Source: Bacteroidales bacterium (GTDB lineage: Bacteria; Bacteroidota; Bacteroidia; Bacteroidales; UBA932). From it: a DNA stretch of 64,000 nucleotides. A program made the position numbers and the translations under genes. The notes below the pieces were generated by a model, which worked only from the letters and a program-made list of their open reading frames with translations, had not been told where the DNA came from and did no database searches. The stretch covers positions 1-64,000 of the forward strand of contig JAFPWX010000021.1 of assembly GCA_017412645.1 (NCBI GenBank), read 5' to 3'. Positions 1 to 64,000 of this stretch are shown here, in pieces. Within the stretch, counting starts at the first letter, position 1, and each line of letters starts with the position of its first letter.

Positions 1-148
1 CTACGCGAACCGTTCCGGTGCGCCGGAAGAGGTGATTGAAAATCTTCAGGAACTCGAGGAAGACGGCGAAATATACGAAACCATAGAGGATATCTGGCCC
101 GACTACCCCACCAAAGACGACTTCTTCTGGAATGAGGAGGAGTATTAG
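1..148 (+). CDS. DUF2795-like protein, C-terminal fragment
   Basis: Only the last 48 codons are in the window (frame starting at base 2, ending in TAG at 146-148). The tail is very acidic and contains GAPEEVIENLQELEED and DIWPDYPTKDDFFWNEEEY, which I recall as the conserved C-terminus of small Bacteroidota proteins assigned to DUF2795. Function is unknown. The stop codon overlaps, on the opposite strand, the stop codon of the next gene, so the two genes converge with no room for a terminator between them. Confidence 0.6.
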   Translation, partial: YANRSGAPEEVIENLQELEEDGEIYETIEDIWPDYPTKDDFFWNEEEY

Positions 149-567
149 ATTACTCCGCCGCCCTGGGATTTGAGCTCTTCATCCACCTTGTCTTTTTCCT
201 GCATAAGCAGGTCCAGTAACCAGTCTTTCTGTTCATCCATCAGGCCGAGGTCCCGGCAGGCGCTTTCATAGCGGCCGATTACAGCCTCCTGGTAACGATG
301 ATACACCATCGATTTGCGGATTTCCTCCTCGATGGTTTCGTGCTCTATTTCGTAGCAGTCCTTATAGTAATCCTTGTATACCTTTTCCGAAGTATAGCGG
401 ATGCAAAAGAAAAACAAGCCTGCTGCAAGAATCACGATGCCGAGTATGCCCACCACGAGGGGCACTTTCTGAATAAGGCCGAGCATTCCCAGCACCGAGC
501 CGGCGAGAAACACCACAAGCGCGGCAAGTTCGTTTCCGTGGTATTTGAACAGGTCTTTTACTTTCAT
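145..567 (-). CDS. small membrane protein with two transmembrane segments, unknown function
   Basis: A 140-residue protein with two hydrophobic stretches near residues 15-33 and 36-56 (LAALVVFLAGSVLGMLGLI and VGILGIVILAAGLFFFC), then a charged, helical cytoplasmic-type tail rich in Glu, Lys and Tyr. I do not recognise the family. It is the last gene of the minus-strand operon running from 5454 to 145. Its ATG overlaps the stop of the upstream TPR gene by four bases (ATGA), so translation is probably coupled. Position suggests an accessory membrane partner of the signalling proteins before it, but nothing in the protein itself proves that. Confidence 0.7.
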   Translation of the reverse strand: MKVKDLFKYHGNELAALVVFLAGSVLGMLGLIQKVPLVVGILGIVILAAGLFFFCIRYTSEKVYKDYYKDCYEIEHETIEEEIRKSMVYHRYQEAVIGRYESACRDLGLMDEQKDWLLDLLMQEKDKVDEELKSQGGGVI

Positions 568-1877
568 AATCTCAACAAATTTGTCTTGCGGTTCTGCAAA
601 ATCTTGATTCTGTATTCGTTTTCCGATTCCTTGGCTTCCATGGCCTTTTGGAAGGCCCTGCGGTTGGCAAGGTTCTGATTGTTCTTGCGACGCATCTCGT
701 CCAGATTCTCACGCAGTTTCCACTGGCTCACGAGAATTGCAGCGAAAGCGATCGCGAACATCACCAGAAAACCCATCAGGATGAGGAACTGGTTGCGGGC
801 CTTCAGTTTCTGCGCCTCTTCCCTCAACTGCGCGTTGTTCATCTCGGCGTCAAGGATGGCCAGGTCTTCGTTCTGAACCTTGATATAGGTGGAGTCCTTC
901 GCTCCCATCAGCATTGCCAGCTGACCATATGCCTGGTCGTACGCCTTCATGTCGGCATAAATGCTCTGTTTCTGCTCCAGGCGGCCACGGAGAGTGCCGA
1001 GCGAGTCAGCTACGGCTAGAGCCTCTTTTAGCATACCACGGGAACGGAGGTAGCTGATATCCAATCCGAAGCGCGAGTCGGCGTCGGCCTGCATGGAGTA
1101 CAGAGGATCCTGCAGGAGATTGGAATACATCTCCCAGAAATCGTCCATCCTGCCGGCGGCGTAGAACAAACACGCTCGGGTTACCTTCGCCCCCAAATTT
1201 ATTGAAGGATAGTAATCCTTGAATTCTTCGGCCTTCCCTATATACTCTTCAGCCTTGGCAAAGTCCTTCATCTTCACGCATTCCTGCGCCATGAGCAGAT
1301 AAAGGACCGGCAGGTTCTGCGCGGCGTGCGCGTCACGACTGAACTTCGAAGCTTTTTCCAGATTCTGGATCGCCAGGTAGTGATTGTCTCGGGCGCTATG
1401 GATCAGGCCGACGATGCGGTAGGCGTACATGCGGCCGAGGGGTTGCCGTTCCGCTGCTGCAAGCCGTTCCATCTCGCGGGCCAGAAGCATGGCCTCGGGA
1501 GCCCTGTCCAGACGAACCAGATACTCGCAGTACTCGTGCAGGAACGGGAAATAGAACTCCCTGAGATCCTTGCGGCCTCCGATGAGTTCCTTTACCTCGA
1601 CCACCGTAGAGTCCATCCGGGAGTACTCTCCCAAATAATAACGTACCGGCATTTCCAGGGAGAGTGCCAGACATTTGTATCGGTAGTCATCTTTCTGTGC
1701 GCCTACGGTGTAAATCGAATCCGCCAGCGCCAGATTTGCGGTATTGAACTGCTGCATGCGGCCGTAGGCATAGCGCAGGAAGACGTTCTTGTCGACACGC
1801 ATACGATTGACGATCTGCGCTTCGGCAAGCGTGCACGCCAGGCACACTGACAGGACAAGCAGGAGTTTACGGAACAC
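564..1877 (-). CDS. TPR membrane protein with cytoplasmic coiled coil, no kinase domain
   Basis: 437 residues: signal peptide (1-20, cleavage near AEA-Q), a long periplasmic helical repeat region with TPR-like pairs up to about residue 345, one transmembrane segment at about 363-383 (LILMGFLVMFAIAFAAILV), and a short basic, coiled-coil cytoplasmic tail ending at 437. This is the architecture of Bacteroidota TPR sensor kinases cut off just where the HisKA domain would begin. It is fourth in the operon after the kinase, the TPR paralogue and the receiver protein. Its start lies 3 bases after the receiver stop codon, and its own stop overlaps the next ATG. I infer a kinase-less co-sensor or adaptor. 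It could also be a degraded sensor, but the reading frame is intact and the tail ends cleanly. Confidence 0.8.
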   Translation of the reverse strand: MFRKLLLVLSVCLACTLAEAQIVNRMRVDKNVFLRYAYGRMQQFNTANLALADSIYTVGAQKDDYRYKCLALSLEMPVRYYLGEYSRMDSTVVEVKELIGGRKDLREFYFPFLHEYCEYLVRLDRAPEAMLLAREMERLAAAERQPLGRMYAYRIVGLIHSARDNHYLAIQNLEKASKFSRDAHAAQNLPVLYLLMAQECVKMKDFAKAEEYIGKAEEFKDYYPSINLGAKVTRACLFYAAGRMDDFWEMYSNLLQDPLYSMQADADSRFGLDISYLRSRGMLKEALAVADSLGTLRGRLEQKQSIYADMKAYDQAYGQLAMLMGAKDSTYIKVQNEDLAILDAEMNNAQLREEAQKLKARNQFLILMGFLVMFAIAFAAILVSQWKLRENLDEMRRKNNQNLANRRAFQKAMEAKESENEYRIKILQNRKTNLLRL

Positions 1878-1880
1878 TTG

Positions 1881-2300
1881 CTACTTGTTTTTTGCCTCCA
1901 CTATCTGCATCTGTGTGACTACACAGGTGAGCAGTTTCTCCATGATGATGGGCTTCATGATGAACTCATCTGCTCCCATGTTGTAACCTTTCACCACATC
2001 TTCGTTGGAGTTGAGGGCGCTCAGGATCACCACGCGGATATCTGCCGTTTCGGGGTTCTCACGGACGCGACGGAGCACTTCGAATCCGTCGATGCCGGGC
2101 ATCATGAGGTCCAGCAGGATAAGGTCGGGTTTCTTCTCCGCAATAGCATCCAGGGCCTGCTGGCCGTTGGCTGCGGTACGCATGGTGAAATTGAAGCGGG
2201 AAAGCATCTTCTGCACGAGCAGAAGGTTCAGCGGAATATCATCCACTGCAAGCACGTTGTACTTCGAGTAATCGTGTTCTTGTGCGTAAAGAGGTGTCAT
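1881..2300 (-). CDS. single-domain response regulator (CheY-like receiver)
   Basis: 139 residues forming one receiver domain and nothing else. The acidic pair is D20-D21, the phospho-acceptor is D64 in LLLDLMMPG, the switch Ser is S94 and the conserved Lys is K116 in EFIMKP. There is no DNA-binding or enzymatic output domain, so the output must be through protein contact or phosphotransfer. It is encoded between two TPR membrane proteins and two genes after the histidine kinase, with a 4-base overlap with the upstream gene, so the kinase at 3505-5454 is the obvious phosphodonor. The N-terminal ten residues before the domain carry no recognisable signal. Confidence 0.93.
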   Translation of the reverse strand: MTPLYAQEHDYSKYNVLAVDDIPLNLLLVQKMLSRFNFTMRTAANGQQALDAIAEKKPDLILLDLMMPGIDGFEVLRRVRENPETADIRVVILSALNSNEDVVKGYNMGADEFIMKPIIMEKLLTCVVTQMQIVEAKNK

Positions 2301-3508
2301 TGGTTATGGTTTTTCTTCTTTATCTTCAAAACGATGAAAGCCACAGCTGCGGACAGGGCCGAGGCGAGCAGGATTACAAAAATCCAGAGAATGAGAATCC
2401 TGCGTTTTTCCTCTGCTATCGCCGCGTTGGTACTGGAACTCTGCATCAACGCCGATATCTCCTCCATCTTCAAGTCGTTAAGGAAACTGATATCCCCGTA
2501 TAGAGTAAGAATAATCTTTGTTCCCAGCCATGCGGCCACATCTTCCCTGCCGTACGCGATCGCGATGTCGCGCAGGTACAACAACTGCTGACGACGGCTC
2601 ACAATTTCAGCTAGGGGAGTGATGTGGTCAAGTGATTCTCCGGCGATAATGGCGTCGGCGCAGTTGAAGAACTTTTCACCCTCCATCACCATGGCCGGGA
2701 AAGCGGCATCGGAAAGGCAGAAATCCCTGTAGCGGCGGTACTCCCGCTGCTGCTTATCCAACGCCGCGAGCTGAGCCTTGCAGTAATTGAAACGCAGGGT
2801 ATCGCCATGGGTACGGGCATACTTTTCTGCAAGCCGGTAATAAATCCGAGCCGAATCAGTGCCGTGAAGGTAGGTATCGCCCATGTCGCAGCACTGGCGC
2901 GTAAGACCCTGACGGCGAATCATATCCGACGATGTTGTGGTGTAAATGTCAATAACCCTGCGAAGATATTTGCGCGCATTCATGAGGTCGTTCTGCCGTT
3001 GATACAGGACGGCAAGATAACGCAGGCTCTGCCATAAACCGTATTCATCTTCATCCCTGGACGCTACATCCATCATCTCCTGAAGCAGCTTCTGAGCCTG
3101 GACTTCCTGCCTGGTATTCACGTAGTAGTTCTGGGAAAGCTCGTAGGCATAGTAGAGATACTGCGAATAACCGGTTTCGCGGGCCACCGCGATGACTTCT
3201 TCTCTCGCTTTGTCCACCATTTCGTTGGCAACGGGCCTGTCTTTCATGGGCCTCGCCACTCGGCAGGTCCTCTTGAGCCTTCCTACCCAGTAAAGAGTGA
3301 CTGCCTTCTGATCCCCAAGCTCCTGGGCCTTACGGAGAAGGGCATCGTTGGCAATTTCGAACGCATCGTTAGTGAGGTCATCCACCAGAATCTCGGTCAT
3401 GCGGAAATACTCGAAGCAGACGTCGTCGATGCCGTAAGGGTTATTCTGAGATAGGGCCGAAGGCAGCGCGAGCGCAAGCGATGCGATTATGAGCACTAAT
3501 CTTTTCAT
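2297..3508 (-). CDS. kinase-less TPR paralogue of the adjacent sensor kinase
   Basis: 403 residues: signal peptide (about 1-20, cleavage before QNNP), periplasmic TPR-like helical repeats, and one C-terminal transmembrane segment (about 371-395) followed by the short basic tail KIKKKNHNQ. The N-terminal half aligns by eye with the sensor kinase directly upstream: both mature proteins begin QNNPxGIDD and share TYLHGTDSAR-like and AALDxxQREYxR-like segments in the same order. The gene is therefore a duplicate of the kinase's sensor half without its HisKA and ATPase domains. It overlaps the kinase stop and the receiver start by four bases each. A role as decoy or heteromeric co-sensor is inference. 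Confidence 0.85.
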   Translation of the reverse strand: MKRLVLIIASLALALPSALSQNNPYGIDDVCFEYFRMTEILVDDLTNDAFEIANDALLRKAQELGDQKAVTLYWVGRLKRTCRVARPMKDRPVANEMVDKAREEVIAVARETGYSQYLYYAYELSQNYYVNTRQEVQAQKLLQEMMDVASRDEDEYGLWQSLRYLAVLYQRQNDLMNARKYLRRVIDIYTTTSSDMIRRQGLTRQCCDMGDTYLHGTDSARIYYRLAEKYARTHGDTLRFNYCKAQLAALDKQQREYRRYRDFCLSDAAFPAMVMEGEKFFNCADAIIAGESLDHITPLAEIVSRRQQLLYLRDIAIAYGREDVAAWLGTKIILTLYGDISFLNDLKMEEISALMQSSSTNAAIAEEKRRILILWIFVILLASALSAAVAFIVLKIKKKNHNQ

Positions 3509-5454
3509 GCCTCTTCAACTCTATCAGGGACCATAAACACAAAGCGTGCGCCGGGGCCGGGATAGCTTGTATCCAGGAAAACCTTTGCCCCCATGCGGGT
3601 AGCGATATCGCGGCAGATGCTGAGTCCCAGACCAGTCCCCTGCACGAACTCATTCAGTTTTGCGAAACGCTCGAATATCTTCTCGGCCTGATCTGCCGGC
3701 ACGCCGGTACCGGTATCTGTAACTGCGAATGTTACGTATCCGGGATTCTCGGTGAGCGAGCTCGAGAGCTTGATTTCTCCTTGAGCCGTATGCTTACAGG
3801 CGTTGGTGAGCAGGTTGATGAGAATCTGCTGAACACGTCTCGGATCGGTGCGGAAGGTGAACGGGGCCTCGTCTTCCGGAGCGTAATACATACGCACGCC
3901 GGGCTGCAGACGGTGCTCCGCACTGGAGATGGCTGCTTCGCACATGAAGTTCTTTTCGCCGTCTTCATAGTTTATCCTGTAGCTGCCGTTATCCATTGCA
4001 GACGCGTTCAGAATATCGTCCAGAAGCATCGTGAGCATTTTGGTGTTGTTCACGATGTGCCCTGCATATTCCTCCTTCTCTTCCGGAGTGAGGGTGCCGT
4101 CGGGAAGCGACAAAAGTTGGGAAAAGCCCACGATGGCGTTAAGCGGAGTCCGCACCTCGTGACTCATGTTCTGAACGAAGCGCGTTTTGGCGGCATCCGC
4201 CATCTTCACCTTTTCATTGGCTTCCTGCAGCGAGGCAATCTGTTGGGCGTCTTTGATCTTGGACCTTTTCAACTGCCGTATGTGGAGGAGAGAGAAGGTT
4301 ATCGTCGCTGCCAGAACAAGTCCGAGCAGCAGGAGCAGGATGCCGGAGATCCGCGATATTTCGTGTTCTTTGGTAACGAGCTCGGCATTGAGAGCCGCCT
4401 TGCCCATGGAGACGTCCAATTCCGTTATGCGGGACGTATTTATGCGGGAAATGACACTTTCCATGAGGTTGACTAACTTTTTCTCCACCGTGAACGCAAA
4501 ATCCTTGTAGCCCTTGTTCTCGCAGAGGTTGGCTATCACCTTCATTTCGCGGACCGTAGTAAGGCTATAGATGTCGGCTTCGCGCTTCAGGATACTACCG
4601 TCCCGGGTTGCGTCGATAAGGGAAAAGAAAAGCTCTGAATCCGGCGAGATCCGGGAAAAATCCGGATCATCCACACACAGGGCCTTGAGGCGCTCATATT
4701 CACGCTGGTTGTTGTCCAGAGCGGCCAGGCGCAGCAGATAGTAATTGCAACGCAGCGAATCCATGCTGGTTTTTGCAGCCTCCATGGCTTTATGGACATT
4801 GATGCGCACCGAATCCGAAGCTATGGGATAAGTGTCTGCAAGGTCGCAGTAAAGACGAGTCGGAGATTCGCTCAGGATTGTCTCGATGTCCGTGGTATTG
4901 TAGAGCTTTATCGCCTGGAGCAGATGCGATTTGGCGCTCACATAATCGTTGTTCCGGATGTACATGTCGGCCAGATACTTGGAACTTGTCCAGATGCCGT
5001 ACGCGTCATTGTCGGCTATGGCCTTTCCCTGCATCTCCTGAAGAAGCAGCAGCGCGCGGTAGTCTTCCCCGCGCTTGACGAAATACTCCTGTGAAAGCTG
5101 GTAGGAAAGGTAGAAGAAGCCGGGCTGATTCTTTTCTTTTGCAATCTGCTTCACCGTTTCGCGGGCTGCATCCACCATGGCGTCGTTAACCTGCGAAACC
5201 GGATGGGCTGTAAGGTCTTTGAGAACCTCTACATGGTACAGCACCAGGGCTTTGTCGTCTTTCTTTTCCGTGGCTGCACGAAGCAGCAGTTCGCTTGCGG
5301 GACCGAAGCCGGGTTTCCCGATCTGCCGCTCAGTCTCCTTGTAAAGGGCGTAGCAGGTGTCGTCTATGCCGAGTGGATTATTCTGGGCAAAGGCCGTAAA
5401 AGCAGGTGAAAAAGCCAGAACGAGAGCTATTGCTATTAAAGCGATTCTTTTCAT
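3505..5454 (-). CDS. TPR-containing sensor histidine kinase
   Basis: 649 residues and the first gene of a five-gene minus-strand operon. Order of parts: signal peptide 1-23 (AFA-QNN), periplasmic TPR-like repeats to about residue 340, transmembrane helix 369-392 (ISGILLLLLGLVLAATITF), a coiled-coil linker, a HisKA domain with the phospho-accepting His at 432 in NMSHEVRTPLNAIVGFSQLL, and a HATPase_c domain with N box LLTNACKHT and G boxes TDTGTGVP and GTGLGLSI. It lacks its own receiver domain. The single receiver is encoded separately two genes downstream. The stimulus sensed by the TPR domain is unknown. A TAnnTTTG promoter element lies 25 bases upstream of the start codon. Confidence 0.93.
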   Translation of the reverse strand: MKRIALIAIALVLAFSPAFTAFAQNNPLGIDDTCYALYKETERQIGKPGFGPASELLLRAATEKKDDKALVLYHVEVLKDLTAHPVSQVNDAMVDAARETVKQIAKEKNQPGFFYLSYQLSQEYFVKRGEDYRALLLLQEMQGKAIADNDAYGIWTSSKYLADMYIRNNDYVSAKSHLLQAIKLYNTTDIETILSESPTRLYCDLADTYPIASDSVRINVHKAMEAAKTSMDSLRCNYYLLRLAALDNNQREYERLKALCVDDPDFSRISPDSELFFSLIDATRDGSILKREADIYSLTTVREMKVIANLCENKGYKDFAFTVEKKLVNLMESVISRINTSRITELDVSMGKAALNAELVTKEHEISRISGILLLLLGLVLAATITFSLLHIRQLKRSKIKDAQQIASLQEANEKVKMADAAKTRFVQNMSHEVRTPLNAIVGFSQLLSLPDGTLTPEEKEEYAGHIVNNTKMLTMLLDDILNASAMDNGSYRINYEDGEKNFMCEAAISSAEHRLQPGVRMYYAPEDEAPFTFRTDPRRVQQILINLLTNACKHTAQGEIKLSSSLTENPGYVTFAVTDTGTGVPADQAEKIFERFAKLNEFVQGTGLGLSICRDIATRMGAKVFLDTSYPGPGARFVFMVPDRVEEA

Positions 5455-5479
5455 AACACGGTTCTAAACGCGCAATTTA

Positions 5480-5487
5480 CAAATATA
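5480..5487 (-). promoter_or_regulatory. -7 promoter element for the sensor-kinase operon
   Basis: Reads TATATTTG on the minus strand, a perfect match to the Bacteroidota sigma-ABfr -7 consensus TAnnTTTG. It lies 25 bases before the kinase ATG at 5454. No clear TTTG -33 element is seen at the usual spacing. Confidence 0.55.
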
Positions 5488-5550
5488 TAAAAAAACCGGA
5501 AAAGAAGCGACTGTAGGAAAGAAGAATAGCAGGTTTTATACCTCGCCACG

Positions 5551-5566
5551 GCATATCATGAGATGC
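5551..5566. promoter_or_regulatory. imperfect palindrome in the divergent intergenic region
   Basis: GCATATCATGAGATGC is a 16-base inverted repeat with one mismatched pair, followed by TTTT. It sits midway between the divergent sensor-kinase and butyrate-kinase operons. It may be an operator, but the assignment is weak. Apart from this and the two promoters, the 220-base gap at 5455-5674 shows only AT-rich sequence. Confidence 0.25.
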
Positions 5567-5622
5567 TTTTCATCAACTAGCTCCGCTTTATTTCAATTTT
5601 TCTACATTTTACACTAAAATAC

Positions 5623-5653
5623 TTTGATATTTGCCGATTTTTTGCTAAATTGG
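5623..5653 (+). promoter_or_regulatory. promoter of the buk-ilvE-vor operon
   Basis: TTTG at 5623-5626, a 19-base spacer, then TAAATTGG at 5646-5653, one mismatch from TAnnTTTG. The ATG of butyrate kinase follows 21 bases later at 5675. Confidence 0.5.
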
Positions 5654-5674
5654 TTGCGGTTTTTAAATTTATTT

Positions 5675-6811
5675 ATGAATAAAGGCACTATACTGGTAGT
5701 CAATACGGGCTCCATAACCACAAAGTTCGCTGTATACAAGGACGGTAAGGTTTTCCTGGAGCAGAAACTTGAACACTCTGTTGAAGAACTTTCCCATTTC
5801 GCCGACGTGATGGACCAGGAGCGCATGCGCACCGATGCGATCGTGGATGCCCTGGGGGAAAAGGGCATCAAACTGGAAGACATCGACATCGTGATGTGCC
5901 GCGGCGGACTCTTCACTCCCTGCATCACCGGCGTATACAATGTGAATGCCGACATGCGTGAAGTGCTGGCGGGCAGCCGCGACGGCAAACACGCCTGCAA
6001 CCTTTCGGCCCTCATAGGAGACAACCTGGCCGCGGAGATCAATCAGATCCGCGAAAAGAAAGGCATCCAGGCTCCGTTCGGCAAGTGCGTGGCATATGTG
6101 GCGGATCCCCCCATGGCCGACGAAATGCTTCCGGAGTGCCATGTGGGCGGCCTGCCGGAATTCCCCCGCAAAACTCTCTTCCACGCCCTGAACACCCGCG
6201 CCATCATGCGCCGTTATCTTCGCGAAACCGGCCGCAAGGCGGAAGAGACCACTGCCATCATCTGCCATATGGGAGGCGGTGTCACCATCTCCCTGCATCG
6301 CGGAGGCAAGGTGATCGACACCTCTCACGGCCTTGGCGGCGACGGCCCCATCACCCCAGAACGCGCAGGATGCTGCCCGCCCTATCCCCTCATCGACATG
6401 TGCTTCAGCGGCAAATATACCAAAGATGAAATCAAGAAAAAACTCATAGGCAAGGGAGGTGCTGTCGCATATTTCGGAACCAACGACATGCGCGAAATCG
6501 TGAAGCGCGCTAACGAAGGCCAGCCCGAATACGCCCTTTTCCTGAAGGCCTTCGTGCTGAACATAGCCAAATACATAGTATCCCAGGGAGCGGTGGTGAA
6601 CGGCAAGGTGGACGTAATCATCCTCACAGGAGGGGTCGCCTACAGCAAGGATATCACCGACGCCATCGCGGACAAGGTGAACTGGCTCGCCCCCGTCAAA
6701 GTGTATCCGGGAGAGAACGAACTGGAATCCCTTGCGGAAAACGGCTACATCATCCTGGCCGGCCAGACAAAGATCCACACATACAACAAAGACCGCATAA
6801 TAGAAGACTAA
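5675..6811 (+). CDS. buk: butyrate kinase (branched-chain fatty acid kinase)
   Basis: 378 residues, an acetate/butyrate kinase of the ASKHA fold that interconverts acyl phosphate plus ADP with carboxylate plus ATP. Visible family motifs are the N-terminal phosphate loop VVNTGSITTKFAVY, the central ICHMGGGVTISLHRGGK and the butyrate-kinase signature DTSHGLGGDGPITPERAG, plus a C-terminal ILTGGVAYS. I start at the ATG at 5675 (MNKGTILVVN), not at the upstream TTG, because the family begins at this strand. It leads an operon with branched-chain aminotransferase and a 2-oxoacid oxidoreductase, so the physiological substrates are probably isobutyryl, isovaleryl and 2-methylbutyryl phosphates. No phosphate butyryltransferase gene is in the window. 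Confidence 0.95.
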   Translation: MNKGTILVVNTGSITTKFAVYKDGKVFLEQKLEHSVEELSHFADVMDQERMRTDAIVDALGEKGIKLEDIDIVMCRGGLFTPCITGVYNVNADMREVLAGSRDGKHACNLSALIGDNLAAEINQIREKKGIQAPFGKCVAYVADPPMADEMLPECHVGGLPEFPRKTLFHALNTRAIMRRYLRETGRKAEETTAIICHMGGGVTISLHRGGKVIDTSHGLGGDGPITPERAGCCPPYPLIDMCFSGKYTKDEIKKKLIGKGGAVAYFGTNDMREIVKRANEGQPEYALFLKAFVLNIAKYIVSQGAVVNGKVDVIILTGGVAYSKDITDAIADKVNWLAPVKVYPGENELESLAENGYIILAGQTKIHTYNKDRIIED

Positions 6812-6822
6812 ACTTAATAACC

Positions 6823-7866
6823 ATGCCAGAAATCGATTACTCAAAACGATCTTTCAATTACTATCCTACAAACGCCATAGTATTCGCCAAATGCGTTGAC
6901 GGGAGATGGACCAAACCGGAAGCCACTACGGACTTCAATTTCAGCCTGCACTGCTTCGCCGGTATTTTCCACTATGCTCCGTCCTGCTTCGAAGGCCTCA
7001 AGGCATACCGCGGCGCAGACGGCCGCGTGCGTCTTTTCCGGCCCGACGAGAACTCCAAGCGAATGACTTCCAGCGCCAACTATCTGGACATGCCTGCCCC
7101 TACCTTGGAGATGTTCATCGACATGTGCGTAATGTGCGTCCAGGAGAACTGGGAATTCATCCCGCCATACGAGTCGGGCGCATCCCTGTACCTCAGGCCA
7201 GTTCTCTTCGGCATCAACCCCCAGCTGGGCATCAAGTCTGCGAAGGACGTGATGTTCGCGGTCATGGCATCCGCCGTGGGCACCTATTCCGGAGGCAAGA
7301 GCCTCACTCCGGTATCGGCGGTAATTTCCCGCAACTACGACCGTGCGGCGACATATGGCTCCGGCGGATACAAGCTGGGAGCCAACTACGCACAGTCCCT
7401 GCATGCGTACAATCTGGCCCACAAGATGGGCTACAAGGAACTCATGTTCCTGGACAGCGCAACCCACAGCCACATCGAGGAGTTCGGTTCCTCCAACTTC
7501 TTCGCCATCAAGCACGGCTGCTACATCACCCCCAACTCACCCAGCGTCCTGCCTTCCATCACCAACAAGAGCCTGCGCAAGGTGGCTGAGGAGTTCGGAC
7601 TCAAGATCGAACGCCGCACCATCTTCCTCGACGAACTGGAGACCTTCGAGGAGGTGAACTCCTGCGGCACGGCGGTGGTCATCACCCCCATCTCCCGTAT
7701 CGACGACAAGGAGACTCTCGAGAGCGGCACCATCACCCGTGAGTACAAATATGGAGACGAGTGCGGCCCGATCAGCGCAAAGCTGTACAACCGAATAGTA
7801 GGCATCCAGAAAGGTCTGGAGGAAGATACCTACGGCTGGTGCATGTTCGTGAACGAGCCCAAATAA
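6823..7866 (+). CDS. ilvE: branched-chain amino acid aminotransferase
   Basis: 347 residues, a fold-type IV PLP enzyme of the longer BCAT class, transferring the amino group of Val, Leu or Ile to 2-oxoglutarate. The Schiff-base Lys is K184 in GGYKLGANYA. EEFGSSNFF (219-227) and the phosphate-binding GTAVVITPIS segment near the C-terminus are also present. Eleven bases separate it from buk, and its TAA overlaps the ATG of the next gene (TAATG). With no ilvBCD genes around it and Vor genes downstream, the local context argues for a catabolic role, feeding 2-oxoacids to the Vor complex, though the enzyme can also work in biosynthesis. Confidence 0.95.
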   Translation: MPEIDYSKRSFNYYPTNAIVFAKCVDGRWTKPEATTDFNFSLHCFAGIFHYAPSCFEGLKAYRGADGRVRLFRPDENSKRMTSSANYLDMPAPTLEMFIDMCVMCVQENWEFIPPYESGASLYLRPVLFGINPQLGIKSAKDVMFAVMASAVGTYSGGKSLTPVSAVISRNYDRAATYGSGGYKLGANYAQSLHAYNLAHKMGYKELMFLDSATHSHIEEFGSSNFFAIKHGCYITPNSPSVLPSITNKSLRKVAEEFGLKIERRTIFLDELETFEEVNSCGTAVVITPISRIDDKETLESGTITREYKYGDECGPISAKLYNRIVGIQKGLEEDTYGWCMFVNEPK

Positions 7867-8135
7867 TGAAGGAGCGGATCCGGAATCTCCTGGCCAGCGA
7901 CAGGGCCGATGAAGCGATAGCCGAACTGGAGCGCTACCGCGGCGACGGAGGCAAGATGGACGACATCCTCTTCTACCTGCTCGGCAACGCCTGGCGAAAG
8001 AAGGGTAACTGGCAGATGGCCATGAACAACTACCTCGAGGCCGTCGCCCTGAACCCCGAAAGCCCGGCACAGCAGGCCCTTGACATCGCGAACGAGATTC
8101 TGGATTTCTACAACAAGGATATGTACAACCAATAA
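7866..8135 (+). CDS. small TPR protein in the vor operon
   Basis: 89 residues. The ATG at 7866 overlaps the ilvE stop by one base. It contains a clear TPR-like helix pair (FYLLGNAWRKKGNWQMAMNNY followed by LEAVALNPESPAQQALDIA). No signal peptide or membrane segment is present, so it is cytoplasmic. It lies ten bases before the ferredoxin subunit gene, so it is translated with the oxidoreductase. A role as assembly or interaction factor of the complex is a guess from position. Confidence 0.8.
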   Translation: MKERIRNLLASDRADEAIAELERYRGDGGKMDDILFYLLGNAWRKKGNWQMAMNNYLEAVALNPESPAQQALDIANEILDFYNKDMYNQ

Positions 8136-8145
8136 ATAAAACACT

Positions 8146-8376
8146 ATGGCTAAAATGAAAGGAGCGACAGTGGTGGACGTCGAACGCTGCAAAGGCTGCG
8201 GCCTTTGCGTGGTGGCGTGTCCGCTGAATGTCCTGGCCCTTACCACCAAACAGGTGAACCAGAAGGGCTACAACTATGCCGAAACCGTCCTCGAGGACAC
8301 CTGCACTGGATGCACATCCTGCGCAGTCGTCTGCCCGGACGGCTGTATCACCGTTTACCGTAAAAAGGAGGAATAG
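8146..8376 (+). CDS. vorD: 2-oxoacid:ferredoxin oxidoreductase delta subunit (2x[4Fe-4S] ferredoxin)
   Basis: 76 residues with two cluster-binding motifs: CKGCGLCVVACPLN and CTGCTSCAVVCPDGC, each CxxCxxCxxxCP, so it carries two [4Fe-4S] clusters. It passes electrons from the TPP subunit to free ferredoxin. It is the first of the four subunit genes, and two bases separate its stop from the alpha-subunit ATG, which is preceded by a strong AAAAGGAGGAA ribosome binding site inside this gene's last codons. The same subunit occurs in Kor complexes, so Vor against Kor is decided only by the neighbours. Confidence 0.92.
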   Translation: MAKMKGATVVDVERCKGCGLCVVACPLNVLALTTKQVNQKGYNYAETVLEDTCTGCTSCAVVCPDGCITVYRKKEE

Positions 8377-8378
8377 TT

Positions 8379-9461
8379 ATGGCAGAGAAAGAAGTAACCC
8401 TCATGAAAGGCAACGAAGCCATCGCCCATGCCGCAATACGTTGCGGCTGCGACGGCTATTTCGGCTATCCTATCACCCCGCAGTCCGAGGTTCTTGAAAC
8501 CCTCGCCGCCGAAAAGCCCTGGGAGACCACCGGAATGGTAGTCCTTCAGGCCGAGAGCGAAGTGGCATCCATCAACATGGTTTATGGTGGAGCCGCCAGC
8601 GGCAAGAAGGTCATGACCTCCTCTTCCTCGCCGGGTATCTCCCTCATGCAGGAAGGCATCTCCTACATGGCCGGAGCGGAACTGCCGGCACTCATCGTGA
8701 ACGTCTCCCGCGGAGGCCCGGGCCTCGGCACTATCCAGCCCAGCCAGGCCGACTACTTCCAGACGGTCAAGGGCGGCGGCCACGGCGACTATCGTCTCAT
8801 CACCCTCGCCCCCGCGTCCGTGCAGGAAATGGCAGACTTCGTGGATCTCGCCTTCGAGCTCGCGTTCAAGTACCGCAACCCCGCCATGATCCTGAGCGAC
8901 GGCGCCATCGGCCAGATGATGGAAAAGGTGGTCCTGCCTCCCTTCAAGCCCCGCCGCACCGAAGAAGAAATCGCAAAGCAGTGCCCCTGGGCCACTACCG
9001 GCCGCATCGGCATGCGCAAGCCCAACATCATCACCTCCCTCGAACTCCGCTCCGAAGAAATGGAGCAGAACAACCTCCGCATCCAGGCCAAGTACCGCGA
9101 ATGCGAGAAAAACGAGGTGCGCTACGAAGAATACAAGTGTGAAGACGCCGAGTATCTTATCGTAGCCTTCGGCAGTGCCGCCCGCATTGCCAAGAAGGTC
9201 ATAGCAATCGCCCGGGAGGAAGGCCTGAAAGTAGGCCTCCTCCGTCCCATCACCCTCTGGCCGTTCCCGACCAAAAAGATCGGCGAACTGGGCAGGAAGA
9301 TGAAAGGCATACTTTCTCTCGAAATCAACGCCGGTCAGATGGTGGAAGACGTGCGCGCAGCGGTGGAATACTCCGTTCCGGTGCGCTGGTACGGCCGCCT
9401 GGGCGGTATCATTCCCGAACCCGAAGAGGTCGTTAACGAACTCAAGAAAATGACCCTTTAA
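8379..9461 (+). CDS. vorB: 2-oxoisovalerate (or 2-oxoacid):ferredoxin oxidoreductase alpha subunit
   Basis: 360 residues covering the pyrimidine-binding domain of the pyruvate:ferredoxin oxidoreductase superfamily and the C-terminal transketolase-like domain. Key stretches are KGNEAIAHAAIRCGCD with FGYPITPQSEV, the RGGPGLGTIQPSQADY segment and LRPITLWPFP. It oxidatively decarboxylates a 2-oxoacid with CoA, giving acyl-CoA, CO2 and reduced ferredoxin, together with the other three subunits. buk and ilvE in the same operon favour 3-methyl-2-oxobutanoate and related branched 2-oxoacids. 2-oxoglutarate (KorA) is the main alternative. Confidence 0.9.
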   Translation: MAEKEVTLMKGNEAIAHAAIRCGCDGYFGYPITPQSEVLETLAAEKPWETTGMVVLQAESEVASINMVYGGAASGKKVMTSSSSPGISLMQEGISYMAGAELPALIVNVSRGGPGLGTIQPSQADYFQTVKGGGHGDYRLITLAPASVQEMADFVDLAFELAFKYRNPAMILSDGAIGQMMEKVVLPPFKPRRTEEEIAKQCPWATTGRIGMRKPNIITSLELRSEEMEQNNLRIQAKYRECEKNEVRYEEYKCEDAEYLIVAFGSAARIAKKVIAIAREEGLKVGLLRPITLWPFPTKKIGELGRKMKGILSLEINAGQMVEDVRAAVEYSVPVRWYGRLGGIIPEPEEVVNELKKMTL

Positions 9462-9472
9462 AGCGAAAGACC

Positions 9473-10246
9473 ATGACAAAAGAAGAAATCATCAGGCCCG
9501 AGAATCTGGTTTACCGCAAACCGGAACTCCTCAACGACGTGCCGATGCACTACTGCCCCGGCTGCAGCCATGGCGTAGTCCACAAACTTGTTAGCGAGGT
9601 CATAGCCGAAATGGGAATGGCCGACAAGACCATAGCCATCTCCCCAGTGGGATGCGCAGTGTTCGCATACAAATACATCGATGTAGACTGGCAGGAAGCC
9701 GCCCACGGACGCGCTCCGGCCCTCGCTTCGGCAGTCAAGCGCCTCTGGCCCGACCGCCTCGTCTTCACATATCAGGGCGACGGCGACCTCGCCTGCATAG
9801 GCACGGCCGAAACCATCCATGCCCTCAACCGAGGCGAGAACATCACCATCATCTTCATCAACAACGCCATTTACGGAATGACCGGCGGCCAGATGGCCCC
9901 CACCACCCTGATCGGCATGAAGACGGTCACCTGTCCCTACGGCCGCGACCCGAAACTCCACGGTTACCCGCTCAAGATGGCGGATATCGCCGCGCAGCTG
10001 GAAGGCACCTGCTACGTAACCCGTCAGAGCGTGCAGAACGTGGCATCCATCCTCAAGGCAAAGAAGGCCATACGCAAGGCTTTCGAGTATTCCATGAAGG
10101 GCCTCGGAAGCAACCTCGTGGAAATCGTTTCCACCTGCAACACCAACTGGCGCATGAGTCCTGAAAAGGCCAACAAGTGGATGGAGGAGAACATGGTTCC
10201 CTTCTATCCTCTCGGAGACATCAAAGACAAAGGCAAAGAATTATGA
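9473..10246 (+). CDS. vorA: 2-oxoacid:ferredoxin oxidoreductase beta subunit (TPP-binding)
   Basis: 257 residues, the thiamine-diphosphate subunit. It has the CPGCSHG motif, the GRAPALASAVKR segment, and the TPP/Mg motif that begins YQGDGDLACIG and ends FINNAIYGMTGGQ (GDG at its start, NN near its end). The C-terminal part of about 50 residues contributes to dimer contacts in the family. Eleven bases follow the alpha gene, and its TGA overlaps the ATG of the gamma gene (ATGA). Naming follows the Vor convention, and the same protein could be called KorB. Confidence 0.9.
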   Translation: MTKEEIIRPENLVYRKPELLNDVPMHYCPGCSHGVVHKLVSEVIAEMGMADKTIAISPVGCAVFAYKYIDVDWQEAAHGRAPALASAVKRLWPDRLVFTYQGDGDLACIGTAETIHALNRGENITIIFINNAIYGMTGGQMAPTTLIGMKTVTCPYGRDPKLHGYPLKMADIAAQLEGTCYVTRQSVQNVASILKAKKAIRKAFEYSMKGLGSNLVEIVSTCNTNWRMSPEKANKWMEENMVPFYPLGDIKDKGKEL

Positions 10247-10785
10247 CTAACGAGATTATAATTTCCGGATTCGGAGGACAGGGCGTCCTCTCCATGGGTA
10301 AGATCCTGGCCTATTCCGGCCTCATGGAAGACAAGGAAGTGACCTGGATGCCGGCATACGGCCCGGAGCAGCGCGGCGGCACCGCCAACGTTACGGTGAT
10401 CGTGAGCGACGAACCCGTCTCTTCCCCCATCCTCAGCTCATACGATGTTGCCATCGTGCTCAACCAGCCTTCGCTTGAGAAATTCGAGAGCAAGGTCAAG
10501 CCCGGCGGCAGCCTCATCTACGACGGTTATGGAATCAACGTTCCGCCCACCCGCAAGGATATCCACGTTTATCGTATCGATGCCATGGACAAGGCGGCCG
10601 AAATGAACATGATCAAGGTATTCAACATGATCGTGCTCGGAGGCCTGCTCAAGGTTCGTCCCATGGTCACGGTCGAGAGCGTACTGAAAGCGCTCAGGAA
10701 AACTCTTCCCGAGCGCCATCATCATCTCATTCCTATGAACGAAGAGGCTATACGCCTCGGCATGGATATTATCCGCGAAGTCTAA
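10243..10785 (+). CDS. vorC: 2-oxoacid:ferredoxin oxidoreductase gamma subunit
   Basis: 180 residues. The true start is the ATG at 10243 inside the preceding stop (ATGA), giving MTNEIIISGFGGQGVLS. GFGGQGV and the PAYGPEQRGGTANVTV segment are typical of the gamma domain, which helps bind CoA and completes the active site. It ends the plus-strand fermentation operon. Its last 17 bases overlap, on the opposite strand, the end of the CoA-transferase gene, so the two fermentation operons meet with no intergenic space and no visible terminator. Confidence 0.9.
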   Translation: MTNEIIISGFGGQGVLSMGKILAYSGLMEDKEVTWMPAYGPEQRGGTANVTVIVSDEPVSSPILSSYDVAIVLNQPSLEKFESKVKPGGSLIYDGYGINVPPTRKDIHVYRIDAMDKAAEMNMIKVFNMIVLGGLLKVRPMVTVESVLKALRKTLPERHHHLIPMNEEAIRLGMDIIREV

Positions 10786-12064
10786 GGAAACTGTAACCGA
10801 ATCTCTCGCAAGCGGCCCTCTCCAATTCCTCCCGGTCGTCCGGGTGTGCAATTGCGATGAGGGCCTTTGCTCTTTGCGCGAGCGATTTGCCGCGAAGGTA
10901 GGCAATCCCCCACTCCGTTGCCACGAACTGGGTCTGGAAACGGGTGGTCACCACGCCCGCGCCGGGAGTGAGGGTGGGCACTATCTTGGCCTTGCCCTTG
11001 GTGGTACGGGAAGGCAGGGCGATGAAGGTGCGGCCTCCCTCTGCCAGCGAGCAGCCATACATGAAGTCGTGCTGGCCGCCTACGCTGGAGAAGATGCGCT
11101 CGCCTATCGAATCCGCGCAGATCTGGCCTGTCAGGTCCACTTCTATTGCGGAGTTTATGGCGCAGGCTTTCGGGTTCTGGGCGATGATGAACGGATCGTT
11201 CGTGTACGCCACGTCGTAGAACTCCATGGTGCGGTTGTGGTCGATATAGGAATACATCTCTTTTGAGCCTATGGCCAGTGCGGCGACGCTGATTCCAGGC
11301 TTCACCTTTTTGAGGGAATTGTCGATAACGCCCTCTTTCATGAGACGTATCACGCCGTCGGTCATGGCCTCGGTGTGAAGACCCAGATGCTTGTGGTTCT
11401 TGATGCCGTTCAGCACGGCGTTCGGAATGCCGCCCACTCCTATCTGAAGACAGGCACCGTCCGGGATTTCAGCTGCGATGTTGGCTCCTATCGCCGCCTC
11501 TATTTCCGTAGGCTCGCCGAAGGTCATCGCCACCGGAGCAACGTCGCAGAGCACGGCAGCGGATATCTTGCTTTCGTGAATCAGGCACTCTCCGTAGAGG
11601 TATGGAATGTTCGGACTCACTTCCGCTATCACAACACGTGCCACCTCCGCCGCTGCCACCGCTATATCGGCCGAGATGCCGAGGCTGCAGTAGCCGTTTT
11701 CGTCGGGCATTGAGCAGGTGATGAAAGCGACGTCCACAGGGAACTCGCCACGGCGGAACATACCCGGCACTTCCCCGAGGAAAGCGGGCGTCATGCTGCC
11801 CCAGCCGGCGCCTATATGGGCACGCTGGTCGGCGCTCACGAAGATGCTGTTCACCAGGAACGAGTCTTTGTATTCCTCCTTGCAGAAAGGAGCGGGTTCC
11901 TTGTGGACATTGAAGCCGGAGGTAATGGTCACGTCGCGGAGTTCGGCATGGCGGCGGGCAAGGGCCTCCTGAAGCAGGACCGGAACGGATGCGCCGCCCT
12001 GACAGCAGACGGTATCGCCGCTGCGCACGAGCTTCACAGCCTCGTCGGCACTTACGTATTTCAT
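10769..12064 (-). CDS. acyl-CoA:acetate CoA-transferase / acetyl-CoA hydrolase family
   Basis: 431 residues of the family that includes 4-hydroxybutyrate CoA-transferase, butyryl-CoA:acetate CoA-transferase and acetyl-CoA hydrolase. The catalytic Glu that forms the glutamyl-CoA thioester is E232 in LHTEAMTDG. The GVGGIPNAVL loop (209-218) and the C-terminal EWGIAYLRGKS, which binds CoA in the family, are present. It is the last gene of the Ior operon (4-base overlap with the aminotransferase), so it probably moves CoA from arylacetyl-CoA (phenylacetyl-, indoleacetyl- or hydroxyphenylacetyl-CoA) to acetate, saving the thioester bond. Substrate is inferred from context only. Confidence 0.88.
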   Translation of the reverse strand: MKYVSADEAVKLVRSGDTVCCQGGASVPVLLQEALARRHAELRDVTITSGFNVHKEPAPFCKEEYKDSFLVNSIFVSADQRAHIGAGWGSMTPAFLGEVPGMFRRGEFPVDVAFITCSMPDENGYCSLGISADIAVAAAEVARVVIAEVSPNIPYLYGECLIHESKISAAVLCDVAPVAMTFGEPTEIEAAIGANIAAEIPDGACLQIGVGGIPNAVLNGIKNHKHLGLHTEAMTDGVIRLMKEGVIDNSLKKVKPGISVAALAIGSKEMYSYIDHNRTMEFYDVAYTNDPFIIAQNPKACAINSAIEVDLTGQICADSIGERIFSSVGGQHDFMYGCSLAEGGRTFIALPSRTTKGKAKIVPTLTPGAGVVTTRFQTQFVATEWGIAYLRGKSLAQRAKALIAIAHPDDREELERAACERFGYSFLRLRG

Positions 12065-13374
12065 TCGCTTACGAGTTTTACAAACAGTTTAAGATGCTGG
12101 TCAAGCAGTTCGAAGTCGCGGTCGTCCAGAAGGCGGGACACGCACACACGTATGCCGCTCTGGCCGCTGCCGGTAGTATTCAGCGGAATTGCGATCACCC
12201 CGCAGCGGAGCAGCGCGGCCAGCAGTTCGCGGTTGCCGAGGTCCTTATAGCCCACGGTGTAGAAGAAGCCGTCGCTGATGGTCTGCTCCATGTCTTTGTC
12301 GTATACCAGATGGAAGCCGTTGTCCTCGAAAATCTGACGCGAACGGTGGGCGCGGAGACCGTAGTTCCGCAGCTCCTTAACGAAATCGTAACGGCCCTCG
12401 ACCGCAGCCTCCATCATAGCCGAGAAGGCGTACTGGGCCGAATGGCCTGCGCCCGAAGTATTTACATATAAATAGTTCAGGATAAAGTTGTCTCCGAAAC
12501 CGCCTATGCCCCACTTTTTCTTCAGGGCGGGATACTCCCTGCTGTACAGCTTGTCCGAGATACACACCATGGCGATGCGTTCGCCTGCATAGCTGAATAT
12601 CTTGGAGGCCGACAGGAGCATCACGTAGTTGTCCGTATAGTGGGCCACGGTGCTCTGGAAGGGCGGCTGGAAGGGAACCGACATATCCTTGCGGAAGTCC
12701 ATGCACAGGTAGGCCATGTCTTCCAGCACTATGACGTCGTACTTGGTAGCCAGTTCGCCTATTATCTGAAGTTCTTCCTCAGTGAGGCAGATCCATGCCG
12801 GATTGTTGGGGTTCGAGTAGAGAACCGCGGCTATGTTACCCTGCTTGAAATAGGATTCCAGCTTGTCCCTCAGCTTCTCCGCCCTGTATTCGTAGATGTC
12901 GAATGTAACGTTCTTGATTCCCAGTATATCCGGCTGTCTGCCGTGTGCCGAGAAGCCCGGGCAGATGTAGAGTATTGTGTCTTTGCCTGGCTGAAGCTGA
13001 GAGCATTCAAGGATACTGGTCATGCTGCCCTGCATGGAACCCACAGTGGGAACTATGCCCTTCGGGTTGATGTCCACGTCGATGAAGGCCTTCACGAAGC
13101 GGGCGGCGTTGCGCTTGAGTTCGGGAATGCCCTGCACTGAAGGGTAGATGGAAGGGATGCCCTCGTCGAGAGCCTTCTTCTGCGCCTCTATGCCTATGCG
13201 GCAGGCCGGAATGCCCGGGACGCCGAATTCGAGGTGGGAGAACTTCTCCCCCGCCCTCTCTTCCAGAGCCGCCCCAAGCATGGAGCACTGACGTATGGTT
13301 GTGCGGGAAATATCATCTATTCCCATTTCCTGCATCTGTGCCAGCAGGATGTCATTTGATAGGGCTTGCTTCAT
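12061..13374 (-). CDS. class I/II PLP aminotransferase, probably aromatic
   Basis: 437 residues, fold-type I aminotransferase. The PLP Lys is K258 in SASKIFSYAGER, the pyridine-N Asp is D219, the SNPNNP motif is at 187-192, and a late Arg in SGIRVCVSRL should bind the carboxylate. It lies between iorB (5-base gap) and the CoA-transferase (ATGA overlap), so it most likely converts aromatic amino acids to arylpyruvates for the Ior complex. Some Bacteroidota homologues carry a valine-pyruvate or aspartate aminotransferase label. The sequence alone does not settle the substrate. Confidence 0.88.
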   Translation of the reverse strand: MKQALSNDILLAQMQEMGIDDISRTTIRQCSMLGAALEERAGEKFSHLEFGVPGIPACRIGIEAQKKALDEGIPSIYPSVQGIPELKRNAARFVKAFIDVDINPKGIVPTVGSMQGSMTSILECSQLQPGKDTILYICPGFSAHGRQPDILGIKNVTFDIYEYRAEKLRDKLESYFKQGNIAAVLYSNPNNPAWICLTEEELQIIGELATKYDVIVLEDMAYLCMDFRKDMSVPFQPPFQSTVAHYTDNYVMLLSASKIFSYAGERIAMVCISDKLYSREYPALKKKWGIGGFGDNFILNYLYVNTSGAGHSAQYAFSAMMEAAVEGRYDFVKELRNYGLRAHRSRQIFEDNGFHLVYDKDMEQTISDGFFYTVGYKDLGNRELLAALLRCGVIAIPLNTTGSGQSGIRVCVSRLLDDRDFELLDQHLKLFVKLVSE

Positions 13375-13379
13375 TACTA

Positions 13380-13961
13380 TTACTGCTTCCTGGAGAATTC
13401 TAGTCCGGCGTCGAAGGCCTTGAGGTTGGCGTCCACAATTGCGTCGCCCTTGCGTGCAAAGATGCGGCGGATTCCGTCGCGCAGCTTCTCCGGTTCAAGT
13501 ATTTTCATTACGGCGGCGCTTGCTCCCAGGAGCACCATATTGGCGCTTCGAGGCGACTGGACAGCCTTTGCCATTGCCTCCGCATCCAGAGCGACAAGGT
13601 TCTTCACCTTGGCCAGGGCTTTCTCCACCTCTTCCATTTCCGGGTAGTTGGGAATGTTCTTGAGGGGCACCGTATTGGTGATGATCCAGCCGTCCTTGGC
13701 AAGGAATGGCAGATAACGGAGGGCCTCCATAGGCTCCATGGAGATGATGATATCGGCCCCGCCGAGAGGGATGAGGTCGGAATGAATGGGGGCGTCGCTG
13801 AGGCGGAGATGCGACTGCACGTCGCCGCCTCTCTGACTCATTCCATGGACCTCCGCCTGTTTGAGGCTGAGATTCTGTTCAAGGGCTGCCGAACCTATAA
13901 CGGTGGCTATCGAGAGGATACCCTGTCCCCCGACGCCTGCAAGTATGATGTCTCGTTTCAT
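13380..13961 (-). CDS. iorB: indolepyruvate:ferredoxin oxidoreductase beta subunit
   Basis: 193 residues starting at the ATG at 13961, which overlaps the iorA stop (ATGA). It opens with DIILAGVGGQGILS, the gamma-type domain shared with VorC, followed by the VHGMSQRGGDVQSHL segment typical of IorB. No cysteine cluster is present, so it binds no Fe-S centre. With IorA it converts arylpyruvates to arylacetyl-CoA, CO2 and reduced ferredoxin. Confidence 0.92.
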   Translation of the reverse strand: MKRDIILAGVGGQGILSIATVIGSAALEQNLSLKQAEVHGMSQRGGDVQSHLRLSDAPIHSDLIPLGGADIIISMEPMEALRYLPFLAKDGWIITNTVPLKNIPNYPEMEEVEKALAKVKNLVALDAEAMAKAVQSPRSANMVLLGASAAVMKILEPEKLRDGIRRIFARKGDAIVDANLKAFDAGLEFSRKQ

Positions 13962-15556
13962 TTCTTTGCGTGTCTTTTTGCGGTTTGAATGCATTCGCGC
14001 CTGCTGATGATCACGGAAACTCCGTGATACTCGATCTCTTCCCTGATAACGCGTTCCATCTCCGGATAGTTCACCGGAAGGGGAACGATGGTACGGATGT
14101 GCTCCTTCGGGACTCCGAGGCCTTCGCATATCGCTTCCAGCCTGCCGGTACCTGCGGAATCCTGACCGCCGGTCATTCCGGTGGTGAGGTTGTCGGAGAT
14201 GCATACCAGGATGTCGGACTTCTCGTTGACGGCGTCCAGCAGGCCGGTCATGCCGCTGTGGGTGAAGGTGGAGTCGCCTATTACTGCAACTGCCGGATAC
14301 AGGCCGCTGAATGCGGATCCCTGGGCCATGGTGACGGAGGCGCCCATTTCCACACAGGTGGTGAAGGATTCGAACGGGGGCAGCCAGCCCAGGGTGTAGC
14401 AGCCTATGTCGCTGAACACCTTGCCCTTCGGGTAGTTCTTCATGACGGCATTGAGAGCCGTGAAGAAATCCCTGTGGCCGCAGCCCTGGCAGAGGGCGGG
14501 CGGACGGGGAGCCGGCACTTCAGAAGGCGCGCAACCTTCCCTTTCCGGCAGGCCGAGAGCCTTGCGGACAGGGTCTGGAGAGAGTTCGCCGGTGCGCGGC
14601 AGGGCACCGCTCAAACGGCCGAGGATCTCCACTCCGTGAGGGAGTATTCCGCGGAGCCTTTCTTCCAGGAGCGGCTGACCTTCTTCCAGCACCAGTATGC
14701 GCTTGCACATGCCGGCGAGCTTGAGAATGAGCTCCTTCGGGAAGGGATACTGGGATATCTTGAGAACCGGGAACGGGCAGCCATCGGGGAAGTTTTCCAT
14801 CAGATAGTTATAGGCGATACCGCAGGCAATAACGCCAAGGCTCTTGTCGGGGCCCTCCGTGAGGCTGTTGAAGCGGGACTTCACCGCATCCTCCTCGAAA
14901 CCAGCGTAATCCTTGATGAGCTGGCGGTAGCGCTTGCGGGCGTTTACCGGGAGCGTGCACCACTGCACCTCGTTCGCCGGGAAATGCATTTCATTGGGGG
15001 TGCGGGCAGCCGAGTTGTCGATTCCCTCCACGATGGAGCGGGAGTGCGAGAGACGGGTGGTGAGACGCATCATCACCGGGATGCCGCGGCTTTCGGAATA
15101 ATCGAAGGCCTCGCGGGCCATTTCATAGGCCTCCTGCTGCGAGGAAGGCTCGAATACCGGGATGAGGGCGAAGGAAGCGTAGAAACGCGAATCCTGCTCG
15201 TTCTGGGAGCTGTGCATGGAGGGGTCGTCGCAGGAGGCGATGACCAGACCGCCGTTGGCGCCGGTGACTGCCGAGCCCATGAAGGGATCCGCGCACACGT
15301 TCAGTCCCACGTGCTTGAAGCACACGAGGGAGCGCTTGCCGGCGAAGGACATGCCGAGCGCCTCTTCCATGGCGGTTTTCTCATTTACCGACCATCTGCA
15401 GTGGACACCGCGCTCCGCCGTAAGCGGATGGCCCTGAATGTATTCTGTTATTTCGGTCGAGGGAGTGCCGGGGTATGCGTATACCCCGCTGAGGCCGGCA
15501 TGCAAAGCACCGAGCGCCAGAGCCTCATCTCCCAATAGCAATTGTTTTTGAGACAT
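13958..15556 (-). CDS. iorA: indolepyruvate:ferredoxin oxidoreductase alpha subunit without ferredoxin domain
   Basis: 532 residues. The N-terminal domain carries LLGDEALALGALHAG and YAYPGTPSTEIT. The TPP domain carries CQGCGHRDFF, the GDSTFTHSG loop and NLTTGMTGGQDS. The protein ends shortly after VIISRRECIQ, where archaeal IorA continues into two [4Fe-4S] clusters. No CxxCxxC pattern occurs anywhere in it or in IorB, so the electron carrier must come from elsewhere. It is the first gene of the minus-strand aromatic fermentation operon, with a TAnnTTTG element 27 bases upstream. Confidence 0.93.
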   Translation of the reverse strand: MSQKQLLLGDEALALGALHAGLSGVYAYPGTPSTEITEYIQGHPLTAERGVHCRWSVNEKTAMEEALGMSFAGKRSLVCFKHVGLNVCADPFMGSAVTGANGGLVIASCDDPSMHSSQNEQDSRFYASFALIPVFEPSSQQEAYEMAREAFDYSESRGIPVMMRLTTRLSHSRSIVEGIDNSAARTPNEMHFPANEVQWCTLPVNARKRYRQLIKDYAGFEEDAVKSRFNSLTEGPDKSLGVIACGIAYNYLMENFPDGCPFPVLKISQYPFPKELILKLAGMCKRILVLEEGQPLLEERLRGILPHGVEILGRLSGALPRTGELSPDPVRKALGLPEREGCAPSEVPAPRPPALCQGCGHRDFFTALNAVMKNYPKGKVFSDIGCYTLGWLPPFESFTTCVEMGASVTMAQGSAFSGLYPAVAVIGDSTFTHSGMTGLLDAVNEKSDILVCISDNLTTGMTGGQDSAGTGRLEAICEGLGVPKEHIRTIVPLPVNYPEMERVIREEIEYHGVSVIISRRECIQTAKRHAKK

Positions 15557-15583
15557 ATCTGGTTGTTAGTTTCAGTGGTTCTA

Positions 15584-15591
15584 CAAAGATA
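15584..15591 (-). promoter_or_regulatory. -7 promoter element of the ior operon
   Basis: TATCTTTG on the minus strand, a perfect TAnnTTTG match 27 bases before the iorA ATG at 15556. No clear -33 TTTG. Confidence 0.5.
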
Positions 15592-15613
15592 CTAAAATTT
15601 GATGGATTGTGAG

Positions 15614-16789
15614 CTAAATAATTCCCATTTCCTTGGTAATGGAAATAAGCTCCGCGGTGTTGGAGACATCCAGTTTTACGAGCAGCTTCTGGCGATACCA
15701 GCGTATGGTTTCGGGGCTCAGGCCAAGGGCCTTTGCAATCATCGGTGCGGTATAGCCTTTGGATAGCAGATCCAGCACCTCCTTTTCGCGGGAAGAGAGC
15801 TTCACGTCGCCCGCCTGCGGCTTCATCTCTTCGAGAGTTTCCCGGATAAGATCGTTTGCTTCCGTTTTTTCCCGCTTTGTCTTTCGCAGATACCACAACA
15901 CTGTCAGGAAACCAGCTATGAGCAGCAGGACAGACGCCAGAGCGGCGATGATCCAATGCAGCTGCCTTTTCTGTCTGGTAAGGACGTTGTCTATGAATTC
16001 CAGATTCTCCCTTCGGAATACGGGGGAATCGTCCGGATGAACGGAATAGTAGGCGTTTACGTCGCGAAGGTACTTAAGGGCGCGTGAAGTTCTGCCGCTT
16101 TCCATATAGAGTCTTCCCAGTCCCTTGTATGCGAACATCAGCATCAGTGAATCGCCGGATGCCTTCGCATAGGATGCCGCTTTTTCGTAAGCACTGGCGG
16201 CCTTGTGTTTATCGCCCTCATCCATCCACGTTTCACCTATATTGTACCAGAGCACAGTATTGCTCTCGTTCCAGCCGTTCCTTTCGAATATCTCGCCCGC
16301 TCTGGCATAATAATCCATAGCCGTTGGGATATCCCCCATCATGTTATACAGATTGCCGAGCGTACCGTAGAGGGAGGAAAGCATATCTTCCGAAGCCTTC
16401 CCGTCCTCAATCCGCTTCACGCTTTCCATAGCCTTCTTATAGTAAAAAGCTGCACTGTCGTACTGCTCTTCCGCGTAAAAGATCTGTCCTACGTATTTGT
16501 AAGCATCCGCATTCGCTTCCTCCCACCCCCTGGGGACGCTGATTTCGAGTGCTTTCCGGGCATAGAAACGGCACTTCTCGAAATTGAGGTTCTGCCAGCC
16601 GAGCATAAGGTCGCGGTAATTGCGGTTGAGTTGCAGAAGCTCTGCTTCGGATGCTCTGTCCTTCCTGTCGGGGGTCCAGCGTGCGACGACCCTTTCGAGC
16701 GAGTCCAGATTGAAGCCTCGATGGTCGTTGTACGCGCCGGCGGAAAGTACTGCCAGCAAAAGCGTAAAAACGGGGAGCATTTTCTTCAT
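15614..16789 (-). CDS. membrane-anchored TPR protein with C-terminal LuxR-type HTH
   Basis: 391 residues when started at the ATG at 16789 (MKKMLPVFTLLLAVLSAGAY, a signal peptide). The upstream in-frame codons are rejected because they precede the signal peptide. Next come periplasmic TPR repeats, a transmembrane helix at about 277-300 (WIIAALASVLLLIAGFLTVLW), a basic linker, and a GerE/LuxR helix-turn-helix at about 331-391 (LSSREKEVLDLLSKGYTAP then LSPETIRWYRQ). This is a one-protein, membrane-bound sensor and DNA-binding regulator with no phosphorylation domain. It is divergent from a 67-residue gene whose whole product resembles its HTH. A TATTTTTG -7 element ends only four bases before its ATG. 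Confidence 0.88.
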   Translation of the reverse strand: MKKMLPVFTLLLAVLSAGAYNDHRGFNLDSLERVVARWTPDRKDRASEAELLQLNRNYRDLMLGWQNLNFEKCRFYARKALEISVPRGWEEANADAYKYVGQIFYAEEQYDSAAFYYKKAMESVKRIEDGKASEDMLSSLYGTLGNLYNMMGDIPTAMDYYARAGEIFERNGWNESNTVLWYNIGETWMDEGDKHKAASAYEKAASYAKASGDSLMLMFAYKGLGRLYMESGRTSRALKYLRDVNAYYSVHPDDSPVFRRENLEFIDNVLTRQKRQLHWIIAALASVLLLIAGFLTVLWYLRKTKREKTEANDLIRETLEEMKPQAGDVKLSSREKEVLDLLSKGYTAPMIAKALGLSPETIRWYRQKLLVKLDVSNTAELISITKEMGII

Positions 16790-16793
16790 GACA

Positions 16794-16801
16794 CAAAAAT
16801 A
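16794..16801 (-). promoter_or_regulatory. -7 promoter element of the TPR-LuxR gene
   Basis: TATTTTTG on the minus strand (TAnnTTTG). Only four bases lie between it and the ATG at 16789, which predicts a leaderless or nearly leaderless mRNA. The -33 position would fall on the first CACCACCC box. Confidence 0.5.
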
Positions 16802-16821
16802 ACCAAAAAAAATCGGTATTT

Positions 16822-16850
16822 CACCACCCTTTAGGGTAGTGCCACCACCC
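16822..16850. promoter_or_regulatory. three CACYACCC boxes between divergent HTH genes
   Basis: CACCACCC at 16822-16829, its inverted form GGGTAGTG at 16834-16841, and CACCACCC again at 16843-16850. The two direct copies are 21 bases apart, two helical turns, so they face the same side of the DNA. The region is shared by the divergent promoters of two LuxR-type HTH genes and is a likely operator for one or both products. Confidence 0.5.
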
Positions 16851-16894
16851 TTTTGTATGGTGTTTTTGACGACAATAAACACGAAATTTGCGGT

Positions 16895-17098
16895 ATGGAC
16901 AACACCATTTCCCTAACTCCGCGCGAGGTTAGCATAATACGTCTCATCGCCCAGGGCGCAAAGTCCCCTGGGATAGCCTCCGAACTGGGACTGAATGTGG
17001 AGACTGTCAAGTGGTACCGCAAACGTATCCTCGACAAGTTTGAAGCATCCACTTCCGCAGAGGTGATACGCAAGGCGATAGAACTGAATCTTATATAA
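16895..17098 (+). CDS. stand-alone LuxR/GerE-type helix-turn-helix protein
   Basis: 67 residues from the ATG at 16895, consisting of one HTH domain: LTPREVSIIRLIAQGAKSPG, then LNVETVKWYRKRIL. It is clearly related by eye to the C-terminal domain of the divergent TPR-LuxR protein (LSSREKEVLDLL and LSPETIRWYRQKLL in the same places). It has no receiver, ligand or membrane domain. It heads an operon of five exported proteins, with 18 bases to the next ATG, and probably controls it or acts together with the membrane-bound regulator next door. An imperfect -7 (GAAATTTG, 16883-16890) lies four bases before the ATG. Confidence 0.85.
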   Translation: MDNTISLTPREVSIIRLIAQGAKSPGIASELGLNVETVKWYRKRILDKFEASTSAEVIRKAIELNLI

Positions 17099-17116
17099 TT
17101 AATAATACCCCTCAAC

Positions 17117-18532
17117 ATGAAACGGATAATCCTGGCATCAATTGCACTGCTCGTAGCGTGCGCGAGCGCGAGCGCTCAGCTCAACGCACTTAAAAAGTAC
17201 GGCGAGAAACTAAAGAACTCGGTAGAGAACAAGGTCACCAACAGGGTTGAATCGGAAGTCGACCAGAGTGTCGACAACGCCGTGGACAAAACTCTGGACA
17301 AGATTTTCAACAAAAAGCAGAAGGATACGGCTGAGGGACAGCAGCCTGCCGCGAACGCCGGATGGAAATGCCCCGAGTGCGGCCATGCTGGCAATAGCGG
17401 CAATTTCTGCGGCGAGTGCGGAGCTAAAAAGCCCGGTGCGGCCGAGAGAACCGCCGGCAATGCGGCTGGCAGGGCCGATGCCCAGACAAGGAAGGCCGTG
17501 CAAACGGCATACGCCAAGACCGATTTCGTGCCGGGCGATGAAATCTTCTTTGAAGATGATTTCGCCCGTGAACGCCTTGGAGAATTCCCGCTTCGCTGGG
17601 AGCTTCTCGACGGTTATGTGGAAACGGCATCCCTCGAGGGCCGCAAGGTGCTTGCCTTCACCGACAACGGCATGGGACAGGTACTCCCCAACATGAAGGA
17701 CAAATGGGCCTGGCTGCCGGAGGATTTCACAGTGGAATACGACCTGTTCATCGCTCCTCTGAGCGACGACGACCCCAGCATCCTTCAGATTGAACTTTGC
17801 TTTGGCGCAGCCCGTCAGAGCGACTGGTATAACGCTTCAAGCGTGGTCACTCTTTACTTCCGTGAAGACGGTTCCTCCAGCATGATCTGGTCGCTCAAGA
17901 AGCCCGGCAGCGACAGTCAGACCCGTGGCAACAAATCGCTTGGTCTCTCCGCGGCTTTTGAGGATTACTCCCCTGCCAGTCCCCTCAAGGCAGGAGAGTG
18001 GAACCACCTCGCGTTCTCATTCAACAAGCGTGCATTCAAAGGTTATATAAACGGCGTACGCATCATCAACGTTCCGTCCATGGAAGCTCCCGGCTATCTC
18101 TATTTCAACAGCGCCGCAGCCTATAATTACAGCGGAATCAGCAACGTACGCATCGCCAAAGGCGCCGTGCCTCTTTACGACCGTCTGCTCTCCGACGGCA
18201 AGATAGTCACCTATGCCATCACCTTCGAAACCGGCAAGGCCGACCTTAAACCCGAATCCCTGGTGGAGATTAACCGCGTAGCAAAGCTCATGCAGGAGTA
18301 TCCCGATCTGGAATTCGAAGTGCAGGGTCACTGCGACAACACCGGCTCCGACAAGGTAAATGATCCGCTCAGCCAGCAGAGGGCGGAAGCGATAGTGGCA
18401 GCCCTGGCCGATCTGGGCATCTCCGAATCCCGTCTCACTCCGGTAGGCAAGGGATCACATGAGCCCGTGGCCTCCAACAAGACCGACGAGGGCCGCTCAA
18501 AGAACCGCAGGGTTGAATTCGTAAAGAAATAA
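17117..18532 (+). CDS. OmpA-family envelope protein with zinc ribbon and lectin-like middle domain
   Basis: 471 residues. The N-terminal export signal is ambiguous: a lipobox-like LVAC (Cys15) and an SPI-type site after ASA20 are both possible. Then come an amphipathic stretch rich in Val, Asp and Lys, a four-cysteine ribbon (C85, C88, C98, C101; CxxC-x9-CxxC), a beta-rich domain of LamG/concanavalin type at about 125-345, and an OmpA domain from about 360 to 471 with GHCDNTGS, NDPLSQQRAEAI and KNRRVEF, which should bind peptidoglycan. A zinc-ribbon on an exported protein is unusual. It is the second gene of the HTH-led operon, with the next gene 4 bases downstream. Confidence 0.85.
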   Translation: MKRIILASIALLVACASASAQLNALKKYGEKLKNSVENKVTNRVESEVDQSVDNAVDKTLDKIFNKKQKDTAEGQQPAANAGWKCPECGHAGNSGNFCGECGAKKPGAAERTAGNAAGRADAQTRKAVQTAYAKTDFVPGDEIFFEDDFARERLGEFPLRWELLDGYVETASLEGRKVLAFTDNGMGQVLPNMKDKWAWLPEDFTVEYDLFIAPLSDDDPSILQIELCFGAARQSDWYNASSVVTLYFREDGSSSMIWSLKKPGSDSQTRGNKSLGLSAAFEDYSPASPLKAGEWNHLAFSFNKRAFKGYINGVRIINVPSMEAPGYLYFNSAAAYNYSGISNVRIAKGAVPLYDRLLSDGKIVTYAITFETGKADLKPESLVEINRVAKLMQEYPDLEFEVQGHCDNTGSDKVNDPLSQQRAEAIVAALADLGISESRLTPVGKGSHEPVASNKTDEGRSKNRRVEFVKK

Positions 18533-18536
18533 TGCC

Positions 18537-19628
18537 ATGAGAAAGCAATTTGCTGTAGCCGTCCTCCTCTTTATGGCGTCTGCACTCTTCGCGCAGAACA
18601 ACGCCCGCAAGATTATCTCCCTTACACCGGCTCTGCCTTCGGCTAAGGATATGTTGGAGGCTTTTAAAGAAGATCATACTCCCTACGACGAATATAACGG
18701 CCCCGGCGGGAAAGCGCTGCAGGCATTCGCGGACAAGCATCTTGATGCGGAGCGCGTAATCAGGGAACTGCCCTCCGAGTATACCCCAGACGTTTCTTCC
18801 TTCGGCAATATGAGCGCCGGCTCCGCCAAATCATCGGCAATGGGCCGTATGTCAGGCATGGGACTGAGTGCGAGCGACATTGCCAAATTGCAGTCCGGAG
18901 AACTCAGTCAGGAAGAGCAGCTGGCTCTTGCCAATAAAGTCATGAAGGCCCAGGGAGGACCTACTTCGGATGATCTTGCCAGGATGCGCCAAATGATGGA
19001 AGCCCAGAATTCCGGCATTACGGGCACCCCGGAGGAGGCCGCCGAAGCCGCAAGACAGCTTTCTGCGCTTCAGTCACGCGGCACGTCCGGCAGCAGTTCG
19101 CGCTCCGGCATACTCAGGCTCAACGAGATGGACCGCACCCTTATCGACCGCATGAAAGAAGGTGACAACCGTAAGGAAGCTGCCCGCGAAAAGGGATATG
19201 AACTATATGAGAAGAAATACAGAAGCCAGGTGAAAGAGATAGAGAAAGGTCTTCACCAGGCTATCATGGAAGGCGCATTCGAGGAACGTCCGGCTCCTGG
19301 AACGGAAGCCCGTTGCGAAGCGGCCGCAAAGCGGTATCAGGCTCTCACCAGGCAGAGATTCGCCGTTGAATGCAGGTTCTATGAGGAGTATCTCCCTGTC
19401 TGGAGAAACGCTATCGCGGGCGCGATGGAGTATTACAGGACGGATTTGATGCAACTCTCCGAAGAAAGGGAAGCCTTCCGTGCTCAGCAGTTTGCCCAGA
19501 CCGGCAGCCCAGAGTTCATGGCTCCTGCCTTTACTCCGGATGCCGTGGCCAGGCAGTATTTCGACTTAGCTAAAGATATCCTTGATTATGAATTGGAATT
19601 GCCGGACGACTCGGTAACCATGGAATGA
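18537..19628 (+). CDS. exported helical protein, unknown function
   Basis: 363 residues with a signal peptide (AVLLFMASALFAQ, cleavage before Q or N). The rest is predicted almost wholly helical and hydrophilic, with a Met-, Gly- and Ser-rich segment around residues 95-190 (GRMSGMGLSASDIAKL) and a Glu- and Arg-rich coiled-coil-like second half. No family was recognised. It is third in the HTH-led operon. Its TGA overlaps the ATG of the next gene by four bases, so the two products are probably made together. Confidence 0.75.
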   Translation: MRKQFAVAVLLFMASALFAQNNARKIISLTPALPSAKDMLEAFKEDHTPYDEYNGPGGKALQAFADKHLDAERVIRELPSEYTPDVSSFGNMSAGSAKSSAMGRMSGMGLSASDIAKLQSGELSQEEQLALANKVMKAQGGPTSDDLARMRQMMEAQNSGITGTPEEAAEAARQLSALQSRGTSGSSSRSGILRLNEMDRTLIDRMKEGDNRKEAAREKGYELYEKKYRSQVKEIEKGLHQAIMEGAFEERPAPGTEARCEAAAKRYQALTRQRFAVECRFYEEYLPVWRNAIAGAMEYYRTDLMQLSEEREAFRAQQFAQTGSPEFMAPAFTPDAVARQYFDLAKDILDYELELPDDSVTME

Positions 19629-22600
19629 GAACTATTATCAAATTGTTTACTCTGGCGGCAGCACTCACATTGAGTGTCGCCGCCTTTGCTCAAGACCGCG
19701 TCTCCACGCCCATTGTCAAGGCACTGGAGAGCGGCAAGTTCTACATGAAGCTGGGAATGAATCTCGGCGGCGGCAGGATGACGGTAGAAACCGCCTCTCG
19801 CGGCGGAGTTGTAATGAGCCGCACCCACATGCGCTCCATGGATGCCGTTTCTCTCAGCGCAGATGGTCGCAACTATCAGCTAGATGAAGAGAAAAAGACC
19901 TGGCGCATGCTGCCGGGGGCGATGGCTATACCTACAACTCTTAAGTTCGTACGTCAGGGCAGTTGCAAACTGAATGGCGACGACGGCTGGTACTTCGACG
20001 AATACCGCGCCACCGACGACAGTTCCGTCATATTCTACTATAACTCCACCAAGGTGGCAGCCATCGATATGGCGGGCGCAGGAACCATGACCCTGCAATC
20101 TTTCAGCACCACCATTCCTTCACATATGTACTTCTGCGTCGGCCCCGACTGGAAAGGCCAGGGCGTCGCACCTCCTGTTTGCTCGACCCGCTGGACCGAC
20201 AACGGCACGCCGCTCGAACTTGCAGCAGGCTCAGCGCTTCTCGGCGCTACGGTGACCGACGTCCACGCAGGCGGCAGCATTTCCCTATCCGACCTCTCTC
20301 CCTCGCAGGAGATACCGCAGGCCCGCACCGACCTCAAGGTCACTGGTGAGGGCATAAAGAAGGCCATGGTGCAACTGAGCAAGGAGCTGGAAGGAAAGAG
20401 CCCTCAGGAGATAGTGAACGAGATAATGGACTTCGACAACAAGCTCTCCAGGATGATGATGGTGGGCGTTGTAAGCGGCGAACTGGTGGAGATGGCAGTG
20501 GCGCGCTGCGCGGTTTATCCGCATCCTTCGCTTCTCACTACAACCGGAAACATGCTGCTCGAAGTGGATATGCCCGATTCGGCACTGGAGTATTTCGAGG
20601 CTGCGGCCAAGCTCGCACCGAACAACGAGGAGCCGCTCTACGGACAGGTAGAGAGCCTGCTGGATATGAATAAGCCCGAAAAGGCAAGGCAAGTGGTTCC
20701 CAAGATAATAGAGATAACTCGCCGCCGCAAGACTCCAGATGGCCGCGCCTGGCTCTACAGGGCCATGCTCACGTCGGACAAAGAACCTATGCAGGCCGCA
20801 GCCGACCTGTTCCGCTCGCTGTCGCTGGGCTACTTCGACGAGAACTCGGCAGCGCTTATAGCATCGCTCCTGAACGAACTCGACAAGGCCGAACTCAACG
20901 CCTCGGCCGACGAGCAGGACTTCATGTCGCTTATCCATCAGATATATTCCCAGGAGAATCTTGCCAACATACGCAAAGGCATAACCTTCGGTTTCAAACA
21001 GTCTTTCGGCGAGGACTTCGCCGACCTCAACGCCACTCCCGCCGGCGACCTCGAAGCCAACCGGAGGCAGAACGCCTTTATCGCCCGGGACTTCGAAAAC
21101 AAGAGCGAAGCTCACCTCAAAAAGGCCGAAGCCGCTACCGAGGGTAGCCCTTCGATAAAGCTCTATACGGCTATGGAGGCTACCTTCCTTCCCGCCAGTC
21201 TTTCGAGCCTCATGGATGAGGCCAAGAACCGCAAGGAATCGCTTAAGGCGGAGAATATGAGCGCTGCGGCCAGGGACGCCATAAACAATCTTCAGCTTTC
21301 CCAAACAGTTATCAGCGGCCTCGAAAGGGCCTATGCAAAGATCTCAGGGCAGCTGGCCACCGACTATCAGGTGGAAAGTCTATACATGCCGGATCTTCGC
21401 ACCTTCTGGTGCCTGCGTCTGCTGGAGCGTTACTACAAATACTATCTCGACTACGCCTACGGCACATTTGGCAGCTACGACGACGAGCACGGGACCTTCC
21501 ACGGCTATCTGCCCGAAGGGCTAAAAGCCGAAATGCTCAGCGGCAAAACCAGGCTGGCCAAATACAAGCCTCTTTCCGAGGCAATGACAGAGCGTCATGC
21601 CAAGGAGGCCGAGAGCCTGGGTAAAAAGTGCGGCAAGGAGTACGACGATTGGCTGGACAATCATCCGAATGCCAGCGAAGAGGCCTGTGAGAGGGCGCGC
21701 AGGCGCATCTTCAAACCATTCTACGTCCTGATCGAGGTCACCCAGCCTCTGGAACGCCTGGAGCAACTGACGACTCCGGAAGAAAAGGATGCGGAGCAGG
21801 CTTATGTGCTCTACTACAACAGCACTATAAGGCCGGTACTTGACGCGTGGTGGAAGGACATCTCCAAGTATGCCCAGTACTGTTATGATCCCCACGTGAC
21901 GGTATATTTCTGGTACACGAACCTTGCTTCCATTTACTCGGAATACAGTGCCACCTTCGCATCCAAGGCCAGCATGGGAGATATCCTGCATATTGCCCGT
22001 CAGGCAATACTCAAGCGCAAGGCGGAATTGGACAATCAGGACTGGCAGGACCATCAGGAACAGCTCAACGAGTACTTCCAGGCAAAGCGCGACGAGCGCG
22101 ACTTGAAGGAATTCAAGGGCACCGAGTTCCATGGTTTGAGCGATCTCTACATTTCTATGAACACGCCAAGCGGCAAGGTAGACTTCGGCCTCAAGAAAGG
22201 CGAGTTCGGCATCCATATCGATGTCAAGGACTCCTATATCCAACCTCAGCCCATAGTCGCTCGCCAGGCGGAGAAGGATCGGCTGATAACGGACGATATG
22301 GCGGGTGCAATATCCAATGCATTGCAGGGCTTGTCGTCTCTCCCGTCGGAGTACTTCGGTAAGAAAATCGACCCGAAAGAAGGCATAGCGGGACCTAACT
22401 TCGACGCGCTTAACCTTGCTGTGAGGGCTGCGACAGGCAAGCTCCTGGTAACCAAGGATTCCGACGAATACAACGTGGCGCGCGACTCCCACGGCAATCT
22501 TCAGTTCCGCCGCGTCCAAGGTCGCGACACCGACATAATGGGATATGGCAACTTCCTCTCGGAAGACATTCAGGCCGGGCGCATTAAGGCACGCCGCGAG

Positions 22601-22669
22601 GTAGCCAGCGTCGGCTTCTTTGGAGGAGGTTTTTCCCTTAACCTTGGCAGTACGACAATTCAAAGATAG
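19625..22669 (+). CDS. large exported protein with TPR segment, unknown function
   Basis: 1014 residues. Signal peptide 1-22 (AALTLSVAAFAQ-D). Residues about 24-200 are beta-rich and resemble, loosely, the LolA/DUF4412-like sheets that hold lipid or lipoprotein (repeated short strands, WYFDEYRA). A TPR-like block follows around 300-360 (LEYFEAAAKLAPNNEEPLYGQ), then long helical stretches with many Trp and Tyr, and a Gly-rich end (VGFFGGGFSLNLG). I do not recognise the full architecture. It overlaps the previous gene by four bases and lies 6 bases before the WG-repeat gene. Any structural or transport role is inference. Confidence 0.75.
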   Translation: MRTIIKLFTLAAALTLSVAAFAQDRVSTPIVKALESGKFYMKLGMNLGGGRMTVETASRGGVVMSRTHMRSMDAVSLSADGRNYQLDEEKKTWRMLPGAMAIPTTLKFVRQGSCKLNGDDGWYFDEYRATDDSSVIFYYNSTKVAAIDMAGAGTMTLQSFSTTIPSHMYFCVGPDWKGQGVAPPVCSTRWTDNGTPLELAAGSALLGATVTDVHAGGSISLSDLSPSQEIPQARTDLKVTGEGIKKAMVQLSKELEGKSPQEIVNEIMDFDNKLSRMMMVGVVSGELVEMAVARCAVYPHPSLLTTTGNMLLEVDMPDSALEYFEAAAKLAPNNEEPLYGQVESLLDMNKPEKARQVVPKIIEITRRRKTPDGRAWLYRAMLTSDKEPMQAAADLFRSLSLGYFDENSAALIASLLNELDKAELNASADEQDFMSLIHQIYSQENLANIRKGITFGFKQSFGEDFADLNATPAGDLEANRRQNAFIARDFENKSEAHLKKAEAATEGSPSIKLYTAMEATFLPASLSSLMDEAKNRKESLKAENMSAAARDAINNLQLSQTVISGLERAYAKISGQLATDYQVESLYMPDLRTFWCLRLLERYYKYYLDYAYGTFGSYDDEHGTFHGYLPEGLKAEMLSGKTRLAKYKPLSEAMTERHAKEAESLGKKCGKEYDDWLDNHPNASEEACERARRRIFKPFYVLIEVTQPLERLEQLTTPEEKDAEQAYVLYYNSTIRPVLDAWWKDISKYAQYCYDPHVTVYFWYTNLASIYSEYSATFASKASMGDILHIARQAILKRKAELDNQDWQDHQEQLNEYFQAKRDERDLKEFKGTEFHGLSDLYISMNTPSGKVDFGLKKGEFGIHIDVKDSYIQPQPIVARQAEKDRLITDDMAGAISNALQGLSSLPSEYFGKKIDPKEGIAGPNFDALNLAVRAATGKLLVTKDSDEYNVARDSHGNLQFRRVQGRDTDIMGYGNFLSEDIQAGRIKARREVASVGFFGGGFSLNLGSTTIQR

Positions 22670-22675
22670 ACAGAT

Positions 22676-23773
22676 ATGAAAAAGCTTCTCTTACTACTTG
22701 CTTTTGCATTTCCGTTCCTGACGCTTCGCGCCCAAGACGAAGAAACCGAACCTCCACAGTGGCTTGATGTTTCCGCTCTCTGCTACACTGCCGAAGGAGG
22801 AAGCGACCCCTCGCACGTGCTTCAGCAGTTCCTGCTCTTCTCTGCCGAGACCGTCGATGCCAACGAAGCCCTGTTCAACGATCTTCTCAGCCTTATGGAG
22901 GAGATAAATCAGTCGTACGTGAACCAGTCTGTTCCTGATTATCTCAAAGAGATGGAGACAAGCATACTCGCGATGCGCGAGCAGTTCAAGGATAATCCAC
23001 AGATCCAGGCACAGGTAGACGAAGCCTATCGCGAATATTTGAAAGAAAAGAAGGCAGTCATGGCCGAGAAGGTCACTTCAGAGGTAAACTTTTCCTCCGA
23101 TCCGGCGGTAATGCTGCGCAAACTCAAGGCACTGGCCATTAACCACAAACTCTATACGGGCTGGTCCGATGCAGGGAACGGCATGTTCGCGGTAACCGAA
23201 GCCCCGCGTTACAACAAGTTCAACGCCGGCTATTTCGACAAGGTGGAGGTAGCCGACAAGGACTTCTACAAGTGGGGTATGATCGATGCCGGCGGCCGCC
23301 AGATCCTGCCTGCGCAGTACGGTCCCTTTGGCCAGAACGGCACTTGCTATCCCGACGATGACGTGATCTTCCTGAAGAAAGAAGACGCCGGCGTGGTGCA
23401 TTCAGGTGCCGTGAGCTACAGCGGCCGCGTACGCATCCCCTTCATCTACGACAGTAATGTAGATGGAATCTACCGTCATACTCCTGCCATGCCTTTCGAA
23501 AAGAACGGCAAGATTGGCTGGGTAGACCTCAACGGCAAGGTGGTAACCCCCTTCGAGTATGTCTCCTGCAGTCTGGTCGCCTTTGGCTGGGTCGTTTCAA
23601 AGGATGGCGAGAACGTCGGTTTCGTGTCCGAAAAAACCTGCAAACTGAGCATCCCGCTCAAGTACAAGGAACTGGCCGATGATGGTCCGGAATTCATGCG
23701 ATTCGACGGCAAGGTAGATGTTTATGACAGAGACGGCAATTTTATACGCACCAGAGAATCATATTACGATTAA
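22676..23773 (+). CDS. exported WG-repeat protein
   Basis: 365 residues with a signal peptide (1-19, TLRAQ). The N-terminal half is helical and acidic. The C-terminal half, from about residue 195, carries WG-type beta repeats: YKWGMIDAGGRQILPAQY, then SGRVRIPFIYD, then GKIGWVDLNGKVVTPFEY, then VGFVSEKTCKLSIPLKYKEL. WG repeats are common in Bacteroidota surface proteins and form propeller-like sheets with no defined ligand. It is the fifth gene of the HTH-led operon, 6 bases after the 1014-residue protein gene. Confidence 0.85.
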   Translation: MKKLLLLLAFAFPFLTLRAQDEETEPPQWLDVSALCYTAEGGSDPSHVLQQFLLFSAETVDANEALFNDLLSLMEEINQSYVNQSVPDYLKEMETSILAMREQFKDNPQIQAQVDEAYREYLKEKKAVMAEKVTSEVNFSSDPAVMLRKLKALAINHKLYTGWSDAGNGMFAVTEAPRYNKFNAGYFDKVEVADKDFYKWGMIDAGGRQILPAQYGPFGQNGTCYPDDDVIFLKKEDAGVVHSGAVSYSGRVRIPFIYDSNVDGIYRHTPAMPFEKNGKIGWVDLNGKVVTPFEYVSCSLVAFGWVVSKDGENVGFVSEKTCKLSIPLKYKELADDGPEFMRFDGKVDVYDRDGNFIRTRESYYD

Positions 23774-23786
23774 TCACAATAGTATC

Positions 23787-24356
23787 ATGAAAAAAGTATT
23801 AGTACTCCTAGCTGCGGCGGCACTTATGCTGTCCTGCAGCGGAAACAGCCAGAATGGCGAGAAAGGCAAGGACGCAGACGGCGCCAAGAGCAACATCTCG
23901 ATCGGCGACAAGTTCGCCTTCGCCGGCCTCGAGAGCGACAAGCTTGTTCCCGCTTTCGCAATCGAACTCAGTGAACTCGCAACCGATCCCCGTTCCGAGA
24001 GCAACCCAAAGAAGGATGAGGCCTTCTTCTACACCGGAACGGACATCACTGCAATCCCGGTCGCCAAGGTGGACGCATGGGTCAAAAAGGTATACGCAGC
24101 CGTGGTCAAGGCGGCAGACGGAGGCAAGGTCTATGAGGCAAAGGGCATCTCCGGCGACGAACTCGGCCCCGAGGCCAAAGAGCCTTCGACCGAAAAGCAG
24201 GCGGTTACCGTGATGTACCTCTACCAGCACAATGGTACCTGGTTCAACATCTCCGCCGGCCATAAGGCTTACTTCCGCAAATTCAAGAAGGATTACGGCG
24301 ACAAGTGGATAGGCGTCGGTATCACCGTCAAGGAAATGCTCGGCTCTGTGGAATAG
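23787..24356 (+). CDS. small lipoprotein, unknown function
   Basis: 189 residues from the ATG at 23787. The lipobox is LMLSC with Cys17. It is followed by a charged linker (NSQNGEKGKDADGAK) and a compact alpha/beta domain ending in a basic segment (YFRKFKKDYGDKWIGVGITV). The residues after the Cys are S and G, with no acidic run that would strongly argue for surface export. No family was recognised. It closes the operon that starts with the 67-residue HTH gene, and a strong terminator hairpin follows at 24381. Confidence 0.8.
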   Translation: MKKVLVLLAAAALMLSCSGNSQNGEKGKDADGAKSNISIGDKFAFAGLESDKLVPAFAIELSELATDPRSESNPKKDEAFFYTGTDITAIPVAKVDAWVKKVYAAVVKAADGGKVYEAKGISGDELGPEAKEPSTEKQAVTVMYLYQHNGTWFNISAGHKAYFRKFKKDYGDKWIGVGITVKEMLGSVE

Positions 24357-24380
24357 TCTCCGTTACCCAACAAACTTTTT

Positions 24381-24415
24381 ATCGCCTGCAGATTGACTGC
24401 GGGCGATATTTTTCT
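24381..24415 (+). terminator. rho-independent terminator after the HTH-led operon
   Basis: Stem ATCGCCTGCAG / CTGCGGGCGAT (11 pairs with one G-T wobble), loop ATTGA, then ATTTTTCTT. It ends exactly where the upp -7 element begins, so the upp -33 region lies inside the hairpin. Confidence 0.8.
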
Positions 24416-24423
24416 TAACTTTG
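24416..24423 (+). promoter_or_regulatory. -7 promoter element of upp
   Basis: TAACTTTG, a perfect TAnnTTTG match, four bases before the upp ATG at 24428, which implies a leaderless transcript. TTGA at 24393-24396, 19 bases upstream, is the best -33 candidate. Confidence 0.55.
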
Positions 24424-24427
24424 TAGC

Positions 24428-25057
24428 ATGAGTCAAGTCCACATTATAGATCATCCCATGATCCAGCACAAGCTGACGATCATGCGTAAAAAGGAAACCG
24501 GTTCCAAGGATTTCCGCGAGTTGCTTAAAGAAATCGCCCTTCTCATGGGCTACGAGGTCACCAGGGACATTCCTCTGGCCGATGTCGAAATCGAAACCCC
24601 CATCTGCAAGATGACCGCCAAGGAGGTGTCCGGGCGCAAGCTCGCCATCGTTCCCATCCTCCGCGCGGGTATAGGCATGGTGGACGGTCTTCTGAGCCTC
24701 GTTCCCGTTGCAAAGGTCGGCCACATCGGCCTCTACCGCAACGAGACCACCCACAAGCCGGTGGTTTATTTCTGCAAGCTTCCCGAAGATATCCAGGACC
24801 GTCTGGTTATCGTAACTGATCCCATGCTCGCCACCGGCGGAAGCGCGTGCGACGCACTCTCCATGCTCAAGGAGCGTGGCTGCCACAACATCCGTCTCAT
24901 GTGCCTCGTGGGAGTGCCCGAGGGTATCGCCAAGGTACAGGCCGAGCATCCCGACGTGGACATCTACGTCGCCGCAGTGGACGACCACCTGAACGAGAAC
25001 GCCTATATCGTTCCCGGTCTTGGCGACGCTGGCGACCGCATCTTCGGCACCAAGTAA
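24428..25057 (+). CDS. upp: uracil phosphoribosyltransferase
   Basis: 209 residues. Makes UMP from uracil and PRPP (EC 2.4.2.9) in pyrimidine salvage. The PRPP-binding loop is [16 protein letters not shown], the [14 protein letters not shown] segment is present, and the uracil-contacting C-terminal end is [17 protein letters not shown]. Length matches the family. The following porin gene begins 19 bases downstream with no promoter or terminator between them, so upp may be co-transcribed with the steroid-type reductase genes, an unusual pairing. Confidence 0.97.
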
Positions 25058-25076
25058 AAGGCCACTTAACCACATA

Positions 25077-26282
25077 ATGAAAAAGCTGATCGTTTTTTGC
25101 CTGGCGGTCTTTGCAGCCGTTTCTGCAATGGCCCAGGGCGGTAACACCGGAGACGGCGGCGCCGACGGCGACTATATTTCCCTGGCCAAAAAGATTGCAG
25201 GCCTGGAAAAGAAGTCGGAAAACTTCAACCTGTTTGTCAACTACACTGCTGCATACCAGCAGACGCTCAATCCCTACGCTGCCGCTTTCAGGGCCAAAGC
25301 CCTGCGCCTGGAGATCAAGGGTGCGTTCGGCGAACATATCTCCTACCGCTTCCGCCACAGGCTCAACGGTTCCGGAGTCCCGCGCAGCGAAGACAATTTC
25401 GCATCTGCCACAGACATGGCCATGGTGGGTTGGCGCTTTAATGACAGGTTCGAGATACTTGGAGGCAAGATTTGCCAGTACTGGGGAGGTTTCGAGTACG
25501 ATGAGAACCCCATGTACATTTACGAGTACTGTGATCTGCTGGACCGCATGGACATTTTCTTCGGAGGAGTGGCACTCGTATACCACCCGGTGCCCAGCCA
25601 GGAGTTCGTCTTCAACGTTACCAATACCTTCAACGGCAAGTTCGAAGATGAATACGGAGCCGGCGCCGTCTCTGCCGGAGGCAACTACAGGCTCAAGGGG
25701 CTCAATTACCCCTTTACCTACATTCTGAACTGGAACGGCAGTTTCCTGAACGGTAGATTCAAAACCCGCTGGGCGTTGGGAAGCAGCGCTCTTGCAAAGG
25801 GAACCGTGACTCCAGGAACCGACGTTATCCTCGGAGAACAGCATACTTATCTGGCATATCTGGGCCAGATGCTCCATCTGCCCAAATTCCAGTTCTATCT
25901 GGACGCGTACCTGAATCATGAGGATCTGGACCGCACCCGCATCGCATCGGAACTCTTGTGCCCCGCCAGCACCTACCTTCTGAACGTGGACTACGCCAGT
26001 TTCGTGGCCAAAGCCAACTGGCAGTTCGCTCCCAAATGGAACTTCATAGGCAAGCTGATGTACGAAACAGCCAGCACGACTGATTTCAAGAATTTCCGCA
26101 GGTCTGTCGGCTTTGTCACATGCATGGAATACTATCCCGTGGATGACCAGGATCTCTGCTTCTTCCTTGCCTACGTTCGGAAAGACCGCAGTTTCTCATC
26201 AGAATGCGGCCTCCCGGCGGCATTGGCCGTCGGCGTGAATCGAGCCGAACTGGGTATCATGTACCGCATCAAAGCATACTAG
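25077..26282 (+). CDS. outer-membrane porin (OprO/OprP-like beta barrel)
   Basis: 401 residues from the ATG at 25077 (signal peptide to AMAQ). After a short helical segment, probably a coiled coil (SLAKKIAGLEKKSENF), the protein is a run of alternating amphipathic strands ending in an aromatic/polar terminus (AELGIMYRIKAY) as expected of a barrel. FRHRLNGSG, EILGGKICQYWGGFEYDENP and a Tyr-rich loop recall the phosphate-selective porin family, but selectivity cannot be read. The stop is directly followed by the 5-alpha-reductase ATG, so it may bring the hydrophobic or sulfated substrate of that operon across the outer membrane. Confidence 0.75.
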   Translation: MKKLIVFCLAVFAAVSAMAQGGNTGDGGADGDYISLAKKIAGLEKKSENFNLFVNYTAAYQQTLNPYAAAFRAKALRLEIKGAFGEHISYRFRHRLNGSGVPRSEDNFASATDMAMVGWRFNDRFEILGGKICQYWGGFEYDENPMYIYEYCDLLDRMDIFFGGVALVYHPVPSQEFVFNVTNTFNGKFEDEYGAGAVSAGGNYRLKGLNYPFTYILNWNGSFLNGRFKTRWALGSSALAKGTVTPGTDVILGEQHTYLAYLGQMLHLPKFQFYLDAYLNHEDLDRTRIASELLCPASTYLLNVDYASFVAKANWQFAPKWNFIGKLMYETASTTDFKNFRRSVGFVTCMEYYPVDDQDLCFFLAYVRKDRSFSSECGLPAALAVGVNRAELGIMYRIKAY

Positions 26283-27047
26283 ATGCAGGGAGCATTCAAC
26301 ATTTTTTTACTTGTGATGGCCATCTTTGCTGTGGTCGTGTTCGTGGCGCTCTATTTCGTGAACGCAGGTTACGGAAAATTCTACAACAAGAGCTGGGGTC
26401 CCACTCTCGACAACCATCTGGGCTGGTTCATTATGGAAGCCCCGGTATTCGTGGCCATGCTGGCTCTCTGGTGGCTTTCAGATCGCCGCAGCGACTACGT
26501 CAGGCTGGTTTTCCTGCTTCTGTTCGAGACTCATTACTTCCACCGTTCCTTCATCTTTCCGCTGCAACTCCGCGGCCATAACCGCATGCCGTGGGCCATC
26601 GTAGGCATGGGGGCCCTGTTCAACACCCTGAATGCTTTCATGCAGGGAGGCTGGATATTCTTCATTTCTCCCGCTGACATGTACCCTGTGGAATGGCTCA
26701 GAAGTCTGCCCTTCATAGCCGGCACCGTCGTGTTTGCTATGGGGATGTTCATCAATATCCAGTCCGATACCATCATACGCAATCTCCGTCAGCCGGGCGA
26801 CACCGCTCATTACCTTCCCAAGGGTGGATTGTTCCGCTACGTGGCAAGCGCCAATTATCTTGGAGAATTCATGGAATGGGCCGGTTTCGCGCTCCTCACC
26901 TGGTCGTGGGCCGGAGCCGTATTCGCTCTCTGGACATTCGCGAATCTCGCTCCCAGGGCAGCTCGTACCCATGATCTCTATGCCACTGAATTCCCCGAAG
27001 AATTCGACCCTCAGAAGGTCAAACGCATCATACCCTTCATCTATTAG
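26283..27047 (+). CDS. 3-oxo-5-alpha-steroid 4-dehydrogenase (steroid 5-alpha-reductase) homologue
   Basis: 254 residues, seven or so membrane helices, the size of human SRD5A1/2. The resemblance is strong along the length: HYFHRSFIFPLQLRG, then NIQSDTIIRNLRQPGDT, then PKGGLFRYVASANYLGEFME. E52 (in WFIMEAPVF) and Y85 (in HYFHR) occupy the places of the SRD5A2 residues that hold the 3-keto group, and N191 in the ANYLGE motif that of the NADPH-contacting Asn. The family reduces the C4-C5 double bond of 3-oxo-delta4 steroids with NADPH. It starts one base after the porin stop and precedes an OYE-type reductase and an SDR. Substrate (bile acid, sterol or another enone) is inferred. Confidence 0.9.
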   Translation: MQGAFNIFLLVMAIFAVVVFVALYFVNAGYGKFYNKSWGPTLDNHLGWFIMEAPVFVAMLALWWLSDRRSDYVRLVFLLLFETHYFHRSFIFPLQLRGHNRMPWAIVGMGALFNTLNAFMQGGWIFFISPADMYPVEWLRSLPFIAGTVVFAMGMFINIQSDTIIRNLRQPGDTAHYLPKGGLFRYVASANYLGEFMEWAGFALLTWSWAGAVFALWTFANLAPRAARTHDLYATEFPEEFDPQKVKRIIPFIY

Positions 27048-27048
27048 A

Positions 27049-28290
27049 ATGGAATCCCCCATCTTCACTCCGGTAAAAATCGGCCCCGTGACACTTCGCA
27101 ACCGCGTTATCCGTTCGGCTGCGTTCGAGAATATGGCCTACGGGAACAGCCCTTCGCAGGACCTTTACGACTATCATGTGGCCGTGGCCCGTGGCGGAGT
27201 GGGAATGACAACCCTTGCATATGCGTCGGTGAACCGCAGCGGCCTGTCGTTCGACGGTCAGCTTTGGATGCGCGAAGAGATAGTACCGGGCCTGAAACGC
27301 ATCACTGATGCGGTCCACGCCGAGGGCGCCAAGTGTTCCATACAGCTGGGCCACTGCGGCAACATGACCCATCGCGCCACCTGCGGATGCACCCCCGTAG
27401 GGGCATCGAGCGGATTCAACATCTACTCCCCCACGATAGTCCGGGGCCTCAAGGTCTCCGAACTGGATGCCCTTGTAGAAGACTTCGGCCATGCTGTGGA
27501 CCTTGCCCGCGAGGCCGGTTTCGACTGCGTGGAAATCCACGCTGGTCACGGCTACCTCATCAGCCAGTTCCTTTCGCCCTACACCAATCATCGGCACGAC
27601 GAATACGGAGGGTCGCTCCAGAATCGTATGCGCCTCATGCAGAGGGTGATACGCTGTGTGCTCGAGCATGCCGGCAGAGACATGGGCGTGATCGTAAAGA
27701 TGAACATGCACGACGGCTTCCGCGGAGGAATGCAGCGGGCCGAGTGCCTGGAAGTTGCTCGCGAGCTGGAGCGTCTTGGAGTGCACGCCCTTGTGCTGTC
27801 GGCCGGCTTCGTGAGTCGCGCCCCAATGGAAGTGATGCGCGGCGCCATGCCAATCCGCACCTTCGCGCATTACATGGACCCCCGCAAGTTCTGGTGGCTC
27901 CAGGCCATGCTTTACCTTGCCGGCCATATGCTCATCCCCACCGTTCCGTTCAAGGAAGGCTATTTCCTGGAAGACGCCATGGAGTTCCGTGCAGCGGTGA
28001 AGTTGCCACTCATCTACGTGGGCGGCCTCAATACAAAAGAAAAGATGGAAGAGGTGCTGGCAGCGGGCTTCCAGGGTCTTCAGATGGCCAGGGCGCTAGT
28101 GCGCGACACCGACTTCGTGAACAAACTCCGTACGGGCGAGACAACATGCAGCGGCTGCGGCCATTCCAATTACTGCATCGCCCGCATGTACACCCTTGAA
28201 ATGAAATGCAATCGCTGCGTGGAAGGCCTTCCTGCCTCACTTCGCCGCGAAATAGATAAGGCTGAAAAGAGATGGAAGGATACACCATAG
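27049..28290 (+). CDS. old-yellow-enzyme-family FMN reductase with C-terminal cysteine cluster
   Basis: 413 residues. TIM-barrel FMN domain with the diagnostic VEIHAGHGYLISQFLSP (162-178) and the YGGSLQNR segment. The catalytic Tyr is Y169. After the barrel comes a cysteine group C367, C370, C376, C387, C390 (CxxC-x5-C-x10-CxxC), which could bind a [4Fe-4S] cluster as in the BaiCD / 2,4-dienoyl-CoA reductase branch. The spacing is not the standard one and the second, FAD/NAD-binding half of that branch is missing. Such enzymes reduce enones, including 3-oxo-delta4 steroids to the 5-beta form. It lies between the 5-alpha-reductase and SDR genes, overlapping the latter by 19 bases. Confidence 0.88.
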   Translation: MESPIFTPVKIGPVTLRNRVIRSAAFENMAYGNSPSQDLYDYHVAVARGGVGMTTLAYASVNRSGLSFDGQLWMREEIVPGLKRITDAVHAEGAKCSIQLGHCGNMTHRATCGCTPVGASSGFNIYSPTIVRGLKVSELDALVEDFGHAVDLAREAGFDCVEIHAGHGYLISQFLSPYTNHRHDEYGGSLQNRMRLMQRVIRCVLEHAGRDMGVIVKMNMHDGFRGGMQRAECLEVARELERLGVHALVLSAGFVSRAPMEVMRGAMPIRTFAHYMDPRKFWWLQAMLYLAGHMLIPTVPFKEGYFLEDAMEFRAAVKLPLIYVGGLNTKEKMEEVLAAGFQGLQMARALVRDTDFVNKLRTGETTCSGCGHSNYCIARMYTLEMKCNRCVEGLPASLRREIDKAEKRWKDTP

Positions 28291-29090
28291 TTACCGGAGC
28301 TACCGGAGGAATGGGAGCGGCCGCAGTGGAGGCGCTGGCGTCTGCCGGCCGGCCGGTGCTCATGGCCTGCCGGAGCGAGGCCAAGGCGCAGGCTCTGCGC
28401 GATCGGGTGATGCAGCGCTTCCCAGGTGCACAACTCGGCTTCGAGCTCCTGGACCTGTCTTCCATCGCATCCGTAAAGCGCTTTGCAGACGCCGTCCCGG
28501 AAGGCATAGCCGGGTTGTTCAACAACGCCGGCACAATGTCGCGGAGCGGCTTCGCCCTCACGGATGACGCTTTGGAATCCACCTTTGAGGTAAACTATTT
28601 CGGCCCCTGGCTGCTCACCAATCTGCTTCTGCCCAAAATGGCTCCGGACGCAGCCGTGGTGAACATGGTGTCGCTCAGCAGCAAGTATGTCAGCTTTTCC
28701 GAAGAGTCCCTGCAGGCGTCGGCCGAAAGCTTCACACAACTCGGCTCGTATGCCGCCAGCAAGCGGGCACTCATCTCCTTCAGCTGCGAACTTGCCAGGC
28801 GGCATCCTGAACTCCGGGTGAATATGGCCGACCCCGGAATCGTCGGCACGGACATACTCAATCTGGGCCGCTGGTTCGACCCGCTGCAGCGTGCCATCTT
28901 CAAGCCATTCTGCAAAACGCCTTCGCAAGGCGTGAAGCCTGCTCTCCGGGCACTGGAAGCGCAATGCTCCTGCCGTTATTTCGTCGGCCATGGCAACAAA
29001 GCCCTCCCCCGCCGCTATGATACTCCCGAACTCGACTGCCGGGTCTGGGAGGCTACGGAACGCATTTTGAAAGGAATCCAGAGCCGATGA
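28272..29090 (+). CDS. short-chain dehydrogenase/reductase (retinol/hydroxysteroid dehydrogenase-like)
   Basis: 272 residues, classical SDR. Cofactor motif TGATGGMG (8-15), NNAG (84-87), catalytic Ser near 134-137 (VSLSSKY), and Y160 and K164 of YxxxK in GSYAASKRALISF. R34 after the second strand suggests NADP(H). The overall layout resembles retinol dehydrogenases and some 3-beta-hydroxysteroid dehydrogenases. It starts within the last codons of the OYE gene and ends in an ATGA overlap with the CotH gene, so it belongs to the same operon. Interconversion of a 3-oxo and 3-hydroxy group of the same substrate is the natural guess. Confidence 0.9.
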   Translation: MEGYTIVTGATGGMGAAAVEALASAGRPVLMACRSEAKAQALRDRVMQRFPGAQLGFELLDLSSIASVKRFADAVPEGIAGLFNNAGTMSRSGFALTDDALESTFEVNYFGPWLLTNLLLPKMAPDAAVVNMVSLSSKYVSFSEESLQASAESFTQLGSYAASKRALISFSCELARRHPELRVNMADPGIVGTDILNLGRWFDPLQRAIFKPFCKTPSQGVKPALRALEAQCSCRYFVGHGNKALPRRYDTPELDCRVWEATERILKGIQSR

Positions 29091-30514
29091 AACGTCTTTT
29101 CGCATTTTTTCTCCTGGCCGTTCCGGTGCTGTTCACGCAGTGCCGGCAGGAACCGTTGTTCGTGGATCCGGAGAAGGCGGAAAACGGGGAAGCAACTGAT
29201 CCTAATGGAGAGAGCGACGACGCCGATGAAGTGAACTGGGAGGCGGCGTTCGACTATGTGTACGACAGTTCCGTGATTCCGGAGATTCACGTGACGGTGA
29301 GCGAGGAGCAGTGGAACAAGCTTCTTGCCGCTTTCGACAAGAACGCCGACACACAGGAATTCGTGGAATGCGACGTCCGCTATTTGAAGGGCAAGGAGAT
29401 TGTTCATGTTAGCCGGGCTGGGCTCAGGCTTAAGGGTAACACGTCCCGCAGGCGGCCAATGGACGGGAACGGCGCCTGGCATCACTGTCACTACAGCGTA
29501 GATTTCCACAAATACGTAAAGGATGCCGCTCACACACTTAAAGGTGTTCGCAGAGTGGATCTCAAATGGTTCAAAGACGACCCAGCCTACGTTCGCGAAA
29601 TCTACTGCTACGACCTTTTCCGTCGCTACGGAGTATGGACGGCCGTGAACGACATCTACTCACGCCTTTGGATAAAAGTCGGAAATAGGGCAGAAGCCTA
29701 CCTTGGCGTGTATGGAATGCTCGAGCACATCGACAAAAACTATCTCCGCGCCCGAAAAAAGGATTTCGGTGACGAAGACGGCAACCTCTGGAAGTGCCGC
29801 TACCCCGCCGACCTCAAGAGCCCCGACGCCAACATCGGAATAGACGAGAACAAGAGTACCCACACCTACGAGCTGAAGACCAACAAGGAAGAGGGATTCT
29901 CTGCCGCCAAGGCCCAGCTTCAGGATTTTATACGGAAACTGAACTCCCTTTCCGGCAGCGCTTTCAATGAATGGATAGCTTCTGTGATGGATGTGGATCT
30001 GCTGTTACGCACCTACGCTGTGAACGTTGCCGTGGGCATGTGGGACGACCACTGGAACAATAGCAACAATTACTACCTGTACTTCAGTAACACCGACTCC
30101 GGCTCGTACAAGGTTTTCTTCATCCCATACGATTACGACAACACTCTCGGCACTTCCGCCGACTGCGGAGTACAGAGTGACTCCGGACGGCAGGATCCCC
30201 TCTCCTGGGGGCACAGCAGCTATCCGCTAATGACAAAGGTACTTGCTAATTCAGTCTGGAGAGAAAGCTATAAAGGGTATCTGCGGGAACTCTGTGCCGA
30301 AGGCGGGCTCTTTCACTGGAGGAGTTCGGATTCCAGAATCAAGGCATGGCAGGCCACCATCAAAGATTACGTGTCCAACGACACGGGGGAAGATATGGCT
30401 ATCAAGGACCGTCCGGCCGGCTGGGGCAATCATTATGAATATCGCATCATGGACACCGGCTCATCGAACAATTACTTCAAGGTAAAAGCAGCTGCGGTAG
30501 CTGCGATGCCTTAA
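29087..30514 (+). CDS. CotH-kinase family lipoprotein
   Basis: 475 residues. Lipobox LFTQC gives a lipoprotein, followed by an acidic linker (ENGEATDPNGESDDADE) typical of surface-exposed lipoproteins in this phylum. The CotH domain begins at about residue 65 (IPEIHVTVSEEQW) and includes RLKGNTSRR, YLGVYGMLEHIDKNYL and the metal-binding pair D349/D351 in IPYDYDNTLG. CotH proteins are atypical protein kinases. In other bacteria they are linked to spore coats or cellulosomes. The start overlaps the SDR stop (ATGA), which puts it in the reductase operon. Its stop codon overlaps that of a second CotH gene on the other strand. The target is unknown. Confidence 0.87.
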   Translation: MKRLFAFFLLAVPVLFTQCRQEPLFVDPEKAENGEATDPNGESDDADEVNWEAAFDYVYDSSVIPEIHVTVSEEQWNKLLAAFDKNADTQEFVECDVRYLKGKEIVHVSRAGLRLKGNTSRRRPMDGNGAWHHCHYSVDFHKYVKDAAHTLKGVRRVDLKWFKDDPAYVREIYCYDLFRRYGVWTAVNDIYSRLWIKVGNRAEAYLGVYGMLEHIDKNYLRARKKDFGDEDGNLWKCRYPADLKSPDANIGIDENKSTHTYELKTNKEEGFSAAKAQLQDFIRKLNSLSGSAFNEWIASVMDVDLLLRTYAVNVAVGMWDDHWNNSNNYYLYFSNTDSGSYKVFFIPYDYDNTLGTSADCGVQSDSGRQDPLSWGHSSYPLMTKVLANSVWRESYKGYLRELCAEGGLFHWRSSDSRIKAWQATIKDYVSNDTGEDMAIKDRPAGWGNHYEYRIMDTGSSNNYFKVKAAAVAAMP

Positions 30515-32412
30515 AACTTGTTGATCTCGGTGTTAAGCCACTCCAGACGCGAAGAATAGAAGCGTTTCAGATAATCCACTTCCGCAGCGTAAGTGCCCAA
30601 CACGACGTAGTTGGGCCATACGTATGTATAAAGGATAGGCCAGCGATCGAAATTCCTATCGGCGGCTTCCTTCACTCTCTCATAGCAGGAATCGATATAG
30701 GCCGGCACTTCGCTTAGCTTAGGATATACCTCATTCCAACGAGCCTTTACTTTCGCCAGGAAGGCAGGGTCCTTCATCAGGTAATAATACCAACCAGTTC
30801 CGTAACCTCCGCGGCCGTTGTAACGTATGAACCAGCCTTCAGACGTATTTGTAAGACCGTAATAATCATCAAAGTAATCACAGTTACCAAGAGTAAAATC
30901 GAAATCCCAGACATGGTACATTTCGAGTTTCTTACCCTTTTCTTTGGTAATGAAGGTGCTTTTGCGAAGATTGCCGTCGACGTTTTTCGTAAGTTCCTGA
31001 ATAATGTAGTTGTTCACCCAGGAATCCACATCGATATAACGGGCATATCCACTTGCAGGATCCGCATAATACGATGACTTGAGTGCGTTTTCGAAGCTTT
31101 TGAAATAATTCTTCACGTAACTCCGTTGAGCCGAAGTGGGTTCTTCAGGATCTTTAAACATCATCGGGACGCCCATATCAGTCCACCAGCAGCACTTTTC
31201 ATCCTGAGCCTCCTCAATCTCCAGATAATAATCTCCTGTTACGGCATCTCCACTGTTGTCGTTAGGCCCAGGCGGCGTTATGTCCACCCTGTGCTTGGCT
31301 ACTTCCTTATGATCCATGAAGTTATACAGCCCCAGGTACGATTCATTCAGATAGACCTCCACATCGAAAATCGCAGGAGTCCAACTGAATTCCAGTATCT
31401 CGGATACCTTCATAGCCACCGTATTGCGCAGAAGGGACTTATCCGCATAATTTGCGACCAATATCCAGTCCTTGTTTTTGGGAAGACCGAACATAGGCGC
31501 CTTTTCGTTCAATTTGATACGATAAGGTTTCTTGGGGAAACTATTCCATGTCGCATTTCCGCGACCTCTGATAAGCATGGGCGCTTCAAACTTTCTAACA
31601 TCCCATAGGCTCAGTCCTTCGTCCAGGATAGTGATATCGCCTGGAACCCAGGTAACCTTATCCTGTATTGGACGGGAGTTCTGTGTGCGTATATAAACCG
31701 TTGGGAAGCCACTGCCCTTCAGAACAACCTTGTATTTGAGCGTAGTGCCGTCGTAGAGCGTAAGCACATATTCAATCACTTCCGAGAAATCCTGTATCGT
31801 CTTGCGGCTCGTCTGTTCCACACCTCCCACAGAGAGAGACTTCCCTCTGTAGGAAAAATCAGGTATCAGCTTATAAGAATTGCAATCCTGAGGCAAATCA
31901 GCCATCAGACGCAATCCGTCACGGCTCGGGAGCAGATCCGATGTCAAGTTCTTATTATCTGCTGCGAGGAAAGTAAAATGGAAAAGGTTTGCTTCTTCGG
32001 TATTGGGAATCCGGAGTTCTCTGCCATTGCCCAACCAGAAATACAAGTCTGTAGTATTGTATGCGATACATACAATCGGAGAATCGCTGTCAGGGCAGGA
32101 ACGGTCTACCTCAATTCCACTCAGAATACGGTTGTAGGTCCATTCCCCTGTTCTCGGATCAACCGCCAGTGTTGGGAGATCCCTTATCGTACAGTCAAAT
32201 ACTTTAGGTCCATCCGGGGGGATAATCACAGAAGTATTGTCAGAGAAAACAAAGACGATGCCGTCGTCTGAATCGACGGCACCGTTGAACAAAGCTGAGG
32301 AGTAGTATTTCTCCGTCAGCGGAAAAGAATAAACCACTACATGTTCCTCTTCCTCCTTGACGCAGGAAAGCGCAAGGAGGGAGAAGAACAATATGATCAA
32401 ATATTTTTTCAA
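30511..32412 (-). CDS. second CotH-kinase family lipoprotein, in the PUL
   Basis: 633 residues. Lipobox ALSC (Cys17) followed by VKEEEEH, an acidic surface-export-type tail. About 250 residues of beta-rich domain precede the CotH part, which starts near RGRGNATWNSFPKKPYRIKL and continues with LNESYLGLYNFMDHKEV. The metal-binding pair is D503/D505 in VWDFDFTLGN. It is the last gene of the minus-strand SusC/SusD operon, with an ATGA overlap with the preceding gene. It differs clearly from the other CotH protein that converges on it, so they are not a recent duplication. Confidence 0.87.
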   Translation of the reverse strand: MKKYLIILFFSLLALSCVKEEEEHVVVYSFPLTEKYYSSALFNGAVDSDDGIVFVFSDNTSVIIPPDGPKVFDCTIRDLPTLAVDPRTGEWTYNRILSGIEVDRSCPDSDSPIVCIAYNTTDLYFWLGNGRELRIPNTEEANLFHFTFLAADNKNLTSDLLPSRDGLRLMADLPQDCNSYKLIPDFSYRGKSLSVGGVEQTSRKTIQDFSEVIEYVLTLYDGTTLKYKVVLKGSGFPTVYIRTQNSRPIQDKVTWVPGDITILDEGLSLWDVRKFEAPMLIRGRGNATWNSFPKKPYRIKLNEKAPMFGLPKNKDWILVANYADKSLLRNTVAMKVSEILEFSWTPAIFDVEVYLNESYLGLYNFMDHKEVAKHRVDITPPGPNDNSGDAVTGDYYLEIEEAQDEKCCWWTDMGVPMMFKDPEEPTSAQRSYVKNYFKSFENALKSSYYADPASGYARYIDVDSWVNNYIIQELTKNVDGNLRKSTFITKEKGKKLEMYHVWDFDFTLGNCDYFDDYYGLTNTSEGWFIRYNGRGGYGTGWYYYLMKDPAFLAKVKARWNEVYPKLSEVPAYIDSCYERVKEAADRNFDRWPILYTYVWPNYVVLGTYAAEVDYLKRFYSSRLEWLNTEINKF

Positions 32413-34652
32413 TCTGAGAATTCAGATGCTGTCAGCCACACACTACCGTCTGCATCAACTGCCAGAGCTGAAGGAGCATACCAGGAGCCATTGATTTCGT
32501 CACAGGTGATAACCTTCTCTCCCGACCACGGGCCTTCAAGCTTGTCCGCGTCACGGTAGATGATACCATGCTGCCAGAAAGAACGGTAGAACATCATGAA
32601 CCTCTGGTACTTGGGATTCCATATTATGGCGGGTTCACTCATCGCTCCCTTGGTCACCTGGCCACGATCGCCAACCAAAGGATCTGTGTTCCAGGTAATG
32701 CCGTCCCAACGCTCCCATTTAGCAATATCGTCAATATCGCTGGATGTCTTTGCAATGCGGGAGACGAAGAAGGCGTCGGTATCGACATCTGTACGTCCAG
32801 CCCAACAATGTACCATGCAGATATAATCATCCTTCACGCAGAAAGATGCCTGCGAGTAGTAGGGATCTGTGCTCTGGGGACCTGCAGTCCATGTTGCTCC
32901 GTTGTCGGAGGATACAAGGAATCCGTTGTAGGCATTTGTCCACCGGGCAAGTTTGGGATTGTCCACATAATCATCGCTCTGCTTCGCAGCATAGTGGACA
33001 TATATCTTGTCACCTACGTAGAAACCACCGTTGATAATGATTTCGATAGCATTGCCGGACTTGTTGAGAATGGGCGTCGGAGCTGCGCCAGCGGCATATT
33101 TGCTCAAGGCGAGACCCGCGCTGAAATCTACATCTGATGCTATTGCAAGGGTATTCTCAAAAGATGATTCCTGGATACTCGGGTTACTCAATGCAACGGC
33201 AACATTACCAGCGCCATCGGGCCAAGCGACCACCTTGCCATTACCAGAAACCGAAGCTGCGTTATTTGCAATCATGCCCTTAAATTCGACAGTAGTCGGT
33301 TTAGTGCTCTTCTTGTCATAGCCCTTGGGGATAAGACGGATGTCATCGAGGTAGAGACGATTCCACCAGGCACCGGCACTCCATCCATTGAGACCTTCAC
33401 CCCAGTCGCCGAAGAACAGATATCCCCACCAGTCAGCGCCGGTATTGAACTCCATGGAAAGTTGTTCCCATGCGCCTCCGAAACCGCCATTCTGAGTCCA
33501 GTCCTCGCCCGGGATTTCATGTCCTGTATTGGCTTCACCTTTACAGTTTACACCCATGAAGCAATCCACATTATTTGCATCTGCCCAGACAGTAAACACG
33601 TAGTCGGTATTGACGGTCATTGGAACAGTCTGCTCCATAAGATTCCAGAATCTTTTATTAGAATCAACTGTACGCAGTGCTGCAGCACGCTCCCCACTAT
33701 GAGACTTGTAGATGTCACCCTCGTTTTCCGCATAAACGAGATCAACCGGATTCGCACGGTTCCAATCAACCGAGGTAACCCAGCGGGTAGCAAAGTTGAT
33801 CGGTCTGTCCGGATATTCCTCAAAGCCCGGCTCAGAAACAAGGTTGAATTCATCTTCAGCGAAACTGACCTTGAAAACACCGGTTTTCTCGATTGTGGAC
33901 GGGAAAATCACATCCGCATCACCTAAGGAGCCGAAATCGGTCACCTTGGCGGCGGAGAGGGTCTTGTCACCGTCAATCTTCACCACGGCACGCTTCTGGT
34001 CAGTGGTGATGACAGTCACGGTGATATTTGATATCTGCCCGGGAATGGCGCTAAAATACAGGACTCCTTTCAAGTTCCCTCCAAGGGAAATAGTGGAGAC
34101 AGTGTTGGCGCCGGCCTCGGCCACGAAAGGACTGGTAAGAGGCACGTTCACCTCGCCAGCCAGAGCGCCAGTAGCGGAGATTTCTATTGCAGCAGGAGCA
34201 GCACTGAGGCTAACGGTGAGTTTACCAAAAGCAAGAGCACTCTTGAAGACCCAGTCTTCCTTACCTTTGGTGGAATTTGCCACCAGAATCACGTTTGACT
34301 TGTCAATACCTCCTGCGACCACAGTCTGCGAAGCAGCAACTGCCATCTTAACCTTTCCGTCGAAACGAGCGGAAGAAGCGTTATAGGGATACAGAATCTG
34401 AAGATCTGTATTCTCACAAGCAACTCCTTCAAAACCATCCACATACGTGAATTTGTTGTTGGCCTTTCCATCAAAGACGGATACCGCTTCACCGGATTTC
34501 CACGTGAAGGTAGGGCCACCCGGTGCCAGTTCAAAAGAAGCTTCAGTGTTGGCGTGAGTGTCCACGGGTGCAACACTGATGGGTTCGTCTTTCTTTTGAC
34601 AGGCAACCACTGCTACAAAAGTTGCTGCCAAAGCCACAAAGAATCTTTTCAT
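32409..34652 (-). CDS. lipoprotein: fimbrillin-like N-terminus fused to sandwich and propeller domains
   Basis: 747 residues. Lipobox VVAC (Cys19) then QKKDE. Residues about 30-245 resemble fimbrillin/Mfa-like modules (FTWKSGEAVSVFDGKANNKF, LQILYPYNA). A beta-sandwich follows at about 255-455 (WVTSVDWNRA to GYDKKS), a type often found on glycan-binding proteins, and then a C-terminal region with NGFLVSSDNGATWTAG and MSEPAIIWNPKYQRFMMFYR that looks like blades of a GH32/GH43-type five-bladed propeller. Acidic catalytic residues cannot be assigned. It is in the PUL operon, 31 bases after the next propeller gene, and is probably a surface glycan-binding protein or glycosidase. Confidence 0.7.
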   Translation of the reverse strand: MKRFFVALAATFVAVVACQKKDEPISVAPVDTHANTEASFELAPGGPTFTWKSGEAVSVFDGKANNKFTYVDGFEGVACENTDLQILYPYNASSARFDGKVKMAVAASQTVVAGGIDKSNVILVANSTKGKEDWVFKSALAFGKLTVSLSAAPAAIEISATGALAGEVNVPLTSPFVAEAGANTVSTISLGGNLKGVLYFSAIPGQISNITVTVITTDQKRAVVKIDGDKTLSAAKVTDFGSLGDADVIFPSTIEKTGVFKVSFAEDEFNLVSEPGFEEYPDRPINFATRWVTSVDWNRANPVDLVYAENEGDIYKSHSGERAAALRTVDSNKRFWNLMEQTVPMTVNTDYVFTVWADANNVDCFMGVNCKGEANTGHEIPGEDWTQNGGFGGAWEQLSMEFNTGADWWGYLFFGDWGEGLNGWSAGAWWNRLYLDDIRLIPKGYDKKSTKPTTVEFKGMIANNAASVSGNGKVVAWPDGAGNVAVALSNPSIQESSFENTLAIASDVDFSAGLALSKYAAGAAPTPILNKSGNAIEIIINGGFYVGDKIYVHYAAKQSDDYVDNPKLARWTNAYNGFLVSSDNGATWTAGPQSTDPYYSQASFCVKDDYICMVHCWAGRTDVDTDAFFVSRIAKTSSDIDDIAKWERWDGITWNTDPLVGDRGQVTKGAMSEPAIIWNPKYQRFMMFYRSFWQHGIIYRDADKLEGPWSGEKVITCDEINGSWYAPSALAVDADGSVWLTASEFSD

Positions 34653-34683
34653 AACAAATAATAATAAAATAACCGAATAATTA

Positions 34684-36321
34684 CTAGTTTACGATTATGC
34701 AATCCACTCCGATATGCCCCCAATCATCCGAACTGCTGTCAACGATCTCAACAAAAGCATTTTTTCCGGAATAATCGGACAGATCCCATACAATTTTTCT
34801 CGAATTCTCCGAATTGCGGCCGGTGGTCTTCTTGATTATATTCCCGGTAGAGGCATCTACCAGCGCCACATACAATCTGTCGATATCATTTCCGCCGGCA
34901 ACATAAAATGACATGTGTGCTGATGGACCTATTGTAAATGTATTGGAGCGCATTGAACCCGTTTGCGAATCACCTCCTGCGTAATTGTTTGAATAGCTGC
35001 AGAAAGTCCAGCGTCCCATCATGTCACGGAAGGTCCCATAGCGCGAAACCGAAGCATCATTTACCATGTGTATTCCAAAATCACCTGAGAGGCTCCATCC
35101 ATCCAAAGAACCGTCTTCAAAACTGTGATTCGAAACCAATGAAATATGCGAATCGCATGCGTGCAATGAATAATCCTGGCTTTCTTTAACTGTTTTCCAC
35201 TCTATTTCAGCAATTCCTACTCCACCTAAGGCCCCGTCGTATTTTACCAGATTGGTCCATCCTGCGGTGGTCACGTACCACTTATCAGATTCACTGTCAT
35301 ATATGTATTCCGGGCAATGTGCCGGGACACGCCCCGCATAGCAGGGACTCTCATTCAGTTTCAACGCTCCGGAATATGTGCCAAAGTCAAATGGATTATC
35401 AGAGACGAAAATTATCGAATCATGATATGTGTTCTGATCGGAAACTGTAATGGTAACGGAGAGGATATACTTTCCGTCCTTAAATATGACAAACGGAGAC
35501 TCACAGGTAGAATATGGAGCGTTCGGCGCCCCTGCAAGATTTCTTAATGCAAAGCCCCGGAAGGTCCAAGTATCAAGATCCGGTGATTCGTAGACCGCCA
35601 CTGCGCCTCGCTTAACAGTACCGTCCATCCAGAGTGAGGTAGCATACATAAGCCAACCAGCCTCATACTTAAGAATCATCGGATCCCTGGTCTGGGCAAC
35701 GTCACCATCATCCATAATAAGCCAAGGATGATTCTCATCCGGGATTACGAGAGAGAGTTCACGAGTTTTATCTTCCCAGTTTACGAGATCTGTAGAAACA
35801 GCATGTTCAATGTTCCATCTACCGGATAGAATGGAGAAATAAAAAATATGATAAGCCCCCTCGTGATAAACCACATGCGGCGCCCAACAAAGGACACCTT
35901 CCCGTCTGGGGTTAGGCGTCGGATCTGCTTGCTTGTCAAAAGCATCCATGATAATTCCACCATTCAATGGATTATCTTCGAACTTTCCAGAAGCAAGACT
36001 ATTGCCGACACCATAAGCAAAATGGGTCTCATTCTCCGGACCGGAGAGAGAATAATTGGTTATTCCTATCACGTTCCATCTCTGGCTGTCATTGATACCC
36101 GCTCCTTCTCTACGGAAGACAGTATGATCATTCATATACACGCCTACCGATTGAGAGGGATGGTATAACTCTCTGAATTCTTCAACCAGTACAGGTACGC
36201 ACTTGGGAACGGTAGTGACTTCCGGAGAAAGAGGAGTCTTTTCGTCCCCTTTCTGGCACGCGCAGGCGGAAAGGCACAGGATCGCTGTCCAAAGCAAGCA
36301 TCTTTTGATATCAGAATTCAT
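34684..36321 (-). CDS. GH32/GH43-like beta-propeller lipoprotein
   Basis: 545 residues from the ATG at 36321, which overlaps the GH116 stop by one base (TAATG). Lipobox LSAC (Cys20). A five-bladed propeller region follows, with CWAPHVVYHEGAYHIFYFS, AQTRDPMILKYEAGWLMYA and CESPFVIFKDGKYIL, blade patterns of families GH43, GH32 and GH117. The last 150 residues (SNHSFEDGSLDGWSLSGD to DDWGHIGVDCI) form the beta-sandwich commonly attached to GH32-like enzymes. Likely removes terminal sugars from the PUL substrate. Family and linkage cannot be fixed by eye. Confidence 0.75.
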   Translation of the reverse strand: MNSDIKRCLLWTAILCLSACACQKGDEKTPLSPEVTTVPKCVPVLVEEFRELYHPSQSVGVYMNDHTVFRREGAGINDSQRWNVIGITNYSLSGPENETHFAYGVGNSLASGKFEDNPLNGGIIMDAFDKQADPTPNPRREGVLCWAPHVVYHEGAYHIFYFSILSGRWNIEHAVSTDLVNWEDKTRELSLVIPDENHPWLIMDDGDVAQTRDPMILKYEAGWLMYATSLWMDGTVKRGAVAVYESPDLDTWTFRGFALRNLAGAPNAPYSTCESPFVIFKDGKYILSVTITVSDQNTYHDSIIFVSDNPFDFGTYSGALKLNESPCYAGRVPAHCPEYIYDSESDKWYVTTAGWTNLVKYDGALGGVGIAEIEWKTVKESQDYSLHACDSHISLVSNHSFEDGSLDGWSLSGDFGIHMVNDASVSRYGTFRDMMGRWTFCSYSNNYAGGDSQTGSMRSNTFTIGPSAHMSFYVAGGNDIDRLYVALVDASTGNIIKKTTGRNSENSRKIVWDLSDYSGKNAFVEIVDSSSDDWGHIGVDCIIVN

Positions 36322-38840
36322 TAGGATACTACAGCCAGTTTGGCTTTCTTTCCGGAAACTATGCACTTTTTAATATCGATGCGGCCACTTACCACCTTGA
36401 TGGACGGCATGCCGTTTTTGAGTTCAACCGTCGCATATCCGCTCGCTGTAGACAGGAAGGTACGGAAGTCGCCAACACGTGAGTCTATGTACAGGGTCTT
36501 TTCCACGGCATCGTAGCGAACACCGGTAAGAGCCTGCAGCATACTGTAGCTTGCAAGAGCACGGGCATACCATGAGCCGCATTCGTATTCATTCAAGGGA
36601 TTGCGGACTGCCCCGTCGTAGCGGCGACGGCAAGTACGTACTATGTCAAGTCCCTCTTCCACTTTGCCAACGAACATGAGATGGGCTGCCACCTGATACT
36701 CAATACCGGTCCACACTTCGTCACTGTAAACGAACGGGAGGCTGGGCTTGCCACCATGAGGCCAGGTGCAGAGCAGAAGACCTCCGTCAACACCTACAGC
36801 ATAGCCGGGACGCTGAGGATTGGAATGACGGGTAAGGGCATGCTTGAGATTATACTTGTAAACACTCATAAGGTGAGATGTCACTTTCTCCTTATCCAGA
36901 GGCTCGTCGAGACCGGCAGCCAATGACATCCAAGAGCCTATCACACCATCGGAAATACATCCGGTACCATATTGATACTTAGGACCTTCTTTCTCGAGAA
37001 TGGCGCGAGCTTCGGGACTGTAACCGCTGTGGAACATCTGTGCTGTAGTGGGATCGCCCGCATGGAGATCCTTCCAACGCACCTGCTGATAGAAATACTC
37101 ACCGTTCCAGAGATTGGTTGCCATGTAATTACGGGCCTTTGCAAGAAGGGCCTCATAACGCTTTACATCCTGCTTGAGGAACTTGCCTATCTTGACAATA
37201 CTTTGGAGTGCTCCGGCATAGAAACTCGTGCACATGCCGTCCGGGCCCCAGAACTCGATATCATAGGTGTTATGATGCGGCTCAATCAAGGCACCGACTT
37301 CGTCCGGATCCCAGGTGCGGATGCAATAGTCCATGCTCTGCTTTATCTGGGGATAGAGATTCTTGATCCAGGCATTGTCGCCACTGATTCGCCAATCGCG
37401 GTAGACTTTTATGATGCCACCAAGCTGACCGTCGCATGCCGCATGGAAGTCATGATGAAGCGGACGAATAGGGATATTGGCCCTGAAAGCCTGGTGTCCT
37501 TCGGTATTCTGATCCACCAGGAACTCTGTCTCACGCAGAGAACGTTCCAGAGACGGGAAAAGGTGCGGCACTGCCTGGGCATAGTTCCACACGTGTTCAC
37601 AGGAACCGTGACAGCTGCCCCAGTTGTCACCGCTACCCTCCCAGGTCCAGAAACGTCCATCATGCTGGCGCATGACGGTCGTGGATTTGAGAATAGTAAG
37701 ATTCGCCGCCACTGCCTCCAGCACTTCGGCAGGAAGAGTAGAATCGTAGAAGGTGTCCGTGAAGAGTGCTGTGCGCTCACGAAGCGAATCGTAGTTTGCA
37801 TCCCAGTATGAAGCCACTTCCTCAACCGAAGCGAAACGACGGCTGTAGTAGGGCTCATAACGCTCGGGAATATCCTTCCACTCATCAGGATTGTATCTGG
37901 AACCGAAGTCGCTTTCGGAAACGGCTTCGGGACCTATGCGGTGTTGCGACGTGGGAGCATACCAGGCCATCTTGAGTCGTATGGTCTTGCTCTCACCAGC
38001 GCCAAGACTCACCGGGACATACAGGGAACCGCCTGGAGCGCCATCACCTGTGGGTCCGGAATGAAGCTCTCCATCGGAGGCGTGATTCCAGGCCATGGTT
38101 AAGGGATCGAACCAGCCACCACGGAACCAGCAATAGTCCACCGATGCCTCCTCGTCCGTGTAGATTGCAAAACGGGTTTTGAATTCCGGATGAGCAGGAG
38201 TAGCATCCTGGTTAAGGATGAAACCGTTCTTCATGGTTTCAACACATGAGAGGGACTCATGCGTCTTGAACATGAAGTTCCTGGTATTGAAGGAGAATAT
38301 GGCTTCGATGGGTTGAGCAGAAGTATTCGTGAAAGTATATTCGAATCCCGCAACCGGAAGTCCCGAATCATCGGGGTCTCCCGGAAGGAAAGGATTCCAT
38401 ACCATTATCTGAACGTCCAGAGGAAGCTCCTTGTCGTGGAGTTTCAGCGTTCCGAAAGGAAAGCGGAACGAGAACTCGCCCTCATCGAAACGGGGAAGGC
38501 CCCAGGTCGTTCCACCTACGCCCATACCTCCATCCCAACGACCGAATACTTTGTAGCCTGGAACCTGGGTTTCAAGGACCCTTGCTCCATTCTCCATGCC
38601 CTTTACGCAAATGGCAGCAAATGTGCACGGTTCATGGAACAATTCCGGAACATGCCTTACGGACATGTGGGAAATGGCCCCGGTTCCTTCGAAGCAGAAC
38701 ATACCAGTACCTATGCCTCCTACGGGCATGGCTATATGATCAATTTCCTTTCCGGTATAGGGCCCGTTGAATTCGTGAGCGAAAGCATTCAGTGAAACAA
38801 GTCCAAGGAACGCTATCAGGATGAGTCTTGTCAATTTCAT
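36321..38840 (-). CDS. GH116-like glycosidase (GBA2-type)
   Basis: 839 residues with a signal peptide (1-21, LNAFAHEF). N-terminal beta-sandwich domain with MPVGGIGTGMFCFEGTGAIS and LPVAGFEYTFTNTS, then an (alpha/alpha)6 barrel with WTWEGSGDNWGSC, CEHVWNYAQAVPHLFPSLE, HNTYDIEFWGPDG and DEVWTGIEYQVAAHLM. These match the GBA2_N plus DUF608 arrangement of family GH116, whose members are beta-glucosidases, beta-xylosidases or N-acetylglucosaminidases. The Asp in NTYDIEFWG is my candidate acid/base. I leave the nucleophile open. The gene follows susD by 21 bases, in which a repeat of the susD end is found. Confidence 0.82.
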   Translation of the reverse strand: MKLTRLILIAFLGLVSLNAFAHEFNGPYTGKEIDHIAMPVGGIGTGMFCFEGTGAISHMSVRHVPELFHEPCTFAAICVKGMENGARVLETQVPGYKVFGRWDGGMGVGGTTWGLPRFDEGEFSFRFPFGTLKLHDKELPLDVQIMVWNPFLPGDPDDSGLPVAGFEYTFTNTSAQPIEAIFSFNTRNFMFKTHESLSCVETMKNGFILNQDATPAHPEFKTRFAIYTDEEASVDYCWFRGGWFDPLTMAWNHASDGELHSGPTGDGAPGGSLYVPVSLGAGESKTIRLKMAWYAPTSQHRIGPEAVSESDFGSRYNPDEWKDIPERYEPYYSRRFASVEEVASYWDANYDSLRERTALFTDTFYDSTLPAEVLEAVAANLTILKSTTVMRQHDGRFWTWEGSGDNWGSCHGSCEHVWNYAQAVPHLFPSLERSLRETEFLVDQNTEGHQAFRANIPIRPLHHDFHAACDGQLGGIIKVYRDWRISGDNAWIKNLYPQIKQSMDYCIRTWDPDEVGALIEPHHNTYDIEFWGPDGMCTSFYAGALQSIVKIGKFLKQDVKRYEALLAKARNYMATNLWNGEYFYQQVRWKDLHAGDPTTAQMFHSGYSPEARAILEKEGPKYQYGTGCISDGVIGSWMSLAAGLDEPLDKEKVTSHLMSVYKYNLKHALTRHSNPQRPGYAVGVDGGLLLCTWPHGGKPSLPFVYSDEVWTGIEYQVAAHLMFVGKVEEGLDIVRTCRRRYDGAVRNPLNEYECGSWYARALASYSMLQALTGVRYDAVEKTLYIDSRVGDFRTFLSTASGYATVELKNGMPSIKVVSGRIDIKKCIVSGKKAKLAVVS

Positions 38841-38880
38841 TATTCTGCTGCTATTGTGTTTCTATTCTGCTGCTATTGTG
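38841..38880. repeat. 18-base tandem direct repeat at the susD stop
   Basis: TATTCTGCTGCTATTGTG occurs at 38841-38858 and 38863-38880, a period of 22 bases. The second copy covers the last six codons of susD. The first fills the gap between susD and the GH116 gene. The intergenic region therefore arose by duplication of the susD end. Confidence 0.9.
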
Positions 38881-40718
38881 GTCCATCCCAGATTCTGAAC
38901 AAGCTCACGTCTCTGGTGCTTGTCGATTTCGTTCTGGTCGATGGGGAAGAAATAGTGCTTGGGAGACTCGAAGACACGGTCTTCTACCTTTATCCTCTTG
39001 TAGAATGAAGGATCGTTCAGAGCGGTACCGGAATAGATATCCATCGAATGGATGGGGACACCCTGAGTCTGCGGACCTTCCAGCCAACGGCGGGTATCGA
39101 AGAAACGATGCACCTCGAAAGCCAGCTCGATACGGCGCTCGTGCTTGATTTTGTCTCGCATTTCGTCCTTGCTAAGGCCCGCCGGAAGATCGGGAAGACC
39201 CGCACGCTCGCGAATGGCATTGATATAGGGATACGCATTGGTCGGACCTTCGGATTCGTTTATGGCCTCGGCGGCATTCAGGTATATCTCACCCAGACGG
39301 ATATAAATCCACATCTGCTTAGGAGTATACTGCCACGGAATACGCTCGGGATTGTGGAGCTTCTTCATAAGATATCCGGTCTTGCAATAATCGGATCCAG
39401 CGTTGTTCTTTCCGTCGATACCTGTGTACCAGAACTCGTTGTAGTGAGGCTCTGTCCAGTTCGACGAACGGGTTGTCTTCCACAACGCTCCAGCGAAGTT
39501 GATAGACGCGTAGAAACGGGGCTCGCGATTGATATACATATTTGATACACCGGCAGGCCAGCGATCCATGCCTGATGCGTCTGCTGCAGCCACGAACCCG
39601 GTTTCGGTATAACCTGAAGCAGGGTTGATGATGGGAGTGAGCCCATCGTCCGTATAACCGGTAATCGGAGTTGAACCGTCCTCCATCTCATAGGCGTCCA
39701 CCATCTCCTGAGTAGGATCAAAAATCGAGAAACAGCCAAAGGAAATGGGATCGGAGCAGTTGAGCCAGTGATCATAGGTATTGATGTTCTTAGCCCACAG
39801 CACTTCCTGATTCCACACGTCTATGAAAATGCTCTGATAGTTCTTCACAGGATTCGTGGGGTATTTATTGTAGAGCCCGTATCCGGCAGCTTCTGCAGTT
39901 TCAATGCATTTCTTGGCGGCATCTGCTGCCTTTACCCATTTAGAAGGATCGGGAGTCTGTGGAATAAGGTAACTGCCGTCAACGGGGTCTTTCAGATCCG
40001 CGAAGAGCGGATCACCGTTGTAGAGAGGAGATGCCAAATAAAGCAAAGCTCTGGACTTCAGACCAAGGGCTGATATGCGTGTGGCTCTTCCTGTGTCGGT
40101 TCCCGGCCACTTATCCATGTCTATCAGATAGGTGGCAGCACGGTCACAGTCGTCGCAAATGAACTTGATGACCTCATCGACGTTAGATCTACGTATGGAA
40201 AGCATGTCTTCGGCCGGATCCAGCGCGTGGTCTACAAGGGGAACAGGACCATAGGCACGGAAAACCAGAAAATGGAAGAAAGCACGAAGGAAATAGGCCT
40301 CTCCCTTCCAGTGACGGATCTCATCGGCTGTTGCAGGGCAGTTATCAACATTCTCAAGGAACATGTTCACCTTGCGAAGGGCCATGTAAGACTCCGGCCA
40401 GACTTGCGTCCTGTGAATATCAGTGGGATTCCATCCACCGCTGTTGATCTGGTGTGCATATGCACCGCCAAAAGCGCACTCCATCTCGTCGGAGCCTGCG
40501 GTATAAGGATTTCTCCAGGCGCCGCCATCGTCTGCCATATTGGCCTCGGTGGGAATCCAGGAATAAGTATGTGTGAGGAAATCCCTGGTATAGATGCGGT
40601 TCGCAAACACGTCCGGAATGGTTAAGTTCTCATCCGGAGCCATGTCAAGATACTTGCTGCAGGAAGCTCCTGCCAGAAGGATTGTTGCGAAGAATAATAT
40701 GTTGATTATCTTTTTCAT
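38862..40718 (-). CDS. SusD/RagB-family glycan-binding lipoprotein
   Basis: 618 residues. Lipobox AGASC (Cys20) followed by SKYLDMAPDENLTIPDVF, the typical SusD start. TPR-type helices carry YFLRAFFHFLVFRAYGPVPLVD, and the C-terminal region holds RLGEIYLNAAEAINE and DKIKHERRIELAFEVHRFFDTRRW. SusD proteins cap the paired SusC porin and deliver oligosaccharides to it. The gene follows susC by 12 bases. The ligand is unknown, though the GH116 and propeller enzymes downstream suggest a glycan with beta-linked terminal sugars. Confidence 0.96.
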   Translation of the reverse strand: MKKIINILFFATILLAGASCSKYLDMAPDENLTIPDVFANRIYTRDFLTHTYSWIPTEANMADDGGAWRNPYTAGSDEMECAFGGAYAHQINSGGWNPTDIHRTQVWPESYMALRKVNMFLENVDNCPATADEIRHWKGEAYFLRAFFHFLVFRAYGPVPLVDHALDPAEDMLSIRRSNVDEVIKFICDDCDRAATYLIDMDKWPGTDTGRATRISALGLKSRALLYLASPLYNGDPLFADLKDPVDGSYLIPQTPDPSKWVKAADAAKKCIETAEAAGYGLYNKYPTNPVKNYQSIFIDVWNQEVLWAKNINTYDHWLNCSDPISFGCFSIFDPTQEMVDAYEMEDGSTPITGYTDDGLTPIINPASGYTETGFVAAADASGMDRWPAGVSNMYINREPRFYASINFAGALWKTTRSSNWTEPHYNEFWYTGIDGKNNAGSDYCKTGYLMKKLHNPERIPWQYTPKQMWIYIRLGEIYLNAAEAINESEGPTNAYPYINAIRERAGLPDLPAGLSKDEMRDKIKHERRIELAFEVHRFFDTRRWLEGPQTQGVPIHSMDIYSGTALNDPSFYKRIKVEDRVFESPKHYFFPIDQNEIDKHQRRELVQNLGWTTIAAE

Positions 40719-40730
40719 ATCCGTCGTTGT

Positions 40731-43700
40731 TTAGAAGCCAAACTGGAAACCGAGGGTGAGGGCACGCTGAGTAGGATACTGAGCGGCACCCAGGTGATTG
40801 GATTCCGGATCAACCACTTTCAGCTTATCCAGGCAGAAAAGATTGTTTCCGTTGAGGAAGATTCGTATGGAATCGATTCCCCATGAAGCATACCAGCGTT
40901 TCGGCATATTATAACCCAACTCTGCAGTTTTGAGTTTCACATAAGAAGCGTCATGCTGATACAGGGTGCTGATCTGATAGTTGTTGGCGGATGTACCATT
41001 GTGAACTACCGGATACTTGGCATTCGTGTTATCTCCATCGGGGATAAAACGATGGTCATAGTATTCGCGCAGCACGTTGTAACCGGGATAATCCAGTGCG
41101 AATGGCCACATCGAATTGGAGTCGATAAGGATGTCGGTGAGAGCTGCTCCCGTGAAGTTCAAGGAGAGATCGAAACCTTTGTATGCCATGGTGACACCAA
41201 AGCCAAACATGAGCTGAGGCTCACGCGGACGGCCTATCCAGGAGCGGTCATATGCATTGATATAACCATCATTGTTCATATCCTTATATTTGACGTCACC
41301 AACCGTGTAAGCGCCAAGCTGCTGCACAGGGCTGTTGTCGATTTCCTCCTGACTTTGGAAGAGGCCCAGTGCGGTGTAGCCCAGCCAGCCACCGGCGGAT
41401 TGTCCGCGGCTGTTCTGATAATCGAACATGGCGTACGCCGTATCGTCCTCAACGATAGTGTTGCGGGCGTAGGTGAAGTTACCGCGGACCGAATAGAAGA
41501 AGCCGGACGGAGTGGTATCAGTGATCTCGATCTGGCCGTCGATTCCGGTATTGGTCATAATACCGATATTGGCCCATGGAGTATCTCCCCAGGCAGCGCC
41601 CATGATGTCGGGAATGGTGGTACGCTGCAGGAGAATGCGGTCACGATACTCGTAGAACCAGTCGGCGCTGATGCGGAGCCTGCGCTTGAACATTTCCAGA
41701 TCAACACCGATGTCGGTCTTCTGAGAAACTTCCCAGGTAGCGTTGGGAGCACCCATCTGAAGCTCTGCCATACCATTCATGAAGCCCTGGGAATCACCGA
41801 AGTAGTAACCATTGGCGGTCTTGTTAACCGTGGACATGTAGAAAAAGCGTTCACCACCAACAGAGTCGTTACCCACGAAGCCGTAGGAACCACGAATCTT
41901 CAGATGATTAATCGCCTTGATTCCCCAGAATTCTTCCAGAGAAGGCACCCAACCTGCCGACCATGCCGGGAAGAAACCGTAGCGGTGTCCGCGTGCGAAG
42001 TTCTCTGAACCGTTATAGCCAAAGTTGAAATCGAACAGGTATTTCTGTTTGTAATTATAAGTGAGACGTCCTGCCCAGCCCTGACGACGGTAAGGAAGGT
42101 TTGCAGTGGAGCTTCCTGCAGTCAAATCCTTGTAATCGCGGCGGTTGAACATCGCGAGAGCACCTATGTTATGATTGTTGAAGGAACGGTTGTAATTCAG
42201 GCGGACATCGTAGTAATAAGCTCTGTTAGATGCCTGACCTGCAACACGATAGCTCAGCGGAACTTCGTCCTTGATAACATTGTACCTGTCTTCTCCGGTA
42301 ACCGGATCTGGTCCCAGATACTTCTTGATGAGAGGAGTCATGTTCCTGGTTACTTCATTATAGTAGTAATGGTCATAGGAGAAGTTCCCCTCAAGTTGGA
42401 GGCCGGGTGTAATGAAGTAGAGATCCCACTTGGCCCCCACAGTGCCCTGTGTGGTAGAGCGGAACTGTTTGGAGAAACCGCTGTTGGTCGAAAGCACATA
42501 AGGACTCACCCATTCATATGAGGTGTTACCGCCACCAAAGGTACCATCTGGGTTACGTACGGGGAATGAAATCGGAGATGTGATTCGAAGGGCGTTGAAA
42601 ATCGTTGATGCCGGGGTTCCGGGATAAGTCCTATCCTGAATTATTTCAGCCAGTCCAAGGGAAAGGGAGAAATTCTTCGTAAGGTTTACATCTACATTGG
42701 AGCGGAAGTTGTAACGCTGGGACAAAGAGTTGGTTCTGTACTCATAGGTCGGGTCTTCCTTGAAAAGACCGCTCTGGGAAGTGAAGCCAAGACTCACATA
42801 ATAGCGTATGGTTTCGTTACCTCCTCGCACTGAAAGATTGTTGATGCTCTGGAACGCATCTTTCTTGAGCACTTCATCGGTCCAGTTAACGCTAGGATAG
42901 TTATAGGGGTCGGAGCCGTCCCGGAACTTCTCTATGTCTTCGTCCGACCACGGAATTGCTACGCCACCTACCTTACAGGCTTCATTCATAAGATTTGCGA
43001 ACTCCCAGCCCTCTATATAATCCGGGAAACGCAGACCTCTGAGGTGTGATTGTTCCGTACGGAACGTAATCTTGGGCTTTCCTGCCTGTCCTTTCTTGGT
43101 GGTGATGAGCACGACACCGTTAGCACCGCGCATACCGTACACGGCAGTGGCGGAAGCATCCTTGAGAATCGAGAAAGACTCGATTTCCTCGGAGTTTACG
43201 ATGTTAATATCACGTTCAACACCATCCACAAGAATAAGAGGAGAAGCATTCACCCAGGTACCCAAACCGCGGATAAGAATGGTAGCTCCATCGTAGCCTG
43301 GCTCGCCGCTGCTCTGCCTGGTGATAATGCCGGGCATCGCACCGCCAAGTGCGTTGGAAAGGGATGGGGTTGCGTTCTGGGTCAGGAGCTTGGAGTCCAC
43401 CGTGGTAAGAGAGCCGGTAATGGTTGCCTTTTTCTGTGTACCATAACCAATTACCACTGCATCTTCCAGAGACTCAGAATCGGGCTCAAGAGTGAAGTTT
43501 ATCACCTTACGACCGGCGATGTCCACAGTGGCGGTTTTGAATCCAACTGCAGAGACTCTCAGAATACCATTGGGATCTGTTACTGTGATCGAGTACTCAC
43601 CATTAAGATCGGTGACAGTGCCAATACTGGATGCTTTCATCTGCACTCCAGCCCCTATTATGGGTTCACCGGTGTCGGATTCAGTCACTTTTCCGCTAAT

Positions 43701-43793
43701 CTTCAGAGTTTCAAAGCTCTGAGCCGTTACGACAGCAGGGATGTGAAAGAGCAGTAGCGCGACAAAAGCCACAAGCGTGCGTAATCTTTTCAT
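40731..43793 (-). CDS. SusC/RagA-family TonB-linked outer-membrane transporter
   Basis: 1020 residues from the ATG at 43793 (MKRLRTLVAFVALLLFHIPA signal peptide). The upstream ATG at 43829 would add twelve hydrophilic residues before the signal, so it is rejected. Order: carboxypeptidase-like domain (ISGKVTESDTGEPIIGAGV), the SusC signature DAVVIGYGTQKKATITGS, the plug with MRGANGVVLITTKKGQAG, then a long beta barrel ending in ALTLGFQFGF. It imports oligosaccharides with TonB energy. It is the first gene of the PUL. A -7 element and a LacI-type palindrome lie upstream, while no sensor or regulator gene accompanies it. Confidence 0.96.
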   Translation of the reverse strand: MKRLRTLVAFVALLLFHIPAVVTAQSFETLKISGKVTESDTGEPIIGAGVQMKASSIGTVTDLNGEYSITVTDPNGILRVSAVGFKTATVDIAGRKVINFTLEPDSESLEDAVVIGYGTQKKATITGSLTTVDSKLLTQNATPSLSNALGGAMPGIITRQSSGEPGYDGATILIRGLGTWVNASPLILVDGVERDINIVNSEEIESFSILKDASATAVYGMRGANGVVLITTKKGQAGKPKITFRTEQSHLRGLRFPDYIEGWEFANLMNEACKVGGVAIPWSDEDIEKFRDGSDPYNYPSVNWTDEVLKKDAFQSINNLSVRGGNETIRYYVSLGFTSQSGLFKEDPTYEYRTNSLSQRYNFRSNVDVNLTKNFSLSLGLAEIIQDRTYPGTPASTIFNALRITSPISFPVRNPDGTFGGGNTSYEWVSPYVLSTNSGFSKQFRSTTQGTVGAKWDLYFITPGLQLEGNFSYDHYYYNEVTRNMTPLIKKYLGPDPVTGEDRYNVIKDEVPLSYRVAGQASNRAYYYDVRLNYNRSFNNHNIGALAMFNRRDYKDLTAGSSTANLPYRRQGWAGRLTYNYKQKYLFDFNFGYNGSENFARGHRYGFFPAWSAGWVPSLEEFWGIKAINHLKIRGSYGFVGNDSVGGERFFYMSTVNKTANGYYFGDSQGFMNGMAELQMGAPNATWEVSQKTDIGVDLEMFKRRLRISADWFYEYRDRILLQRTTIPDIMGAAWGDTPWANIGIMTNTGIDGQIEITDTTPSGFFYSVRGNFTYARNTIVEDDTAYAMFDYQNSRGQSAGGWLGYTALGLFQSQEEIDNSPVQQLGAYTVGDVKYKDMNNDGYINAYDRSWIGRPREPQLMFGFGVTMAYKGFDLSLNFTGAALTDILIDSNSMWPFALDYPGYNVLREYYDHRFIPDGDNTNAKYPVVHNGTSANNYQISTLYQHDASYVKLKTAELGYNMPKRWYASWGIDSIRIFLNGNNLFCLDKLKVVDPESNHLGAAQYPTQRALTLGFQFGF

Positions 43794-43822
43794 ACCTATT
43801 TGTAATTGGTTATTATGATTGT

Positions 43823-43842
43823 TTGCCAAAACGTTTTAGCAA
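43823..43842. promoter_or_regulatory. LacI-family-type operator palindrome before susC
   Basis: TTGCCAAAACGTTTTAGCAA: two 10-base arms around a central CG with one mismatched pair. AAAACGTTTT with a CG centre is the typical LacI-family operator core. It sits between the -7 element and the susC ATG, where a bound repressor would block transcription. Confidence 0.6.
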
Positions 43843-43851
43843 GTTACACCA

Positions 43852-43859
43852 CAAAGTTA
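43852..43859 (-). promoter_or_regulatory. -7 promoter element of the PUL operon
   Basis: TAACTTTG on the minus strand, perfect TAnnTTTG, 58 bases before the susC ATG. The upstream side is a long A/T tract without a clear TTTG. Confidence 0.55.
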
Positions 43860-43904
43860 ACATTTTTTTTACTTTTTTGCCATTTCAGGATTAAAAAAAT
43901 GTCA

Positions 43905-44393
43905 TCAGCGGATTAACTGGTATGCCAGGCGCTCGTCGCCCGATTCCAGATAGATGATGCCACAGTAGGCAAAGCCGTAGCGGTCGATGCAGTGCTGCAT
44001 AATACGGTTGTCGCAATGAGTGTCGACTCGGATGTTGGGATCGCGCTCAAAACACCAGTCCATAACGGTCTTGAATACCCCGTGTACCTCGGGGTAACTG
44101 CCGATGCGGTGCACTACGTGATACGGCAGAGCGTCGTCCTGCCATGCTCCGCCGTCTATGCGGGCATAAGTGGGTTCCGGAGAGGCGATGAAGGCGAAAT
44201 AGCCCACGATTCGACCGTCTTCCAACACCACGAAACCGTTGCCCTTTGCGATATCTTCCAATATCACCTCTTCCGAAGGATACCCGCCAACCCACTGCCC
44301 GTCGTTGCCGGACGCACGCATAATACCCTTGGCCGCGGCCAGGACTGCCATTATCCCGGCAAGGTCTTCGTTATGTGCGGAACGGATGTTCAT
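43905..44393 (-). CDS. GNAT-family N-acetyltransferase
   Basis: 162 residues from the ATG at 44393 (MNIRSAHNEDLAGIMAVL). The acetyl-CoA fold is visible: VVLEDGRIVGYFAFI, then HRIGSYPEVHGVFKTVMDWCF, and the C-terminal CIDRYGFAYCGIIYL. Many homologues are annotated only as GNAT, and the substrate is unknown. It is a single gene, divergent from the operon at 44466. A TATCTTTG element ends five bases before its ATG. A start at an ATG eight codons upstream would fall within that promoter element and is less likely. Confidence 0.9.
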   Translation of the reverse strand: MNIRSAHNEDLAGIMAVLAAAKGIMRASGNDGQWVGGYPSEEVILEDIAKGNGFVVLEDGRIVGYFAFIASPEPTYARIDGGAWQDDALPYHVVHRIGSYPEVHGVFKTVMDWCFERDPNIRVDTHCDNRIMQHCIDRYGFAYCGIIYLESGDERLAYQLIR

Positions 44394-44398
44394 GGAAG

Positions 44399-44406
44399 CA
44401 AAGATA
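44399..44406 (-). promoter_or_regulatory. -7 promoter element of the GNAT gene
   Basis: TATCTTTG on the minus strand, five bases before the ATG at 44393, predicting a leaderless or nearly leaderless mRNA. Confidence 0.5.
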
Positions 44407-44438
44407 TAGCATTTCATCGGATTTACGATAAGATTCGC

Positions 44439-44446
44439 TATCTTTG
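44439..44446 (+). promoter_or_regulatory. -7 promoter element of the DUF1295-to-TSCPD operon
   Basis: TATCTTTG on the plus strand, 19 bases before the ATG at 44466. GGAGG at 44446-44450 lies 15 bases before that ATG and may serve as a distant ribosome binding site. No clear -33. Confidence 0.5.
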
Positions 44447-44465
44447 GAGGATTCAATTTTTTAGA

Positions 44466-45317
44466 ATGAAAGCTGATTACTCCAAAGGCGTAAGTATCGC
44501 TATCATTACGGGCATTTACATCATTGCCGCAGCTGCGGGCGTATTCGTATTCAAGCGCTCTGTCGCAGTAATGCCGGAGGTTCTGGCTCTGCTGCTGGCC
44601 GACATAGCCGCCACCGTCGTCACCTGGGGCTTCGGCCTCGTTTACGAGAATGTGTCGGTGTACGACCCTTACTGGAGCGTGATCCCTCCGGTTGTATTTA
44701 CCATCTGGGCGTTCTACAAGGCCTGCTGGACACTGCCGGTTATCCTGCTGCTGGTGGCGGTATGGTACTGGGGCATACGTCTCACCGGCAACTGGGCCCA
44801 TACGTTCAAGGGTCTCGCCCATGAAGACTGGCGCTATACCAAATACCGCGAAAGTCAGCCCGGACTGTTTTTCCACCTGATCAACTTCTTCGGCCTGAAC
44901 ATGATGCCCACGCTGCTGGTGTTTGCATGCATGCTGCCTGGACTCGGCTTGTTCGAGGCCGATGCTCCAGCCAATCTGCTCACGTTCCTTGGCTTCGTCG
45001 TCTGTCTCTTCTCCGCCACCATCCAACTGGTTGCGGATACACAGGCGCAACGCTTCCGTCTCGCCAATCCCGGGCAAGTCTGCAATGTTGGTCTATGGAA
45101 GCACGGCCGGCATCCGAACTACTTCGGAGAAGTCCAGATGTGGTGGGGAGTTTGGCTGATGTACGCATCCCTGTGTGGCTTTGACTGGCTCATTCTGGCA
45201 CCTATCGCCATGACGGCACTATTCCTCTTCATAAGTATCCCATTGATGGAAAGCCGTCAGTTGCAGAATAAACCCGCCTACGCGGAATACAGGAAAAATA
45301 CAAGAATACTGATATGA
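44466..45317 (+). CDS. DUF1295 membrane protein (steroid-reductase/ICMT-like fold)
   Basis: 283 residues with about seven membrane helices. The C-terminal block VGLWKHGRHPNYFGEVQMWW is the DUF1295 signature, related to the NADPH/SAM-binding end of steroid reductases and isoprenylcysteine methyltransferases. FGLVYENVSVYDPYWSVIPP is the typical N-terminal motif of the group. No bacterial substrate is established for this family to my knowledge. It lacks the HYFHR motif seen in the 5-alpha-reductase at 26283, so it is not a second copy of that enzyme. First gene of a six-gene operon, overlapping the channel gene by four bases. Confidence 0.88.
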   Translation: MKADYSKGVSIAIITGIYIIAAAAGVFVFKRSVAVMPEVLALLLADIAATVVTWGFGLVYENVSVYDPYWSVIPPVVFTIWAFYKACWTLPVILLLVAVWYWGIRLTGNWAHTFKGLAHEDWRYTKYRESQPGLFFHLINFFGLNMMPTLLVFACMLPGLGLFEADAPANLLTFLGFVVCLFSATIQLVADTQAQRFRLANPGQVCNVGLWKHGRHPNYFGEVQMWWGVWLMYASLCGFDWLILAPIAMTALFLFISIPLMESRQLQNKPAYAEYRKNTRILI

Positions 45318-46045
45318 GAAAGAAGATTTACGGCTTACTTGAATCTGCAAGAGACGGCGACTGGTACGACATCCTGATGCTAGTGGCCATCCTGGTCAGC
45401 GTAGTTCCGCTGATGTTCGTGGAGGAGTATCCGGTGTTCAGGGTTATCGAGATCGTTACGGTGTCCATCTTCATAGTGGACTACATCCTTCGCTGGATAA
45501 CTGCGGACTACCGCCTGCAAAAGGGCGGCTGGTCGTTCGTCATATACCCGTTCACCGCATGGGCCGTCATCGACCTGCTATCCATCCTTCCGGCACTCAG
45601 TCTCATCAACCGCGGATTCAAGATTCTGCGAATCACCCGTCTGCTCAGGATACTCCGCCTTTTCAAACTCATACGCTATTCCGACAAGATAGAGGTGCTT
45701 GGAAAGGTTATCCGAAAGGAAAAGGGCGTGCTGCTTACTGTGCTGGGAATCGCAGTATTCTACGTGTTTGTAACCGCGCTCATCATGTTCAACGTGGAAC
45801 CGCACGTGAACCCGGTAACCGGCGCCACTACCTTCGCCACCTTCTTCGACGCTTTGTACTGGGCTACGGTTACACTAACCACCGTTGGCTACGGCGACAT
45901 GATTCCCGCGACCGACATCGGCCGTTTCGTGAGCATGCTCTCGTCCCTCTTCGGAGTGGCCATCATCGCCCTGCCCTCCGGTGTTATCACCGCCAGCTAT
46001 CTGGAAGAACTACGCAACCTCAAAAAGAATAAGAAAGACGAATGA
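45314..46045 (+). CDS. voltage-gated-type potassium channel
   Basis: 243 residues, six transmembrane segments and a pore loop. The K+ filter is TTVGYGDM (189-196). S4 carries regularly spaced positive residues (RGFKILRITRLLRILRLFKLIR, R100 to R121; given here as the 20-residue core from 102 in sequence order with its flanks), so it is a Kv-like voltage sensor. The protein ends soon after S6 with a short Lys-rich tail, so no RCK or cyclic-nucleotide domain regulates it. Four-base overlaps on both sides place it between the DUF1295 and YccF genes. Confidence 0.93.
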   Translation: MRKKIYGLLESARDGDWYDILMLVAILVSVVPLMFVEEYPVFRVIEIVTVSIFIVDYILRWITADYRLQKGGWSFVIYPFTAWAVIDLLSILPALSLINRGFKILRITRLLRILRLFKLIRYSDKIEVLGKVIRKEKGVLLTVLGIAVFYVFVTALIMFNVEPHVNPVTGATTFATFFDALYWATVTLTTVGYGDMIPATDIGRFVSMLSSLFGVAIIALPSGVITASYLEELRNLKKNKKDE

Positions 46046-46413
46046 AACTCATCGGCAACATATTCTGGCTTATTTTGGGCGGCTTTTTGATCGCCCTCGT
46101 TTACTACCTCATCGGCCTGCTGATGTGCGCCACGGTAGTCGGCATTCCCTTCGGTGTGCAGTTATTCAAGTTGGGCACCTTCTCGCTCTGGCCGTTTGGC
46201 CGCGAGATGGAGTACGGTCCCGGTGAGCCCGGCTGCCTCTCCACGGTCATGAACCTGATTTGGATAGTGGCTGGCTGGTGGGAAGTGGCCTTACTGCACC
46301 TGGTTGCCGGTTTGCTGTTCTGCATTTCCGTCGTGGGTATTCCTTTTGGGATGCAGCATTTCAAAATGGCCCTTTCGTCCATTTCCCCGTTCGGTCAGGT
46401 TATCAAGAGCTAA
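46042..46413 (+). CDS. YccF-family inner membrane protein
   Basis: 123 residues built of two YccF repeats, each with a membrane helix and the motif VVGIPFGxQxFK (VVGIPFGVQLFKLG at about 34-47 and VVGIPFGMQHFKMA at about 99-112), each followed by a SxxPFG segment. YccF proteins are small membrane proteins of unknown function. The start overlaps the channel stop by four bases, and the HD gene starts two bases downstream. Confidence 0.93.
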   Translation: MKLIGNIFWLILGGFLIALVYYLIGLLMCATVVGIPFGVQLFKLGTFSLWPFGREMEYGPGEPGCLSTVMNLIWIVAGWWEVALLHLVAGLLFCISVVGIPFGMQHFKMALSSISPFGQVIKS

Positions 46414-46415
46414 AA

Positions 46416-47039
46416 ATGATTCCAGAGGCGCTCAGGCAATACGTTGAGACGGGGATCATCCCCCGTTATGCGGCCTTCGACAAGGCGCACCGGGAAGACC
46501 ATGTGCGGTCGGTGATTTCCCGCGCGCTTGCCATGGGGGCTCGGTACGACGTCGACGAGGGCATGCTATACGCAGCGGCGGCTTTCCATGATCTGGGGCT
46601 GGCCGTCTGCCGGGAGACGCATCACCTCGAAAGCGGCCGCATCATACGAAGCGACGCCCGCCTGCCAGAGTGGTTCTCCCCCGGGCAGATAGAGACGATC
46701 GCCCAGGCGGCGGAGGACCACCGGGCCTCGGCCAAAACCGCTCCCAGGAGCATCTACGGCCGTCTCGTGGCCGAGGCCGACAGGATGATAGTTCCGGAAA
46801 CCATCATACGTCGCACCGTCCAGTTCGGGCTCTCACACTATCCCGAACTCGACCGCGAAGGGCATTGGCAGCGCACACTTGAGCATCTGCACGAAAAATA
46901 CGCCGAAGGCGGATATCTTCACCTGTTGATTCCAGGTTCGCCCAACGAAGAGCCTCTGGCCCGATTGCGCGCCATAATCAAGGACACTTCCCTACTACGG
47001 AAGATGTTCGAAGATATTTATTCAGAAGAACTGTCATGA
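46416..47039 (+). CDS. HD-domain hydrolase
   Basis: 207 residues from the ATG at 46416. Metal-binding HD pattern: H25 or H29 in AHREDHVRSV, H58-D59 in AAFHDLGL, H68/H69 after CRET, and a later Asp in VAEADRMIV. The HD superfamily hydrolyses phosphoesters, mostly of nucleotides, and the cyclic-dinucleotide and dNTPase branches cannot be separated here. It is translated together with a DNPH1-like nucleotide hydrolase (ATGA overlap), which favours a nucleotide substrate. No membrane segment or effector domain is present. Confidence 0.87.
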   Translation: MIPEALRQYVETGIIPRYAAFDKAHREDHVRSVISRALAMGARYDVDEGMLYAAAAFHDLGLAVCRETHHLESGRIIRSDARLPEWFSPGQIETIAQAAEDHRASAKTAPRSIYGRLVAEADRMIVPETIIRRTVQFGLSHYPELDREGHWQRTLEHLHEKYAEGGYLHLLIPGSPNEEPLARLRAIIKDTSLLRKMFEDIYSEELS

Positions 47040-47467
47040 AAATCTACTTTGCAGGATCCATTCGCGGAGGCCGGGAAGACGCGGCCCTATACGCACGTCT
47101 GATCGCCTACATTCAGCGCACCGACACCGTTCTCACCGAGCATATCGGGAATCTGTCGCTCAGCGCCAAGGAAGGCAGCGTGCCCAGGAGTCTTAAGGAC
47201 GGAGCCAATGTAGACCAGGCCATATATGAAGAGGATTCCGCCTGGCTGCGCGAGGCGGATATGGTTATTGCCGAATGTACCACTCCTTCGCTCGGAGTTG
47301 GCTACGAAATGGCCTATGCCGAACGCTTCGGGAAGCCGGTGCATATTTTTTACGACAGTTCCCGCACCCGGCTTTCGGCCATGCTCACCGGCAATGAATA
47401 TTTTCACATTCACCCATATTCCAGCGAAGAGGAAATCTACCCGGAGTTGGACAAAATCCTGAAATAA
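47036..47467 (+). CDS. 2'-deoxynucleoside 5'-phosphate N-hydrolase (DNPH1/RCL-like)
   Basis: 143 residues of the nucleoside 2-deoxyribosyltransferase fold. YFAGSIRGGREDAALY carries the phosphate-binding Ser and Arg. LREADMVIAECTTPSLGVGYEMAYAE carries the Asp and the catalytic Glu (in GVGYEMAYA). DNPH1 cleaves the N-glycosidic bond of deoxynucleoside monophosphates, including modified ones, and so cleans the dNTP precursor pool. The gene overlaps the HD hydrolase gene by four bases and is one base from the TSCPD gene. A deoxyribosyltransferase activity remains possible. Confidence 0.88.
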   Translation: MKIYFAGSIRGGREDAALYARLIAYIQRTDTVLTEHIGNLSLSAKEGSVPRSLKDGANVDQAIYEEDSAWLREADMVIAECTTPSLGVGYEMAYAERFGKPVHIFYDSSRTRLSAMLTGNEYFHIHPYSSEEEIYPELDKILK

Positions 47468-47468
47468 A

Positions 47469-47768
47469 ATGATTGGAGAAGATTACCAGATAGTTTCTGA
47501 TGCTATTGGGGCAAACGGTATGCGCCACATTACCGCCGTCCCCAGCGTACTTGTGTGTTCAGTTCAGATAGATTTCGATCTCGATGCCGAAGGCCGCATC
47601 CACAATCTCGTTTATACCCGTGGCTGCAACGGTAATCTCCAGGCCATAGGCCGCCTGCTCGAAGGCATGCCTGCCGCCCAGGCCGCCGACACCCTCTCGG
47701 GCGTAAACTGCAGCGGCCGCGGCACCTCCTGCACCGATCAGCTTTCCCGTATTCTTAAGAGCCTTTAG
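47469..47768 (+). CDS. TSCPD-domain protein (TIGR03905-type)
   Basis: 99 residues. The whole protein is a TSCPD domain: YTRGCNGNLQAIGRLLEGM, then the GVNCSGRGTSCTDQL signature near the C-terminus. Cysteines sit where the domain binds metal. TSCPD domains also occur at the C-terminus of B12-dependent ribonucleotide reductases, so a link to deoxynucleotide metabolism is plausible and agrees with the two upstream genes. Last gene of the operon. Its stop is 18 bases from the convergent radC stop, with no terminator visible. Confidence 0.9.
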   Translation: MIGEDYQIVSDAIGANGMRHITAVPSVLVCSVQIDFDLDAEGRIHNLVYTRGCNGNLQAIGRLLEGMPAAQAADTLSGVNCSGRGTSCTDQLSRILKSL

Positions 47769-47786
47769 GCCCTCCTGCCAAATAAA

Positions 47787-48473
47787 CTACCGTTCGTACC
47801 GATGATCCTCGTGAAAGGAGTAGAAGGAGTCGTCGGAAACCACCACGTGGTCCAGCAGTGACAGGTCGAAGCGGTCGCAGGCTTCGCGCAGTTCGGTGGT
47901 GTGCACTATGTCGGCTCTGCTGGGATTAGGATTTCCGGATGGATGGTTGTGCACTACCGCCACGGCAAATGCGCCGCGGTCGAGCGCACCCTTCACAACG
48001 CGACGCACATCAAAGGTGGTAGAATTCCCGGAACCGGAAGTAACCCTGTCGCATCCCAGATAATACCAGGAAGCATTCAGATACACCACCCAGAACTCCT
48101 CATGGTCCAGGCCCTTGAGGCGCGGAAGCATGAGGTCGTAAACCATGCGGGCGCAGGTAACCGGCCGTTTATCAGCCTGTACCCCTTCTAACATAAATCG
48201 CCGCGCCAGCTCGCATGCGGCCAGCAGCGTGCACGCCTTCCCCGACCCTATTCCTGGCACCGAGCACAATTCCTGAAAGCTTAAGGCAAAGAGTCTGGAA
48301 AGACTCCCCTCCACCCGACCAAGCAGGCGCTGGGCCATCTCCAGTGCGCTCTCCCCTTCCCTTCCACTACGAAACAGCACTGCCAGCAGCTCCCCGTTGC
48401 TCAAGGCCGGGGCACCATGCGACTTCATCTTTTCGCGGGGCCTCTCCTCAGAAAACAGATCCAGTATTTTCAT
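47787..48473 (-). CDS. radC: RadC/JAB-domain protein
   Basis: 228 residues from the ATG at 48473 (MKILDLFSEERPREKM). N-terminal helix-hairpin-helix region (SVPGIGSGKACTLLAACEL) and a C-terminal JAMM/MPN metal site: E126 in HEEFWVVYL, H175 and H177 in VVHNHPSGNPNPSRAD, D188. Despite the name, a DNA-repair role is not established, and the fold suggests a metalloprotease-like or nuclease-linked function. The product is complete. Its promoter was not recognised in the 159-base gap before mraZ, which it shares with the divergent cell-division cluster. Confidence 0.95.
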   Translation of the reverse strand: MKILDLFSEERPREKMKSHGAPALSNGELLAVLFRSGREGESALEMAQRLLGRVEGSLSRLFALSFQELCSVPGIGSGKACTLLAACELARRFMLEGVQADKRPVTCARMVYDLMLPRLKGLDHEEFWVVYLNASWYYLGCDRVTSGSGNSTTFDVRRVVKGALDRGAFAVAVVHNHPSGNPNPSRADIVHTTELREACDRFDLSLLDHVVVSDDSFYSFHEDHRYER

Positions 48474-48544
48474 AGCCCGCAATATGCAAAAAAACACCTC
48501 CCGGCACATTCAAAAACAGAAAAATCAACTTTATAAACAAAAGC

Positions 48545-48553
48545 TGTGGATAA
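48545..48553 (-). promoter_or_regulatory. single DnaA-box match upstream of mraZ
   Basis: TTATCCACA on the minus strand matches the DnaA box TTATNCACA exactly. It overlaps the first GTGGA repeat of the putative MraZ operator. It could couple division genes to replication, but could also be chance overlap with the repeat. Confidence 0.4.
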
Positions 48554-48592
48554 CTTTGTGGAAAAAATTGTAAGAATGTGGAAGAAAGTGGA
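48546..48592 (+). promoter_or_regulatory. GTGGA repeats, putative MraZ operator
   Basis: GTGGA at 48546, 48558, 48578 and 48588. The last three are phased by 10 bases (20 then 10), with AAAGTGGAAA at the last copy. MraZ is known to bind short G-rich direct repeats with 10-base spacing upstream of its own gene. The array ends just before the -7 element of mraZ. Confidence 0.6.
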
Positions 48593-48603
48593 AAATTTAT
48601 TCT

Positions 48604-48611
48604 TACCTTTG
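48604..48611 (+). promoter_or_regulatory. -7 promoter element of the division cluster
   Basis: TACCTTTG, perfect TAnnTTTG, 21 bases before the mraZ ATG. A second match, TAACTTTG, lies at 48551-48558. Confidence 0.55.
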
Positions 48612-48632
48612 CAACACTTGCGTATATGAATT

Positions 48633-49085
48633 ATGACCTCGTTCATCGGTAAATACACATCCCGGCTCGACGAAAAGGGCAGACTGGTGTTCCCCGCACC
48701 TTTAAAGGGATTGTTATCTCCCGATTCCGACACTCGGTTCGTGGTCAAAAAGGACATCTTCCGTCCCTGTCTGGAAATGCTCACCTTCGGGGAGTGGACA
48801 GCTCAGACAGATGCCATGAAGGCCCGGCTCGATTTCCTGAATCCAAAACACGCAAGGTTCTGGAGCCATTACACTAGCGAGAACTACATCGTGCGTCCCG
48901 ACGACAAACTCGGCCGCATCAGCATCCCGCGTGAGCTCCTGGATTACATCGGTGCAACCAAAGAGGTGGTTTTCTCCGGCGGCGTGTTCAAGATCGAGAT
49001 CTGGTCCAAGGAAGGTTACGAAGCCAATCAGATTACTCAGAACGAATTCATTGCCATCGCGGAAAGCCTGTCTCAGAGTAGATAG
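48633..49085 (+). CDS. mraZ: transcriptional regulator MraZ
   Basis: 150 residues with two AbrB-like SpoVT half-domains: FIGKYTSRLDEKGRLVFPA at the N-terminus, and DDKLGRISIPRELLDYIG in the second half, each with the DxKGR-type DNA-contact motif. MraZ represses or activates the division and cell wall cluster by binding repeats upstream of itself, and such repeats are visible at 48546-48592. The gene opens the cluster, and rsmH starts 12 bases after its stop. Confidence 0.96.
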   Translation: MTSFIGKYTSRLDEKGRLVFPAPLKGLLSPDSDTRFVVKKDIFRPCLEMLTFGEWTAQTDAMKARLDFLNPKHARFWSHYTSENYIVRPDDKLGRISIPRELLDYIGATKEVVFSGGVFKIEIWSKEGYEANQITQNEFIAIAESLSQSR

Positions 49086-49097
49086 GAGTTCCAACAG

Positions 49098-49949
49098 ATG
49101 AGCGTGTACCATAACCCAGTCCTGCTCTCCGAGAGCATCTCCAACCTCATTACCAATCCCGCGGGAACCTACGCCGACGCAACCTTCGGCGGAGGCGGCC
49201 ATAGCAGGGAAATACTCAGCCGGCTTAACGGAAACGGTCGTCTCATCGGCTTCGACCGCGACTCCGACGCCCAGGCCAATGCTCCGAAGGATCCCCGCTT
49301 CACCTTTGTTCACAACAACTTCAGATTCATACATAACTACACCCTTCTGCTCGCTCCGGAAGGGCTCGACGGCGTCCTGGCCGATCTCGGGGTGTCGTCC
49401 CATCAGTTCGATACGGCGGAAAGGGGCTTCTCGTTCCGCTTCAGTGCTCCGTTGGATATGCGAATGAACGTGCAGGGCCATCTGACGGCAGCGGACATTG
49501 TCAATTCATATACGCAAGACGAGTTGGAAAAGATTCTCAGGCTCTATGGCGAGTTGTCCGGAGCCGCACGCGTGGCCGGACTCATTGTCTCGGCTCGCGC
49601 CAAAGCTCCAATTCTCTCCACAGATGATCTGGACAATGCCGTTGCCCCGGCCCTGCCGTCTTTCGCCGAGCACAAAGTCCTGGCAAAAATCTACCAGGCC
49701 CTTCGCATTGAGGTCAACGGCGAGATGCGCGCCCTGGACAAGTTCCTCGCAGGAGCACTCGAATCGCTCAAGCCCGGCGGCCGTCTGGCTGTGATTACCT
49801 ATCACTCCCTCGAAGACCGCGCAGTGAAGGTATTCATGAAAGAAAACATGCGCCTGGTAACGCGCAAACCCATAGAACCCTCGGAAGAGGAGATATCAGA
49901 AAACACCCGCGCCCGCAGCGCCAAGCTGCGCGTCGCAGAAAAAGCATAG
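49098..49949 (+). CDS. rsmH: 16S rRNA m4C1402 methyltransferase
   Basis: 283 residues, the MraW/RsmH family, which methylates N4 of C1402 in 16S rRNA using SAM. HNPVLLSESI at the start, the SAM motif DATFGGGGHSREIL, LADLGVSSHQFDTAERGFSF and the C-terminal ITYHSLEDRAVKVFM are diagnostic. It is slightly shorter than most family members (about 300 residues). The ftsL gene follows one base after its stop. Confidence 0.97.
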   Translation: MSVYHNPVLLSESISNLITNPAGTYADATFGGGGHSREILSRLNGNGRLIGFDRDSDAQANAPKDPRFTFVHNNFRFIHNYTLLLAPEGLDGVLADLGVSSHQFDTAERGFSFRFSAPLDMRMNVQGHLTAADIVNSYTQDELEKILRLYGELSGAARVAGLIVSARAKAPILSTDDLDNAVAPALPSFAEHKVLAKIYQALRIEVNGEMRALDKFLAGALESLKPGGRLAVITYHSLEDRAVKVFMKENMRLVTRKPIEPSEEEISENTRARSAKLRVAEKA

Positions 49950-49950
49950 T

Positions 49951-50316
49951 ATGGCCGAAGAAAGCGCAGCACGCAAATGGAAACTCTCCGACGTAGGAGT
50001 CTTCCTGAAGAACAGCCTCCTGGCAATAGTCAGGGGTCAGTTCCTCATGCGCCTGCGCATCGACGAATACTTCATACATATAGTTTATGTGTTCTTCCTC
50101 ATGGCAATGCTCATCCTCATCAGCCTGGGAGTCGAGAACTCCCTCAACAAGGTGGAAGAGAACAAGCAGACCCTCAAGGAACTCCGCATAATCTGGTCCG
50201 ACAAGACCTTTGAAATGGCCGGCGTGAGCAGCCGGAGCGAAGTTGAACGCAAGCTCTCGGAAATGGGTTCTAAGCTCGGAGAACCCGACCGGAGCGCAAC
50301 CGTACTGAACAAATGA
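49951..50316 (+). CDS. ftsL: FtsL-like cell division protein
   Basis: 121 residues: a basic cytoplasmic N-terminus, one transmembrane helix at about 47-63 (IVYVFFLMAMLILISLGVE), then a short periplasmic coiled coil (SLNKVEENKQTLKELRI). Sequence conservation in FtsL is low, so the call rests on this topology and on position between rsmH and ftsI. It should form the FtsQLB-type complex that activates FtsWI, though no ftsB gene is nearby. The stop overlaps the ftsI start by four bases. Confidence 0.85.
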   Translation: MAEESAARKWKLSDVGVFLKNSLLAIVRGQFLMRLRIDEYFIHIVYVFFLMAMLILISLGVENSLNKVEENKQTLKELRIIWSDKTFEMAGVSSRSEVERKLSEMGSKLGEPDRSATVLNK

Positions 50317-52196
50317 GCGAGGCACCCGAAAAGCAGAAAAGGGACCGGATAGGAATTATCCTTACCGGACTCTACATATGCCTTCTGGTTGCTTCGGTCG
50401 CCATAATAGGCAAGATAATCTACATCCAGCTGGTGTGGAAGCCCTCCTCCAAGATCGAGACCGCCCTCACACCCCGCCGGCAGACCCGCACGCTCGAGCC
50501 CGTGCGTGGCAACATCATCGACTGCAAGGGCAGGCTTCTGGCCATGTCTTACCCGGTATACGACATTCACATGGACTGCAGTGTCCGCCTTGGAGAATTC
50601 GCGAAGATGCGCGACCGCGAGGCGGCTGCAAAGAAAGAGGCCGCATGGATGGAGGAAGCCGGAAAGCTCGCCGAAGCCCTTGCCGCAACTCTCCCCGGAA
50701 AGACTGCCGAACAGTACTATTCCCTCATTAAGGAAGGCCGCTCGAAAGGCCGCAAATACGTTCCCATCGCCCGGGGTATCGACCGCAGCACCATGCTCAG
50801 AATCAAGCAGTTCCCGCTTTTCCGCGAGGGGCCGAACAAAGGTGGCTACATCGAGCATCAGCGCTATGTGCGCAAGTACCCCTACGGCCGTCTTGCGCGC
50901 CGCACCATAGGCTTCGTGCGCGACAACTCAGCGGCCGTGGCCAACACCCACATAGGCCTTGAGGGCCGCTTCGACGCCGTTCTTCACGGCAAAGACGGCC
51001 GCGAGTGCCTTCGCATGACCGACTACGGCAGCGTGCGCGACTTCGACAGCACCTATACTAAGGCCGTGGACGGACTCGATCTCCGCACCACCATCGACAT
51101 CGACATACAGGAACTGGCCGACAGGGCACTCCGCGCGGAAATCGACTCTCTGGCAGACATCGACGGCGGCTGCTTGGTGCTGATGGAAGTGAAGACCGGA
51201 GCCATCCGCGCCATGGTCAACCTTCAGCGCGATCCTTCACGCGGTGGCGCACTCGAAGAGATCACCAACCACGCCATAGGCCGCAAATGCGAACCCGGCA
51301 GCGTGTTCAAAACGGTAACCCTTCTCACCGCGGTGGACGACGGGTACGTGAAGAGCCTCGACGAAACCATGCCCACCAACCACGGCTGGGTAGCGGGGAC
51401 AGGGCTCAAGCAGGACATCCACATCGCCGACTGGGAGCGCGAGTACAAGACCCGCGAAATCAGCATCTACGACGGATTCAAGATTTCCAGCAACTACGTA
51501 CTCTCCACGATAGCGGTGAACAACTACCGCAACCGCACCCGCCACTTTATAGAAAAAATCTACTCCTACGGGCTCGGCGACAGTTTTGACTTCGACCTCG
51601 AAGGACTGGTGACTCCTACGATTCCCAGGGTTCCGGAGAAGCGCGAACTCAATGCCACCACGCTGGGCAGCGTAGGATTCGGCTACTCCACCGAGGAAAC
51701 GCCCCTCCACATCCTCACCTTCTACAACGCAATCGCGAACAAGGGCAGGATGATGAAGCCCTATCTGGTGGAGGATACCGAAAGGGACGGCGTGGTCCGC
51801 GACCGCCGCGGTCCGGCCATCCTGAACGGCAGCATCTGCAGCAAGGCGGCGGCCGACACTGTTACCCGCGCCCTCATAGCGGTTACCGAAGAAGGCACGG
51901 CAAAGCGTCTCAAGAATGCCAAGTGCACGGTGGCCGGCAAAACGGGAACCTCCTTCGCCACCTTCGAGAACGGACAGTACTCCGACCGCGAAGGCCGGCA
52001 CAAATACCAGGGCACCTTCGTGGGCTTCTTCCCCGCCGAAGACCCGCAGTACAGCATAGTCTGCTCGGTTTATTCCAAGCCGACAAAGAAACAATACCAG
52101 GGCGGCGGCATCCCGGCCCGTACGGTCCGCACCGTAGTAGACCACCTCGTGGACACCCAGCCCTACTGGAGAAACTCTGTCAAGAAAGCGAAATGA
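50313..52196 (+). CDS. ftsI: septal peptidoglycan transpeptidase (PBP3-type)
   Basis: 627 residues. N-terminal membrane anchor (LTGLYICLLVASVAIIGKII), class B PBP dimerisation region starting RGNIIDCKGRLLAMSYPVYD, and a transpeptidase domain with the catalytic S330 in EPGSVFKTV (SxxK, K333), the S392-S393-N394 motif, and K543-T544-G545 in AGKTGTSFA. It cross-links septal wall with FtsW. The protein stops about 70 residues after KTG, and I see no PASTA repeat at the C-terminus, which several Bacteroidota FtsI proteins carry. ATGA overlaps on both sides. Confidence 0.95.
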   Translation: MSEAPEKQKRDRIGIILTGLYICLLVASVAIIGKIIYIQLVWKPSSKIETALTPRRQTRTLEPVRGNIIDCKGRLLAMSYPVYDIHMDCSVRLGEFAKMRDREAAAKKEAAWMEEAGKLAEALAATLPGKTAEQYYSLIKEGRSKGRKYVPIARGIDRSTMLRIKQFPLFREGPNKGGYIEHQRYVRKYPYGRLARRTIGFVRDNSAAVANTHIGLEGRFDAVLHGKDGRECLRMTDYGSVRDFDSTYTKAVDGLDLRTTIDIDIQELADRALRAEIDSLADIDGGCLVLMEVKTGAIRAMVNLQRDPSRGGALEEITNHAIGRKCEPGSVFKTVTLLTAVDDGYVKSLDETMPTNHGWVAGTGLKQDIHIADWEREYKTREISIYDGFKISSNYVLSTIAVNNYRNRTRHFIEKIYSYGLGDSFDFDLEGLVTPTIPRVPEKRELNATTLGSVGFGYSTEETPLHILTFYNAIANKGRMMKPYLVEDTERDGVVRDRRGPAILNGSICSKAAADTVTRALIAVTEEGTAKRLKNAKCTVAGKTGTSFATFENGQYSDREGRHKYQGTFVGFFPAEDPQYSIVCSVYSKPTKKQYQGGGIPARTVRTVVDHLVDTQPYWRNSVKKAK

Positions 52197-53578
52197 GACT
52201 CGAAGACATCATAAAAGGCACGGAGGCGCGCATTCTTCACGGCTCCCCCGACACCGAAATCAGCAGCATCTGCAGCGATTCCCGCAAGGCTTGCGAAGGC
52301 AGCCTCTTCATTGCGGTGAAAGGCTTCGCTGCCGACGGGCACGATTTCATCCCGGCAGCTCTGGGGAACGGAGCCGCCGCAGTGGTCGACGCCAGCCGTC
52401 GCGACCTCGCCCTCATAGCAGACAACTTCTACGGTCATCCGAGCGGAAAACTCCAGCTCGTAGGCATCACCGGCACCAACGGCAAGACCACCACGGTCAC
52501 CCTGCTCTTCAACCTCTTCCGCAGCCTCGGCTACGAATGCGGACTGCTGAGCACCATCGCCAATTTCGTGGGCCCGAAGCGCAGCGAGACCGCCAACACT
52601 ACCGCCGACCCCATCACCATCAACTCCCTGCTTGCCGAAATGGCGCAGGCCGGCTGCCAGTACTGCTTCATGGAAGTCAGCAGCATAGGCCTCGAGCAGG
52701 AAAGGGTGGCAGGACTGGAGTTCAAGGCAGGCATCTTCTCGAATCTCACCCACGACCATCTGGACTACCACAAGACCTTCGCCGAATATCTCCGCTGCAA
52801 GAAACTCTTCTTCGACGGTCTGGCAAAGGAGGCGGTGGCTATCATCAACGCGGACGACCGAAATGGCAGCGTCATGGTGCAGAACTGCGACGCCAGGGTA
52901 GTCACCTTCTCCTGCCGCAGCGCCGCCGACCACAGCTGCAAAGTACTGGAAGAGAGCTTCGAAGGCATGCTTCTAAGGATCGACGGGGTCGAGACCTGGG
53001 TGCGTCTCGTCGGCCGGCACAACGCCAGCAATCTGCTCGCCATCTACTCTACCGCCGTTGAACTGGGCATCCCGAAAGATGAGGTTCTCACCGCCCTCAG
53101 CACCCTTGAGTCCGCTCCCGGAAGGCTCGAGGTCATCATGTGCCCGCGCGACCTTGCGGTAGTGATAGACTACGCCCATACCCCCGACGCACTGGAAAAC
53201 GTACTGGAGACCCTCCGCGCAGTGGCTCCAAAGCGCGAACTGGTGTGCCTCTTCGGCTGCGGAGGCGACCGCGACCGCAGCAAGCGGCCGGAAATGGCAG
53301 CCATCGCCGAGAAACTCGCCGACAAGGTAATAGTCACTTCTGACAATCCCCGCACCGAAGATCCTGAAGCCATCATAGCTGAAATCATGAGCGGATTCAA
53401 AAGCACGAAGAAGGTCGTGAAGATCACCTCCAGGGAGGATGCCATACGCGCCGCCGTGCAGTTCGCAACCCCCGGCTCCACCATACTGCTTGCAGGAAAG
53501 GGCCACGAGACCTACCAGATTATCGGCACCGAGAAAAAGCATTTCGACGAACGTGAAATAGTGAAATCAGTATTGTAA
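52193..53578 (+). CDS. murE: UDP-MurNAc-tripeptide synthetase (meso-DAP adding)
   Basis: 461 residues from the ATG at 52193 inside the ftsI stop. ATP loop GITGTNGKTTT, the SSIGLEQERV and FSNLTHDHLDYH segments of the Mur ligases, and the specificity motif DNPR (in VTSDNPRTEDP), which marks meso-diaminopimelate enzymes as opposed to Lys enzymes. It adds the third residue of the stem peptide in the cytoplasm. The stop overlaps the mraY ATG by one base. Confidence 0.97.
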   Translation: MRLEDIIKGTEARILHGSPDTEISSICSDSRKACEGSLFIAVKGFAADGHDFIPAALGNGAAAVVDASRRDLALIADNFYGHPSGKLQLVGITGTNGKTTTVTLLFNLFRSLGYECGLLSTIANFVGPKRSETANTTADPITINSLLAEMAQAGCQYCFMEVSSIGLEQERVAGLEFKAGIFSNLTHDHLDYHKTFAEYLRCKKLFFDGLAKEAVAIINADDRNGSVMVQNCDARVVTFSCRSAADHSCKVLEESFEGMLLRIDGVETWVRLVGRHNASNLLAIYSTAVELGIPKDEVLTALSTLESAPGRLEVIMCPRDLAVVIDYAHTPDALENVLETLRAVAPKRELVCLFGCGGDRDRSKRPEMAAIAEKLADKVIVTSDNPRTEDPEAIIAEIMSGFKSTKKVVKITSREDAIRAAVQFATPGSTILLAGKGHETYQIIGTEKKHFDEREIVKSVL

Positions 53579-54738
53579 TGTTATACCATCTCTTCAATCT
53601 TCTCAAGGACGCCAGTTTCCCGGGCCATCACCTGGTGACGTTCCTTTCGTTCAGGGCTATCGCAGCCGTGGTGATCAGCATGCTCTTCTCATTCTTCGCC
53701 GGCGGAGCCATCATCCGCCGTCTGCAGAAAGCCCAGATAGGTGAGACCATACGCGACCTCGGCCTGGAAGGCCAGATGCAGAAAAAGGGCACCCCCACCA
53801 TGGGCGGCGTGATCATCATCGCCTCGCTGCTGGTGAGCGCCCTGCTCGTCTGCGACCTCAGCAACATCTATGTGCAGCTGCTGCTTCTCACCACAGTATG
53901 GTGCGGAGGAATAGGATTCACCGACGACTACATCAAGGTGTTCAAGCACAATAAGGAAGGCATGAGCGAGAAGATGAAGCTGATACTCCAGTTCGTGCTG
54001 GCACTCGGCATCGCCCTCATCTTCTGCTTCTCCAGCAAGATCTGGGGAGACGGTCCCAAGCAGCTCATCACCACCATCCCCTTCGTGAAGGCGAACGAGT
54101 TCGACTACTCCTGGCTCTCCCCCTTCAAGGGCCAGCTGGGCATGTACTTCTCCTGGGGAATCTACGTAGTGATGATTATCATCGTCATCCTGGCCTGCTC
54201 CAACGGCACCAACCTCACCGACGGTCTCGACGGACTCGCATCCGGCACTTCAGCAATAGTAGGAGTTGCGCTCGGCGTGTTGGCCTACCTCGGAGGTAAC
54301 ATGATCAATGCAGACTACCTCAACATAATGTATCTTCCCGGCAGCGGTGAAGTTGCAGTGTACATGGCAGCCTTCGTTGGAGCACTCATCGGATTCCTCT
54401 GGTACAACACCTTCCCCGCCCAGGTCTTCATGGGCGACACCGGCTCGCTTACCATAGGTGGCATCATCGGAGTGGCTGCGGTTCTCATCCGCAAGGAACT
54501 CCTTCTGCCCCTGCTCTGCGGCATCTTCCTCATGGAGAGCGTGAGCGTGCTCATGCAGCGCAGCTGGTTCAAATACACCAAACGCAAATACGGAGAAGGA
54601 CGCAGAATCTTCCTCATGGCCCCCCTCCATCATCATTACCAGAAGAAGGGCATGCCCGAACCGCGCATCGTAACGCGCTTCTGGATCATAGGTATCATAC
54701 TGGCAGTCAGCACACTGGCTTTGTTAAAGATAAGATAA
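53578..54738 (+). CDS. mraY: phospho-MurNAc-pentapeptide transferase
   Basis: 386 residues, about ten membrane helices. Makes lipid I from UDP-MurNAc-pentapeptide and undecaprenyl phosphate. Active-site features: GFTDDYIKVFKHNKEGM with the DD pair, NLTDGLDGLASG, FMGDTGSL and the HHHYQKKG loop. KKGTPTMGG is the cytoplasmic signature. The gene is joined by TAATG overlaps to murE and murD. Confidence 0.97.
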   Translation: MLYHLFNLLKDASFPGHHLVTFLSFRAIAAVVISMLFSFFAGGAIIRRLQKAQIGETIRDLGLEGQMQKKGTPTMGGVIIIASLLVSALLVCDLSNIYVQLLLLTTVWCGGIGFTDDYIKVFKHNKEGMSEKMKLILQFVLALGIALIFCFSSKIWGDGPKQLITTIPFVKANEFDYSWLSPFKGQLGMYFSWGIYVVMIIIVILACSNGTNLTDGLDGLASGTSAIVGVALGVLAYLGGNMINADYLNIMYLPGSGEVAVYMAAFVGALIGFLWYNTFPAQVFMGDTGSLTIGGIIGVAAVLIRKELLLPLLCGIFLMESVSVLMQRSWFKYTKRKYGEGRRIFLMAPLHHHYQKKGMPEPRIVTRFWIIGIILAVSTLALLKIR

Positions 54739-56078
54739 TGGCACGTTTGACAGTACTCGGAGGAGCCGAAAGCGGAGTTGGCGCTGCGGTCCTCGCAAAA
54801 GTAAAAGGATTCGATGTTTTCCTGTCCGACAACGGGAAGATAAAGGAAGAGTATGCGGCTATGCTCCGCCGCTGGGACATCCCCTTCGAAGAAGGTGGCC
54901 ACACCGAGAGCAAGGTGCTTTCGGCCGACGAGATCGTGAAGAGCCCGGGCATTCCCGACAGCGCTCCGCTCGTGAAAAAGCTCGTAGCCCAGGGCACTCC
55001 CGTGATCTCCGAAATAGAGTTCGCCGGCCGCTACGACTCCGCGAAGAAAATCTGCATAACCGGATCAAACGGCAAGACCACCACCACTTCGCTCATCTAC
55101 TATCTGCTCAAGAACGCGGGACTCAACGTAGGCCTGGGCGGCAACATAGGCAAGAGCTACGCCCTCCAGGTTGCAACCGAGAAGCACGACTATTACGTGC
55201 TGGAAATCAGCAGCTTCCAGCTCGATGGCTGCTATTCCTTCCGGCCCGACATCGCCATTATCACCAACATCACCCCTGACCATCTCGACCGTTACGACTA
55301 CAAACTCGAGAACTATGTGAAGAGCAAATTCCGCATCACCCAGAACCTGCGTCCGGAAGACTGCTTCATCTTCGACAGCGACGACGCCATCACCATCGCA
55401 CATCTGGACAAGATAGTGCTCAAGGCGAAGTCCCTGCCGTTCAGTCAGGAGAAAGAACTCTCCCAGGGAGCCTTCCTTCGGGACGATCAGATAGTGGTGC
55501 GTTACGGCGAAGACGAGAGCTCCATCTATCTCAAGGAACTCGCCCTAGGCGGCAGGCACAACGTGTACAACTCCATGGCCGCTGCCCTGGCAGCCAAAGC
55601 GGCCGGGATCGACAACTCCGTCATCCGCGAGAGCCTCAAGACCTTCAAGGCCATCGAACACCGTCTCGAGCCCGTGCTGAGCGTGGGCGGAGTGCTCTAT
55701 ATCAACGATTCCAAGGCAACCAATGTCGACTCCGCCTGGTACGCGCTCGACGCTCAGACCAAGCCGGTAGTGTGGATAGTGGGCGGCACCGACAAGGGCA
55801 ACGACTACTCCCAGCTGGCGGAACTCGTCCGCGAGAAGGTAAAGGCCATCGTCTGCCTCGGAGTGGACAACAGCAAGATTCACGCGGCCTTCGAGGGCAT
55901 CGTAGGGGCCGACAGGATGGTGGACACCCTAAGCGCCGAAGAGGCGGTTAAGGCAGGAGCAGCGTTCGCGGAAGACGGCGACGTGGTGCTCCTCAGCCCA
56001 TGCTGCGCCAGCTTCGACCTCTTCAAGAACTACGAAGACCGCGGCGCCCAGTTCAAGGAAGCCGTAAGAAAACTCTAA
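54738..56078 (+). CDS. murD: UDP-MurNAc-alanine:D-glutamate ligase
   Basis: 446 residues. N-terminal domain LGGAESGVGAAVLA, the ATP loop ITGSNGKTTTTSL, LEISSFQLDG and ITPDHLDRYDY of the central domain, and YINDSKATNVDSAWYALD in the C-terminal domain. It adds D-Glu to UDP-MurNAc-L-Ala. Length is normal. Six bases separate it from ftsW. Confidence 0.97.
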   Translation: MARLTVLGGAESGVGAAVLAKVKGFDVFLSDNGKIKEEYAAMLRRWDIPFEEGGHTESKVLSADEIVKSPGIPDSAPLVKKLVAQGTPVISEIEFAGRYDSAKKICITGSNGKTTTTSLIYYLLKNAGLNVGLGGNIGKSYALQVATEKHDYYVLEISSFQLDGCYSFRPDIAIITNITPDHLDRYDYKLENYVKSKFRITQNLRPEDCFIFDSDDAITIAHLDKIVLKAKSLPFSQEKELSQGAFLRDDQIVVRYGEDESSIYLKELALGGRHNVYNSMAAALAAKAAGIDNSVIRESLKTFKAIEHRLEPVLSVGGVLYINDSKATNVDSAWYALDAQTKPVVWIVGGTDKGNDYSQLAELVREKVKAIVCLGVDNSKIHAAFEGIVGADRMVDTLSAEEAVKAGAAFAEDGDVVLLSPCCASFDLFKNYEDRGAQFKEAVRKL

Positions 56079-56084
56079 GGAATC

Positions 56085-57419
56085 ATGGCCGCGACTGCAA
56101 AGAAGAAAAGAACCATCTGGAACATCTTCGAGAACTTCGAAGGTGACAAGGTGGTGTGGATGATAGTGCTGCTGCTCATGCTCATCAGCGTGCTCTGCAT
56201 GTTCTCCTCCACCTCCCGCCTGCTTTCCAGCGGTCAGTCGCGCATCGACGTGGTGAAGGACCAGCTCATTCTGGTGGCCTTCGGCATAGGCATAATCATA
56301 CTCATATACAACATACGCCAGCTCGGGATCCTGCGCTGGCTGAGCAAGTTCGGCTTCGCGGTTTCGCTCCTGCTTCTGGCAGCTCTCGACCTCAAACTCG
56401 ACCTGGGTTTCGTGCGAAGCATCGAGATCAACGGCGCCCGCCGAATCCTGCAGGTCGGTCCCGTGCAGGTGCACGTGTTCGAAGTGGTCAAGGTTGCGAT
56501 GATAATGTACCTCGCCTGGGCCATGGATGCCCTGAAGCGGGGAAAACTCAAACGCGGCAACACCGAACTGGCGAAGAAAATCATCTACATCTACGCCCCC
56601 TTTGTGGTTAGTTTCCTCATGATTATCCCGGGAAGCAACTCCGCCGCCCTGGTAATCGGAGGAATGATGTTCATCACCATACTGATAGGCGGCGGCAATC
56701 TGCGCGACCTGGCCATACTTGTGGCCGCCGGAGTGCTGATGATAGGCATGGTTCTCGGCATCTTCGCTCTCTCGAAAGGCAAGGCCTTCGGCCGTATAGG
56801 CACAGGTATCAGCCGTATCTTCGAGAGCACCGATTGGGAGCAAAAGGTACTGGATTCGCGTATGGGTTCGGTCGACTACTACGAGGCCCTGGACCAGATA
56901 CGGCAGCCCTACAGCGCCAAGATAGCCATCCACGAGGGCGGCATCATAGGCAAGGGCCCCGGAGCCAGCACCCAGCGCTACGTGGTGCCGGACATCTCGG
57001 AAGACTACATGTACTCCTTCATAATCGAGGAATACGGCATACTGGGCGGCATAATAGTGCTGATGCTCTACATCAGCCTCCTAGCCCGAGGCTCGCTGAT
57101 CGTACGCAACTGCGGCAGCGAACTCTTCCCCAAGCTCGCGGTGGCCGGGCTTACCATGCTCATAGTCATGCAGGCCTTCCTGCACATGTTCGTGAACGTG
57201 GACATCGGCCCGATGACGGGCCAGACGCTACCGCTGGTGAGCCACGGCAGCTCGGCATTCCTATGCTTCTGCGTAGCCTTCGGAATAATCCTGTCTGTAT
57301 CCCGCTACGCCAGCCGTAAGATACGCAAGGAGCAGATGCAGAGCGCACCCCTTGTGGAAAGGGAGGAGATTAAAGACGATTTGGACGACTTAAACCAACT
57401 TGAAGATGAAATACTCTAA
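56085..57419 (+). CDS. ftsW: septal peptidoglycan polymerase FtsW (SEDS family)
   Basis: 444 residues with about ten membrane helices. SEDS features: FSSTSRLLSSG in the first loop, GKGPGASTQRYVVPDISEDY in the large periplasmic region with the acidic residues needed for polymerisation, and TGQTLPLVSHGSSAFLCFCV near the end. The hydrophilic C-terminus (EQMQSAPLVEREEIKDDLDD) is cytoplasmic. It polymerises lipid II with FtsI. The murG start lies 14 bases inside its end. Confidence 0.96.
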   Translation: MAATAKKKRTIWNIFENFEGDKVVWMIVLLLMLISVLCMFSSTSRLLSSGQSRIDVVKDQLILVAFGIGIIILIYNIRQLGILRWLSKFGFAVSLLLLAALDLKLDLGFVRSIEINGARRILQVGPVQVHVFEVVKVAMIMYLAWAMDALKRGKLKRGNTELAKKIIYIYAPFVVSFLMIIPGSNSAALVIGGMMFITILIGGGNLRDLAILVAAGVLMIGMVLGIFALSKGKAFGRIGTGISRIFESTDWEQKVLDSRMGSVDYYEALDQIRQPYSAKIAIHEGGIIGKGPGASTQRYVVPDISEDYMYSFIIEEYGILGGIIVLMLYISLLARGSLIVRNCGSELFPKLAVAGLTMLIVMQAFLHMFVNVDIGPMTGQTLPLVSHGSSAFLCFCVAFGIILSVSRYASRKIRKEQMQSAPLVEREEIKDDLDDLNQLEDEIL

Positions 57420-58536
57420 ACTCAGGGTGATTATCAGCGGCGGCGGCACAGGCGGACACATTTTCCCCGCTCTGTCCATAGCCGGCAAGCTCCGGGAACT
57501 GAATCCGGAGACAGAGATTCTGTTCGTGGGAGCCGAAGGCAAGATGGAGATGGAGAAGGTTCCCGCGGCCGGTTACGAGATCGTGGGTCTGCCGATAGTG
57601 GGCCTGCAGCGCCAGCTGACGGTTAAAAACATCATAAACGACATTCAGGTTCCCTTCAAGTGGATTGCCAGCCAGCGCAAGGCCAGGCGTCTGCTCAAGG
57701 AGTTCAAGCCCCAGATAGCCGTGGGTGTTGGCGGTTATGCCAGCGCTCCCCTGCTCAAGCAAGCCACCCGCCTTGGCATCCCGACGCTCATCCAGGAACA
57801 GAACGGCTTTGCCGGCCTCACCAACAAGATGCTCGGCGGCAAGGTCGGCTGCATCTGCGTCGCCTACGAAGGCATGGAGCGTTTCTTCCCGGCCGACAAA
57901 ATCGTCTTCTCGGGAAATCCCATTCGCAGTGAAATCCACCCCTATACCGACGCCGACCGCGCAGAGGCTCTGAAATTCTACGGACTCAACCCCAAGAAAC
58001 GCCACATCTTCGTAGTTGGCGGCAGCCTCGGAAGCGGCACGCTCAACAACGCCATGAAGGCATGGATCACCGCCGGGTGCCCCGGCGGAGACGACGTGGA
58101 GGTGCTCTGGCAGTGCGGAAAGTACTACAAGAAAGGCATCGACGACTTCATGTACGGCCGCGAAGTGCCGGGAGTGCAGTATTCCGACTTCATCGCCCGT
58201 ATGGACCTGGCCTATGCGGCCGCCGACGTGGTGGTGTCCCGCAGCGGAGCGTCTTCCGTTAGTGAGATCTGCGCCGCCCGCAAGGCCGCCGTTTTCGTGC
58301 CGTCGCCCAACGTGGCCGAAGACCATCAGACCCATAACGCAATGGCTCTCGTGAGCCGCGACGCAGCCCTTCTGGTTCGCGACGCCGAAGCGGCCGAAAA
58401 GCTGCTCCCCACCGCCTTCGAGCTAGTGCACGACGCCGACCGCATCGCACGTATAGCCGAAAATGTGGCTCCCCTGGCCCGACTCGACGCCGCCCAGACC
58501 ATTGCCGACGAAATCTATAAGCTAGCTGCCAAATGA
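57406..58536 (+). CDS. murG: lipid II synthase (GlcNAc transferase)
   Basis: 376 residues starting at the ATG at 57406 (MKYSKLRVIISGGGTGGHIF). A TTG two codons upstream is possible but unneeded. The donor and acceptor motifs are SGGGTGGHIFPALS, GVGGYASAPLL, LIQEQNGFAGLTNKML, GGSLGSGTLN and SRSGASSVSEICA. It adds GlcNAc to lipid I at the inner face of the membrane. It overlaps ftsW by 14 bases and murC by four. Confidence 0.97.
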   Translation: MKYSKLRVIISGGGTGGHIFPALSIAGKLRELNPETEILFVGAEGKMEMEKVPAAGYEIVGLPIVGLQRQLTVKNIINDIQVPFKWIASQRKARRLLKEFKPQIAVGVGGYASAPLLKQATRLGIPTLIQEQNGFAGLTNKMLGGKVGCICVAYEGMERFFPADKIVFSGNPIRSEIHPYTDADRAEALKFYGLNPKKRHIFVVGGSLGSGTLNNAMKAWITAGCPGGDDVEVLWQCGKYYKKGIDDFMYGREVPGVQYSDFIARMDLAYAAADVVVSRSGASSVSEICAARKAAVFVPSPNVAEDHQTHNAMALVSRDAALLVRDAEAAEKLLPTAFELVHDADRIARIAENVAPLARLDAAQTIADEIYKLAAK

Positions 58537-59888
58537 AGACCTACACCGACATCTACTTCCTCGGAATAGGAGGCATAGGCATGAGCGCCATCGCCCGTTA
58601 CTATGCGTTCAAGGGACTGCGCGTGGCTGGTTACGACCGCACGCCATCCCCTCTCACCGCAGAGCTCGAAGCCGAGGGTATTGCGGTACATTACAACGAC
58701 GACCCGTCTCGCATTCCGGCCGATGTGGAATCCACGCTGGTGGTATATACCCCCGCTATTCCCACAGATCTGGCTGAATATCAGTACGTCATAAACCACG
58801 GATATCGCGTGGTCAAACGTAGTCGCATGCTTGGTGAAATAGCTCAGGGACAGAAGTGCCTTGCAGTGGCCGGGACCCACGGAAAAACCACCACCAGTAC
58901 CCTTGTAGCCCACATCCTCACGGATAGCGGCGAGGGTTGCAGCGCCTTCCTTGGCGGCATCTCCAAGAACTACGGCACCAACCTGCTGATGAGCAAGAAT
59001 CCGGTAGTGGTGGCCGAGGCTGACGAGTTCGACCGCAGCTTCCTCCAGCTGCATCCGGCAATCTCCGCTATCACCGCAATGGACGCCGACCATCTCGACA
59101 TCTACGGCGATCTGGAGCATTACCAGCAGGCTTTCCGCGACTATGCCGCTCAGGTATCCGATTTCCTGATCATCAAGAAGGGCCTTCCAATTGCCGCGAA
59201 GGACACTCCCGCACATATTCTAACCTATCATATAAGCGATCCTACGGCCGACTTCCACGCCTCCAATATCCGCACCGACGCTCTGGGGCATTGCACCTTC
59301 GACCTGGTGTGGCCGGAAGGCGTTGTGGAAGACGTCCGAGTAGGTACGCTCGGTGCCCTCAACGTTGAGAACAGCGTTGCAGCTGCCGCGGTATGTCTCT
59401 GCCATGGGGTAAGCCCTTCGGCGGTGAAGGCAGCCATAGGCAGCTACCAGGGCGCGAAGCGTCGTCTGGATGAGCACGTGAACAACGGAAAGCTCACATA
59501 CATAGACGATTACGCACATCATCCCGAAGAACTGGCAGCCGCCATTTCATCCATTCGCGGCATGTTCCCGGGACGCAAGATCACGGCTGTTTTCCAGCCG
59601 CATCTCTACACCCGTACACGGGATTTCGCGCCCGAATTCGCTGCTGCTCTGAGCAAAGTAGACAAGCTTATTTTGTTGGACATATACCCCGCCCGCGAAG
59701 AACCCATTCCAGGAGTCACTTCCGAGATAATCCTACGCGATGTCAAGAGTCCCGAAAAATTGCTCATTCATAAAAACGAGCTCATGGACACCCTCGCAGC
59801 CGAGCCACTCGATGTACTGGTAACCTTCGGGGCCGGTGACATCGACCGTTTCGTCCAGCCTATAACTGAAATGCTTTCAGCAAGATAA
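58533..59888 (+). CDS. murC: UDP-N-acetylmuramate:L-alanine ligase
   Basis: 451 residues. GIGGIGMSAIARYYAFKG at the N-terminus, ATP loop AVAGTHGKTTTSTL, EADEFDRSFLQL, TAMDADHLDIYG, and DDYAHHPEELAAAI in the C-terminal domain. It starts the stem peptide by adding L-Ala. The order murG-murC before ftsQ without ddl is usual in this phylum. ddl is not in the window. A TAATG overlap joins it to ftsQ. Confidence 0.97.
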   Translation: MKTYTDIYFLGIGGIGMSAIARYYAFKGLRVAGYDRTPSPLTAELEAEGIAVHYNDDPSRIPADVESTLVVYTPAIPTDLAEYQYVINHGYRVVKRSRMLGEIAQGQKCLAVAGTHGKTTTSTLVAHILTDSGEGCSAFLGGISKNYGTNLLMSKNPVVVAEADEFDRSFLQLHPAISAITAMDADHLDIYGDLEHYQQAFRDYAAQVSDFLIIKKGLPIAAKDTPAHILTYHISDPTADFHASNIRTDALGHCTFDLVWPEGVVEDVRVGTLGALNVENSVAAAAVCLCHGVSPSAVKAAIGSYQGAKRRLDEHVNNGKLTYIDDYAHHPEELAAAISSIRGMFPGRKITAVFQPHLYTRTRDFAPEFAAALSKVDKLILLDIYPAREEPIPGVTSEIILRDVKSPEKLLIHKNELMDTLAAEPLDVLVTFGAGDIDRFVQPITEMLSAR

Positions 59889-60667
59889 TGAAGAAAGGAA
59901 TCCGCATACTGTTCCTTGCTCTCGTGCTTGCCCTCGCAGCCGCGGTGGCGGCTCTGGTTGCAGGCAGCGCCTCCCGCACCCGGCACGGCGTCACCTGCAA
60001 CGAGCATCTGGACATACGCTTGCAGGATTCCAGCTTCGTTACGGAACAGGAAGTAAGGGATTGCCTCACAAGGCGTTACGGTTCATGGTCCGGCCAGCGC
60101 ATCGACAGTCTGGACCTGCATCGCATGGAAGCGATACTGAACGGTCTCACCGCAGTCAAGCGCAGCGAAGTCTGGGTCACTCCCGACGGAACGCTTCACG
60201 CCCGCATCATCCAGAGGCAGGCGGCCGCCAGGTTCGAAGGGCCCTCAGGAGCTTTTTATTCCGATGCCGAAGGCTACATCTTCCCGCTACAGAAGAGTTG
60301 GGAGGCTCCGGTGCGTACTGTCAGCGGAAGCATTCCCCTCACTCTGCCTGCAGGTTACAGCGGCCCTGCACCATCTGAACAGGATCAGGAGTGGCTCCAC
60401 GGCATGCTGGCCCTGGTCGATTTCATCTCCGGCAGCAAGGTCTGGAACGCCAGGATCGGCAGCATCGCAGTTGAACCGGGAGGAGATGTTACCCTTGGCC
60501 TTTCCAACGGCAGGGAGAAGATTCTTTTCGGAGGCAGCGACTCCTTCAAAGAGAAATTCAAGCTTCTGGAAGACTATTACGCCTATATCCGTCCCTCGAA
60601 GGATCCGGGATACTATAAAACGGTGAACCTTAAATACCACGGACAGATCATTTGCAGACAAAAATAA
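59888..60667 (+). CDS. ftsQ: FtsQ-like cell division protein
   Basis: 259 residues: short cytoplasmic start, a membrane helix at about 5-26 (LFLALVLALAAAVAALVAGSA), a POTRA-like region (VTCNEHLDIRLQDSSFVTEQ to LNGLTAVKRSEVWVTPDGTL), and a beta domain. Sequence is poorly conserved but the topology and its place between murC and ftsA are decisive. It is a scaffold of the divisome in the periplasm. Confidence 0.9.
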   Translation: MKKGIRILFLALVLALAAAVAALVAGSASRTRHGVTCNEHLDIRLQDSSFVTEQEVRDCLTRRYGSWSGQRIDSLDLHRMEAILNGLTAVKRSEVWVTPDGTLHARIIQRQAAARFEGPSGAFYSDAEGYIFPLQKSWEAPVRTVSGSIPLTLPAGYSGPAPSEQDQEWLHGMLALVDFISGSKVWNARIGSIAVEPGGDVTLGLSNGREKILFGGSDSFKEKFKLLEDYYAYIRPSKDPGYYKTVNLKYHGQIICRQK

Positions 60668-60675
60668 TTAACCAT

Positions 60676-62103
60676 ATGAAAGACAGATACATAGCAACAG
60701 TCGACCTGGGCAGCTCCAAGATAGCGCTCTCGGTTGCCAGGGTGGTCGGCGAAGACGTGCAGGTGCTCTACTACCGCGAGACTCCTTCGGACGGAGTGCG
60801 CCGCGGCAGCATCTTCAATCCGGAAAAGGCATCCAAGGCCGTGAAGGAAGCGGTTTCCGCGGCCGAGGAAGAACTGGGCGTGAAGATACGCCAGGTAGTT
60901 ATCGGACTCCCCCGTTGCGGCATCAGGCAGGAAATCGCCATCGCCTCCACCGAGCGCAGCGACGCTTATTCCTGCATCTCCCAGGATGAGATCGACGCCG
61001 TGAAGAACATGGCGCTCGACACCTATCCTCTCGAAGATGAAGAGGTGGAGGAGATGTACGGAGCCGTGGCCCAGTCGTTCAGCACTGAAGACGCCTACCA
61101 TTACAGCGAGGCCGATGTAGTGGGCATGCCGTCACGCAGCCTCGAAGGCGAATTCAAGGTGTTCGTGGGCAAGAAGAAAGCCGTGCGCAACATCGATATC
61201 ATGCTCGAAAAGGCAGGAGTGGCCGAAGCCGCCAAGTACTTCCTTCCCCTTTCCACCGCCGACGCTGTGCTGTCGCCCGAAGAGAAAGAAAACGGCGTGG
61301 CTCTCATCGAGATGGGAGCGGGAGTTACCAGCCTCACCATCTGCCAGGACGGAATACTGCGCTACTACTGCGCCATCCCCTTCGGCGGACGCAATATCAC
61401 CGCCGACATCAAATACGAATGCGGCTTTACCGAAGTGCTGGCCGAGAACATCAAGATGGCATTCGGCGCCTGCATGCCGGAAAGGCTCCAGAATATGAGC
61501 GAGAAGACACTCCAGATTCGTGATGAGGTGGACGGTTCTTCCCGTCAGGTTACGGTGAAATACCTGTCCGAGGTGGTTACCGCCAGGGTTAAGGAGATCG
61601 TAGACGCCATCCTCTTCAAGATTCAGGAGAGCGGCTACGCCGACAAGCTCCGCAACGGCATAGTGCTCACCGGTGGCGGCGCCAATCTGGTAAACTGCGG
61701 CAACCTCATCAAACAGATGTCGGGCTACAACGTGCGCATAGGCTACCCGAGGGCGAGACACATTTCTACAAGCGGATGCGCGGGAATCTCCGAGACAAGC
61801 GCCGCAGCATCCGTAGGCATGCTCATGCTGGCATCGGCCGACACCCATATCGACTGCGCCTCCGAAAAGAAGGGCAGCGCCACCACATCGAACCGGAAGC
61901 TTGCTGCCGCCAGCACCGAAAAGGCCCCTGCCGAACCCGGAAAGGAGACCCTCTTCGGAGACGATGAAATCGAGGTGGTGAATCCTCCCAAGAAAGAGGC
62001 CAAAACAGTTAAGAAGCAGCCAAGGGAACCTGGCATTTTCAAGTGGACAAAGAAGAAATTCACCGATTTTATGGGCGACCTTTACGACGGAATGGAAGAA
62101 TAA
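60676..62103 (+). CDS. ftsA: cell division actin-like protein FtsA
   Basis: 475 residues from the ATG at 60676, 8 bases after ftsQ. ASKHA fold: ATVDLGSSKIALSVARV, GVALIEMGAGVTSLTI, IVLTGGGANLVNCGNL. A long linker rich in Lys, Ala and Pro precedes the C-terminal amphipathic segment (FKWTKKKFTDFMGDLYDG), which should bind the membrane. FtsA anchors FtsZ to the membrane and recruits the divisome. Confidence 0.97.
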   Translation: MKDRYIATVDLGSSKIALSVARVVGEDVQVLYYRETPSDGVRRGSIFNPEKASKAVKEAVSAAEEELGVKIRQVVIGLPRCGIRQEIAIASTERSDAYSCISQDEIDAVKNMALDTYPLEDEEVEEMYGAVAQSFSTEDAYHYSEADVVGMPSRSLEGEFKVFVGKKKAVRNIDIMLEKAGVAEAAKYFLPLSTADAVLSPEEKENGVALIEMGAGVTSLTICQDGILRYYCAIPFGGRNITADIKYECGFTEVLAENIKMAFGACMPERLQNMSEKTLQIRDEVDGSSRQVTVKYLSEVVTARVKEIVDAILFKIQESGYADKLRNGIVLTGGGANLVNCGNLIKQMSGYNVRIGYPRARHISTSGCAGISETSAAASVGMLMLASADTHIDCASEKKGSATTSNRKLAAASTEKAPAEPGKETLFGDDEIEVVNPPKKEAKTVKKQPREPGIFKWTKKKFTDFMGDLYDGMEE

Positions 62104-62115
62104 AAAACAGCGTAT

Positions 62116-63357
62116 ATGAACGAGAACGACATAATCATAGCACCCTCCGACTGGGTGGTTTCGGATGCGACGATAAAGGTACTGGGCGTAGGCGGCGGTG
62201 GCTGCAACGCGGTTACCTACATGTACGAACAGGGCATCCAGGGCTGCAGCTTCATAGTGTGCAACACGGATTCCATGGCACTCACCCGCAGCAGCGTGCC
62301 GAATAAGATTCAGCTTGGCCGCGGACTCGGAGCCGGTACCAATCCCACCAAGGGACGCAACGCCGCTCTGGAATGCCAGGACGAGATAGCTGCCAGCCTT
62401 TTCGACGGCCGTACCGAGATGCTCTTCATCACCGCCGGCATGGGCGGCGGCACCGGCACCGGAGCGAGCCCTGTCATCGCCAAGATGGCCAAGGACCGCG
62501 GCATCCTCACTGTTGCGGTGGTTACCATCCCCTTCCTCAACGAAGGCAAGCGGGCGCTCACCAGAGCTATCGAGGGCATTCACGAGCTCGAACAGAACGT
62601 GGACAGCCTCATCATCATCAATAACGAGAAGCTCTACGAATACTTCGGCGCCGAACTGGTTCACGACGCCTTCCCCAAAGCCGACCAGGTGCTCGCCACC
62701 GCAGTCAGGGGCATCATCGAAATAATCAAGAAGCCCGGCTATATCAACGTCGACTTCGAGGACGTGAAGACTCTCATGAAAGATAGTGGAATGGCTCTCA
62801 TGGGTTGCGGAACCGGCTCCGGACCGAATCGTATCGACGAGGCAGTGCGCGGCGCCTTCGAGTCCCCTCTGCTCAACGATTTCGACCTCACCAGCGCCAA
62901 GAACGTGCTCGTGAACATCACCGGAGGAAAGAATGACAAGGGGCTCAAGATGACCGACCTTCAGGCAATCAACAACAAGATCGACGAGTACACCGGCGGA
63001 GCGAACAAGTTCAAGAGCGGACTCATCTGGGACGAGGATCCCGAAATCGGCGACCGTATCCAGATTACCTCCATCGTGACCGGCCTGCGCTTCTCCGACG
63101 TTCTTGGCGAAAAAGAGAAAACCCTTGACAACTACATCGTTATCGACAAGAACTTCGTATACGACAAGGAAGGACTCGCCCGCGAAGGCGGAATATCGCT
63201 TTCCGGCGACTCCAGCGCCCATATCGGTTTCTCCAGCAAGGAGAACGAACGCGCCTTCCGCTACGACCCCGACAACCGGCCGGCACTGCTGGTTCGGGAG
63301 GGCGACAACATCTCCACTTTGGAAGACATCCCCGCGATAAGAAGGGCAAGTAAATAA
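62116..63357 (+). CDS. ftsZ: cell division tubulin-like GTPase FtsZ
   Basis: 413 residues. GTP-binding signature GMGGGTGTG at 108-116, VGGGGCNAVTYMYEQG near the N-terminus, and the T7 loop region NVDFEDVKTLMKDSGMALMG. A short variable linker ends in the conserved tail EDIPAIRRASK, which binds FtsA and other partners. It lies 12 bases after ftsA and ends the division cluster. Confidence 0.98.
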   Translation: MNENDIIIAPSDWVVSDATIKVLGVGGGGCNAVTYMYEQGIQGCSFIVCNTDSMALTRSSVPNKIQLGRGLGAGTNPTKGRNAALECQDEIAASLFDGRTEMLFITAGMGGGTGTGASPVIAKMAKDRGILTVAVVTIPFLNEGKRALTRAIEGIHELEQNVDSLIIINNEKLYEYFGAELVHDAFPKADQVLATAVRGIIEIIKKPGYINVDFEDVKTLMKDSGMALMGCGTGSGPNRIDEAVRGAFESPLLNDFDLTSAKNVLVNITGGKNDKGLKMTDLQAINNKIDEYTGGANKFKSGLIWDEDPEIGDRIQITSIVTGLRFSDVLGEKEKTLDNYIVIDKNFVYDKEGLAREGGISLSGDSSAHIGFSSKENERAFRYDPDNRPALLVREGDNISTLEDIPAIRRASK

Positions 63358-63365
63358 AAAAACAC

Positions 63366-63373
63366 TATATTTG
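63366..63373 (+). promoter_or_regulatory. -7 promoter element of gltX
   Basis: TATATTTG, perfect TAnnTTTG, beginning 8 bases after the ftsZ stop and ending eight bases before the gltX ATG. gltX can thus be transcribed apart from the division cluster, with almost no leader. Confidence 0.55.
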
Positions 63374-63381
63374 TTGTTTCT

Positions 63382-64000
63382 ATGGCAGACAAAAGGAAAA
63401 CAAGGGTGCGTTTCGCTCCGTCGCCTACCGGACCTCTCCACATAGGCGGCGTGCGCACTGCGCTGTACAATTACCTGTACGCCAGGCAGCACGGAGGCAC
63501 ATTTGTGCTCCGTATCGAGGATACCGATTCCAACCGTTTCGTTCCAGGAGCCGAAGAGTATATCATCGAGGCTCTCCGCTGGTGCGGCATCACTCCCGAC
63601 GAAGGAGTTGAGAACGGCAAGGTCGTGGAAGAAGCGTCCGCAAAGCACCCCTACGGTCCCTATCGTCAAAGCCAGAGAAGAGCCATCTACCGCCAGTATG
63701 CCGAGCAGCTTATCGAGGCCGGCTACGCATATTACGCCTTCGACACCGCCGAAGAACTTGCGGCTAAGAGGGCCGAAGCAGAGTCTCAAGGACAAACCTT
63801 CATCTATAATCAAGAGTCCCGGAAGGTCCTTCGCAACTCTCTGACACTCAACCCCGAAGAGGTTAAGTATCTACTGGAGAACACCACCAGCTGGACCATA
63901 CGTTTCAAGATGCCGGAGAACACCGTGGTGAAGATGGACGACCTCATCCGCGGTCACATCGAAGTGAATACCGACACCCTGGACGACAAGGTGCTCTGGA
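63382..64000 (+). CDS. gltX: glutamyl-tRNA synthetase, 5' part
   Basis: 206 codons before the window ends, about two fifths of a full-length enzyme. Class I synthetase: the HIGH motif is [17 protein letters not shown] (HIGG), followed by [21 protein letters not shown] and an [18 protein letters not shown] stretch within the insertion region. It charges tRNA-Glu. The KMSKS loop lies beyond the window. Following ftsZ directly, it has its own TATATTTG element. Confidence 0.97.

Follow-up and report, generated by a model that had tools for sequence, protein, structure and literature searches.

The six genes at positions 24428-30514 raise the question of whether an uncultured Bacteroidales lineage carries a steroid- or bile-acid-reducing operon equipped with an outer-membrane porin of its own, as the original prediction proposed. 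The window, by which we mean the whole 64,000-nucleotide stretch analysed, lies on contig C19 of a genome of 1.8 Mb that is split into 26 contigs. Three adjacent genes form the core of the run: those for a membrane 5-alpha-reductase homologue (5AR), an OYE-type flavoenzyme (OYE) and an SDR. We consider it quite probable that this core, 26283-29090, is a lineage-specific copy of a Bacteroidota steroid A-ring module which would invert the A/B junction and cap C3. With the window, the known carriers of the 5AR-OYE-SDR set come to include a further, uncultured Bacteroidales lineage, and its interest lies in the question of substrate and in particular features of the 5AR and the OYE.

Organization of the gene run

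All six genes lie on the + strand and start with ATG, in the order upp, porin, 5AR, OYE, SDR, CotH, the successive intergenic gaps being +19, 0, +1, -19 and -4 bp. Open reading frames and Pfam matches confirmed that the predicted genes are real, in coordinates, strand and family, and the four from porin to SDR do overlap or lie within a base or two of one another (0, +1 and -19 bp). A candidate transcript start precedes upp on the same strand, at 24380-24427: a promoter-like TAnnTTTG motif (24416-24423), which we take to be the Bacteroidales promoter consensus, and, 5' of it, a terminator-like hairpin (24380-24408), found in a scan that as a whole performed at chance level (12 found versus 10.6 +/- 4.3 in shuffled sequence) and that also gave two weaker + strand sites, within 5AR and within OYE. 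The motif at 24416 is the only + strand copy within 24340-30600. Because the hairpin and this sole motif stand just 5' of upp, the whole run, upp through CotH, could be read as a single transcript.

The 5AR resembles solved steroid 5-alpha-reductases

The 5AR gene (26283-27047, + strand) matches PF02544 (Steroid_dh) at 141 bits, against a cut-off of 22.6. The solved chains closest to its product are steroid 5-alpha-reductases, PbSRD5A (PDB 7c83, E 1.5e-48) and human SRD5A2 (7bw1, E 2.6e-39), with about 240 residues aligned. For human SRD5A2 the published account gives E57 and Y91 as catalytic, within a Q-E-Y signature that includes Q56, reports that Q56A/L abolished activity, and lists N160, D164, R171, N193, E197, R227, H231 and Y235 as NADPH residues (PMC7815742). 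Like both of these enzymes the window 5AR belongs to the sequence family and has the catalytic Glu and Tyr and seven of the eight NADPH residues; unlike them, it has Met before the catalytic Glu, and Thr at the H231 position. The prediction that E52 and Y85 are the equivalents of E57 and Y91, and that the ANYLGE cofactor motif is present, was upheld by the alignment, in which both residues are invariant (160/160 5ARs). At the H231 position the 130 rows of gut type, the window included, have I, L, V or T, and the 30 outgroup rows mostly His. The Q56 equivalent, M51 in the window, is Met in every one of the 160 aligned rows, giving M-E-Y rather than Q-E-Y. Judged from the alignment, this Met lowers strict membership in the characterised SRD5A group, not homology. 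Since Parabacteroides-group 5ARs carry it too, and that genus has a reported bile-acid 5AR, Met at this position is probably compatible with 5AR activity.

A quick 5AR tree of 160 rows (SH-aLRT support only, with a long-branch warning; the 30 outgroup rows are loci L003-L032) sets the window within a starred nine-row clade, support 98, in which every row is OYE-linked and the other eight rows come from genomes of the window's own family. The nested sets of 9, 10 and 25 rows around the window are all starred, with support of 98, 98 and 97. In this tree the window protein falls among cluster-borne, OYE-linked 5ARs.

The flavoenzyme and the SDR

The OYE gene (27049-28290, + strand; PF00724, Oxidored_FMN, 186 bits) encodes a 413-aa protein with a HAGH-GY motif and a Cys cluster. 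Its matches are to the FMN barrel found in 2,4-dienoyl-CoA reductase and in enzymes of the YqjM type; residues H164, H167, Y169, C370, C376 and C387 are invariant across 48 aligned relatives. It resembles BaiCD and 2,4-dienoyl-CoA reductase (1ps9) in its N-terminal FMN barrel, its active-site Tyr and the Cys-rich stretch past the barrel, but it stops at 413 aa, against 642 model positions for BaiCD and 671 aa for 1ps9, so that the C-terminal FAD/NAD(P)H domain of BaiCD-like enzymes is absent. Against the BaiCD model (NCBIfam NF041087) it scores 204 bits, below the cut-off of 825, the best stretch being model positions 4-257 of 642; 1ps9 differs further in having, on alignment, MGSE where the window OYE has HAGH. 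The other 49 OYEs also lack the C-terminal half, judged by length (405-486 aa); the longest, at 486 aa, probably owes its size to an over-long ORF start. As far as these alignments go, both the M-E-Y site of the 5AR and the shortened OYE are common to the aligned relatives and not special to the window. The clostridial steroid 5-beta-reductase ci2350 is likewise of OYE type, with the corresponding active-site Tyr. Its residues N166 and S171 are described as separating steroid-hormone from bile-acid reductases (Arp et al. 2025, PMC12238238); in our alignment they correspond to G168 and Q173 of the window OYE, a pair that fits neither group.

The SDR gene (28272-29090, + strand; adh_short 87 bits) is of type SDR2 and occupies the position of the Parabacteroides SDR, which makes its product a candidate 3-beta-hydroxysteroid dehydrogenase. 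The catalytic residues S134, Y160 and K164 are intact, and are invariant in 70/70 SDR2 sequences. Identity between the window SDR and that of Parabacteroides is no more than 34-35%, so 3-beta stereochemistry is a tentative assignment. An SDR1 homologue, 57% identical, lies unlinked on another contig of the window's genome (G000:C21:38153-38884), so that, compared with the arrangement in the family, the window cluster is reduced and re-packed. What lies 5' of 5AR differs among close relatives: SDR1, a PCMD protein or a GFO/IDH/MocA oxidoreductase; the PCMD-domain protein that stands beside the module in some of them was not found in the window's genome, by a search with no positive control.

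The 5AR-OYE-SDR core recurs across Bacteroidales

For the comparison of gene order 140 loci were fetched: 40 hand-picked lower-scoring matches from across the order (about 118-156 bits), a further 20, and the best 80 of 587 matches ranked by a query led by a Parabacteroides-group 5AR. Duplicates, short 5ARs and locus L098, which has no 5AR, were dropped to give 129 loci, each with its own distinct 5AR no shorter than 220 aa (34, 15 and 80 by source), a sample selected for carrying this 5AR, and each count below is of those loci with enough flank. With the best 80 of 587 included, an OYE is found within 600 bp downstream of the 5AR and on the same strand in 99/122 loci; among the other 23, the OYE is more distant in five, and 18 loci show no OYE at all. 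One or other type of SDR is near the 5AR in 92/110 loci, and OYE and SDR occur together in 83/110 (35 with both SDR types, 27 with SDR1 only and 21 with SDR2 only, the class to which the window arrangement belongs), again in the sample that includes the best 80 of 587. The pairing of 5AR with OYE is far beyond chance, though not strict, and the three-gene core recurs across Bacteroidales.

Carriers among the best 80 of 587 include Parabacteroides massiliensis, Phocaeicola massiliensis, Coprobacter secundus, Heminiphilus faecis, Barnesiella and an Odoribacter MAG. The 5AR-OYE-SDR order is identical in Parabacteroides massiliensis (L109, whose contig also carries L102), Parabacteroides sp. (L110, L111) and Phocaeicola massiliensis (L179); the Odoribacter MAG (L112) has 5AR-OYE-SDR with an extra SDR1. 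The window 5AR finds a match in 62 of the 149 sampled genomes of its family. Across the order, Steroid_dh matches are present in 162 of 393 sampled genomes, 155 of them above the cut-off, the weak ones possibly including DUF1295-like relatives.

Relation to the isoallo-bile-acid cluster

Honda and colleagues are credited with finding that strains of P. merdae, O. laneus and B. dorei turn 3-oxo-delta-4-LCA into isoalloLCA (PMC10382948); according to the same review, disruption of the P. merdae 5AR prevented formation of allo-LCA derivatives, the 5AR gene shares a cluster with those for a predicted 3-beta-HSDH and an NADH:flavin oxidoreductase, and isoalloLCA inhibits Gram-positive pathogens. 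IsoalloLCA is also reported to promote regulatory T cells (PMC11271093). Clusters of 5AR, flavin oxidoreductase and 3-beta-HSDH are attributed to Bacteroidetes (PMC12697870), and Bacteroidetes isolates from chicken caecum are described as encoding 5AR, with the exception of two Odoribacter isolates and P. distasonis (PMC6069880).

The window contains the same three enzyme classes as the cluster published for P. merdae and Odoribacteraceae (PMC10382948, PMC12697870), and they stand in the one-strand order, 5AR-OYE-SDR, of the Parabacteroides loci. Its 5AR is 55-57% and its OYE 64% identical to those of Parabacteroides-group loci L101-L104. It differs from the Parabacteroides cluster in the SDR, whose identity is the 34-35% already given, and in the extra porin, upp and CotH genes. 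In L101 a TetR-OEP-HlyD-AcrB efflux set stands directly 5' of 5AR together with a response-regulator-like gene, both lacking in the window; placed before the 5AR, such an efflux set would fit a detergent-like substrate. The best 80 of 587 included no record under the name of P. merdae or O. laneus, so our comparators were one Odoribacter MAG and further members of Parabacteroides. The original interpretation is supported, then, for the three-enzyme Bacteroidota cluster and the gene order shared with Parabacteroides, but not for the porin, upp and CotH as parts of it. The 5AR-OYE-SDR core is already known in gut Bacteroidota and widespread, and the window adds a copy.

For the core we observe the order of the genes, their tight packing and homology, the conservation of catalytic residues and a conserved association, and it is likely to be a steroid A-ring module. 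We infer substrate, direction and stereochemistry as follows. The OYE would convert 3-oxo-5-beta steroids to their 3-oxo-delta-4 counterparts or the reverse; in the membrane, the 5AR would reduce the delta-4 bond with NADPH to give the flat 5-alpha form; and the SDR would reduce C3 from ketone to alcohol, probably in the 3-beta form. The predicted outcome is an inverted A/B ring junction with C3 capped, as in the passage from 3-oxoLCA to isoalloLCA.

Bile acids or a broader substrate

The three enzymes might act instead on plant or dietary sterols and steroids, or on other cyclic enones, the bile-acid conversion of Parabacteroides being one use of a broader module; we hold this to be a real possibility, while not the expected one. 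It arises from the origin of some carriers: six of the best 80 of 587 loci have forestomach or abomasum titles (L141, L151, L163, L173, L177 and L181, two of which bear RUG names that we read as rumen). Five of these six have 5AR-OYE and four have 5AR-OYE-SDR1, and L151, L173, L177 and L181 fall in a 21-row clade with the window (SH-aLRT 83, not starred). Little bile is expected in the reticulum and abomasum, so the natural substrate may be broader than bile acids, which we treat as a lead. Against this, the sampling organ in a title is no proof of residence, for reflux and re-ingestion occur, and the window has the SDR2 of Parabacteroides type, which is shown by none of the six forestomach or abomasum loci among the best 80 of 587. 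The literature points both ways: progesterone is given as the preferred substrate of PbSRD5A (PMC7815742), and one review counts P. merdae and Odoribacter as bacteria with an androgen 5-alpha-reductase, on the basis of one reference, but the Bacteroidota conversions described in detail in the accounts cited here are of bile acids (PMC10382948, PMC11271093).

The M-E-Y site, the OYE without its C-terminal part and the reticulum and abomasum carriers together temper a bile-acid reading. A further proposal would be that gut Bacteroidales have in this module a general means of inverting the steroid A/B ring junction, which at first served plant or dietary sterol enones and not bile acid, with the OYE a domain-lacking dehydrogenase that passes electrons to an external carrier, a 5AR with an M-E-Y site, and bile-acid use in the human gut a later development; in so specific a form we think the proposal rather unlikely. 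The wide spread of the module, reticulum- and abomasum-titled loci included, makes its natural substrate a testable question. A search of the window's genome for a bile-salt hydrolase, as a possible sign of bile use, gave one candidate, a CBAH-family match of 45.6 bits against a cut-off of 20.4, over 160/316 positions, which we count for neither reading.

The 5AR could alternatively be a lipid or polyprenol reductase, in a cluster devoted to the membrane lipids of the cell itself. In eukaryotes there are Steroid_dh relatives that use substrates of this kind, and the Met in place of the conserved Q would suit the idea, as would the behaviour of the 30 top-scoring 5AR loci of the order (L003-L032), which show no OYE match within a flank of at most about 1.5 kb, and a weak SDR match in L010 alone. 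But among solved chains it is steroid enzymes that the window 5AR most resembles, at 169 and 139 bits compared with 37 for a very-long-chain enoyl-CoA reductase, and the Parabacteroides homologues with the same Met come from a genus in which bile-acid 5AR activity is reported (PMC10382948), and so we judge the lipid reading improbable.

The porin, upp and CotH genes

The steroid A-ring module as we delimit it leaves three genes of the run outside: upp (24428-25057, + strand), the first gene, encoding uracil phosphoribosyltransferase (Pfam UPRTase 267 bits; TIGR01091 297 bits, cut-off 208); the outer-membrane porin (25077-26282, + strand; Porin_O_P, PF07396, 125 bits); and the CotH-kinase family gene (29087-30514, + strand; PF08757, 127 bits). 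All three are probably incidental. Searches by tblastn with the window proteins, at E up to 1e-6 and therefore liable to miss divergent members, detected the porin within 2 kb upstream of 5AR in 0/118 loci, and upp and CotH anywhere in the locus in 0/98 each, in samples that include the best 80 of 587. The dedicated porin, upp and CotH were accordingly rejected, on conservation, as conserved parts of the module.

Porin_O_P proteins are known anion channels. In the family search some porin match appeared in 37/149 genomes, but only one was close (51-54%, in G471, a genome of the same genus), the rest reaching at most 37%. The G471 homologue follows DcuB and asparaginase, in a DcuB-asparaginase operon, and this genome gave no 5AR match in the same search. 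With no counterpart found near 5AR in the 118 loci and its nearest homologue in such an operon, we prefer to see the porin as a neighbour that arrived through local rearrangement. That it is instead a functional part of the operon, passing steroid acids through the outer membrane, is very doubtful: its stop codon (TAG) directly abuts the ATG of 5AR and the stretch from upp to CotH is free of TAnnTTTG motifs, but the 0/118 count (from which divergent porins could escape), the DcuB-asparaginase setting of the closest homologue and the anion-channel character of the family all tell against it. A second CotH gene lies convergent to the first, at 30511-32412.

Cysteine cluster of the OYE-type flavoenzyme

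In the OYE-type flavoenzyme of the window (27049-28290) and its relatives, the segment corresponding to window residues 367-390 carries, close to the three invariant cysteines (C370, C376 and C387), a fourth cysteine whose position varies. Counted without regard to kinship among the 116 OYEs, it lies before the core in 50, after it in 47, on both sides in 7 and on neither in 12. This pattern would fit a metal or Fe-S site whose fourth ligand has changed sides relative to the cysteine core.

Gene content of other 5AR loci

The short-chain dehydrogenase type of the window, SDR2, directly follows the SRD5A-like 5-alpha-reductase homologue (5AR) in six distinct loci from other genomes (L105, L146, L158, L161, L172 and L174), and OYE is absent from each of these loci; four of the six (L105, L161, L172, L174) form a single clade in the 5AR tree.

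Six Parabacteroides-group loci (L101, L103, L104, L109, L111 and L035) have a response-regulator-like gene immediately 5' of 5AR and, upstream of that, an AcrB-type pump gene; in L101 TetR, OEP, HlyD and AcrB are consecutive, as confirmed by Pfam. L110 also has the regulator-like gene, and its contig stops short of the expected pump start. Possibly these genes provide a regulator and a substrate exporter for the 5AR cluster.

A PCMD-domain (PF13201) protein gene is present in 20 of 106 loci, on the opposite strand in 8 of them; carriers include L089-L091, L094-L096, L039, L139, L141, L145, L163 and L182, among others, and Pfam confirmed the identity of the copies in L039, L089 and L090.

Other neighbourhoods in the window

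Within 29087-40718, two CotH-family genes face each other. The second is on the minus strand, and upstream of it come the gene of a DUF4185 protein (32409-34652) and, at a greater distance, a SusD gene (38862-40718).

The genome's second Steroid_dh match, a weak one, is a plus-strand DUF1295 protein gene (43992-45317; 144 bits for DUF1295), followed by an ion channel gene (45314-46045). DUF1295 is a further membrane family resembling steroid reductases.

A cell-wall and division cluster (50313-63357) encodes a PBP, MraY, MurD, FtsW, an additional Mur ligase and FtsZ.
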